39,165 nucleotides of DNA from a virus: IMG/VR virus record IMGVR_UViG_3300020348_000005, positions 1-39,165 of that record. One strand, 5' to 3'. Positions 1 to 39,165 of the stretch are shown piece after piece. Below the pieces are notes generated by a model, which saw only the letters and a list, made by a program, of their open reading frames with translations, searched no databases and was not told the origin of the DNA. A program made the position numbers and the translations under genes. Within the stretch, counting starts at the first letter, position 1; each line of letters begins with the position of its first letter.

Positions 1-1
1 T

Positions 2-1912
2 CTCGGTCTTGCAGGATCAGCCTTTAAGAAAGTGTATTACGATCCCAACCTTGGTCGGCAGGTAGCTATGTTTATACCTGCGGAAGATGTGGTTGTGCCG
101 TATGGCGCTTCTAATCTGGAGACAGCAGAGCGTGTTACACACGTAATGCGTAAGACCAAGAATGAACTCATCAAGTTACAGGCACTGGGTTTCTATCGGC
201 AGATAGACTTAGGTGACCCTGAAACGTTCCATACCGATATTGAAGAAGCTAAAGCAGAGCAAGGTGGTTACACACTAAATGCTGATGACCGCTATACCAT
301 CTGCGAGTTTCACGTTGATATGGTTATTGATGATATAGATCAAGATGATGAAGAGTTACAGATAGCTAAACCCTACGTTATCACTGTAGAGCGTGGCACG
401 GGTGAAGTATTGGCGGTAAGACGCAACTGGAACCCTGACGATCCTTTGACACTTAAGCGTCAACATTTTGTCCATTACGCTTACGTACCGGGATTTGGCT
501 TCTATGGTCTTGGTTTAATTCACATTATTGGTGGATATGCTAAAGCAGGTACTTCTCTTATCCGTCAATTAGTTGACGCTGGTACGCTAAGTAACCTACC
601 GGGCGGTCTAAAAACCCGTGGCCTTCGTGTGTTGGGTGATGATGGACCCATAGGGCCGGGCGAGTTTAAAGACGTAGACGTGCCAAGTGGCAGCATAAAA
701 GAAAACATAATGACCCTTCCTTATAAGGAGCCAAGTCAAACATTGCTTGCGCTACTTAAGCAGATCACGGAAGAAGGTAGGCGACTTGGCGCTATCTCTG
801 ATATGAACATATCGGACATGAGTGCTAATGCTCCGGTTGGAACCACACTAGCTTTATTGGAACGTACGTTAAAACCAATGGCTGCGGTACAGGCGCGGGT
901 GCATTATGCAATGAAGCAGGAGTTCAAACTGCTCCGTGCAATTATTTCTGAGCACGCCCCTGAAACTTATGTATATGTACCAGATCGTGGTGAACCCCGT
1001 GCAAGACGTGAAGACTACGCGATGGTTGAAGTCATCCCTGTTAGTGACCCTAACAGCAGTACGATGGCCCAACGGGTGGTGCAGTATCAGGCTGTGCTGC
1101 AAATGTCACAGACAGCCCCACAGATATACGACCTGCCTCAGTTACACAGGCAAATGATCGAGGTGCTGGGCATAAAGAACGCAGACAAGCTAGTGCCTAC
1201 TAAAGACGATATTAATCCTATTGACCCAGTAAGTGAGAATATGAACGTGTTGGTGGGTAAACCGATAAAAGCGTTTATTTATCAAGACCATAGAGCGCAT
1301 ATTGCTGTACACGAAGCGTTCCTTGCCGATCCTCAGATAGCCGCGTATCTAGGCCAAACTCCAGCAGGACAACAGATTGTAGCTGCTCTTAAAGCACATA
1401 TAGGGGAGCACATGGCCTTTCTTTATAGAGAGCAGATGGAAGCTGAGTTGGGTGCGCCGTTACCTGCGCCTGATGAGGAACTGCCACAAGCACTGGAGAA
1501 ACGCCTCGCAAGACTACTGGCTAAAGCAGGACAACAGCTTACGCAAGAGAAACAAGCTAATGCGGCACAAGCGGCTGCACAGCAACAGGCACAAGACCCT
1601 GTGTTCCAGATGAAGCAAGCGGAGCTACAGATTAAACAAGGTGAACTACAGCGCAAAGCGGCTAAAGACGCTATGGATGGTGCGCTTGAGCAGGAAAGGT
1701 TGAACCTCGACAAAGAGAAAGCAGCCACTACTGCTACATTGGAAGCAAACCGCATAGCCTCGCAGAACGAGCAAAGCGAAGCTAAGAAGGACTTGGAAGA
1801 AGCCAAGGTCATTATTGACATGGCTAAGACTGTAGGAGAAGAACGACGGACTAGAGCTGAGTCGGAAAGGGATAGGGATGAAGCTCTACGCGATGACCGA
1901 GAGGATAGATAA
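2..1912 (+). CDS. Portal protein (5'-truncated by window edge)
   Basis: Portal subunit, the dodecameric ring at the capsid vertex through which DNA is packaged and ejected. The frame is open back to base 2, so the GTG at 32 is internal and the true start lies outside the window. The visible 636 residues include a portal-like core with the stretches FIPAEDVVVPYGASN and GFGFYGLGLIHIIGGYAKAG, and a PVGTTLALLERTLKP segment that I recognise from podovirus portals. The last ~150 residues are Gln/Ala/Glu/Lys-rich and predicted coiled coil, in keeping with the long C-terminal barrel of P22-type portals. Its position ahead of scaffold and capsid genes supports the call. It ends TAATG, sharing one base with the next gene. 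Confidence 0.85.
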   Translation, partial: LGLAGSAFKKVYYDPNLGRQVAMFIPAEDVVVPYGASNLETAERVTHVMRKTKNELIKLQALGFYRQIDLGDPETFHTDIEEAKAEQGGYTLNADDRYTICEFHVDMVIDDIDQDDEELQIAKPYVITVERGTGEVLAVRRNWNPDDPLTLKRQHFVHYAYVPGFGFYGLGLIHIIGGYAKAGTSLIRQLVDAGTLSNLPGGLKTRGLRVLGDDGPIGPGEFKDVDVPSGSIKENIMTLPYKEPSQTLLALLKQITEEGRRLGAISDMNISDMSANAPVGTTLALLERTLKPMAAVQARVHYAMKQEFKLLRAIISEHAPETYVYVPDRGEPRARREDYAMVEVIPVSDPNSSTMAQRVVQYQAVLQMSQTAPQIYDLPQLHRQMIEVLGIKNADKLVPTKDDINPIDPVSENMNVLVGKPIKAFIYQDHRAHIAVHEAFLADPQIAAYLGQTPAGQQIVAALKAHIGEHMAFLYREQMEAELGAPLPAPDEELPQALEKRLARLLAKAGQQLTQEKQANAAQAAAQQQAQDPVFQMKQAELQIKQGELQRKAAKDAMDGALEQERLNLDKEKAATTATLEANRIASQNEQSEAKKDLEEAKVIIDMAKTVGEERRTRAESERDRDEALRDDREDR

Positions 1913-2109
1913 TGGCTAAAACAGTCTTTCAGGTGCTTGAGGAAAAGTTAACGGACTTGCAAAAACAGCAAGAAGAATGGATGAACGGCGGTAGTGCTCA
2001 AGACTACGCCGAATACAAAGAATCGTGCGGGGTAATCCGGGGTCTAGCTGCCGCACGCAGAGAAATACAAGACCTCTCGCGTAACTATATGGAAGACGAT
2101 GATGACTGA
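1912..2109 (+). CDS. Small helical protein of head module
   Basis: A 65-residue protein of unknown function. It is mostly heptad-like helix (VFQVLEEKLTDLQKQQEEW, then AARREIQDLSRNYM) and ends in an acidic EDDDD tail. The ATG overlaps the portal stop by one base (TAATG), and its 3' end overlaps the co-chaperonin start by 11 bases, so it is translationally embedded in the head operon. Small coiled-coil proteins directly after the portal are common in marine podoviruses. A structural or assembly role is inference; no domain is recognised. Confidence 0.75.
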   Translation: MAKTVFQVLEEKLTDLQKQQEEWMNGGSAQDYAEYKESCGVIRGLAAARREIQDLSRNYMEDDDD

Positions 2110-2530
2110 ACCAGCAGTTGAAATGACGGCTATCGAGGCCAAGCGAAAGAAGAAGATAGAAGAACAGGAGCTTGAACGACAAAAGGAAGTGGTGCTAGAC
2201 AAGCACATACCGAAACCTGTTGGGTATCGTGTGATGGTGGCTCTTGCGAATGTAGACGACAAGTTTGAGGGTGGTATTGCAAAAGCTACTCAAACCATAA
2301 GGGAAGAAAACATTCTCCAGATGACAGGTGTTGTCTGCGATATGGGGGATGAAGCCTATAAGGATAAAGAGCGTTTCCCTAATGGCCCGTGGTGCAAGGA
2401 AGGAGATTATGTGGTCTTTCGGGCTAATACAGGTACAAGAATTAGAGTGGGTGATGTCGAGTATCGCATTATGAATGATGATTCGATTGAAGCCGTAATT
2501 GATGATCCGAGTAAACTGACTCGTGCGTGA
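2099..2530 (+). CDS. GroES-like co-chaperonin
   Basis: Probable phage Cpn10, a lid for the host GroEL chamber used to fold the major capsid protein, as T4 gp31 does. After a charged helical extension of ~35 residues, the rest follows the GroES plan: GYRVMVAL strand, a glycine-rich GGIAKATQT segment where GroES carries its mobile loop (GGIVL), TGVVCDMGDEAY matching the GEVLAVG strand, then GDYVVFRANTGTRI and a final VEYRIMNDDSIEAVI matching EEVLIMSESDILAIV. At 143 aa it is longer than GroES (97) because of the N-terminal extension and an insert near KERFPNGPWCKE. Tandem ATGs at 2099 and 2102 are both possible starts. Its place between portal and scaffold supports a role in capsid folding. Confidence 0.78.
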   Translation: MMTEPAVEMTAIEAKRKKKIEEQELERQKEVVLDKHIPKPVGYRVMVALANVDDKFEGGIAKATQTIREENILQMTGVVCDMGDEAYKDKERFPNGPWCKEGDYVVFRANTGTRIRVGDVEYRIMNDDSIEAVIDDPSKLTRA

Positions 2531-2540
2531 GGAGTAAATT

Positions 2541-3608
2541 ATGCCAATGCAACAAGTGGAGTATGAGTTTCCTGACCCAGATAAGGATGAAAAACTACAG
2601 GAAGTAGAAATAAAGGAAGAAGAAGTAATAGATACCAATATAGAGGTAGAGGGTGCGGTAGGGCGTGAAACTATAGGGAAGCCCGATAAAAAGGAAGCAG
2701 CCGAAAAGAGTGAGGTTGAAATAGAAGTAGAGGATGATACACCCCCTGCTGACAGAGGGCGTACGCCTTCTGAACCTCCTGAAGAAGTAACTAATGAAGA
2801 ATTAGAAAACTATTCAGAAAAAGTTAAGAAACGCATACAACACTTTAGCAAAGGCTACCATGATGAGCGAAGGGCTAAAGAACAAGCTACCCGTGAAAGA
2901 GAAGAAGCAATAGCGTATGCTCAAAAACTTGTTGAGGAAAATCAAAAACTTAAGGCAAAGGGAGATGAAAGCCATAATGCTTTGATTGAGTCTGCCAAGA
3001 AACAAGTCGAGTCCGAGCTTGCTTTTGCTCAAAGACAATACAAGGAAGCGTATGACACAGGTGATTCTAATAATATATTAAAAGCTCAACAGGATTTAAA
3101 CCAAGCACAAATCCGCATGGATAAGGTTAACGGACTAAAACCCCGTGCTGCTACTCAAGAAGGAGCTTTACAACCAGCACAAAATAATGTTCAATCACAA
3201 GAACTTGCGACTAAACCGCAAGCTGCACCACGAGACGAGAAGGCTGAAGCATGGAGAAGTAAAAATCCTTGGTTTGGTTCTGACGACGAAATGACTGCGC
3301 TTGCACTAGGTTTGCATACGAAATTGACGAAAGAGGGCGTAAGTCCTCAATCGGAAGAATACTACGAGAGGATTAATTCTCGTATGCGACAAGTATTCCC
3401 CGATCAGTTTGATGACGGGATAGACGACGAGCCAGAGGAGGCTCCCAAGAAAAGATCAAGCAATGTGGTTGCACCCGCTACGCGGAGCACTGGACCTAAA
3501 AAGGTTCGATTAAAGCAATCACAAATAGCTGTTGCGAAAAGACTTGGGGTTCCACTGGAACAATACGCCAAAGAGGTTGCTGATTTAGCGAGGAAACAAA
3601 ATGGGTGA
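2541..3608 (+). CDS. Capsid scaffolding protein
   Basis: Internal scaffold that templates procapsid assembly and leaves or is degraded before maturation. The 355-aa protein has a very acidic first ~90 residues (many Glu/Asp and Pro), a long central coiled coil (about 90-200, rich in Glu, Lys, Gln and Ala), and a region NPWFGSDDEMTALALGLHTK followed by EEYYERINSRMRQVFPDQF that I recognise from phage scaffolds. A basic C-terminal tail (KKVRLKQSQIAVAKRLG) could bind the coat shell. GAGGAG lies eight bases before the ATG. It overlaps the next gene by 8 bases. No protease signature was seen in it. Confidence 0.8.
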   Translation: MPMQQVEYEFPDPDKDEKLQEVEIKEEEVIDTNIEVEGAVGRETIGKPDKKEAAEKSEVEIEVEDDTPPADRGRTPSEPPEEVTNEELENYSEKVKKRIQHFSKGYHDERRAKEQATREREEAIAYAQKLVEENQKLKAKGDESHNALIESAKKQVESELAFAQRQYKEAYDTGDSNNILKAQQDLNQAQIRMDKVNGLKPRAATQEGALQPAQNNVQSQELATKPQAAPRDEKAEAWRSKNPWFGSDDEMTALALGLHTKLTKEGVSPQSEEYYERINSRMRQVFPDQFDDGIDDEPEEAPKKRSSNVVAPATRSTGPKKVRLKQSQIAVAKRLGVPLEQYAKEVADLARKQNG

Positions 3609-4050
3609 TACTAGTAGAGTAGATCGAGAGTTAGATACCAGAGTTACAAAAACCAGAAAGCGTTCTTGGGAAAGGCCAGAAGTATTGCCTAGACCTGAAA
3701 AGCAGGACGGTTATGAGTATCGCTGGATACGTATAAGCACTCGTGGCACTCCTGATGCCACCAATGTTTCCGCAAAGCTACGAGAAGGTTGGGAGCCAGT
3801 AAAAGCTCAAGACCACCCAGAAATCTTTACTGATTCTATTATAGATGATCGGTTTAAAGATAATGTTGTCGTAGGTGGTTTAATGCTTTGTAAAGCTCCC
3901 GAAGAGCTTGTCAAGGAACGTAATGATTATTACAAGCAGCAAACCGCTGCCCAAATGCGTTCAGTTGACAATAACTTAATGCGTGAAAGTGATCCTCGTA
4001 TGCCTATATTTAACGATAGGAAATCGACGGTTACTTTTGGTAAAGGATAA
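3601..4050 (+). CDS. Conserved head-module protein of unknown function
   Basis: 149 aa. The central motif YEYRWIRISTRGTPDATNVS, followed by LREGWEPVKAQDHPE, is one I recognise from a protein usually found just before the capsid gene in marine phages. The C-terminal half has YYKQQTAAQM and ends near TFGKG. No catalytic motif or membrane segment is visible. Its ATG overlaps the scaffold stop by 8 bases, and GAGG lies ~10 bases upstream. A role in head assembly is inferred from position only. Confidence 0.72.
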   Translation: MGDTSRVDRELDTRVTKTRKRSWERPEVLPRPEKQDGYEYRWIRISTRGTPDATNVSAKLREGWEPVKAQDHPEIFTDSIIDDRFKDNVVVGGLMLCKAPEELVKERNDYYKQQTAAQMRSVDNNLMRESDPRMPIFNDRKSTVTFGKG

Positions 4051-4063
4051 TTAGGAGTCTATC

Positions 4064-4669
4064 ATGGCATCATCCGCTACCCCTTACGGTTTAAAAGCCG
4101 TAAATCTGATAGGAGGACAGCCTTACGCTGGTTCCACCCGTCAGATAAAGATAGCGTCCGGTTATGGTACTAATATCTTCAATGGGTCTATTGTAGCCAT
4201 TGTAGCTGGCGGTACTATTGAAATCGTGACGACAAATGGAGATAACTCAACTCCATTTCCAGCAGGTACTATCGGTGTATTTGTCGGTTGTACCTATACT
4301 GATCCAAACACAGGAAACATCACTTTTAAGCAAAATTGGCCTGCCAGCACTGTAGCGTCTGACGCTATGGCTTATATTGTTGATGACCCTGATGTGGTCT
4401 TCCAAGTACAGGCCGATGGCGCTGTCACTCAGGCGGATTTGGGTCAAAATTGCCATTTGGCAGCAGTTCAGTCTACTAACACTGGAGATACTACTACTGG
4501 TAATTCTACTAGTGCTGTATCGGCTACAACTGCTGTAACCTCTGGTTTTGCTTTCAGAATCGTTGATTTTGTTGACGCACCGGGGTCTACCATTGGCGAT
4601 GCGTATACGGATTTGTTGGTTAAATTTAATCCAGATTCGCATTCATACACTAACAAGACTGGAATATAA
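4064..4669 (+). CDS. Probable capsid decoration / head structural protein
   Basis: 201 aa, rich in Thr, Ser, Gly, Ala and Val with alternating hydrophobics, consistent with an all-beta virion protein. The opening ASSATPYGLKAVNLIGGQPY and an internal GDLV-like stretch (NGSIVAIVAGG) resemble proteins encoded immediately before major capsid genes in marine podoviruses. A Thr/Ser-rich loop (SAVSATTAVTSG) precedes the C-terminal third. AGGAG sits 8 bases before the ATG. Decoration is inferred from location, composition and size; a minor head protein is the alternative. Confidence 0.62.
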   Translation: MASSATPYGLKAVNLIGGQPYAGSTRQIKIASGYGTNIFNGSIVAIVAGGTIEIVTTNGDNSTPFPAGTIGVFVGCTYTDPNTGNITFKQNWPASTVASDAMAYIVDDPDVVFQVQADGAVTQADLGQNCHLAAVQSTNTGDTTTGNSTSAVSATTAVTSGFAFRIVDFVDAPGSTIGDAYTDLLVKFNPDSHSYTNKTGI

Positions 4670-4683
4670 GGAGTTATTGAGAT

Positions 4684-5595
4684 ATGGCTATTTCAAGAGC
4701 GCAATTACTCAAAGAGCTTCTTCCGGGCCTGAACGCCCTGTTTGGTCTTGAGTATGCAAAATATGGTGAGGAAGCCGCAGAAATCTTTGAAACAGAGAGT
4801 TCTGACCGTTCCTTTGAAGAAGAAACTAAGTTGTCAGGCTTCGGAGCTGCCCCAGTTAAAAACGAAGGCGCTGCGATTGCTTATGATAATGCCCAAGAAG
4901 CGTACACTGCTCGGTATAACCACGAGACAATTTCTATGGGATTCTCAGTAACTGAAGAAGCTATTGAGGACAACCTGTATGATTCCTTGTCTGCTAGATA
5001 TACTAAAGCACTAGCACGCGCAATGGCTTATACCAAGCAAGTTAAGGGAGCTGCAATATTAAACAATGCGTTTGATAGCAACTTTACTTATGGCGACGGT
5101 GTAGAGCTTTGTTCTACTGCACACCCTCTGGTGTCTGGTGGTACTAACTCTAATGAGCCAGCAACTGGCGCTGATTTGAACGAGACTTCTTTGGAAGCTG
5201 CGGTCATTCAGATTGCTGGTTGGACTGACGAGCGTGGCCTGTTAATAGCAGCCAAGCCTCGTAAGTTGGTAGTTCCCTCGGACCTTCAGTTTGTAGCGAC
5301 TCGTTTGCTAGATACTGAACTACGTGTGAACACATCTGACAACGACATCAACGCCCTACGGCATAACGGTTCAATCCCAGAAGGTTACACAGTTAACCAT
5401 TATCTGACTGATACCAATGCTTGGTTCTTGTTGACTGACGTTCCAAACGGTCTTAAGCACTTCGTGCGTACACCGATGCAAACCTCAATGGATGCTGATT
5501 TCGATACTGGTAACAGTCGATATAAAGCTCGTGAGCGTTATAGCTTTGGCGTATCTGACCCACTAGGTATCTTCGGTTCGCCCGGAGCTAGTTAA
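4684..5595 (+). CDS. Major capsid protein
   Basis: The coat subunit, 303 aa, probably HK97 fold. It starts AISRAQLLKELLPGLNALFG, has an E-rich N-arm-like region (residues ~20-45), then a core with MGFSVTEEAIEDNLYDSL, a helix LARAMAYTKQVKGAAILNNA, the loop AHPLVSGGTNSNEP, and a C-terminal P-domain-like part (PRKLVVPSDLQFVATRLL). These segments match Mu gpT-like and marine podovirus coat proteins as I know them. A strong ribosome site (AAGGAG) precedes the ATG, and an intrinsic terminator follows 14 bases after the stop, as expected for the most highly expressed gene. Confidence 0.88.
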   Translation: MAISRAQLLKELLPGLNALFGLEYAKYGEEAAEIFETESSDRSFEEETKLSGFGAAPVKNEGAAIAYDNAQEAYTARYNHETISMGFSVTEEAIEDNLYDSLSARYTKALARAMAYTKQVKGAAILNNAFDSNFTYGDGVELCSTAHPLVSGGTNSNEPATGADLNETSLEAAVIQIAGWTDERGLLIAAKPRKLVVPSDLQFVATRLLDTELRVNTSDNDINALRHNGSIPEGYTVNHYLTDTNAWFLLTDVPNGLKHFVRTPMQTSMDADFDTGNSRYKARERYSFGVSDPLGIFGSPGAS

Positions 5596-5608
5596 AGCTA
5601 GTTGAGAG

Positions 5609-5635
5609 AGGGGCACTTGTTGCCCCTTTTTCTTT
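5609..5635 (+). terminator. Rho-independent terminator after capsid gene
   Basis: AGGGGCA, loop CTTGT, TGCCCCT: a perfect 7-bp GC-rich stem (5609-5627) running into a T-rich tract (TTTTTCTTT). It lies 14 bases after the major capsid stop. It would end or attenuate transcription of the head module, and is the only clear terminator in the late region. Confidence 0.85.
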
Positions 5636-5708
5636 GGTATACTATAAATCCATCCTGACTGCGCTCCATTGGGGAGGCGGCAGACTTTAGCCACGACAGG
5701 AGAAATAT
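5636..5708 (+). promoter_or_regulatory. Leader with weak promoter-like boxes and imperfect hairpin
   Basis: The 73 bases between terminator and next gene hold TATACT (5638-5643) and TATAAA (5643-5648). TTGCCC at 5620-5625, inside the terminator stem, stands 17 bases before the second box, so a sigma70-like promoter is possible but poor. Downstream, CTGC/GCAG and CTCC/GGAG pair (5659-5683) around an ATTGG loop, with two bulged Gs on the 3' side, giving a structured leader before the AGGAG site of the gene at 5709. Function is inference. Confidence 0.25.
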
Positions 5709-6410
5709 ATGGCTACTCATCACAATACCCCCGTGTTGTACAGCGGCTATGCGGCTGGTTATAAAGACCTCCGTGAAATGCCAATGTCAATTAACCCTGA
5801 TTACTTTTGCATAGAAGACGATTTTGTCTATGAGCTAGATACTGGTTGGACCACCGTAAAAGATTCCGGTGCAACTGTAGCTATCGTAGCTGACACTGTA
5901 GGTGGAGAGCTTGGAATTACTTCCGCAGCTACTACCGATAATGACGGTGGTTCTGTACAAGGCAATGAAATTTTTGCTGTTGCAGCAGATAAGAACATGT
6001 TTTTTCAGACACGTATTAAAAATAACGATGTAGATCAAACAGATATATGTGTTGGTTTTACCGTTAATTTTGCTACTAATCCAGAAAACATGCTAACTGC
6101 AACAGATCGTATCGTGTTCCAAGTAGACGATGGAGATGCTTCTATTCTGTGTAAGACAGAAAAAGATGGCACTGAAACTTCTACTGATTCGGGCATTGAT
6201 ATGGTTGATGATACTTACATCAAACTAGGTATCGCTTGTTCTGGAACTGGCAAAGTTGAGTTTTTTATCAATGACAAACTCGTTGCTACGCACAGTACAA
6301 ATATCCCTGATGATGAAAACTTGGCTATAGCAGCCATGAGTTTATCTGGTAGTGCATCAGGTACTCGTGTAACTACTATTGATTATTTAATGGGCGCTAG
6401 AACTCGTTAA
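5709..6410 (+). CDS. Lectin-like beta-sandwich virion protein
   Basis: 233 aa with the pattern of a concanavalin/LamG-like jelly roll: DFVYELDTGWTTVKDSG, MFFQTRIKNNDVDQTDICVG, DRIVFQVDDGDASILCKTEK, and a closing VEFFINDKLVATH strand near an IAAMSLSGSASGTRVTTIDY segment. Such proteins follow the capsid gene in marine phages and may decorate the capsid and bind surface sugars; this is family knowledge plus inference. AGGAG lies 8 bases before the ATG. It is the first gene after the capsid terminator, so it needs read-through or its own promoter. Confidence 0.6.
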   Translation: MATHHNTPVLYSGYAAGYKDLREMPMSINPDYFCIEDDFVYELDTGWTTVKDSGATVAIVADTVGGELGITSAATTDNDGGSVQGNEIFAVAADKNMFFQTRIKNNDVDQTDICVGFTVNFATNPENMLTATDRIVFQVDDGDASILCKTEKDGTETSTDSGIDMVDDTYIKLGIACSGTGKVEFFINDKLVATHSTNIPDDENLAIAAMSLSGSASGTRVTTIDYLMGARTR

Positions 6411-6422
6411 TAGGGGGTAATT

Positions 6423-6551
6423 ATGGCTACGGCTAAGAAAAAAGCACCCGCTAAAAAGAAAGCGGCCCCTAAAAAAGCTGCAAAAGGTGGCCTTGTACCC
6501 GGCACTGCTGAGTATAAAGCCGCTGTATTGCGGGGTGAAATTAAGGAGTAA
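6423..6551 (+). CDS. Tiny Lys/Ala-rich basic protein
   Basis: A 42-aa frame preceded by AGGGGG and ending three bases before the next ATG. The first half is repeats of AKKKAPAKKKAAPKKAAK, like histone H1 tails; the second half, LVPGTAEYKAAVLRGEIKE, looks like a small helix. Good ribosome site, tight spacing and a non-random composition argue it is real. DNA or RNA binding is suggested by charge only. It is the first of a series of very basic small proteins in this region. Confidence 0.7.
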   Translation: MATAKKKAPAKKKAAPKKAAKGGLVPGTAEYKAAVLRGEIKE

Positions 6552-6554
6552 GTT

Positions 6555-7154
6555 ATGTCCAAAGGTGATATTTTCGCCATAACTCCCTCCACTAGTGCTA
6601 CGTTGTTAAAAGCAGCGGCAGGTATTAGTGGTGCTGGAGCTGTTACGTTGCTTACTAATGATGTTAGTCCTAGTGGTACTGGTTATAAACTGTTGTTTAC
6701 TTCTGCGGGTAACGATACTGGTATTACATTTACCATAACAGGAATTAAAGTGGGTAGTCTTACTGGTGAAGCTACTACTGAAGTAGTAACAGGAGCTAAC
6801 GCTGGCACTGCTTCTTCTACTAATTTCTATACGGTGGTAACTAGTGTAGTAGCTAGTGGTGCTTCTGCGGGTAACGTAAGTATTGGTACTACAGGTTCGT
6901 TAGCGTTTGGTCGCACTAGGATTAAGAGTGTCTATTATGTAGGTGCAGGTTCTGCGGGGTCATTAAAGTTTAACCTTAACAGCGTCAGCGGAACTCTTCT
7001 TCTACAAGTTGATACTCCCGCGTCTGCTTCCTCATTTGCTGACAGTGTAACTATACCTGACGAGGGTATTCTTACTCAGCGCAGTAATAGTAGTAGTGAC
7101 TTTACAATACTGACTCTAAGCAACATTACTAATGTAACGGTGTTTTGTGGCTAA
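6555..7154 (+). CDS. Hypothetical beta-rich structural protein
   Basis: 199 aa, rich in Thr, Ser, Gly and Val with alternating hydrophobics (VTLLTNDVSPSGTGYKLLF, GITFTITGIKVGSLTGE, SVYYVGAGSAGSLKFNLNSV), suggesting a beta-sandwich. AAGGAG precedes the ATG by 7 bases. No Cys until the last two residues, where it ends FCG. It sits in the virion operon, so a minor capsid or head-decoration role is plausible; no family is recognised. Confidence 0.6.
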   Translation: MSKGDIFAITPSTSATLLKAAAGISGAGAVTLLTNDVSPSGTGYKLLFTSAGNDTGITFTITGIKVGSLTGEATTEVVTGANAGTASSTNFYTVVTSVVASGASAGNVSIGTTGSLAFGRTRIKSVYYVGAGSAGSLKFNLNSVSGTLLLQVDTPASASSFADSVTIPDEGILTQRSNSSSDFTILTLSNITNVTVFCG

Positions 7155-7446
7155 ACAAGCGGGCAGAAAGGGAACTATGAAAGGCCACACCATTAAAGGT
7201 GGTCATAAGCGTCCGACTAAATCTGGCGCAGGTATGACCAAGAAGGGTGTGGCTAAATACCGTAGAGACAATCCCGGCTCTAAGCTCAAGACAGCCGTTA
7301 CTGGTAAAGTAAAGAAAGGCAGCAAGGCAGCAAAGCGGCGTAAGTCGTTCTGTGCGCGTTCTGCTGGTCAGATGAAAAAGTTTCCAAAAGCAGCTAAGAA
7401 CCCTAATTCTAGGCTGCGTCAAGCAAGAAAACGGTGGAAGTGCTAG
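7147..7446 (+). CDS. Small basic conserved viral protein with KYRRDNPGSKL domain
   Basis: 99 aa, strongly basic. The start is GTG at 7147, overlapping the previous stop by 8 bases. It has a Lys/His/Gly-rich N-terminus and a core with KYRRDNPGSKLKTAVTG, SKAAKRRKSFCARSAGQM, and the C-terminal RWKC. I recognise this signature as a short domain of unknown function common in phages and, as I recall, large eukaryotic viruses. The invariant-looking FCARS and terminal Cys could be a metal or disulfide pair. Function unknown; nucleic-acid binding is inferred from charge. Confidence 0.72.
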   Translation: MAKQAGRKGTMKGHTIKGGHKRPTKSGAGMTKKGVAKYRRDNPGSKLKTAVTGKVKKGSKAAKRRKSFCARSAGQMKKFPKAAKNPNSRLRQARKRWKC

Positions 7447-7829
7447 TGCCTAGTAAATCTAAAAAGCAACATAGGTTTATGAAAGCAGTAGCAAATAATC
7501 CTGAGTTTGCAAAAGAAGTGGGTGTCCCACAAAGTGTAGGACGTGAATACGAAAAAGCTGATAAAGGTAAAACCTTTTCAAGGGGTAAGACAGTGACTAG
7601 TAAACGGATGGAAGCAATTGAAGAAGAAGTAGAAGAAACGGAACGTGTTAAAAAACGTCGTCCAAGAGACGCAAAAGAAAGAATGGACAAAAAGCAAGAA
7701 ATGAAACGCATCAGAGATGAAGAAGGACAAACCTTGCGTGACATGGGAATGAATAAAGGTGGCATAGTGCGCGGAGCTGGAATTGCTTCACGCGGTGTAC
7801 GCCCTGCTAAAATGGTTAAGATGGGTTAG
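7446..7829 (+). CDS. Basic conserved phage protein (PSKSKKQHRFM family)
   Basis: 127 aa from GTG at 7446, which shares its G with the preceding TAG (TAGTG); this start gives MPSKSKKQHRFMKAVANNPE, the N-terminus I recognise in many phages, so upstream GTGs at 7434 and 7440 are less likely. The first part (PQSVGREYEKADKGKTFSRG) is followed by a highly charged coiled coil and ends with MNKGGIVRGAGIASRGVRPAK, carrying the GGIV motif seen again in the large virion proteins at 28595. Unknown function; a virion component is plausible. Confidence 0.7.
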   Translation: MPSKSKKQHRFMKAVANNPEFAKEVGVPQSVGREYEKADKGKTFSRGKTVTSKRMEAIEEEVEETERVKKRRPRDAKERMDKKQEMKRIRDEEGQTLRDMGMNKGGIVRGAGIASRGVRPAKMVKMG

Positions 7830-7834
7830 TCGTT

Positions 7835-8017
7835 ATGATGAAGTGTAGAGGTATGGGTAGAATAAAACCTGTAGCGTTAAAGAAAGGTGGTTCTACTAAA
7901 GATGCCTGTTATCACAAAGTAAAGTCTCGGTACAAAGTATTTCCATCTGCTTACGCTTCTGGAGCTATTGCCAAGTGTCGTAAGGTAGGGGCTAAGAACT
8001 GGGGAAATAAGTCTTAG
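7835..8017 (+). CDS. 60-aa conserved basic protein with CYHKVKSRYKVFPSAYASG motif
   Basis: Tandem ATGs at 7835 and 7838. The sequence DACYHKVKSRYKVFPSAYA followed by CRKVGAKNWGNK is a compact conserved domain I have seen in many phages; its function is unknown. Cys at positions 4, 25 and 48 and one His could bind metal. It ends TAGTG, sharing one base with the next gene. The ribosome site is weak, so translational coupling to upstream genes is likely. Confidence 0.7.
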   Translation: MMKCRGMGRIKPVALKKGGSTKDACYHKVKSRYKVFPSAYASGAIAKCRKVGAKNWGNKS

Positions 8018-8310
8018 TGGCTGTTCGTAAAACAAAAAAGGGAGCTGCGTTAAAACGTTGGTTCAAGGAAGACTGGAAGGATGTGCGAACGGGCAAGGCT
8101 TGTGGACGACAGAAAGGAGAGAAAAGAGGTACTCCTTACTGTAGACCGACAAAAAGGGTGTCAAGTAAAACACCTAAGACTTCTTCTGAAATGACTACTT
8201 CAGAGAAAAGAAAAAGAGTTGCACAGAAAAAAAGGTTAGGACAACCAGCAGGTAAGCCAAGAAGAGTTCAAGCGGTTAGACGGAAGAAACCTGCTAAGAA
8301 AAAGAAATGA
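8017..8310 (+). CDS. 97-aa Lys/Arg-rich conserved protein (LKRWFKEDW domain)
   Basis: GTG start overlapping the previous TAG by one base. The N-terminal ~45 residues form a conserved domain: ALKRWFKEDWKDVRTGKACG, RQKGEKRGTPYCRPTKRVSS, KTPKTSSEM; I recognise it from phages and other marine viruses, function unknown. The two Cys (residues ~29 and ~42) flank the basic loop. The C-terminus is a tail of QAVRRKKPAKKKK. Its composition suggests binding to packaged DNA or other nucleic acid (inference). It overlaps the next gene as ATGA. Confidence 0.7.
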   Translation: MAVRKTKKGAALKRWFKEDWKDVRTGKACGRQKGEKRGTPYCRPTKRVSSKTPKTSSEMTTSEKRKRVAQKKRLGQPAGKPRRVQAVRRKKPAKKKK

Positions 8311-8897
8311 TTACTTGGGACGAACGAACAGGAATAATCAAGGAAATAAAAGATTGGTCTGAACAGGTACTAGAACCAAGTAATCCAGAGTTTAACGATT
8401 TACCAGCTTGCCCTTATGCAAAAGCAGCGTGGCAAGAGCATAAAGTAAAAATAGTTTTTAAGTTTGAGAAAGAAGATTACAAGCAGTTATACATGGCACT
8501 TCATAATTGGAGTGATTTAAAGGACTTAACAATTATAGTTGATACAGAATTTATAAGAGACAATGACGAGTTTCATCAGTTTGTAGATAACGTAAACAAA
8601 GCCATTGCAGACAATGTTTTTAGAGATAGAGATATGTGGGTAATGGGCTTTCATCCTGATGATGGAGAGCAAGAATTATTAGATAGTGAAGCGTTTGAAC
8701 CAGAAACAGATACTGAATACGCTTTGTTATTTGTGCAGCGATTATCTAAGTTAGAGAAAGCTGCCGAGAAGTTAAGACCTCTTGGGTACTACGATAGAAG
8801 TTTCCAAGAATATGATACAGAAGCAATGTACAAACTACGTACTAAATTTTATAGGAGGCTACAAAATGCCCGGAGCAAAGAAAGCAGGACCAGTTAG
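8307..8897 (+). CDS. Hypothetical acidic protein
   Basis: 196 aa, unlike its basic neighbours: acidic and mostly helical, with a conserved-looking FNDLPACPYAKAAWQEHKVK segment near residue 30 and aromatic strands (LTIIVDTEFIRD, MWVMGFHPDD). A C-terminal segment YALLFVQRLSKLEKAAEKL is probably helical. The ATG overlaps the previous stop (ATGA), and the 3' end overlaps the next gene by 32 bases. I recall similar proteins in marine cyanophages without an assigned role. Function unknown. Confidence 0.65.
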   Translation: MITWDERTGIIKEIKDWSEQVLEPSNPEFNDLPACPYAKAAWQEHKVKIVFKFEKEDYKQLYMALHNWSDLKDLTIIVDTEFIRDNDEFHQFVDNVNKAIADNVFRDRDMWVMGFHPDDGEQELLDSEAFEPETDTEYALLFVQRLSKLEKAAEKLRPLGYYDRSFQEYDTEAMYKLRTKFYRRLQNARSKESRTS

Positions 8898-9024
8898 ACG
8901 TATGCGTGGCGGTGGTATGGCAGGTAAGAAAGTCATGGGTATGAAAGGTGGGGGTAAAGCGGGCGCTAAAAAGAAAGGCCCAGTTAAAAGAAAGACTAAG
9001 AAGACTAAAAAGAAGAAGAAGTAA
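8866..9024 (+). CDS. 52-aa Gly/Lys/Arg-rich basic protein
   Basis: The ATG at 8866 has an excellent AGGAGG 7 bases upstream, so translation starts here, not at 8782. The protein (PGAKKAGPVRRMRGGGMAGK, then a MGMKGGGKAGAKKKG segment) ends in a run of Lys with Thr (KRKTKKTKKKKK). It overlaps the end of the previous gene by 32 bases in another frame. With nearly half its residues basic and no hydrophobic core, it is probably disordered and polyanion-binding (inference). Confidence 0.7.
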   Translation: MPGAKKAGPVRRMRGGGMAGKKVMGMKGGGKAGAKKKGPVKRKTKKTKKKKK

Positions 9025-9027
9025 ACT

Positions 9028-9732
9028 ATGGCTACTTCCGGTACTACTGCGTTTAACATGGATTTCACTGAAATCGCTGAAGAGGCGTGGGAACGAGCTG
9101 GGCGCGAAATGCGTTCTGGCTACGACCTACGCACCGCAAGGCGGTCTATGAATTTGCTTACTATTGAGTGGCAAAATCGTGGGATCAATATGTGGACCAT
9201 AGATTCTGGAACTATAAATTTAGTAAGCGGTACAGCTACTTACGATTTACCTGCTGATACAATAGATTTGTTAGAGCAGGTTATTAGAACTAACAGTGGT
9301 AATGTTAGTACACAATCTGATCTTACTTTATCGCGTATTAGTGTGGCTACGTATGCAACTATTCCTAACAAACTAAGTCAGGGTCGTCCCATACAAATCT
9401 ATATAGATAGAGCGCGGGATAATCCTACAGCTACGGTGTGGCCTGTTCCCGACCAAGGCACTGCTGATTCCCCTACGTACGTATTAAAGTATTACAGGAT
9501 GCGGCGTATACAAGACGCAGGGGCAGGTATACAAACTGCGGATGTTAATTTTAGGTTTCTACCTTGTTTAGTAGCGGGGTTAGCTTATTACGTAGCAATG
9601 AAAGACCCAGAATTGGTTACACGTCTCCCTATATTAAAAGCAGCTTACGAAGAAGCATTTGAGTTAGCCGCAGGAGAGGATAGAGAAAAAGCTACTATTA
9701 GTTTAATACCACGTTTATTCGGGACAAATTAA
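9028..9732 (+). CDS. Head-tail adaptor / tail accessory protein candidate (P22 gp4-like)
   Basis: 234 aa. The first part, EIAEEAWERAGREMRSGYDL plus RTARRSMNLLTIEWQNRGIN and MWTID, is a helical hallmark of proteins that attach below the portal in podoviruses. A beta-rich middle (GTATYDLPADTIDLLEQVI, PIQIYIDRARDNPTATVWP, YVLKYYRMRRIQDAG) and a C-terminal helix with AYYVAMKDPELVTRLPILK complete it. By comparison with annotated phages I assign it to the adaptor ring between portal and tail hub; which member (P22 gp4 or T7 gp11-like) cannot be decided by eye. Confidence 0.62.
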   Translation: MATSGTTAFNMDFTEIAEEAWERAGREMRSGYDLRTARRSMNLLTIEWQNRGINMWTIDSGTINLVSGTATYDLPADTIDLLEQVIRTNSGNVSTQSDLTLSRISVATYATIPNKLSQGRPIQIYIDRARDNPTATVWPVPDQGTADSPTYVLKYYRMRRIQDAGAGIQTADVNFRFLPCLVAGLAYYVAMKDPELVTRLPILKAAYEEAFELAAGEDREKATISLIPRLFGTN

Positions 9733-9735
9733 ACA

Positions 9736-10398
9736 ATGGGGCAAAGGTTTGCAGCGGGTCATAACGCATTAGCTATTTGTGATGTGTGTGGTTTTCAGTA
9801 CAGACTAGGGCAGTTGAGAAGTTTAGTTGTTAGAGGTGTAACAACACAAGTAAAAGCCTGTCCTGAGTGTTGGAATCCAGACCAACCGCAAAATAAATTA
9901 GGGGAGTTTCCGGTAGATGACCCGCAAGCTCTTAGAAACCCTAGACCTGACTTTGCAGAACTAGCTGCGAGTAGGGCACATATAGAACCAATTGACCCTT
10001 CTATAGTTGTTGGGTTTGGTAAAGTTGGCGTTGTAACTATATCAGGAATAGTGACTAATACTTTTATAGTAACAGTTGCAACAGGCACAAACTCGTATGG
10101 AACGGGTAATAAATTTTATTTAGGAGGCGTGGTGAGTCCTACAATAGATTTAACAGAAGGACTAACTTACAAGTTTGACCAATCAGATGGTACAAACGGA
10201 ACGCATCCATTACGGCTTTCAACTACGCCCAATGGAACATGGGGTGGAGGGTCAGAATATACAACAGGAGTAACTAAAGTAGGAGTCCCCGGAAATGCAG
10301 GGGCTTACACACAAATAACAGTGCCCGATCCAGCACCTACTTTATATTATTATTGTTCTGCTCATAGTGGAATGGGTGGTCAAGCTAACACACCGTAA
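9736..10398 (+). CDS. Zinc-ribbon/cupredoxin fusion virion protein
   Basis: 220 aa with two modules. Residues 15-45 hold CDVCG and CPEC, a four-Cys zinc ribbon (C15, C18, C42, C45). Residues ~125-215 look like a cupredoxin: FYLGGVVSPTIDLTEGLTY, THPLRLSTTP, a TTGVTKVGVPG loop, and YYYCSAHSGMGG. Candidate type 1 copper ligands are H157, C207, H210 and M213; the spacing C-x2-H-x2-M equals that of amicyanin. The second module recurs in marine phage structural proteins as I recall. Whether it binds copper is not known. The gene sits between adaptor candidates, so a neck or tail structural role is inferred. Confidence 0.65.
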   Translation: MGQRFAAGHNALAICDVCGFQYRLGQLRSLVVRGVTTQVKACPECWNPDQPQNKLGEFPVDDPQALRNPRPDFAELAASRAHIEPIDPSIVVGFGKVGVVTISGIVTNTFIVTVATGTNSYGTGNKFYLGGVVSPTIDLTEGLTYKFDQSDGTNGTHPLRLSTTPNGTWGGGSEYTTGVTKVGVPGNAGAYTQITVPDPAPTLYYYCSAHSGMGGQANTP

Positions 10399-10410
10399 GA
10401 GGTATTTAGA

Positions 10411-10584
10411 ATGAAAAAAGAAAGTAAAAAAGCACCTAAGATTATAGAGCTTCCAAACGAGCCTACAGTTTATAGCCCCGGCACACAGGTCAATCAACCT
10501 ATTAACATGAAGACAAGCGGTATAGAAACTCGTGGTAATGGTGCGGCTACTAAGGGTACTAAAGCAAGAGGTCCGATGGCGTAG
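10411..10584 (+). CDS. 57-aa small conserved phage protein
   Basis: Reads MKKESKKAPKIIELPNEPTV and ends GIETRGNGAATKGTKARGPM plus A. The C-terminal RGxGAATKGxKxRGPMA motif is one I recognise in short proteins beside adaptor genes in marine phages. An AAGAGG site lies 9 bases before the ATG. The stop TAG shares its G with the GTG start of the next gene. The charge is positive. Function unknown; a role in head-neck assembly is a guess from position. Confidence 0.68.
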   Translation: MKKESKKAPKIIELPNEPTVYSPGTQVNQPINMKTSGIETRGNGAATKGTKARGPMA

Positions 10585-11210
10585 TGAACTACACAGAGCT
10601 TAAAACCAATGTTAATGACATTTGTGAGCAAACGTTCACGGATGACCAGCTTGCTATGTTTACTAAACAAGCAGAGCAAAAAATATACACTACTGTTTCT
10701 TTACCTGCACTGCGAAAGAATCAAACAGGGTCATTAACTAACGGTAATAAATATTTAACAATGCCTTCTGGTTTTTTGTATGCTTACTCTTTAGCCATAA
10801 TAAGTGGTAGTGATTACATTTATCTATTAGATAAAGATGTAAACTTTATGCGTGAAGCCTATCCTAACCCTGCTACAACAGGAGTGCCTGTGCATTATGC
10901 TATTTTTGACGAAACTAGCTTTATAGTAGGGCCAACTCCTAACGCTAATTTCGATGCAGAAATACACTTTGCTTATTATCCAGAGTCTATAGTAACTACT
11001 GGTACTTCATGGTTAGGCACAGAGTTTGATTCAGCATTGTTAAACGGTACTTTAGTAGAAGCAATTAGATTTCAAAAAGGAGAACCAGATATGGTGGCTC
11101 TTTACGATAATATGTATGCACAGTCGTTAGCGTTACTTAAAAACTTGGGTGACGGTAAATTGCGCGAGGATACATACCGAGGTGGTCAAGTTAAAGTGGA
11201 GACGGCTTGA
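10584..11210 (+). CDS. Second head-tail adaptor-type protein
   Basis: 208 aa from GTG 10584 (TAGTG coupling). The N-terminal helices NYTELKTNVNDICEQTFTDD and QLAMFTKQAEQKIYTTVSLP are typical of phage adaptor proteins of the type named after coliphage SU10; beta strands follow (GNKYLTMPSGFLYAYSL, EIHFAYYPESIVTTG) with a Trp-Leu-Gly-Thr motif near residue 145, and a C-terminal helix (MYAQSLALLKNLGDGKLRED). Probably builds the neck with the product of 9028. Assignment by recalled family resemblance, not by search. Confidence 0.58.
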   Translation: MNYTELKTNVNDICEQTFTDDQLAMFTKQAEQKIYTTVSLPALRKNQTGSLTNGNKYLTMPSGFLYAYSLAIISGSDYIYLLDKDVNFMREAYPNPATTGVPVHYAIFDETSFIVGPTPNANFDAEIHFAYYPESIVTTGTSWLGTEFDSALLNGTLVEAIRFQKGEPDMVALYDNMYAQSLALLKNLGDGKLREDTYRGGQVKVETA

Positions 11211-11497
11211 TGATAAGTTCTGAAAGCGTTGTGGAACTAGGTAACGTAAAGGTTACTACTATATCTAAGCGAGGGTTTACTCCCGAAGAGTTAGCTGAAC
11301 AGGCGCTAGATAAAATAATTTATGTGGGTGGCAATAGTCATCCTTTGATTGTAGAACAGGCAGAAGCGTTTAAAAATCAAATCCGTGGGGTACTGGTTGA
11401 GTATATGAAACAAGCTATTCGTTCAGACCGCACAACTTTGGCAAACCAATTCCGCGATGCTGGGCATTCGGAACTTGTAAAACTATTGGAGATATAA
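11210..11497 (+). CDS. Small helical conserved protein
   Basis: 95 aa from ATG 11210, sharing one base with the previous TGA (TGATG); the TTG at 11207 is unlikely. The sequence is helical with FTPEELAEQALDKIIYVGGN, QAEAFKNQIRGVLVEYMKQA and IRSDRTTLANQFRDAGHSEL. I have seen this arrangement in short proteins next to tail genes of marine podoviruses. No enzyme motif. Possibly a chaperone or small tail-assembly protein; this is inference. Confidence 0.68.
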   Translation: MISSESVVELGNVKVTTISKRGFTPEELAEQALDKIIYVGGNSHPLIVEQAEAFKNQIRGVLVEYMKQAIRSDRTTLANQFRDAGHSELVKLLEI

Positions 11498-11498
11498 C

Positions 11499-11954
11499 AT
11501 GGCAATAACAGTATCAACAGCAATGCCCACAAGTTTTAAAGTAGAACTACTTAAGGGGCTACATGACTTACAAAACGGTGCGGATACGTTGAAGATTGCA
11601 CTACTTAAGTCAGTATCAGCAGGTTCAGGAACTTACGGAGCTGCAAGCACTAACTACTCTAACATCACAGGTAATTCTGATGAGGCAAGTGGTTCAGGTT
11701 ACAGTGCAGGTGGTAACACTCTTACTAACGTAACTCCGGTTGCTTCTGGTACTACGGCTGTTTGTGATTTTTCTGACACTACTTGGTCAAGTGCTTCTTT
11801 TACAACATGTGGGGCAATGATCTATAACACTAGCAACAGTAATTCAGCGTGTGCGGTATTGGCTTTTGGTGGAGATCAAACAGTAAGTTCAGGGGATTTT
11901 CAAATCCAGTTCCCAGCTGCGGGTGCTTCTACTGCGATTATACGTATCGCCTAG
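11499..11954 (+). CDS. Tail structural protein, beta-rich
   Basis: 151 aa. The opening AMPTSFKVELLKGLHDLQNG followed by DTLKIALLKS is a motif of a widespread phage structural family; next come a Gly/Ser/Thr-rich loop (EASGSGYSAGGNTLTNVTP) and strands ending FQIQFPAAGASTAIIRIA. Its genome position ahead of the fibre genes suggests a tail or fibre-attachment role. No terminator separates it from neighbours. The exact function in the virion is unknown. Confidence 0.65.
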   Translation: MAITVSTAMPTSFKVELLKGLHDLQNGADTLKIALLKSVSAGSGTYGAASTNYSNITGNSDEASGSGYSAGGNTLTNVTPVASGTTAVCDFSDTTWSSASFTTCGAMIYNTSNSNSACAVLAFGGDQTVSSGDFQIQFPAAGASTAIIRIA

Positions 11955-11963
11955 AGGTCTTGA

Positions 11964-12674
11964 ATGACTGATAAAGTTGTAGGGCTTGGAGCTACATGGG
12001 GCGCAGGTACGTGGGGCCAAGGCTCGTGGGGAAATAATGTCAATATTTCCGTATCAGCTACAGGAGCAATAGGCACTGTAGGATTCTCCATAGGAGGGTC
12101 TGTAATACCCACTGGGGTACAGGGGACTAGCGCGGTAGGTAGCGTTGTTATAAACCGTACTGGGCTTATAATCCCAACGGGTGTAGAAGGAACAGGTAGT
12201 GTAGGGGACGTAACTACTGCATACAGCAGCGTGCAAACACCGACAGGCGTAAGTGGTACGGGTGCAGTAGGAACTACTTCAATAAGTGTAGTAGATTCCG
12301 TAACTCCTACAGGCGTAAGTGGTACGGGTGCTATAGGTGCGGTTGCGCTTGTAGTAGGAGATTTATTTGTACCTACAGGCGTAAGTGGTACGGGTGCTGT
12401 CGGTACGGTTACTCCAGCTTACGATAGAATCGTATCTGTTACAGGGGTAGTTGGCACAAGTGCTGTTGGAGCACCTACTGATTTAGTGCTACCTGCGATA
12501 ACTGGAGTGGCGGGGACAGGTGGAGTTGAGCCTGTTATTATCGCATTTGGTGGCTCTATAGTAGCTACAGGTGTAAGTGGTACGGGCGCGGTAGGAACAA
12601 TAAGTAGAGGTGGTTGGACTACGATAGATGATTCTCAAACACCTAGTTGGGTAGATATAAACAAAGCAGCATAG
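11964..12674 (+). CDS. Tandem-repeat tail protein
   Basis: 236 aa. The N-terminus contains a Trp/Gly motif (WGAGTWGQGSWGNNV), which also occurs in the tail hub protein encoded at 22161. The body is about eight copies of a 22-residue unit of the type PTGVSGTGAVGTVxxxx with intervening strands, ending in a short unique tail (GGWTTIDDSQTPSWVDINKA). Such repeats probably form a regular beta fibre or solenoid. It directly precedes the fibre gene, so a fibre-linker or tail-decoration role is inferred. See the DNA repeat entry at 12111. Confidence 0.65.
   Translation: MTDKVVGLGATWGAGTWGQGSWGNNVNISVSATGAIGTVGFSIGGSVIPTGVQGTSAVGSVVINRTGLIIPTGVEGTGSVGDVTTAYSSVQTPTGVSGTGAVGTTSISVVDSVTPTGVSGTGAIGAVALVVGDLFVPTGVSGTGAVGTVTPAYDRIVSVTGVVGTSAVGAPTDLVLPAITGVAGTGGVEPVIIAFGGSIVATGVSGTGAVGTISRGGWTTIDDSQTPSWVDINKAA
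12111..12603 (+). repeat. 66-bp tandem repeat array inside coding sequence
   Basis: Units begin at 12111, 12177, 12243, 12309, 12375, 12441, 12501 and 12567, all 66 bp apart except one 60-bp step. Three successive cores (12243, 12309, 12375) share the 20-base word CAGGCGTAAGTGGTACGGGT exactly, and a fourth (12567) nearly so. The period is a multiple of three, so copy-number change keeps the reading frame. Confidence 0.85.
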
Positions 12675-12683
12675 GAATATATT

Positions 12684-13556
12684 ATGGCTACTTATGTAAA
12701 TAATTTAAGACTTAAAGAAATTACTACAGGCGATGAGGACGGTACTTGGGGTACTAGTACTAATACTAATTTAGAACTTATTGCTGACTCACTTGGGTAT
12801 AACACTCAAGATTGTTTTGGTTCAGACGGTAACCAAACGACCACCATAGCGGATGGTTCTGCTGATCCTGCTCGTGCGCTGTATTTTAAAGTCACTTCTA
12901 CAGCAACTCTTTCTACGACTAGGGAACTTACGATAGCGCCAAACACTGTTTCGCGGGTTATGTGGATAGAGAATGCTACAACAGGCAGTCAGACCATAAC
13001 CATAAAGCAGGGGTCAGGAGCTACTGTAAATATACCTACAGGGCAAACTAAAGTTCTCTACTTAGATGGCGCAGGATCAGGAGCTGCTGTTGTAGATGCC
13101 AATGCTAATGTTGCAGCTGATGGAGTGACTTCGGTAGCTGGAACTGGAACCGTTAACGGACTGACTCTGACAGGTACAGTAACTAGTACAGGAAACTTAA
13201 CGTTAGGCGGCACACTTTCGGGAGTTAGCTTAACGGCTGCTGTATCAGGCGTATTACCATTTGCTAATGGTGGTAGCGGTGCAGTTGTTCCTTTATTAAA
13301 AGGCACAGGATATTCAGCGGTTAATAGAGATTTCATAGTTGTAACTACTGGAGGTATAACTATAACACTACCCAGTGGCCCTTCGGCAGGAGATGCGATA
13401 ACTATTAAAGCAGGTTATACCGCCTCTTCAAGTAGTTTTACAGTTGCCAGAAACGGTAGCAATATAGCGTCAAGTGGCACTGATTTAACGTTTGACAAAG
13501 ACTTTGCTCAGATAACCATGACCTATATAAACGGGACTATTGGCTGGAGTGTGTAA
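12684..13556 (+). CDS. Tail fibre protein
   Basis: 290 aa. The N-terminal block (TYVNNLRLKEITTGDEDGTW, GTSTNTNLELIADSLGY) and the strands REITIAP-like REL-TIAPNTVSRVMWIENAT followed by QTITIKQGSGATVNIPTGQT and KVLYLDGAGSGAAVVDANA are a recognised marine phage fibre head that probably anchors the fibre to the tail. After a hinge (TSVAGTGTVNGLTLTGTVTS) with the ANGGSGA motif common in fibres, the C-terminal ~100 residues are a separate beta domain. The stop abuts the ATG of the next gene with no gap. It likely forms a trimer that contacts the host surface. Confidence 0.75.
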   Translation: MATYVNNLRLKEITTGDEDGTWGTSTNTNLELIADSLGYNTQDCFGSDGNQTTTIADGSADPARALYFKVTSTATLSTTRELTIAPNTVSRVMWIENATTGSQTITIKQGSGATVNIPTGQTKVLYLDGAGSGAAVVDANANVAADGVTSVAGTGTVNGLTLTGTVTSTGNLTLGGTLSGVSLTAAVSGVLPFANGGSGAVVPLLKGTGYSAVNRDFIVVTTGGITITLPSGPSAGDAITIKAGYTASSSSFTVARNGSNIASSGTDLTFDKDFAQITMTYINGTIGWSV

Positions 13557-15026
13557 ATGGCTAATTTATCTGATCTTCTTCCTCAAGGGGGAGGGCAAAA
13601 CAACACAGACTTTGTAGCCGATGGCAATATCAGCGCGGGTGCGCCTGTTATTCTTACGAGTGATGGGAAAGTAAGTGGGATTTCAGAAACTGCGGGGAGT
13701 ATGGGAACTCCTGACGACCAAGGAACCTCTTACCAAGTAAGTGGTACTTCTGGTGCGGCTTATCACATTACCAATAATAGTATTATTTTATGTTGGCCCG
13801 CAGGAGCTTCTAATTATTACCCTACTGCTGCCGTAGCCACTATAAGTGGTACAACTATGACGATGAACTCTCCGACAGTAATTACTTCAAGTGGCACGAG
13901 TTTTTGTAGATGTGTGTATGACCAAACGCAAAACGTAGTGGTTTTTTATTATAAACTTAGGGGTGGCTCTTCGATAAAATGTAAAGCTGCTACAGTTTCT
14001 GGAAGTACTTTTTCTTTTGGTAGTGAAGCATCTGCTTTTTCTGGTTCTAGTTATGGTGATGCCAACGAAGGCGATATATCTAATTTAGACGATTCAAAGG
14101 TGGTTATTTGTTGGGGGAATGTATCAGGTTCATCTGCACAAGTAGTTAGTATTTCAGGGACGAGCTTAACTATGAATACAGCAGTAAGTGTATTCGGTGG
14201 TAATACTATTCCTTTGCGTATGGCAAGTGGCAAAAAAGGGGAATTTGTTTGTGCAGGTGGAAGTACAAGTAAGATGAGTTTTGTTGCTTGTACGGTGAGT
14301 GGTACGACAATAACGGCGGGAACAGCAACTGACATATCTGGTGGCACTTCACAATATAATGACATAGCTAGTGGTTTTTGGAATGGGTATACCTCTCCAG
14401 AGTCTACTTATATTGCGGCTTATCACGATCCCGGAGCTTCGGGAGGTACATCGCTAGCTCGTGTAATCACAGTTTCAGGAACAACACTTACTCTAGGGGC
14501 TACAACTTCTTTAACGGCTGACCCCGATTACAACGAGCCGGCAATGGGTTGGGGTGGTTCTGCTACACAAGCCGTGTATTATTATCGTAGTAATTCCTCT
14601 TCTAGTGACGGAAAAGTGGTCGAGTTGAACTATTCAGGAACCACTATTACTGAAGGCTCAATTACCACAGTAGGTTATAAAAACTATAGTAATTGGGGTG
14701 TGACTACAGATCAGTCCGTAAAAAAATCTATTGTGCTTTATATGGATGGGTCAAACAGCGATGCAGCAGAGGTAAATGTTTTTAGTCCTACATCAAGTAA
14801 CCTCACCGCAACCAACCTCTTAGGTCTTGCCCCATCAGCCATCAGCGACACAGCGACAGGCACGATAAACACTTGGGGTAGTAGAAACGAAGCGCAGTCA
14901 AGTCTGACGATAGGTAGCGATTACTACGTTCAGACAGACGGCACTTTATCCACCGATACAGGCGGTCAGCTAATCGGCAACGCGATCAAGACAAACCAGA
15001 TTAATATCAAGGATTATACGGGATGA
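13557..15026 (+). CDS. Receptor-binding-type tail protein, paralog 1
   Basis: 489 aa, first of three tandem paralogs. The N-terminal anchor is NLSDLLPQGGGQNNTDFVAD followed by GAPVILTSDGKVS. The core has repeated short strands of the type xVSGTTxTxGxxT and D-rich turns (YDQTQNVVVFYYKLRGG, YIAAYHDPGASGG), consistent with a beta-propeller. The C-terminal module (ATNLLGLAPSAISDTATGTI, then SDYYVQTDGTLSTDTGG) is shared with the next two genes. Ends ATGA, overlapping paralog 2 by 4 bases. Host recognition is inferred from family knowledge of marine fibres. Confidence 0.7.
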   Translation: MANLSDLLPQGGGQNNTDFVADGNISAGAPVILTSDGKVSGISETAGSMGTPDDQGTSYQVSGTSGAAYHITNNSIILCWPAGASNYYPTAAVATISGTTMTMNSPTVITSSGTSFCRCVYDQTQNVVVFYYKLRGGSSIKCKAATVSGSTFSFGSEASAFSGSSYGDANEGDISNLDDSKVVICWGNVSGSSAQVVSISGTSLTMNTAVSVFGGNTIPLRMASGKKGEFVCAGGSTSKMSFVACTVSGTTITAGTATDISGGTSQYNDIASGFWNGYTSPESTYIAAYHDPGASGGTSLARVITVSGTTLTLGATTSLTADPDYNEPAMGWGGSATQAVYYYRSNSSSSDGKVVELNYSGTTITEGSITTVGYKNYSNWGVTTDQSVKKSIVLYMDGSNSDAAEVNVFSPTSSNLTATNLLGLAPSAISDTATGTINTWGSRNEAQSSLTIGSDYYVQTDGTLSTDTGGQLIGNAIKTNQINIKDYTG

Positions 15027-16549
15027 CGAATCTTAGCGATCTTTTTCCTGCGGGAGCGGGGAAGCAAGTTAGTTTTACAGCCAGCGGTAACGTCACCTCG
15101 TCTGGTAAGCCTGTTATCTTGAACAGTGATGGGACAGTGAGTGAGGTAGGTTTGAGCGCCGCTGCACTTGATTCAGTTGAGGGTGAGTTTAATGACTATA
15201 GTTCAAGCACTTCTGCTACTAGCGACACCTCTTCTGTAAGAGCCGTATACAATCCGGATCAAGATAGGGTTTACTTTTTTTGGCATTATGGCTCGCAAAT
15301 TTGGTATTCTTCAGGCACTTACAATGGCACGTCTTGGAGCTTTACCTCTGCTGTAAATTCTACGGTAGCCTGTTCCACCGCCGTAGGTTTAAATATTGAC
15401 GTAGCTTATGACAGCTCTGAACAGAAAGGCATTATTGTTTGGGAAGATGGAACTGGATATGCCTCTCGTTCTGTACGTGCTGCTCTTTTAACTTTTTCAT
15501 CGGGTACGGTTACTTGGGTAGATAGCGGTACTCAAATTAACTATTATTCTTTGGGGCCATCTGTTGCATCTGACAACAACGGCACTTTTATGGTTTTTTG
15601 GGAATACTACCCGTTTAACGAAGCAAATGTTACAAAAGGGACTATATCTGGTTCGACTGTTACTTACGAAAGTAGGAATGCTATTAATTCTAACAGCGGT
15701 TATTATTCGTCCAACTACCCCGCTATTTATGTTGCAGAGAAAAGCCGATATTTAGTACAAACTTTTAACTCTTCAGGGGGTGTAGTTTGTAGCGTAATAG
15801 AAGACAACGCAGGAACTAATCCAACAGTTCAATCAAATACCAATATAACTAATCTTACTCGTTCAGAAGCAAAAAGTATCGCTTATGATGCAAGCGCTGA
15901 AACAATTATGGTTTTTGCGGAAAATGGGAGTACTTATCCAACCGTTCAGGCTTGCACATTTACAGGGACAAATAACGCTGTTACTCAGGTAGGGTCGGCT
16001 GTTGTCTTAAAAAGCGCGACTATTGCCAATCAACTTTATTCTTTAAAATCTCAATATAATAGTGATGCAGCTCAAACACTTGTTACTCTTTCTTTTTCAA
16101 GCACTAGCACTCCTTCTCAGTACCTCGTTCTTTCTGGAACTACCCCTACCATTAGTGTCAGCCCCACTGATTTATACACTGACACCACGAATACGTTTCA
16201 GGACTTAACAGAAGGCCCAACAGGGACAGGTAGAACTTATATAGCCGTATACGGTAGTCAAACAAGTGGCAACTTTGTTCTTTGGGATGGGTATGCACAA
16301 ACTTACACTATGCCTATGACAAATGTCACCGCATCTAACTTCCTCGGCATATCAGACGAAGCCATCTCAAGCGCAGCCAGTGGAAACATAACAATCAAAG
16401 GCGGCATAGCGGCTACAGGTTTGAGTTCGTTAACTCCTGCAAGCGATTATTACGTTCAGGATGACGGGACAATATCGACTGTCAGCAGCAGCGTCAAAGC
16501 GGGTAAAGCCTTGTCAGCCACCGTTTTAAATCTGGAGTATACATCGTGA
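15023..16549 (+). CDS. Receptor-binding-type tail protein, paralog 2
   Basis: 508 aa. The anchor NLSDLFPAGAGKQVSFTASG and KPVILNSDGTVSEVG match paralog 1. The core holds propeller-like repeats with YNPDQDRVYFFWHYG, YDSSEQKGIIVWEDG and YDASAETIMVFAENG, each a D-turn followed by hydrophobic strands. The C-terminal module is ASNFLGISDEAISSAASGNI, GGIAATGLSSLTPA and SDYYVQDDGTISTVSSS. The core differs almost completely from paralog 1 whereas the ends are close, as in module-swapping fibres. ATGA overlap with the previous gene; its stop overlaps the GTG start of paralog 3 as GTGA. Confidence 0.7.
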   Translation: MTNLSDLFPAGAGKQVSFTASGNVTSSGKPVILNSDGTVSEVGLSAAALDSVEGEFNDYSSSTSATSDTSSVRAVYNPDQDRVYFFWHYGSQIWYSSGTYNGTSWSFTSAVNSTVACSTAVGLNIDVAYDSSEQKGIIVWEDGTGYASRSVRAALLTFSSGTVTWVDSGTQINYYSLGPSVASDNNGTFMVFWEYYPFNEANVTKGTISGSTVTYESRNAINSNSGYYSSNYPAIYVAEKSRYLVQTFNSSGGVVCSVIEDNAGTNPTVQSNTNITNLTRSEAKSIAYDASAETIMVFAENGSTYPTVQACTFTGTNNAVTQVGSAVVLKSATIANQLYSLKSQYNSDAAQTLVTLSFSSTSTPSQYLVLSGTTPTISVSPTDLYTDTTNTFQDLTEGPTGTGRTYIAVYGSQTSGNFVLWDGYAQTYTMPMTNVTASNFLGISDEAISSAASGNITIKGGIAATGLSSLTPASDYYVQDDGTISTVSSSVKAGKALSATVLNLEYTS

Positions 16550-19227
16550 GCAATTTATCTGATCTACTTCCTGCGGGAGCGGCAGCCAAACAACTGACCT
16601 TTACTGACAGTGGTAGCGGTATCTCTTCAAAAGCGCCAGTAGTACTTAATAGCGATGGTACAGTTTCTCCTATTACGATTGGTGCTGATTCCGCAGGGAC
16701 TCCTGTTTTTTTTAGCGGCAGTTCTGCTTCAAAAACACAAGGAGGTATGGCCTCTAACGGCAGCGGAGAAATTCTTTATGCGTATAGAGCCAATAACGGT
16801 TACGGTACAGTGCAAGTTGTTAATTACGCCACGCCCGGAGGAAGTATTACTTACGGAACTCCCGTGACTTTTTTAAGTTCAAGCACTGGCGGTTTTTCTT
16901 GTGCGTATGATATACAAAGTGGTTATTACGTTATCGCGTATACTAATAGCGGTAGTAATTTTGTGGGTGAGTGTCGGTGTGTGTCGGTGTCTGGAACTAC
17001 CCCTACTGTGTATTCAGCGTCTTCGCTTAGTTCCTACCCTTATCAAGTTAACCGTACTGATTTAGAGTATGACCCTACACAGCAGATGACATTTCTGGCT
17101 TATGACTATAGTTATGATGATGGGTCTAGCTTTTTTTACGCAGGTGGTCAAGTAAGGTTGGTTCAACCTTCTTCCGCTTATAACCCTCCGACTCTTCATG
17201 GCAATTCAGATGCGGAGGGTAGTGGGTCATGGACTTTTCTTGGTCGTGCCTCTATGGTTTACGACCCTAGTGTCTCTAAAACAGTTATTCATTTCTGTAA
17301 TACTTTAGGCAACGCATTCTCTAAAATTATATCGGTTTCTGGAACGTCATTAAGTTTCAGTGCAAATACGGCTTTTCATTCTGGGTATACCACAGACCCT
17401 ACTGCTACTTATGACTCTAACCAAAACGCACAAGTAGTAGCTTTTAGAGATAGCAGTAATAAAGGGTACGTTGTTGCAGGAACAACAGGAGCCTCCAGTA
17501 TTACTTATGGCACTGACGTAGAGTTTGGTGACGGCAATCAAGTCCACTCTGATTCCAATGCTTTTGGTGTAGCTTATGATGCCAACGCTCAAAAAGTAGT
17601 TATTGTGTATGCAGACGATGATGACAGCGATAATGGAAAAGTAGTCTTCGCAACCGTAAGTGGTACAGCCGTTACTGTAACAACTCCTATCTATTTAGAT
17701 GGTTCAAGTGGAACACCTGTCAGGCAGTTTGCTAGTGTTTATGATGCAACAGGCAAGCGTGTCATTGTTAGTTATACATTTAACTCAAACGACTCGACTA
17801 GAAATAATGCAGTTGAACCCGGAGCGACTAACCTAACAACGGCCAATTTCGTAGGCGTAGCCGACAGCGCAATATCAGCCAGTGCTGCGGGTAGCGTGAT
17901 CGTGCAGGGGGGTACGGTAAGCGGGCTAACTGATCCGTTTGGTACGGTCACTCCGACTTACGGAACTCCTGTAACTGGTTATACGTCTGCCGGAGCAGAA
18001 AATTACGGGATGGTTTATGATTCGACTAATAACCGATTAGTCGTTGCTTACAAAGACGGTAGCAATTCTGATTATGGTACAGCAGTCGTAGGCGAATTGT
18101 CAGGTACTTCTATAACTTGGGGTACGCCTGTAGTTTTTAGCAGCACTGCAAGTGGGGATAGTGGTTTAGCTTTAACTTTTGATACTAACGTCAATCGTGT
18201 CGTTATTGCTTACCGTGATGGTGGCAACTCTGATTATGGTACGGCGATTGTGGGGGCAGTTAGCGGAAGTGGTTCAGGAAGCACCATAGCTTTCGGTTCA
18301 GCTACAGTGTTTGAAAGTGCTAACAGTTTTTATATTGGCGCAGGATTTGATCCCGTTGAAAACAAAGTATTGTTGACTTATCGTGACAACGGCAATTCCA
18401 ACTATGCTACTTACATCATCGGTACTGTAACAACAGGGCCAGATGCTATTTCTTTTAATACCGCAGCTACTCTCAACGGCTCCGATGTAATGGATTACAA
18501 TGCAAGAAATATTGCTTTTGATACTTCACAAGGTAAGTTTTTAGTAACTTACACTGTAAGCGGGGTATTAAAAGCAATGAATTTAAGCATTTCTTCTGGT
18601 TCTGGTACGGTTGGTACGGTAAGCACATACGGGTCGGGTAGTCCTTATATTTGGAATCCTGAAACAATATACGATTCAGGGAATTCTAAAACAGGCATTA
18701 TCTATGGTGATTCAAGCGGTAACTACCCCTTATATTTTTCTGTCATAAGCATGAGTGGATCGAGTGTCACTATTAATACCCCAGTAACAATTAGTTCGCA
18801 GGGTAATGGGGCTTTGTACGGAACTGCTCTAGCTTACGATCCAGATTTAGGGAAAATAGGTCTTGCCTTTCGTGATGACCATACCAGTGGTACGAGTTAC
18901 CAAGGATCAGCGTTTTATGGAAGTATTTCAGGGACTACGAGCACTTGGGGCACAAAGTCAACGTGGTTTTCAAGTTCTTTAGGTTCTTCTCAAACAGGTA
19001 TTGGAGCTGCCTACGACACTTCCTCTAATAAATTTGCATTTGTCGGTTCTGCTAACGCAGGGAACGGAGTTGCCGTAGTAAGTACATTAGCCACCACTAC
19101 TTTTACCACGGGAACCAAATACTACGTCACCACCTCCGGTGGGTTTTCGAGTTCAGCAGATAGCCCTAGCGTCAATGCGGGAATAGCAATTTCAACAACA
19201 TCTTTACTTTTGAATGGAGACTCATAA
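16546..19227 (+). CDS. Receptor-binding-type tail protein, paralog 3 (double-length)
   Basis: 893 aa from GTG 16546. Anchor NLSDLLPAGAAAKQLTFTDS and APVVLNSDGTVSPIT, then a first propeller-like block. At residues ~427-456 lies a copy of the C-terminal module (ATNLTTANFVGVADSAISAS), after which a second propeller-like block follows with repeats of ~54-56 residues: YDSTNNRLVVAYKDGSNSDY, FDTNVNRVVIAYRDGGNSDY, FDPVENKVLLTYRDNGNSNY. It ends with a degenerate module (KYYVTTSGGFSSSADSP). The layout looks like a fusion of two paralog copies. Probably a tail fibre or spike tip; function inferred. Confidence 0.7.
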   Translation: MSNLSDLLPAGAAAKQLTFTDSGSGISSKAPVVLNSDGTVSPITIGADSAGTPVFFSGSSASKTQGGMASNGSGEILYAYRANNGYGTVQVVNYATPGGSITYGTPVTFLSSSTGGFSCAYDIQSGYYVIAYTNSGSNFVGECRCVSVSGTTPTVYSASSLSSYPYQVNRTDLEYDPTQQMTFLAYDYSYDDGSSFFYAGGQVRLVQPSSAYNPPTLHGNSDAEGSGSWTFLGRASMVYDPSVSKTVIHFCNTLGNAFSKIISVSGTSLSFSANTAFHSGYTTDPTATYDSNQNAQVVAFRDSSNKGYVVAGTTGASSITYGTDVEFGDGNQVHSDSNAFGVAYDANAQKVVIVYADDDDSDNGKVVFATVSGTAVTVTTPIYLDGSSGTPVRQFASVYDATGKRVIVSYTFNSNDSTRNNAVEPGATNLTTANFVGVADSAISASAAGSVIVQGGTVSGLTDPFGTVTPTYGTPVTGYTSAGAENYGMVYDSTNNRLVVAYKDGSNSDYGTAVVGELSGTSITWGTPVVFSSTASGDSGLALTFDTNVNRVVIAYRDGGNSDYGTAIVGAVSGSGSGSTIAFGSATVFESANSFYIGAGFDPVENKVLLTYRDNGNSNYATYIIGTVTTGPDAISFNTAATLNGSDVMDYNARNIAFDTSQGKFLVTYTVSGVLKAMNLSISSGSGTVGTVSTYGSGSPYIWNPETIYDSGNSKTGIIYGDSSGNYPLYFSVISMSGSSVTINTPVTISSQGNGALYGTALAYDPDLGKIGLAFRDDHTSGTSYQGSAFYGSISGTTSTWGTKSTWFSSSLGSSQTGIGAAYDTSSNKFAFVGSANAGNGVAVVSTLATTTFTTGTKYYVTTSGGFSSSADSPSVNAGIAISTTSLLLNGDS

Positions 19228-19589
19228 TGAGCCAGACTATTACAAAAAATGACGGCAACGTAAGCGTTTATCTATTTGACGACAGCGTTAATGTCGATTT
19301 ATCAGCAACACCTAACGCGACTGTTAGAAATAACGGTGGTAACGATTTTGACATCGGTGACCTCAATGCCAGTAATGCAACTCTGCACACCGGAGTTACT
19401 GCTCCTGACGGTTGGGTTGGCGGCAAGCACACCTATGACGGCAGTTCTTGGGGTGATGTAGCAGGATGGGTTGATCCGGCAGCAGGAATGTTAGAGCAGG
19501 ACAAGGTTCGCTATGCCGCTAATGCAACCTACAGCTCTACTTTTACCGATGCAGTACAGGCTGAAATAGATCGCATTAAAGCGTTGTAA
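19227..19589 (+). CDS. Small hypothetical tail-region protein
   Basis: 120 aa, start TAATG overlapping paralog 3. Begins SQTITKNDGNVSVYLFDDSV; the middle is Asn/Asp/Gly-rich (NNGGNDFDIGDLNASNATLH), then PDGWVGGKHTYDGSSWGDVA, typical of a small beta domain, and a C-terminal helix (FTDAVQAEIDRIKAL). Similar WxGG(K)xxYDGxxW segments occur in phage tail proteins. A fibre cap or fibre-assembly role is inferred from position; not recognised. Confidence 0.62.
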   Translation: MSQTITKNDGNVSVYLFDDSVNVDLSATPNATVRNNGGNDFDIGDLNASNATLHTGVTAPDGWVGGKHTYDGSSWGDVAGWVDPAAGMLEQDKVRYAANATYSSTFTDAVQAEIDRIKAL

Positions 19590-19598
19590 AGATGCGTC

Positions 19599-19793
19599 AT
19601 GGTGCTTTTCATACTAATAGTAAGTATCGGAGGGCAAGATGTATCGCGTTCTTGTGAACAGGCGTTGTGCTTTAAGGATATTAATAGATGTCTATATTTT
19701 GCTGAAAAAATAAAACAACAGCCTGACACCCCTGATATTAACGCATATTGTCAGCCAATAAATGCAGATGAAGACAGCAGGTGGTACAAATGA
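19599..19793 (+). CDS. Small exported or membrane protein with four cysteines
   Basis: 64 aa. The first ~11 residues (MVLFILIVSIG) are hydrophobic, a short signal-anchor-like start without an N-terminal positive charge. Four Cys (19, 24, 31, 51) are arranged CxxxxCxxxxxxC, suggesting disulfides in the periplasm. The ribosome site is weak. It ends ATGA, overlapping the next gene by 4 bases, which supports its reality. It opens the lysis-like cassette, so a spanin-like or regulatory role is conceivable, but no spanin motif is seen. Confidence 0.55.
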   Translation: MVLFILIVSIGGQDVSRSCEQALCFKDINRCLYFAEKIKQQPDTPDINAYCQPINADEDSRWYK

Positions 19794-20278
19794 TCGGTGA
19801 AGCTCTACTTGCAATAAAAGCCTTAGACAGCGCTTTTGTCGTTGTACAGACAGCTATTGCCAAGAAAAAAGAAGTCGAAGACATGGCCGGTGAAGTTGGC
19901 CGCTTTTTTACTGCTAAGAAAAAAGTCGAAGAGCACATGGCAAAAGCTCGTCAGGCTGGAAATGATGATCTGTTGGTAGGCTCCGCGTTAGAGGAAGCTA
20001 TTACTATAGACCAGCAAGAAGAACGGATTGAAAAGATGATGGAAAAAATCCGTGACCATTATATGCGTCAAGGAAAGACACACAGATGGGGCAAGATCAA
20101 AGCTGAAGCAGCCAAGATTGAAAAGAAACGCGAAGTTAAAAGAAAACAAAAAGCAGCCGCAGAAAAAGCAGAGGATGCCTTGATACGTGACTTAGCTGTA
20201 ATGTTTGCATGGCTTGTAGGTACAGTTATTTTTATCTTTGGTGCGGTATTTTTAATTTTTGGATTAGGTGGTGAGTAA
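19790..20278 (+). CDS. Charged coiled-coil protein with C-terminal membrane anchor
   Basis: 162 aa from ATG 19790 (ATGA overlap; the upstream GTG 19781 adds three residues and is less likely). The N-terminal amphipathic helix (IGEALLAIKALDSAFVVVQT) is followed by a long Lys/Glu-rich coil with many Ala, and the protein ends in a strong single transmembrane segment (about 137-158, LVGTVIFIFGAVFLIFGL). A region MAKARQAGNDDLLVGSALEE recalls proteins of unknown function in marine podoviruses. An inner-membrane lysis or infection factor is possible; i-spanin topology would be reversed. Confidence 0.65.
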   Translation: MIGEALLAIKALDSAFVVVQTAIAKKKEVEDMAGEVGRFFTAKKKVEEHMAKARQAGNDDLLVGSALEEAITIDQQEERIEKMMEKIRDHYMRQGKTHRWGKIKAEAAKIEKKREVKRKQKAAAEKAEDALIRDLAVMFAWLVGTVIFIFGAVFLIFGLGGE

Positions 20279-21018
20279 TGAAACTAGACCCCGTTTTACT
20301 TAATATGGCGTGTAGTTGGGCGATGAAAGCCTATAACGATGAAAATAAAGACTCTATAAAAATAGAAAGTAAACTTACCTCTACTACAGTTTACGTAGCA
20401 AAACGCAAATCCATAGACATCATAGCGTTTCGTGGGACGCAACAGGGGCGTGATTGGCTTACCGATGCGCTAGTAGTCCCAGTACCTTACGTAGGCAGGT
20501 TGTGCCACGGTGGGTTTACCGCAGCTCATGCTTCTGTTTGGGGTAAAGTAAAGAAGCACTTAGACATGAAGAAGCGTACTTTAATATGCGGGCACAGTCT
20601 TGGTGGAGCGTTAGCAGAATTAAGCGCAGCTAAACTGTGGAAAAAACACCCTAACATCAATCTGGTAACCTTTGGTAAACCTAATGTGTTCTTCAAAGGG
20701 TTCAAGCGTCCTATGGAGTTGGATAACCAAATTTCTTGTGTGCAAGGTTCAGATATGGTGGCACGCATACCGCGCCTTTGCTATGGCCCTTCTAGGTCGC
20801 AGACCATGTTGTACTTTGCTAACTCCCTGCAAGATTACATAAACCCTCCAAAAGAAGTTAGGAAGGAAGACAGAAGCCTGAAAGATGCTATCTCTGACCA
20901 TTTTATGGAAGGGTATAAAGAGCGCCTAGAAATATTTTTGGATGCTCAAGACAAGATACTTAATCCAGAAGAACTTAAAGAACTCAACAAAATGATTGAC
21001 GAGGTTGAAAATGCTTAG
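20278..21018 (+). CDS. Class 3 lipase (alpha/beta hydrolase)
   Basis: 246 aa. Has the full set of Lipase_3 features: AFRGT (50-54) supplying the oxyanion hole, the nucleophile elbow GHSLGG with Ser107, the strand VTFGKPNV, the Asp159 segment GSDMVARIPR, and His208 in SDHFMEGYK, so the Ser-Asp-His triad is complete. It would hydrolyse acylglycerols or phospholipids. No signal peptide is visible, so it would need the holin, or a place in the virion, to reach the envelope. TAATG overlap with the previous gene, and 8-base overlap with the lipoprotein gene. Association with lysis is inferred from context. Confidence 0.85.
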   Translation: MKLDPVLLNMACSWAMKAYNDENKDSIKIESKLTSTTVYVAKRKSIDIIAFRGTQQGRDWLTDALVVPVPYVGRLCHGGFTAAHASVWGKVKKHLDMKKRTLICGHSLGGALAELSAAKLWKKHPNINLVTFGKPNVFFKGFKRPMELDNQISCVQGSDMVARIPRLCYGPSRSQTMLYFANSLQDYINPPKEVRKEDRSLKDAISDHFMEGYKERLEIFLDAQDKILNPEELKELNKMIDEVENA

Positions 21019-21220
21019 AATCGCTGCGCTGTGTGTACTAATGGCGGGATGCTCTGTATCCGAGGAAATGATAGCCAACAAGGAACTGTACTGCTCTGGT
21101 GTCTACAAAGGCATACGAGCTGTAGGCCGCGTGACCACTGAGGTTACGACAGGCATCCGAATCCCAGACGTTTGTGATACGATTGACGAAATCGTGGAGG
21201 AAGACTCCACGGGAAAGTAA
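21011..21220 (+). CDS. Small lipoprotein
   Basis: 69 aa from ATG 21011, with GAGG upstream; the TTG at 20996 is less likely. The N-terminus MLRIAALCVLMAGC is a lipoprotein signal with lipidated Cys14, although position -3 is Met rather than the usual Leu. The mature part (~56 residues) has C28 and C55 and segments LYCSGVYKGIRAVGR and IPDVCDTIDEIVEE. It sits between lipase and holin, and outer-membrane lipoproteins there often serve as o-spanins; no i-spanin partner is evident. I recall similar lipoproteins in marine phage lysis regions. Confidence 0.72.
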   Translation: MLRIAALCVLMAGCSVSEEMIANKELYCSGVYKGIRAVGRVTTEVTTGIRIPDVCDTIDEIVEEDSTGK

Positions 21221-21263
21221 TTAACGAACTAGAGGCACTTATAAAAGTGTATTTGTTACTGCA

Positions 21264-21734
21264 ATGAAATTAGGTGGATTACTCAAGTCTCTTGCCCCTA
21301 CTATAGCCAGTGCAGCAGGTGGGCCAATGGCGGGTATGGCTGTCAAGATGGCCGCACAAAAACTAGGTGTACCGGATGCTACGGCTAATGAGATAGAGGA
21401 TATTATCGAGCGAGAGCCAGAGAAAGCGGTGCTTCTCAAGGAAGCAGACAGGGATTTTAAAGACCGTATCCGAGAAATGGAAATTGATCTGGAGTCGTTT
21501 AAGACTGAAGTAGAGGACAGGAAATCAGCACGGGAAGCCTTTGGTTCGGATATAACTCCCAAAGCCTTTTCTATACTAGCTCTCCTACTTTATGGTGCGT
21601 ATGTAATGACGGTTACACTTATGCCACACGACTCTAATGACGAGACTATTATCTCGTTGGTATTGGGGCAATTATCAGGAATATTAGGTACTTGCGCGGC
21701 TTTCTTCTATGGCGGGTCTAATGCAAAAAAATAA
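21264..21734 (+). CDS. Holin (3TM-type)
   Basis: 156 aa. A Gly/Ala-rich hydrophobic N-terminal part (KLGGLLKSLAPTIASAAGG), a charged central coil (about 42-95) with DRKSARE, and two C-terminal membrane segments (about 101-119 and 129-149, ending AAFFYGGSNAKK) match the GTA-holin/three-TM holin pattern I know. It would form the inner-membrane lesion releasing the lysozyme. It is followed at once by the lysozyme gene. A 43-base gap precedes it, with no clear terminator or promoter. Confidence 0.72.
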   Translation: MKLGGLLKSLAPTIASAAGGPMAGMAVKMAAQKLGVPDATANEIEDIIEREPEKAVLLKEADRDFKDRIREMEIDLESFKTEVEDRKSAREAFGSDITPKAFSILALLLYGAYVMTVTLMPHDSNDETIISLVLGQLSGILGTCAAFFYGGSNAKK

Positions 21735-21735
21735 G

Positions 21736-22161
21736 ATGAAGAAGCTAATTGAAATGTTAAAGCGCCATGAAGGCGTGGAGACTCATGCTTATGAGTGTTC
21801 TGAAGGAAAGATTACTGTTGGGGTGGGTAGGAATATCGACCAACGGGGCGGCATGGGGCTGTCCGAAGATGAAGTAGAATACTTGCTTGAGAACGATATT
21901 GAACGTGTTATCAAGGAGTTAGCAGAAGAGTACGCTTGGTTTAACTCGTTAGATGATGTGCGTAAAGATGCAATGATTGATATTAGCTTTAATCTTGGAG
22001 CAACAAGATTGAGAGGTTTTAAACGTGCTCTGGCTGCTATGGAAGAAGGAGACTATAAGGTAGCTGCTACCGAGTTCCTAGACTCACGTTGGGCTAAACA
22101 AGTAGGTGGTAGAGCGTTAGAACTTACTGACTTAATTAAAACAGGCGAGTATGTAGAGTAA
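21736..22161 (+). CDS. Endolysin, T4-type lysozyme (GH24)
   Basis: Peptidoglycan muramidase. From ATG 21736 it is 141 aa and begins MKKLIEMLKRHEG, which puts the catalytic Glu at 12, as in T4 lysozyme (11); ATGs at 21709 and 21721 are alternatives that overlap the holin. After the Glu come YECSEGKITVGVGRNID: the triad reads E12-C21-T27, with Cys where T4 has Asp20. The C-terminal domain includes RKDAMIDISFNLGATRLRGF and FLDSRWAKQVGGRALELTDL. No signal peptide, so release depends on the holin. It ends TAATG into the hub gene. No clear ribosome site; coupling to the holin is likely. Confidence 0.86.
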   Translation: MKKLIEMLKRHEGVETHAYECSEGKITVGVGRNIDQRGGMGLSEDEVEYLLENDIERVIKELAEEYAWFNSLDDVRKDAMIDISFNLGATRLRGFKRALAAMEEGDYKVAATEFLDSRWAKQVGGRALELTDLIKTGEYVE

Positions 22162-24050
22162 TGCCTTACAAGAAAATACAGTTTAAATCAGGAGTAGACC
22201 GAGAAAACACTCGTTATGCGGCTGAAGGTTCTTGGTACGAAACTGAAAAGGTGCGGTTTAGAAGGGGATTGCCTCAAAAGATAGGTGGTTGGGAGCGACT
22301 GTCTGCTAATACTTATCTAGGAGTAGCACGTTCCCTGCATAACTGGGCTACTTTGAGTCTTCAGAATCTTGTTTCTGTAGGTACTAACCTCAAATACTAT
22401 ATTGAGAAAGGCGGTGCTTATAACGACATTACCCCTATTAGAGCTACTACAGCAGCGGGAGATGTTACTTTCGCAGCTGTAAACGGCGATGCAACTCTTA
22501 TTGTTACGGATACTTCACATGGAGCGACTGTTAACGATTTTGTTACTTTTAGCGGTGCTGCTTCTCTGGGCGGAAATATTACGGCTGCTGTTCTAAATCA
22601 AGAATATCAGATAGCGACAATAGTAAATACGGATTCCTACACGGTAGAAGCTAAAGATACCTCTGGTAGCACAGTTACTGCTTCTGCGGGAGACTCAGGT
22701 AATGGAGGTTCTAGCACTGTAGGTACTTACCAGATTAATATAGGAAACGAGATTGAAGTTCCGTTTACGGGGTGGGGTGCAGGTAAGTGGGGGCAAAGTA
22801 CTTGGGGCAACGGTGGTACTACTCTTGCGGGAATGCGTCTCTGGAGCCAATCAAATTTTGGAGAAGACCTGTTTTTTGTACATAGAAACGGTGCTCTGTA
22901 CTACTGGGATGCAAGTAGTGGCGTTACCACAAGAGGAGTGTTAGTAAGTTCTTTAGGGGGCGCATCGCAAGTACCTACCGTAGCTAATATTGCTTTTGTA
23001 TCAGACATATTTAGGTTTGCTTTTTGCTTTGGTGTAAATGCCGTAGGTGCTTCAGCTTTAGACCCTATGCTTTTACGATGGTCTGACCAAGAAGACATTA
23101 CTGATTGGAACCCCACCGCTACTAATCAAGCAGGAAGTCTTAGTCTTTCTGAAGGCACAGAAATAGTACAAGCTATACAGGCACGTCAAGAAGTATTGGT
23201 GTGGACTGACTCGGCTATGTACGGCTTACAGTATCTAGGTGCTCCCTTAGTATGGGGTGCAACGTTATTGGGGTCTAACATCACCATAGCTAGTCCTAAT
23301 GCAGCCGTCTACTCCAACAACATTGCCTACTGGATGGGTACAAGCAAGTTTTACTATTACGATGGTACAGTAAAAACACTACCTTGTTCGGTACGTAGCT
23401 ACGTATTTGACGATTTTAACAGTGACCAAGCCCAACAGGTTATTTGTGGGTCAAACGAAGAGTTTGACGAAATATGGTGGTTTTACTGTTCCTCTGGGGT
23501 GACTCGTAATGACCGTTATGTTGTGTATAACTATGTGGAAAACATCTGGTATTACGGCACGTTATCACGTTCAGCATGGATAGACTCTGACTTACGGGAT
23601 TTCCCAATAGCTGCTACGTTTGATGGCAAATTAATTAATCAAGAGAAAGGCGTGGATGATAACGAAACAGGTACTCCAGCAGCCATAACAGCCAGTATTA
23701 CTTCTTCTCAGTTTGATTTGGATGACGGTGACAGATTTATGTTAATAAACAAGATGTTACCTGACTTGACCTTTGAAGGTTCTACCGCAGGTTCTCCCAG
23801 TGCTACGGTTAGTTTACTGCCGTTACAGGATTCTGGGTCTGGTTATTATAGCCCTGCTTCAGTAGGAGGTAGCGACAGTGCGGCTGTTACTCGTACAGCT
23901 ACAACACCGATAGAGGCTTTTACTGGCATAGTGGATACGCGGGTACGAGGTAGGCAAATGTCGTTCAAGCTAGAGTCTACAGCGGCTGGGGTTACTTGGA
24001 AGCTAGGCGTACCGCGTTTACAGATGCGTCCTGACGGCAGGAGGGGCTAG
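22161..24050 (+). CDS. Tail hub / nozzle protein (P22 gp10-like)
   Basis: 629 aa. Starts KKIQFKSGVDRENTRYAAEG then WYETEKVRFRRGLPQKIGGW, a signature of the podovirus hub family that binds the adaptor and plugs the tail (packaged DNA stabilisation in P22). The middle has repeated beta strands, with FVHRNGALYYWDASSGV, VLVWTDSAMYGLQYLG and WWFYCSSGVTRNDRYVVYNY, suggesting a propeller. An insertion near residues 95-200 is Thr/Ser/Gly-rich, followed by the Trp/Gly motif WGAGKWGQSTWGNGG also present in the repeat protein at 11964. Its location after the lysis cassette rather than next to the adaptors is unusual but common in marine podoviruses. Confidence 0.72.
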   Translation: MPYKKIQFKSGVDRENTRYAAEGSWYETEKVRFRRGLPQKIGGWERLSANTYLGVARSLHNWATLSLQNLVSVGTNLKYYIEKGGAYNDITPIRATTAAGDVTFAAVNGDATLIVTDTSHGATVNDFVTFSGAASLGGNITAAVLNQEYQIATIVNTDSYTVEAKDTSGSTVTASAGDSGNGGSSTVGTYQINIGNEIEVPFTGWGAGKWGQSTWGNGGTTLAGMRLWSQSNFGEDLFFVHRNGALYYWDASSGVTTRGVLVSSLGGASQVPTVANIAFVSDIFRFAFCFGVNAVGASALDPMLLRWSDQEDITDWNPTATNQAGSLSLSEGTEIVQAIQARQEVLVWTDSAMYGLQYLGAPLVWGATLLGSNITIASPNAAVYSNNIAYWMGTSKFYYYDGTVKTLPCSVRSYVFDDFNSDQAQQVICGSNEEFDEIWWFYCSSGVTRNDRYVVYNYVENIWYYGTLSRSAWIDSDLRDFPIAATFDGKLINQEKGVDDNETGTPAAITASITSSQFDLDDGDRFMLINKMLPDLTFEGSTAGSPSATVSLLPLQDSGSGYYSPASVGGSDSAAVTRTATTPIEAFTGIVDTRVRGRQMSFKLESTAAGVTWKLGVPRLQMRPDGRRG

Positions 24051-24688
24051 TGGCTAACGACCTTATAAATCAGGTTACTAACCCAGCTCTCCCCGTTGCT
24101 CCAAGGGAAACCTCTCTAAGCACTTACCTAGATGATTTAAACAACATTTTACGTTTGTTTTTCAATGGCCTAACAAATACTGTAAACTTGTTGTCTGGAG
24201 ATTACGGGGGTCGTTTTATCAGCACCCCAAATGGTAAGTTCTTCTCCACAGTTGACCAAAATGCAGGGTCTACGGGTACTGCATACGCCATACAGTTTGA
24301 AAACACGTATCTTGGCGAAGCCATGAGCGTAGCGTCTAATACCCGAATAACCCCAACCTATTCAGGGGTTTACAACTTTGAAGTGTCGGCTCAGTTAACC
24401 AGTAATTCAGCCGCTGCTAAAACAGTTGACGTTTGGGTAAAAAGAAGTGGTACAGATGTTACTAATACTGCCAAACAGCATGTGTTGTCTGGGTCAGGTA
24501 GTATAGATGCAATTAACTATAACTTTACGATTGATGTGCAAGCAGGGCAATACATAGAGATTATGTGGGCAACTAGTGATACAGACGTAAGCCTTAACCA
24601 TCAGGCCGCTTCAAGCCCAAGACCTGTAGTGCCATCAGCGATTGTGAGTGCATTTTTGATTTCAGCACTTCCAGAAACTTTACCGTAG
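24050..24688 (+). CDS. Jelly-roll (C1q/TNF-like) virion protein
   Basis: 212 aa from GTG 24050 (TAGTG). The N-terminal ~60 residues are helical and hydrophilic with an anchor-like RLFFNGLTNTVNLLSGDYG. The rest shows a C1q-like beta sandwich: FFSTVDQNAGSTGTAYAIQF, a THR-rich strand RITPTYSGVYNFEVSAQLTS, VDVWVKRSGTDVTN, then YIEIMWATSDTDVSLNHQ. It follows the hub gene, so it may be a tail-tip or fibre subunit; C1q-like domains in phages usually trimerise and bind receptors (family knowledge). Confidence 0.62.
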   Translation: MANDLINQVTNPALPVAPRETSLSTYLDDLNNILRLFFNGLTNTVNLLSGDYGGRFISTPNGKFFSTVDQNAGSTGTAYAIQFENTYLGEAMSVASNTRITPTYSGVYNFEVSAQLTSNSAAAKTVDVWVKRSGTDVTNTAKQHVLSGSGSIDAINYNFTIDVQAGQYIEIMWATSDTDVSLNHQAASSPRPVVPSAIVSAFLISALPETLP

Positions 24689-24695
24689 GTAGGAT

Positions 24696-27600
24696 ATGGG
24701 TACTGCACGAAAATTAGGCGCAAACTCTATGATCCAAGTTAGTCCGGGGAATTTTATCCCTGTGTCTAATTTTGCGGGTACGAGTACAAGTTTTGCGCCA
24801 CGCGGAGGGTTAGGTGCTCAAGGTGCAGGGTTTGGGTCGCTCACTGTAGGCGGTTTAGGTGCAGGGTCTAGTGGTATGACTGGGGGTGGTGGCTCGTATG
24901 TTAGTCCGGGGCAAGCTACTGTTCCAACTGAAAAAGAACAATACAATATTAGAAAAGGCGCAGTTAAAAAAGCATTAAATAATTTAAGTAACGCTATAGC
25001 TGATGCCAGAGCTTTTGATAAAGGCGCTTCAGGACTAACTACAGAACAAAAACAACAGGCTGTTACTGATGCTCGTAAAGAAGTTGAAACTTTAGGGATT
25101 ACGAGAGATGAAATAGAAAGTTTTAATAAAGATCAAGGCAGAGAAGTAATATCCCCACGAGTTGTAGAAGGGAATCTTTTAGATAAAGCTGGTGATTTTA
25201 CCCAAGATGCGGGTCAAGAACTCATAGACCTTATAGCCACTGGAGGTCAAAAGTTTTCCGATATTATAACGCTAGGACAAGGCCCAGAAGTTGCTCAAAC
25301 TTTACTTAACCCTATCTCTATTCTTACGGGTGGTCTTGGTGGAACTATTAACTACGGGGAAAGTGGCTCAACTACACCGTTAATACTTGGTACTCAACCC
25401 GGCACAGGACAACAAGTTGGCCTTTCCATACCAGACCCCCGTTACATTTTTGAAGGTGGATTACCGGGATTGCTTGGTGGTCTAGGTACGTTAGGTACAA
25501 TGGCTGGAGCTGCATCCTTTACTGATGATAAAGCTGATCCTGCTAGTGGAGTGGGAACTTCAGCCGCCAGTGTATTGGCAGCGGCAAATGCAGGAGATGA
25601 TAAAGATAAAACTACAACCACAACACCACCTGCGGGCGGTGCAACATCGGCAGACACTGTTAAAGCTGTTGATATTGCAGGAGATATGACATCAAAAGGC
25701 GATGCCGTAAAAACTGGTGCGTTGGGTGTTGATATTGGTAGTGATCTAAGCGAAAAAGACAAAATAAAAACGGGAAGTATCGCATTGAACACGGGAGACC
25801 TATCTTCCGAGGACTTAGAAGTAGCTGACATCATACGTACTAACGCAGGGACAGATGTAGGTCTTATTTCCCCTGTTAAAACTAGTGAACCTGTAAAAAC
25901 TTCTACTGCTGGTGGTGGAGCTGCTAGTGGTGGCAGTGGGATGCCCGCAGGTGGCGGTGGGACAGGGACAATTTCTGGTGGTCCCGGCCCGCTAGTCGAT
26001 ATAGACTATCTATATGATATGGCAGGAAGTTTAGCTCAACCTTTTTTAAGTACAGAAGATGAAGACGAGGAAGACCTTAAAGTTTACGCGAAAGGTGGTG
26101 GACACGTGAAAAGATTTAATACTGGGACTCAAGTAAGTGCTTATCCCCCTCAGAGTTTAATACCCGAAGAAGACGGTGGAACAATGAAAACCGGAGGTAA
26201 ATTCAGCTTCCGAGATTTTATTGACCAGAACGCAAAGACTATTGCAGGTGGTTTGGTAGGGGGTTTACTAGGGCTTAGTGACGACAGCGGGGGAAGTGGT
26301 CCTGTAGGTTACCAAGGCGGTATCCCTGATTACAGATTTAATAGAACACTAAAAGACGATGCGTTTAGCAATGTATTAGATGCACAAGGTAATAGAATTA
26401 ACCCGTTAGCCGCCACAGAAACTAGCACTATGCGTAGGCCCGGAAGCATGGGCAGGTCTTACTTTGACTACGGAGATGAGCTTTTTACTGGGACAGGCAC
26501 TATGCAAGGCGTGGGGCTTCCCTCTCTTGTAGAAACTGATACTACTGCTACGACAACTACAGGTTTACCTCCGGGTTTTACCTATACCCCTGTATCTGAT
26601 GTAGATACTACAGAAGGTGCGTTTGGTGGTGCGGGTGCTGTCGATACAGGGATTGGAGCTGTTACACCTGTTGCTGGTGCGGCTGTTGCTGGTACTGGTG
26701 CTGATGTTACAACTCAAGTTGAGCCTACAGACTTACAAAAGTTTAATACTTTTTTAACTCCTTTCTACGGTAAAACACTTACTAACGACGATCTTTTAAA
26801 TCTAGGTGGTCAAGAAGTTTACAACGTTAATCAAATAGGCACAGCTCTGGGCATAGACCCAGATGTTCTGGCTAAAGCCATAGCAAACGCTCAAAATTTA
26901 AGTGCAGCATTAAATGCAACTACTGATGACGCTGCTGCTACCACTGACGATAATGCTGTTGACGCACTTACTCAGTTTGCATCAAAGTTCGCAAATAAAA
27001 ATTTAACAGATGCTGATTTATTAGAAATAGCGGGCAGTGATTTTTCTACTACCGAATTAGCAGGTAAGTTCCCCACTTTAAGCGCAGACAATTTACAAGC
27101 AGCTATTACGGGAGCACAGAATAGAGAAACTGTTGCGAATACGTTTAGTTCAGTAGATGCAACCGATGGAATTCAAGATACAGAAAGAAATGATTTAGTT
27201 GATCTTATAAAAGACAAAAAAGCTACCATCGGTGACGTAGCTACAAATTTTAATGTGGATGTTGTAGATGTAGTAGCTGATTTGGTTAATAACGGAGACA
27301 TGACGCTAGAAGAAGTTACAAAACAAGTATCAACAATACAAAGCCCAACAGATTTAGCTGTGCAATTATTACTGCAAGATAAAACTACACCTGCGCTTTT
27401 AGCAGCACAAAATGAAGACTATACCGAGAAAGAGATAGCAGATGCTTATAATTTTATTACTAACAGTAATAAATATGCTCAAGGTGGCTCTTTAAATAAC
27501 TATTATTTAGGTGGACCTACAGACGGTATGGCCGACCTTATACCTGCTAGTATAGATGGAACACAACCCGCCGCGTTAAGCGATGGGGAATTTGTAATAC

Positions 27601-27749
27601 CTGCTGATGTCGTTAGTCATTTAGGTAATGGCAACTCAGATGCAGGAGCGAACCAATTAATGTCAATGATGGATAGGGTGCGTAATGCTCGTACAGGGAC
27701 AACTAAGCAAGGTACGGAAATAGACCCTATGAAAATGATGCCAGCTTGA
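24696..27749 (+). CDS. Large internal or tail virion protein, low complexity
   Basis: 1017 aa, ATG after GTAGGAT. Low-complexity stretches rich in Gly, Ser, Thr and Ala (about 10-75, 295-320, 400-440) alternate with helical parts. I recognise short motifs of marine podovirus virion proteins: GGLVGGLLGLSDDSGG followed by VGYQGGIPDYRFNR (~500-560), YAKGGGHVKRFNTG (~464), and the C-terminal block AQGGSLNNYYLGGPTDGMAD (~928), then SDGEFVIPADVVSHLGNGNS and MMDRVRNARTGTTKQG. Two repeated segments (DLLNLGGQEVYNVNQIGTAL, DLLEIAGSDFSTTELAGKFP) suggest an internal duplication near 720-830. Probably ejected with DNA or part of the tail; function not known. Confidence 0.6.
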   Translation: MGTARKLGANSMIQVSPGNFIPVSNFAGTSTSFAPRGGLGAQGAGFGSLTVGGLGAGSSGMTGGGGSYVSPGQATVPTEKEQYNIRKGAVKKALNNLSNAIADARAFDKGASGLTTEQKQQAVTDARKEVETLGITRDEIESFNKDQGREVISPRVVEGNLLDKAGDFTQDAGQELIDLIATGGQKFSDIITLGQGPEVAQTLLNPISILTGGLGGTINYGESGSTTPLILGTQPGTGQQVGLSIPDPRYIFEGGLPGLLGGLGTLGTMAGAASFTDDKADPASGVGTSAASVLAAANAGDDKDKTTTTTPPAGGATSADTVKAVDIAGDMTSKGDAVKTGALGVDIGSDLSEKDKIKTGSIALNTGDLSSEDLEVADIIRTNAGTDVGLISPVKTSEPVKTSTAGGGAASGGSGMPAGGGGTGTISGGPGPLVDIDYLYDMAGSLAQPFLSTEDEDEEDLKVYAKGGGHVKRFNTGTQVSAYPPQSLIPEEDGGTMKTGGKFSFRDFIDQNAKTIAGGLVGGLLGLSDDSGGSGPVGYQGGIPDYRFNRTLKDDAFSNVLDAQGNRINPLAATETSTMRRPGSMGRSYFDYGDELFTGTGTMQGVGLPSLVETDTTATTTTGLPPGFTYTPVSDVDTTEGAFGGAGAVDTGIGAVTPVAGAAVAGTGADVTTQVEPTDLQKFNTFLTPFYGKTLTNDDLLNLGGQEVYNVNQIGTALGIDPDVLAKAIANAQNLSAALNATTDDAAATTDDNAVDALTQFASKFANKNLTDADLLEIAGSDFSTTELAGKFPTLSADNLQAAITGAQNRETVANTFSSVDATDGIQDTERNDLVDLIKDKKATIGDVATNFNVDVVDVVADLVNNGDMTLEEVTKQVSTIQSPTDLAVQLLLQDKTTPALLAAQNEDYTEKEIADAYNFITNSNKYAQGGSLNNYYLGGPTDGMADLIPASIDGTQPAALSDGEFVIPADVVSHLGNGNSDAGANQLMSMMDRVRNARTGTTKQGTEIDPMKMMPA

Positions 27750-27758
27750 GGTACTAAA

Positions 27759-28583
27759 ATGACAACACCAACAGCAACAGGATTAGAAACTTCATTATCT
27801 CCCTACGCTGGCCCTTATGTGTCAGAGATGTTGGGAAGGGGCGCGGCACTAGCTAATTTGCCGTATACCGCCTACCAAGGACCGTTAACAGCCGGACCTT
27901 CTTCCTTACAAAGTCAAGCATTTCAAGGACTTGCCTCGTTAGGAATGCCACAAGCGTCAGCCGCTGGGTCGTTTTCAGGTGCAGGGTACACTCCTCTTAC
28001 TCCTACTCAGTTAACTGAGGGAGCACAACCCAGTTTTACTCCTGCAAGTGACAATGTAGTACAACAGTACATGACACCTTACCTACAAAGCGTGCTTCAA
28101 CCTCAATATGATGCAGCCATACGTGACGCTGAAATGGCGCAACAAGCCTTGCAATCTCAATACAGCAGAGCAGGTGCATTTGGAGGGGGTAGACAAGCTG
28201 TTGCAGAAGCAGAATTAGGCAGAGGGCTTCTGGATAGACTAGCAGGTATAACAGGACAAGGTTACCAGCAAGCCTACACTGATGCACAAAATATGTTTGG
28301 TAGGGATAGAGATTATGGACTCCAAGCGTTACGTGCTCAACAAGTTGGTGGTGATACTCAAAGACAAATAGACCAACAAGGGATAATGGCTGATATAGCG
28401 CAGTTTGAGCAAGAACGTGATTTTCCTTACAAGCAAACGCAGTACATGCAATCTCTATTGCAGGGTCTACCTATTTCAACGCAGTCTTATCAATATGCTG
28501 CACCAAGTGATACGAACAGATTTGTTGGCGGAGCTAGTGAAGTATTAAACCTTTTGGATAGGTTAAACTTTCTCCCTTCTTAA
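27759..28583 (+). CDS. Conserved virion protein, probable internal/ejection component
   Basis: 274 aa. Contains the block VVQQYMTPYLQSVLQPQYDA followed by AEMAQQALQSQYSRAGAFGG and GRQAVAEAELGRGLLDRLAG, with ITGQGYQQAYTDAQNMFGRD, a helical signature that I recognise beside the large internal proteins of marine podoviruses. The N-terminus (ETSLSPYAGPYVSEMLGRGA) is also typical. The protein is Gln/Ala-rich and strongly helical, consistent with a core or ejection protein. No lysozyme-type catalytic site is visible. Spacing to neighbours is 10-11 bases, with AGAGG before the next gene. Confidence 0.62.
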   Translation: MTTPTATGLETSLSPYAGPYVSEMLGRGAALANLPYTAYQGPLTAGPSSLQSQAFQGLASLGMPQASAAGSFSGAGYTPLTPTQLTEGAQPSFTPASDNVVQQYMTPYLQSVLQPQYDAAIRDAEMAQQALQSQYSRAGAFGGGRQAVAEAELGRGLLDRLAGITGQGYQQAYTDAQNMFGRDRDYGLQALRAQQVGGDTQRQIDQQGIMADIAQFEQERDFPYKQTQYMQSLLQGLPISTQSYQYAAPSDTNRFVGGASEVLNLLDRLNFLPS

Positions 28584-28594
28584 GAGGATAAAAA

Positions 28595-31330
28595 ATGGTA
28601 ATGCAACAAGCAGGTATAATTGATCCCCGTGCGCTTCAACAAGCTCGACAGAATCCTCGTGTGCAAATGGCAGAAGGGTTGGCAAGCAGTGGTATTGCAG
28701 GTGCATTGAAAGAGCTAATTGATGACAGGGTAACAATGGAAGCAATGGAGCTAGTCGCCGCTGCGGATAGAGATGAAGCAGTTAAAATGACTGATAAGCC
28801 CAGTATCAAAGACAGTAATACACAGGGTATTAATCAGCTTGTGCAGACACTTGCCCCCGGAATGCAACTACGGAACAACCAGATACAAAAAGCGCAAATG
28901 CAAAAAATGCTAGGTCTAGGCGGTCAACCTGCCCCCAACATGCGTATGGCTGACGGTGGGATTGTTGGGTTTGAAGAAGGAGATAAAGTTGAAGGCAATA
29001 ATTTTAGTCGGCATGAATTTATGTATGGTCCAATACTCAGGAAACTAGGGATAGGCCCAATGTATGACTTTGGTGGTGGGCTAAACGAAGACTTTATGAA
29101 CAGGAGAAAGAAACGAGCTGCTGTAGAAAAGTATGGACCAGATGCTGCTATGCCAGTAGGTAGTAATCAACCTATACCTATGCTTATGCAAAAGTATGGT
29201 AGTAAAAGGGTAATGGAATTTTTTGACAGACAAAAAGAATTAAAAGAAGAAAGTAAGTCTGTAGCGCCTGAGTATAGAGATGCTTTTAATAATAAAGAAG
29301 CTCTCTTTATATCAGACTTTTCTGACATGTTAGAGGATATAAACCAAGCTCAAAGTGGTCCCTTAGATATTAGTGAAGAGGCGGGAATGGGTTTGTCTCC
29401 TATGGCTCCTATCCCTACCCCATTAAACGCCATTAGAAGACCCCAAAGAGGTTCTAAAATGGCAGACGGCGGTATCGTTGCACTCAAGGAAGGTGGCTTT
29501 CCAGACCTAAGTGGAGATGGAAAAGTTACGCAAAAAGATATTCTTATGGGTCGTGGTGTAGTGGATAAAGCACAGGGCGGCATTGTTGGTTTTGATAACG
29601 GCGGTTCTGTTATTCCTCAAGTGGGTATATTTGGACCAGCGATATATGACTTCACTGATTTTTTGCTTAGTAAGGGTATAGAAAACATAAGTGATTTATC
29701 CTCCAGTGCTATTGAGAATCTAACAAGAGAGTTTGAAGAACAGAAAGCAGCAGGGGATGCCCGTGCTGAATTAGCAGATATGGGAGATGCACCGGGATCA
29801 AGAGGTACTCCACAAGCTAGACCTGAAATTGCAGAAGTTGTAGAGCGTGAAGCGGTATCTACTGGTAGACCTCCTGTAGAACAAATGGGTAATTTAGAAC
29901 AAGTTTTAAGAGGAGGAGTATTAGGACTCCTTGATAATATTAAACGAGAACCGGGTTCTACTCTAATGGCAGATATGGGGGATGCACCGGGATCAAGAGG
30001 CACTCCACAAGCTAGAGCTGATAAAGTGACCACAACTGATTTCCCTGAAATACCAGCTTATTTATATGAAGCCTCTCCAGAAGAACTGGCATCTGCGGAT
30101 CGTGAACAAACTCTACCAGCTCAAACAGATGATAATTTAAGGTTACCAGTAAGGTTGCCGGGTGCTGACCTAAGAGACTCTGTAGCTGGTGCGGCAAAAG
30201 ATTTAGCTCAAGACTTGTTTATGGGTGGATATTCAGCAGAGGAACTATTAGACAGAACTATGCCAACTAGAATGCAAGCCTTTAGAGAGGGGCGTGGTCT
30301 GCTAGACTTAGACGAGTATGAAAGAGGTGCTGTTGGTAGAGAAATGCTTACTTTTGTACCTAGTTATTTAAATACTATATTGTACCCCAACCCTGAAAAC
30401 GAAAGGTTAGGTACTGCTACTCTTGGAGGAATCGCAGAAAGTGTGGAACCAACGGCAAGAGGGTTCTTAGGTCTTGGCCGTAGGGAACAAGCGCAAGACG
30501 AAACGGAAGCAGCTAAAAATATAATTGCAGAAGGTGGGACTCCTACTGGACAGGTAAATCTTGAAGCACCTTCAATAGAAGAAGAAGGTATTCAAGTTGG
30601 GGACGTTGCGCCGTCAGTGAAGAAGGGAACGGAAACGGCTGAACAGGTACAAGCAGGTCTTGCTGCTTTTGACAGTGATGTATCTACAGGGACAGGAACA
30701 GGAACAGGAACTGGAACAGAAAGTGCTGTCAATGCTCTTGGCGCACTTGAGTTAAGCGGAGAGGGTAGTGGTGCAGGTTTAAGAGACCAAGTAAAACGTA
30801 TTATAGACAGAGAAGAAGACCCAGTGCGTATAGCTCTCGATTTTGGAAGAGCTTTTGGTAAAGGTAATACACCATTCCAAGGACTACAACTGGGAGGCGA
30901 AGTACTAGACGCTGCTGAGAATAAACTTGATACGCAAATAACTGCACTAGAAAGACTAATCCAAGCTGCTGATATTACTGATGCTCAGATGAGAATAGCG
31001 CAGGAAGAACTAGCAGTTAAACGGGAGCAAATCGACGCTATACGTTCTGGTAATCTATACGATCTTCTTGCGTCAATAAATACTAACTTAGAACGCCAAC
31101 GACAATTTTCTGCGGGGTTTGGGCTTGATGTAAGTGAGGAAGTAAGAGAGCAGTTAAGTCCCTTTAATAACGCACCAGCTTATAACCAAGTGGTAAGTGA
31201 AGTACAGGAGGCATTTAGGCAACGAGGTATAGACCCAGCGCGTAACCAAGACCAATATCAAAGTGCTTTAAATAGGGCACTGGCTGTAAAAGCACAACAG
31301 TTAGATGCGGAGTTAAGAGGTGGCTTTTGA
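28595..31330 (+). CDS. Large internal virion protein with GGIV repeats
   Basis: 911 aa; ATG at 28595 or 28601, preceded by AGAGGA. The N-terminal ~100 residues are helical. Then come three copies of a GGIV motif: MADGGIVGFEEGD (118-130), MADGGIVALKEGG (289-301) and AQGGIVGFDNGG (326-337), separated by a dockerin/EF-hand-like loop DLSGDGKVTQKD (304-315). A 16-residue segment, ADMGDAPGSRGTPQAR, occurs twice, 65 residues apart. A TGTGTGTG run (hexamer repeat) follows at ~700. The C-terminal third is long coiled coil with many Gln and Glu. It overlaps the next gene by 11 bases. Probably an internal or ejected protein; no enzyme domain recognised. Confidence 0.6.
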   Translation: MVMQQAGIIDPRALQQARQNPRVQMAEGLASSGIAGALKELIDDRVTMEAMELVAAADRDEAVKMTDKPSIKDSNTQGINQLVQTLAPGMQLRNNQIQKAQMQKMLGLGGQPAPNMRMADGGIVGFEEGDKVEGNNFSRHEFMYGPILRKLGIGPMYDFGGGLNEDFMNRRKKRAAVEKYGPDAAMPVGSNQPIPMLMQKYGSKRVMEFFDRQKELKEESKSVAPEYRDAFNNKEALFISDFSDMLEDINQAQSGPLDISEEAGMGLSPMAPIPTPLNAIRRPQRGSKMADGGIVALKEGGFPDLSGDGKVTQKDILMGRGVVDKAQGGIVGFDNGGSVIPQVGIFGPAIYDFTDFLLSKGIENISDLSSSAIENLTREFEEQKAAGDARAELADMGDAPGSRGTPQARPEIAEVVEREAVSTGRPPVEQMGNLEQVLRGGVLGLLDNIKREPGSTLMADMGDAPGSRGTPQARADKVTTTDFPEIPAYLYEASPEELASADREQTLPAQTDDNLRLPVRLPGADLRDSVAGAAKDLAQDLFMGGYSAEELLDRTMPTRMQAFREGRGLLDLDEYERGAVGREMLTFVPSYLNTILYPNPENERLGTATLGGIAESVEPTARGFLGLGRREQAQDETEAAKNIIAEGGTPTGQVNLEAPSIEEEGIQVGDVAPSVKKGTETAEQVQAGLAAFDSDVSTGTGTGTGTGTESAVNALGALELSGEGSGAGLRDQVKRIIDREEDPVRIALDFGRAFGKGNTPFQGLQLGGEVLDAAENKLDTQITALERLIQAADITDAQMRIAQEELAVKREQIDAIRSGNLYDLLASINTNLERQRQFSAGFGLDVSEEVREQLSPFNNAPAYNQVVSEVQEAFRQRGIDPARNQDQYQSALNRALAVKAQQLDAELRGGF
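29774..30015 (+). repeat. 47-bp direct repeat pair
   Basis: Copies at 29774-29820 and 29969-30015 differ at only two third-codon positions and encode identical peptides containing MGDAPGSRGTPQAR. They are 195 bp apart, a multiple of three. Near-identity over 47 bp suggests a recent or recombination-maintained duplication; deletion between the copies would remove 65 codons in frame. Confidence 0.85.
30686..30718 (+). repeat. Hexanucleotide microsatellite (ACAGGA)
   Basis: Five and a half tandem copies of ACAGGA with two substitutions encode the Thr-Gly run within the large virion protein gene. Slippage would add or remove Thr-Gly pairs without shifting the frame. Confidence 0.8.
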
Positions 31331-34300
31331 TACAAAAGGAGCATTGGCAGCAGGTTTTTCTGAAGCAGATATCGTAAAGTATTTGTCGGAAAAAACAGGC
31401 TTTGATCTTGCGGGTGCTCAAGCCGAGGGCTTTGAAGAGTCTGCTATTTTAGACTATGTATTAAATAAAGTTAATCGCCCCAGTACACCTTCATTTACAT
31501 CTCAACCAACACAACAAACACAATTTACTAGTGTAGATGATATTGTAGGATCGGTGTTACAAACATACCCAAGCACTGGTTCTGGTTCTGGTTTTTTAAG
31601 GCAGACCGCAGATATCCCTGTTCAATTCCTAAAGGGAACAACTACAGGACTAAAGTATATTACTGACGCATTCGGTGCAGATAACACCTTATCTCGCTCT
31701 TTAAGTGGCGCAGAAGACTTTTTTGATGACCTCCTTTCTGCACAGGCTAAACAGGATCAACAAGAGATATCCCGTATTATGCAGGAAGCAGAAGATAAGG
31801 GGATGAAGGAGCAAATCTTAGCGGGCCTAGAGGCTTTTGCTACTGCTCCAGTAGACTTAATATCTAACGCTTTCGGTACTTCTGTTCCTACTTTGGTTGC
31901 TGGATTGCTTGCCCCCGGAAGTGCTGCCGCTTTAACAGGCCGTGCATTAACTGCTGCTCAAAAAGCTAGGATAGGTGCTGGTGTAGCTACTGGAGTAGGT
32001 ACGTTAACAGGCTTGGGTATTACTAAAGATGCTACCTACGATGCTGTCTTCCAAGAACTAACTAACTCAGGTGTATCAGAAGCAGAAGCTAAAAGTGCAG
32101 CACAAGAAGCACAGGAATATGGTGGAGAGAATATAGACAATATTCTTTTAGGGGGTGCGTTGGGCGCACTTGCTGCAAGGTTTGGTTTAGAACGAGCTGT
32201 ATTTACTACCAATATTGGGAAAAAGTTAGCTGGGGAAGTTACAGAAGAAGGGCTAGATAAGCTACTTAAAAAAGGAGTTATCCCCACGGCAACACGCACA
32301 GCTTTAGAAGAGGCAATCCCTGAAGCTCTACAAGGTGGACAGGAACAGTTTACACGTAATATAGCACTGCAACGCCAAGGGTTTGATGTGCCGTCTTTTC
32401 GAGGCGTGACTGGTGGAGCTACGCTAGAAGGTATAGTAGGCACTCCAATAGGTGCTTTGGCAGGGGTGCGTGAAGCCAGTATTTACAACCAAGATACTGC
32501 GGCCCTACGTAACTTACTTGCTGACGATGCGGATACAGCGGTAGAAGAAGACACCACTGAAGAGATAGAGATAATAGACCCAAATGAGTTAACTGAGGAA
32601 GAAACTTTTGAATTATATACTGCGTACGAAAAAGCAGAAGACGCAGAGATAGACAGGGTAGATAGACTTGAAGAAGAAGAACTAGCAGCTTTAGATGCAG
32701 GGGAGGAAGTCACCCGTAAAAATTACGTGCGTGTGGGTAAGTATTTTGTCCCACAAGACATGGGAAATGTTGGAAGTCTGACAGAGGAAGATTTAACTGA
32801 ACGTATAGAGCGTGTGTTAGAAGCTAGAAACAAAATGAATGCCCTTGGTAGGGGTATGTCACGCTCGATTGACTTGGTTAATGAGTTAGAAAAGATTGAA
32901 GCTATACAAGATGCTGATGCAAAAAGAAAAGCATTACAAGATAAAAACCTAACAGGAGAGCAATTACTTGTCGAGTTAGAAGCGGCTAAAAAAAATGCTG
33001 CTTCATTTAACGAATTTGTTATGCAACTAACAGGAAAGGAACCACTAGATGCTTCCTATAAGAACGCTCAAAAAGCAGCGTTAGAAGCGGAGCAGGAATC
33101 CTATGCTGAAGCAGAACGTAATATAAGAAGGTTTAACACAGATAACGCCGCTAAAATACAAAGACTATTAGACACTAAAGCGGAAGATTTGACCCGACAA
33201 GAGCGTGCAGTCAGGCGATACTTTAGTAAGAAAGGTATACCTAAAGACGGACGAGAAGTAGCACTGTTAAGTATAGCTGCCGATGTAGCAGAGGGAGATG
33301 CTACAGTTGACGAAATTAAGCAAAGCAGAGAACAACAACCCAATATCCCTAGTGATGAGTTAATTGACGATGCGTTTAATGATTTTATAGGTGAAAAACG
33401 CCAAGGTAGATTAGCTCCTACAAAACAAAAAGACGCAGTACTTGCAAGGCAATGGATAGAAGATAACTTGCAGGGCACTCCTGCAACACAGCTTAATGAA
33501 GCCTTGGACGCATTTAAAACAGAACGAAAGCAATCCATATTAGGGTTAGCTAGAGCACTTAGACGCTCTAAAAAAATTACAGAAACACAGGCTAATACTG
33601 GTGTCCTACGCGCAGGGATACCTAAAGGAGAGGATTTTGGAACGGTTAGAAGTGCAGAAGTCCCTCCAGTTGATACAGGACGAACAACAGATCAACAGGC
33701 TGAAGCAGAAGCTCTTCAACAGATGGGGCTTAAACAACAGCCTCGCAGCGAAGCGCGTAAAAAAGAATTCAATCGGCTAAAAAGAGAAGCTAAAACAAAG
33801 ATAGACGAAGAATTTGCTGAAGCACAACAAGGTATAACTAGTGAAGATATCGCGGCACAGGTGAAACGCCAAGGTATCACTTTCCCTCAAGACATTCCTA
33901 ATGAAGTAAGAGAAGTAGCAGAACGGGGTAACTTAAATCAAACCATAGAGCAATTGTTAAAAGACGAACCAAAAGAAATACAGATTTTATTACGGAATAT
34001 GAGAAAGATGGCTGCTAATACTAAGATACGTATAGCACCTCTTCCTGAATCGCCCAGAGGAGGAATGTTTGATGAGGGTGCAAATGAAATTGTATTGGAC
34101 CCAGAGAGAGGGTTAAACAAAAAAGTATTTTTCCATGAGTTAGCACACGCTGCTTTGTCCCGTAGGTTAGACAATCCTGATTCAAAAGAAGCAGAAGTAT
34201 TTTTTAAGTTTTTCAGCCAAATACAATTACAGATGAGTGGCTTCTATGGCGGTAAGGATTTACACGAGTTCGTGTCTGAGTTTATGGGTAATGAAAATTT

Positions 34301-37300
34301 TCGCGCTTTACTTAAAGACTTAAAAGCACCAAGAAGTGATAGCTTTTATAAACGAGTCATAGACGCAATACTTGAATTTTTTGGTATTCGTGAAAGGCAA
34401 ACCGCATACGACAAAGGGTTTGAGTTTATTGAAGAAATTGTAAACCTTGGTGCAGAAAGTGAAGCACCCCCTATCGAAAGAGTATTCTTTTCCAATGTTA
34501 CTCCTGATGTAGTAGGTGAAGAAGCTGCAAAGCTACCACCTTTGAACAAAACAAAAATAAACAAAATGACTGAAGCGGTTAGTGAAAGCCGTCCTCTTAC
34601 AAGAGCTATATTTAAAGCCTTACGTATGGATAACTTTGTAGAGTTATATGGGAAATACATACCCAGTTTAAAATTTATTACAGATGCTGTAGAGAAAAAA
34701 CAAGGTTACCAAGAAAACAAAATTGAAGAGAGTCAAGAGGTCTACAAAGGGTTAGTAGCTTTTGCCAGAAGGTTTCAAAGGCAAAGTGAACAGTTAGGTG
34801 ATCTAGCAAATCAAATTCGTTTAGATGAAGTAGACATACTTGACCCTAATTTTATTACCAAGTACATAGACCAAGTAAAGAAACGAAGCGAAGACAATAA
34901 ACCTCCTTCACAGGCAGACATAGAAACTAAGAAAGAAGCCATTAAAAAACACAAAGAAACTTTACAACGACTCGATAAACAAACAAATGGGCTTGCTAGT
35001 AAAGTATATAAGAAGTTAAGAACTGAATACGATGGGATGTTTAAAGAGTACAAAAAGTTTGTATTAGGAACCATAAAAAATGAAGACTTACGCGATAAAG
35101 TAAGACAAGATTTTATTGCTAATGAACCTGTAGCGGGGTATGTCCCTTTCAGAAGGTTTGGAGAGTTCATTCTTCAGTACATGGATGCTGATGGTAACTA
35201 CACGGTAGAAGCATTTGAATCTTACAGTGATCGAAGAAGAGCTATTCAACGGTTGGGTTTGAAGAAGTCTGTTGAAGAAGGAAGCGAACTTACAAAAGAA
35301 AATCCGTTAAACCAATATATAATAACAAACAGTGTGCAAAACACTAGTTTTAAACCCATTGCAGGGACTGAACATTTTCTTGCAAAAGTTTACCAAAACA
35401 TGGACAAAAATTTAACAGACGAACTACGAGCGCAAAATAAAACACAAGAAGAAATAAAGGAAGCAATCAAAGGTTTAGATACACAAAAGCAAGCTATGTA
35501 CGAAACTTATTTAGATATGTTTCCTGAAAACTCTTTGGTGAAAGGTTTTAGAAAAGCGCGTAATGTTCCGGGGATGTCAAATGATTTAGCCCGTGCTTAT
35601 GGAGAAACCTCTGTTAGGTTTGCTCGAAAAATGGCTAATACTGTATACAATGGAGAACTATTAAATGCGTTTGATAGAGTAAGAGCAGAGACAGCTAATT
35701 ATGAAAGACGCTATGGCGATAAAGCCAATGTACCTGATCCCTTAACCATACAAGCATTAGGTAATGAAATTGATTCTCGTCAAAACTTTACAGTAAACCC
35801 GCAATACTCTACTCCTATTAGACTAGCCTCAACAGGAAGTTTTACTTTATTTCTTGCAGGTAATATATCTTCTGCATTAATTAACTTAACGTCAATACCG
35901 TTACTAGGACAACCCCTACTTAACCGTGATTTTGGTGGGCGAGAAGTAGCTGCTTTAAGTAAAGCGATGGGTCTAGCGATTAACAATAAATGGCAAACAA
36001 GCAAAGATTACAAAGCGTTGTATAAGAAACTTATGGACCACGCCCAACTGCGGCACACGATGAACAGGGAAATACAAGAAGGTACTCAACAAAGCACTGA
36101 AGAGTTTAATACTCTTACTATGAAAGTAATGAATATTTTATCTATACCTTTTTCTGCAACGGAGAAATATAACCGTGCAACGATAGGTATAGCTGCTTAT
36201 AACCTAGCCAAACAAAACCCAGATCGTTTACCTGAACAGTATCGTGGAGAAGAGGGAGCTTTAGAGTACGCACTTAAAGTTGTTAAGGATGTAAACACAT
36301 CTGGTATGGCAGCAACGGGTCCAAGGTTGATGCAAGGAGATTTTGCGGGGGGTCTTGGACGAGCAACGTTTACCTTTAAATCTTTTATATGGCAAAGTGC
36401 TTATGTAACGGCGAGGGCTTTTTACCAATCTGTTAAAGGGGAAACACCTGCTGTAAAACTAGCTGCGTTCAGACAGTTAATGTTTATATACGGAATGAGT
36501 TTTGGTGTAGCAGGTGTATTTGGTATGCCTTTCTTTGGCGCTGCGGCTACGATGGCTAATATGATAATGGCTATGGAAAATGCGTTAGATGATGAAGAGG
36601 AAGAACCTTTTAATTTACGCCGTGCTGTAATGGATATGTATCCTGAATGGGTTACTAAAGGCCCAACTAACTATCTGAGTAACATAGAATTTTCCAACCG
36701 TGCCAGTGTAGCAAATGGTTTACTATTTAGAGAAGACCCCTATGAGATTGAAAAGTTTGGGTATGTAGGCGCGGCAATGATGCAAGCCTTTGGACCACTA
36801 GGTAATTTTGCTCGTAACGTGCCTTACGGTTTTGACTTAATGGCAAGAGGAGAAATTGCACGAGGGGTAGAACAGTTCTCCCCTAGCTTTCTGCGTAATG
36901 CTTTTAAAACGTATCGGTACATGGACGAAGGTGTCGTTAGTTCAGATGGACTACCTATCATGGAAGACCTAGATGGATGGCTTTTAGCAAAACAATTTCT
37001 TGGGTTTAGTCCTGCTAACCTATCTAGTATCTATGAAACTCGTGGTCTTGTTAAAGATTACGAAAATAAGGTAATGAACCGCAGACAAGCGCTATTGGAA
37101 GCACGTTTTAATGCTTTAACGGCGAGAGATTTTACGGAAGTAAATCGAATAGACCAACGTATAAATCAGTTTGCAAGCATATACCCTCGTTTGATTAACC
37201 CACGCACGTTAGAAAGTTCTTTTAAATCAAGAGCTTCTGCTCTTAGAGAGTACAAGTATGCGTTACGTTTTGATAAAAACTTTTTACCTTATGGACAAAA

Positions 37301-37331
37301 ATACTTTGACCGTTTAGAGCCTTCTCTTTAA
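31320..37331 (+). CDS. 2003-aa polyvalent internal virion protein with metallopeptidase motif
   Basis: GTG start overlapping the previous gene by 11 bases, then MAFDTKGALAAGFSEADIVK. Regions: N-terminal helical part; an Ala/Gly-rich hydrophobic section (~185-250) that could insert in a membrane; long coiled coils (~400-750) with ELLVELEAAKKNAASF; a zinc metallopeptidase-like segment with HELAH at 939-943 and LHEFVSEFMG at 981-990, where E983 or E987 could be the third ligand; then helical parts, and a C-terminal region with GNISSALINLTSIPLLGQPL that resembles domains of large polyvalent phage proteins, and a hydrophobic stretch (~1720-1752). Such giant proteins are packaged and ejected with DNA (T7 gp16-like role). 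Peptidase activity is inferred, not shown. Confidence 0.68.
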   Translation: MAFDTKGALAAGFSEADIVKYLSEKTGFDLAGAQAEGFEESAILDYVLNKVNRPSTPSFTSQPTQQTQFTSVDDIVGSVLQTYPSTGSGSGFLRQTADIPVQFLKGTTTGLKYITDAFGADNTLSRSLSGAEDFFDDLLSAQAKQDQQEISRIMQEAEDKGMKEQILAGLEAFATAPVDLISNAFGTSVPTLVAGLLAPGSAAALTGRALTAAQKARIGAGVATGVGTLTGLGITKDATYDAVFQELTNSGVSEAEAKSAAQEAQEYGGENIDNILLGGALGALAARFGLERAVFTTNIGKKLAGEVTEEGLDKLLKKGVIPTATRTALEEAIPEALQGGQEQFTRNIALQRQGFDVPSFRGVTGGATLEGIVGTPIGALAGVREASIYNQDTAALRNLLADDADTAVEEDTTEEIEIIDPNELTEEETFELYTAYEKAEDAEIDRVDRLEEEELAALDAGEEVTRKNYVRVGKYFVPQDMGNVGSLTEEDLTERIERVLEARNKMNALGRGMSRSIDLVNELEKIEAIQDADAKRKALQDKNLTGEQLLVELEAAKKNAASFNEFVMQLTGKEPLDASYKNAQKAALEAEQESYAEAERNIRRFNTDNAAKIQRLLDTKAEDLTRQERAVRRYFSKKGIPKDGREVALLSIAADVAEGDATVDEIKQSREQQPNIPSDELIDDAFNDFIGEKRQGRLAPTKQKDAVLARQWIEDNLQGTPATQLNEALDAFKTERKQSILGLARALRRSKKITETQANTGVLRAGIPKGEDFGTVRSAEVPPVDTGRTTDQQAEAEALQQMGLKQQPRSEARKKEFNRLKREAKTKIDEEFAEAQQGITSEDIAAQVKRQGITFPQDIPNEVREVAERGNLNQTIEQLLKDEPKEIQILLRNMRKMAANTKIRIAPLPESPRGGMFDEGANEIVLDPERGLNKKVFFHELAHAALSRRLDNPDSKEAEVFFKFFSQIQLQMSGFYGGKDLHEFVSEFMGNENFRALLKDLKAPRSDSFYKRVIDAILEFFGIRERQTAYDKGFEFIEEIVNLGAESEAPPIERVFFSNVTPDVVGEEAAKLPPLNKTKINKMTEAVSESRPLTRAIFKALRMDNFVELYGKYIPSLKFITDAVEKKQGYQENKIEESQEVYKGLVAFARRFQRQSEQLGDLANQIRLDEVDILDPNFITKYIDQVKKRSEDNKPPSQADIETKKEAIKKHKETLQRLDKQTNGLASKVYKKLRTEYDGMFKEYKKFVLGTIKNEDLRDKVRQDFIANEPVAGYVPFRRFGEFILQYMDADGNYTVEAFESYSDRRRAIQRLGLKKSVEEGSELTKENPLNQYIITNSVQNTSFKPIAGTEHFLAKVYQNMDKNLTDELRAQNKTQEEIKEAIKGLDTQKQAMYETYLDMFPENSLVKGFRKARNVPGMSNDLARAYGETSVRFARKMANTVYNGELLNAFDRVRAETANYERRYGDKANVPDPLTIQALGNEIDSRQNFTVNPQYSTPIRLASTGSFTLFLAGNISSALINLTSIPLLGQPLLNRDFGGREVAALSKAMGLAINNKWQTSKDYKALYKKLMDHAQLRHTMNREIQEGTQQSTEEFNTLTMKVMNILSIPFSATEKYNRATIGIAAYNLAKQNPDRLPEQYRGEEGALEYALKVVKDVNTSGMAATGPRLMQGDFAGGLGRATFTFKSFIWQSAYVTARAFYQSVKGETPAVKLAAFRQLMFIYGMSFGVAGVFGMPFFGAAATMANMIMAMENALDDEEEEPFNLRRAVMDMYPEWVTKGPTNYLSNIEFSNRASVANGLLFREDPYEIEKFGYVGAAMMQAFGPLGNFARNVPYGFDLMARGEIARGVEQFSPSFLRNAFKTYRYMDEGVVSSDGLPIMEDLDGWLLAKQFLGFSPANLSSIYETRGLVKDYENKVMNRRQALLEARFNALTARDFTEVNRIDQRINQFASIYPRLINPRTLESSFKSRASALREYKYALRFDKNFLPYGQKYFDRLEPSL

Positions 37332-37522
37332 ACCCGCCACACACGAATCCCCCGGACATCATCTTCTATAACTACTTTAGTAGTCACATTATACTTAAAC
37401 TTCCGGGTTTCATTAACAATTATAGAACGCGACTTCTTGGGGTCTAAGCAAGGGATGAAAAAAGACCACCCCTTCTTAAACTTCTTCCAGTTTATCTGAT
37501 ACGTCACCTTCTCCACTTCCAC
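37328..37522 (-). CDS. Small basic hypothetical protein
   Basis: 64 aa on the minus strand. Begins MEVEKVTYQINWKKFKKGWS, followed by FFIPCLDPKKSRSIIVNETR and TTKVVIEDDVRGIRVWRV, a basic small beta-like protein. Its 5' end overlaps the helicase 3' end by 47 bases, and its stop TTA (37328-37330 on the plus strand) overlaps the stop of the giant late gene. Similar 60-80-aa WxxFxxGxSFFIPxL proteins accompany phage replication genes, where they may bind DNA; this is recalled resemblance. Confidence 0.65.
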   Translation of the reverse strand: MEVEKVTYQINWKKFKKGWSFFIPCLDPKKSRSIIVNETRKFKYNVTTKVVIEDDVRGIRVWRV

Positions 37523-39165
37523 CTTCTTTCTGCTCCTCTACCATTTTATTTACATCTACAAAGTCCGAGTGGGTGCAGTCAAAAATCACACAGCGTACGG
37601 CTGATGACGTAATAGACATACCTTTAGACAAACGTTTGTTGTCTGTGCCTTTGCACATACCTGATGCTGTTTCCTGCTTGATAAACGACCTGTAATCCAC
37701 TTGGTAATCCATGCAGTCTTTCTTGAAGTTAGACACAGGGATAAACATGAGCCTCGTATCCGGTTCATAACGTATGATAAGTTCGCCTCGTGGTTCAACG
37801 TCCGGTGCTTTAGGCTTCTGGCTGCGCTTATCTATGTCATCGTTAACTACCAACATGTTGTGGATATGTCTGTTAATAAAATCTCCAACAATAGCACCCC
37901 CATTGTTGACAGGTGCTTGAGTGTCCTTCTTCATTTCTGCGAGAACTGGCACTACTTCTTTGTAGATGCGACCCATATCGTAGTCAATTAACTTTAGCTT
38001 CCGTGCGATTATGCCACCTGTTATGTTAGCAGCTATAATGGCTGACCAGTTTCGTTCTCTACTGGTAAGTTTAAGTTCCTTGTCTATCTTCTGCTGTACC
38101 TGTTTTAGTAACTTCTTTACTTCATCCATGTCAGAGATAATGTACTGCATGTAATCAACAATCGCATGACCATAGTTTTCGTTTAACTGATGGTCAAACA
38201 TAGTCTTACCTTCCTCGGTAGAAATAATGTTTTGATTTGTGTAAGGGATGCTAAACTCAATAATACGCATCATCTCTCCATCAGGAGAGTTCTTTTCTAT
38301 CTCTAGCTTCTGATAAAACGATGCGTTAGATGTGGTTAATGAAATAGTATTCCAAGTAATTTTATTTACACGTAATTTGTTTTCGTACGGGTCGCCCTTG
38401 TCTTTACCCTTTCCTTGTGATGCTAGGTAAGCAAACTGAGAAAGCACTTCTGGTTTCATGTTGGTAAGCTCGTCCATTGTGTTTACCACGTTGTTAAGTA
38501 GCCCTAGCTTAGTAATCTTAGCTACTGCGGTGTCCTCTGGGTTACCTAATAACAATTCAGGGTGACCACATACACTGTTAGCCATCCGCAATACAGTTGT
38601 CTTACCTGTACCTGCGCTGCTATGTATAAGGTTGATAAGTGCCCCTTTCTGTCCTGTAAACTTGAGTAAGGGTGCGCCGAATCCGGTTAGTGCAGCAAAG
38701 GCTTGCACCTCAAGGCCCGGACGGTCATACAGGTTCATCACCTCTTTCCATTTTTCTAAAGTCCCTGCCGAGTCCATGTAGGGAGCGATAGCCTCAGTAA
38801 CACTAGATGCAGGAGTGTGATATACACCGTCTACAGTTATTTCCCTCTCTCCTACTACAAATTTTGTATCGTTTTCATGCCATCCAAATTGTACTCTCAT
38901 AATATCTGCCTTTCTTTTTACCTGTAACTCCTTGATTGATTTAATAATAAACTGTGTTATTAACTTAGCTTGCGACTCGTGAGCTACTACACCATGCTTG
39001 GCAAGTTCTCCTTTGAGTGCGCGACTCTCGGTTATAATCTTGTTCTGTATTACAAAGGTTTTTACACCGTCTTGCGGAGTCTTAAGTACGAATACCGCAA
39101 CGTCACCCAGTTCAGGGTCACACATCCTTTTCTTTACATATAAATCGTGTTCGTAAACTAACGTA
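37476..39165 (-). CDS. DUF927-like ATPase / replicative helicase-primase C-terminal part (5'-truncated)
   Basis: Minus strand. The frame stays open to the right edge, through an in-frame KKR before the ATG at 39125, so the gene begins beyond the window; 563 residues are visible. A P-loop SSAGTGKTT (169-177 from that Met) with a Walker B-like VVNTMDEL (214-221) identifies a P-loop ATPase. The N-terminal part resembles DUF927 proteins (FGWHENDTKFVVGEREI, VYHTPASSVTEAIAPYM), which in phages are often fused to primase and act in replication. The C-terminal domain has helix-rich DNA-binding-like segments, then a Glu/Ser tail. Convergent with the late operon. Confidence 0.72.
   Translation of the reverse strand, partial: TLVYEHDLYVKKRMCDPELGDVAVFVLKTPQDGVKTFVIQNKIITESRALKGELAKHGVVAHESQAKLITQFIIKSIKELQVKRKADIMRVQFGWHENDTKFVVGEREITVDGVYHTPASSVTEAIAPYMDSAGTLEKWKEVMNLYDRPGLEVQAFAALTGFGAPLLKFTGQKGALINLIHSSAGTGKTTVLRMANSVCGHPELLLGNPEDTAVAKITKLGLLNNVVNTMDELTNMKPEVLSQFAYLASQGKGKDKGDPYENKLRVNKITWNTISLTTSNASFYQKLEIEKNSPDGEMMRIIEFSIPYTNQNIISTEEGKTMFDHQLNENYGHAIVDYMQYIISDMDEVKKLLKQVQQKIDKELKLTSRERNWSAIIAANITGGIIARKLKLIDYDMGRIYKEVVPVLAEMKKDTQAPVNNGGAIVGDFINRHIHNMLVVNDDIDKRSQKPKAPDVEPRGELIIRYEPDTRLMFIPVSNFKKDCMDYQVDYRSFIKQETASGMCKGTDNKRLSKGMSITSSAVRCVIFDCTHSDFVDVNKMVEEQKEGGSGEGDVSDKLEEV

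Follow-up and report, generated by a model that had tools for sequence, protein, structure and literature searches.

The window, by which we mean the whole stretch of DNA analysed here, is a virus record of 39,165 bases. It contains an open reading frame (ORF) that runs from an ATG to a stop codon and codes for a protein of 220 amino acids (Table 1). The translation has cysteines at residues 15, 18, 42 and 45 (codons starting at 9778, 9787, 9859 and 9868), followed by H157, C207, H210 and M213, and an evident signal peptide is absent. A first-pass annotation had assigned the gene to a virion operon, in agreement with its surroundings: the portal and the major head protein are encoded in the same window, and genes of SU10-type adaptors lie just before and after it. 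According to the excerpted text of PMC9509320, the adaptor of phage SU10 is a dodecamer that sits between portal and nozzle and docks the long tail fibres. As members of the SU10_adaptor family flank the ORF on both sides, we regard it as a neck gene.

Table 1. Features of the window discussed in the text
Feature	Position	Strand	Basis
Neck-associated virion protein, 220 aa, N-terminal four-Cys domain and C-terminal cupredoxin	9736..10398	+	ORF, translation, predicted model
N-terminal four-Cys (zinc-ribbon-like) domain, residues 1-83, putative virion anchor	9736..9984	+	Cys positions, homologues
Cupredoxin domain, residues 104-220	10045..10395	+	predicted structure, profile-profile comparison
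H157, predicted Cu ligand, H-P-L motif	10204..10206	+	sequence, homologue alignment
Ligand loop C207-x2-H210-x2-M213 (predicted)	10354..10374	+	sequence, homologue alignment, profiles
Head-tail adaptor protein, PF24175 SU10_adaptor, directly upstream of 9736-10398	9028..9732	+	Pfam E 1.6e-11
Second adaptor-like protein, PF24175, phrog_2941, downstream	10584..11210	+	Pfam E 1.2e-19
Portal protein, context	32..1912	+	phrog_1216
Major head protein, context	4684..5595	+	phrog_371

Two other regions of the window deserve mention. Positions 31320-37331 code for a 2003-amino-acid protein, the C-terminal part of which matches a DarB-like antirestriction family (phrog_10089, E 9e-59). Three consecutive ORFs at 13557-19227 resemble paralogues, having similar starts (xNLSDLxPxG) and ends; a PHROG match is absent for the two of them that were tested.

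The fold of the C-terminal domain was predicted with AlphaFold2. In the full-length model, based on an alignment of 74 rows, residues 111-220 have pLDDT of 95-97 per block and form the Greek-key beta-sandwich that characterizes the cupredoxin superfamily. All 50 PDB rows listed for this model by a structural aligner are cupredoxin-fold proteins. The best among the listed matches is the N-terminal cupredoxin domain of Hyphomicrobium nitrite reductase (2dv6_A; Z 9.6, rmsd 2.5, 97 residues aligned); rusticyanin (2cal, Z 8.5), small laccases (Z about 8) and Nitrosopumilus purple cupredoxin (5fc9, Z 7.7) are listed as well. An earlier model of the domain only (pLDDT 78.8) recovered the same class of proteins with lower Z. 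Foldseek found no match in the PDB at E 0.001 or better. Its list includes SufI, a cupredoxin fold without copper, so copper cannot be concluded from the fold by itself. Among viral structure models, 56 matches were obtained at E 0.001, and the names near the top are those of marine phage structural proteins. "Beta-sandwich proteins" of giant viruses (Pithovirus, Marseillevirus; A0A481Z6J5 and similar) also match the model in this library.

Type 1 copper sites have the ligand order H...C-x2-H-xn-M, with two histidines, one cysteine and one methionine, and the window domain has the same order. The ligand positions and the C-x2-H-x2-M spacing stand in the translation exactly as the first-pass annotation had given them. 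In the predicted model, H157 precedes strand 159-162 and C207 ends strand 203-207, with loop 208-214 behind it, a placement that fits a type 1 copper site.

Homology to copper proteins became visible at the level of profiles. A Pfam search of the 220-residue protein returned no family and none of 23 homologues matched PF00127 (Copper-bind), the gathering cut-off of which is not reached by the phage domain. PDB sequence searches with the window protein gave nothing meaningful (best E 0.2 and 0.21); the same search with gp9 of cyanophages, which carries the domain, gave only N-termini of T4-type gp9/gp10 and chance matches. A Prochlorococcus genome encodes an apparently exported PF00127 protein with the motifs HPFYIKT and C-x2-H-x4-M. 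Compared with the profile of this exported Copper-bind family (L296, L300-L307), the profile of the window domain reached probabilities of 92-95, against a maximum of 2.5 for 100 reversed or column-shuffled decoys. In the alignment, H157, C207 and H210 fall on the cellular ligands, and the methionine is reached across a loop that is two residues longer in the cellular protein. Direct comparison of the window-domain profile with plastocyanin PetE failed (probability 1.6). A profile built from eight phage domains, among them five C-termini of cyanophage gp9, scored 99.0 with the exported Prochlorococcus protein, 87.2 with PetE and 98.8 with the window domain; the window domain is thus linked to PetE through a phage set that bridges the gap. 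Homology to a cellular copper protein is detectable by way of the exported Copper-bind proteins. By its predicted fold and by profile homology the C-terminal domain is a real cupredoxin, yet Pfam's cut-off leaves it outside PF00127.

A marine gammaproteobacterial gene (L088:4248-5372, and L090) also appears to encode an exported cellular relative, with a lipoprotein-like start, cadherin repeats and a domain bearing all four ligands (HCHM); in L088 it adjoins a molybdopterin oxidoreductase gene. Loci from SAR11 were considered as a cellular gene family and rejected: the inspected one (L094) is prophage-like, with a T7-type tail fibre (PF03906), unlike the cellular lipoprotein-like gene of L088, and a PF00127 search of the SAR11 genome behind L094 found none.

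The domain had been compared in the first-pass annotation to amicyanin rather than plastocyanin. Amicyanin ligands are spaced C-x2-H-x2-M, and this part is correct, as the phage domain has the same spacing. Kinship is another matter: a sequence link to amicyanin was not found, the top structural matches are the nitrite reductase N-domain, rusticyanin and small laccases, and the closest cellular sequence relative found is spaced C-x2-H-x4-M in the manner of plastocyanin. Amicyanin is absent among the structural matches listed for either model, an absence that is not decisive. The resemblance is one of loop length only.

The N-terminal domain of the window protein contains two CxxC knuckles, C15-x2-C18 and C42-x2-C45, as expected of the zinc ribbon proposed for it, but the description suits only some of its homologues. 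Across 221 ORFs the four positions read CCCC in 96, SSGE in 54, CTGV in 27 and SSHE in 26, with other combinations in the rest. The cysteines are replaced while HCHM is kept in 52 ORFs with SSGE and 27 with CTGV. To judge from these sequences, the putative zinc site is optional and the cupredoxin ligands are mostly not. The recurring swaps (SSGE, CTGV, SSHE) also suggest that the fold may be held with or without zinc. Pfam zinc-finger matches to this domain remain below cut-off, and phrog_28581 is matched by 11 of 20 homologues. A PDB sequence search gave nothing meaningful (best E 0.69), and tblastn against phages returned none at 1e-5 and weak matches at E up to 10.

The joining of a four-Cys domain to a cupredoxin in a structural gene is borne out by sequence, model and neighbours. 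Of 150 four-Cys ORFs, 124 end in a cupredoxin and 26 do not; a further 77 cupredoxin ORFs have no four-Cys domain. In 188 of 202 testable cases the gene immediately before the four-Cys ORF is an adaptor gene, and a second adaptor-like gene follows within 400 bases in 167 of 221, a count that includes contig ends. The cupredoxin itself is fused to an SU10-type adaptor N-terminus in 24 ORFs and inserted inside the second adaptor-like protein in six related ones, so that three neighbouring neck genes share one module. In phage 023Pt (L200:5998-7694) the adaptor bears the cupredoxin, and a four-Cys domain in a gene of its own follows immediately. The domain also occurs in tail fibres of pelagiphages, in structural proteins of cyanophages and, in T4-like cyanophages, at the C-terminus of gp9, the N-terminus of which is PF07880. 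At E up to 0.01 it was detected in 369 of 50,697 phage records, named after Synechococcus, Cyanophage, Prochlorococcus, Pelagibacter, Methylophilales and marine virus, with one seawater phage and one uncultured phage, and in none of 72,556 plasmids. In marine phage virions the cupredoxin is a portable module.

Conservation of the ligands was assessed in several sets of homologues. A ligand-blind scan, for which only window residues 104-155 served as query, retrieved 87 domains in 80 loci. All four ligands are present in 79 of them, so the pattern goes beyond chance; in six, the two histidines and the cysteine are lost together (five YALM, one QSTY), and two are cut by contig ends. Among homologues Cys or Met is not commonly missing, and the predicted fold is a cupredoxin; neither outcome named in the first-pass annotation as refuting it was seen. 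HCHM was found in 64/64 and 182/182 domains of pattern-fetched loci and in 277/293 of the pooled domains, figures that overstate conservation, as some fetching patterns contained the ligands; the ligand-blind set and a whole-domain tblastn set are the fairer tests. By tblastn, 17 of 22 fetched phage records carry at least one HCHM domain, and so do six of six further records (five gp9, one S-CAM4 protein); these 28 records were chosen for variety, are not random and represent few of the 369. The five cyanophage gp9 examined all have the four ligands.

The manner of loss is more telling. Among 52 domains with less than 70% mutual identity, from which the contig-truncated L259 and L268 were left out, the numbers keeping four, three, two, one and no ligands are 42, 0, 0, 5 and 5, compared with 24.9, 20.2, 6.1, 0.8 and 0.0 expected under independent loss. 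In four of the ten losses (L195, L204, L208, L211) the alignment stops before the last two ligand columns and the sequence was judged by eye, and long-branch degenerate repeats in L196, L205 and L212 may not be true copies of the domain. A poorly resolved tree gives six ligand changes by parsimony, at least three of which are forced by supported branches. The ligands thus stand or fall together, which is what a metal site would be expected to show. Copies that kept the fold and lost the ligands (YALM, QSTY, DATM and others) are located in cyanophage structural and fibre proteins, gp7 and adaptor fusions, which shows that the module can work without metal. Six adaptor-fused domains (L283, L284, L285, L287, L288, L289) have retained the cupredoxin fold signature with H, C and H lost (YALM or QSTY) and appear to be natural apo versions.

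The first-pass annotation had asked whether the virion carries copper or reuses the fold. Reuse of the fold without ligands does occur in a minority of phages; for the window protein, set-wise retention of the ligands favours a metal site. That the ligands behave as a set, and that the Cys4 site is often lost in the same proteins, makes a retained metal site likelier than bare reuse of the fold. Conserved metal-binding residues in most of the marine-virus relatives suggest that the particles may carry copper. Our preferred explanation, held with slightly more confidence than doubt, is that the domain is a neck-displayed module of the plastocyanin superfamily with a complete type 1 copper ligand set, most likely binding copper and serving a stabilising or affinity role. 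The four-Cys domain would hold the cupredoxin beside the SU10-type adaptor ring, and the cupredoxin would lie exposed on the surface at the neck and where the fibres attach, serving in display or adhesion. There H157, C207, H210 and M213 would most likely bind a copper ion. Uptake may happen while the particle assembles, but seawater, or the lysate once the phage is released, is the likelier source. The metal may lock the ligand loop and stabilise the exposed beta-sandwich; alternatively, it may give the surface a metal-dependent affinity.

A counterpoint to copper is that the protein is presumably made in the cytoplasm, where free copper would be scarce. If so, copper would be acquired late or from a meagre supply, and zinc or Cu(I) may be bound instead. 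The ligands might therefore bind a metal for structure only, or another metal such as Zn(II) or Cu(I) from the host cytoplasm, the site being a lock of the fold that plays no part in copper chemistry at sea. That the ligands are retained or lost in concert fits any metal, and the neighbouring four-Cys domain is itself a likely zinc site. Against this, the homologous cellular proteins bear the signature of the plastocyanin/azurin family, and Cys-His-His-Met is the classical copper ligand set; we regard this explanation as a serious minority candidate. The beta-sandwich could also have been reused as an Ig-like display module in which the metal site is a functionless relic. The ligand-free copies point in this direction, and tailed phages do display Ig-like modules, as with T4 Hoc in the excerpted text of PMC10385173. 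A decaying relic should lose its ligands one by one, yet domains with exactly three or two were not found and 42 of the 52 keep all four, which makes a relic improbable. An electron carrier acting in the infected cell, like the plastocyanin metabolic gene (petE) reported from some cyanophages in the excerpted PMC2984593, would accord with the distant homology to PetE. This is very hard to reconcile with a domain that is fused to or inserted within virion proteins, lacks an evident signal peptide and occurs also in phages of heterotrophs such as Pelagibacter and Methylophilales, and we give it hardly any weight.

The question moves from one contig to cultured phages, since gp9 of T4-like cyanophages, a core baseplate protein, bears the same domain. 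Because the five gp9 examined carry it with all four ligands, copper in phage particles is testable with existing isolates. If copper binding is true, virions of very abundant viruses would contain a redox-active or metal-dependent site, and this would matter for how the particles adsorb and decay and for the speciation of copper in the sea. Otherwise, a cofactor fold has become a building block of the virion and, puzzlingly, retained its ligands. More speculatively, and we hold this as a tentative idea that may well prove wrong, the majority of T4-like cyanophages in the sea, and many podophages there, could carry copper in their particles. Metallated cupredoxins at the neck, at the joint of baseplate and fibre (gp9) or on tail fibres would act as metal switches loaded from seawater or as receptor-affinity sites, the particles would form a pool of protein-bound copper, and the availability of copper would tune adsorption.

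The open-licence PMC texts searched yielded no paper that places a cupredoxin in the virion of a phage. Among cellular proteins, the plastocyanin/azurin family PF00127 shares with the phage domain the cupredoxin fold and the aligned H...C-x2-H...M ligands; it differs in that the phage loop has two residues fewer between the second histidine and Met (x2, not x4) and the phage domain is part of a virion protein. Three-domain nitrite reductase (N-domain; 2dv6, 6tfo) and rusticyanin (2cal, 1rcy), periplasmic redox proteins, provide the best listed structural matches (Z 9.6, 9.3, 8.5), whereas their identity to the phage domain is only about 16-20%. The neck proteins of the SU10_adaptor family include both genes flanking the window ORF, but the excerpted account of SU10 (PMC9509320) mentions no cupredoxin, in contrast to the window with its cupredoxin-bearing neck protein. 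Metal-ligand motifs are known in phage tail proteins, including those of a marine phage: the excerpted PMC11705849 describes HxH iron-binding sites in the tail fibres of T4 (gp37) and alterophage R22Y. Those sites are octahedral and of unrelated fold, while the window domain is a cupredoxin with Cys/His/His/Met. A further parallel is offered by the Ig-like display modules, described in excerpted texts for T4 Hoc (PMC10385173) and the SU10 nozzle (PMC9509320), which likewise join a beta-sandwich to virion proteins. The phage cupredoxin differs from them in its conserved set of metal ligands, and by analogy it is predicted to work like such a module with its cofactor site kept.
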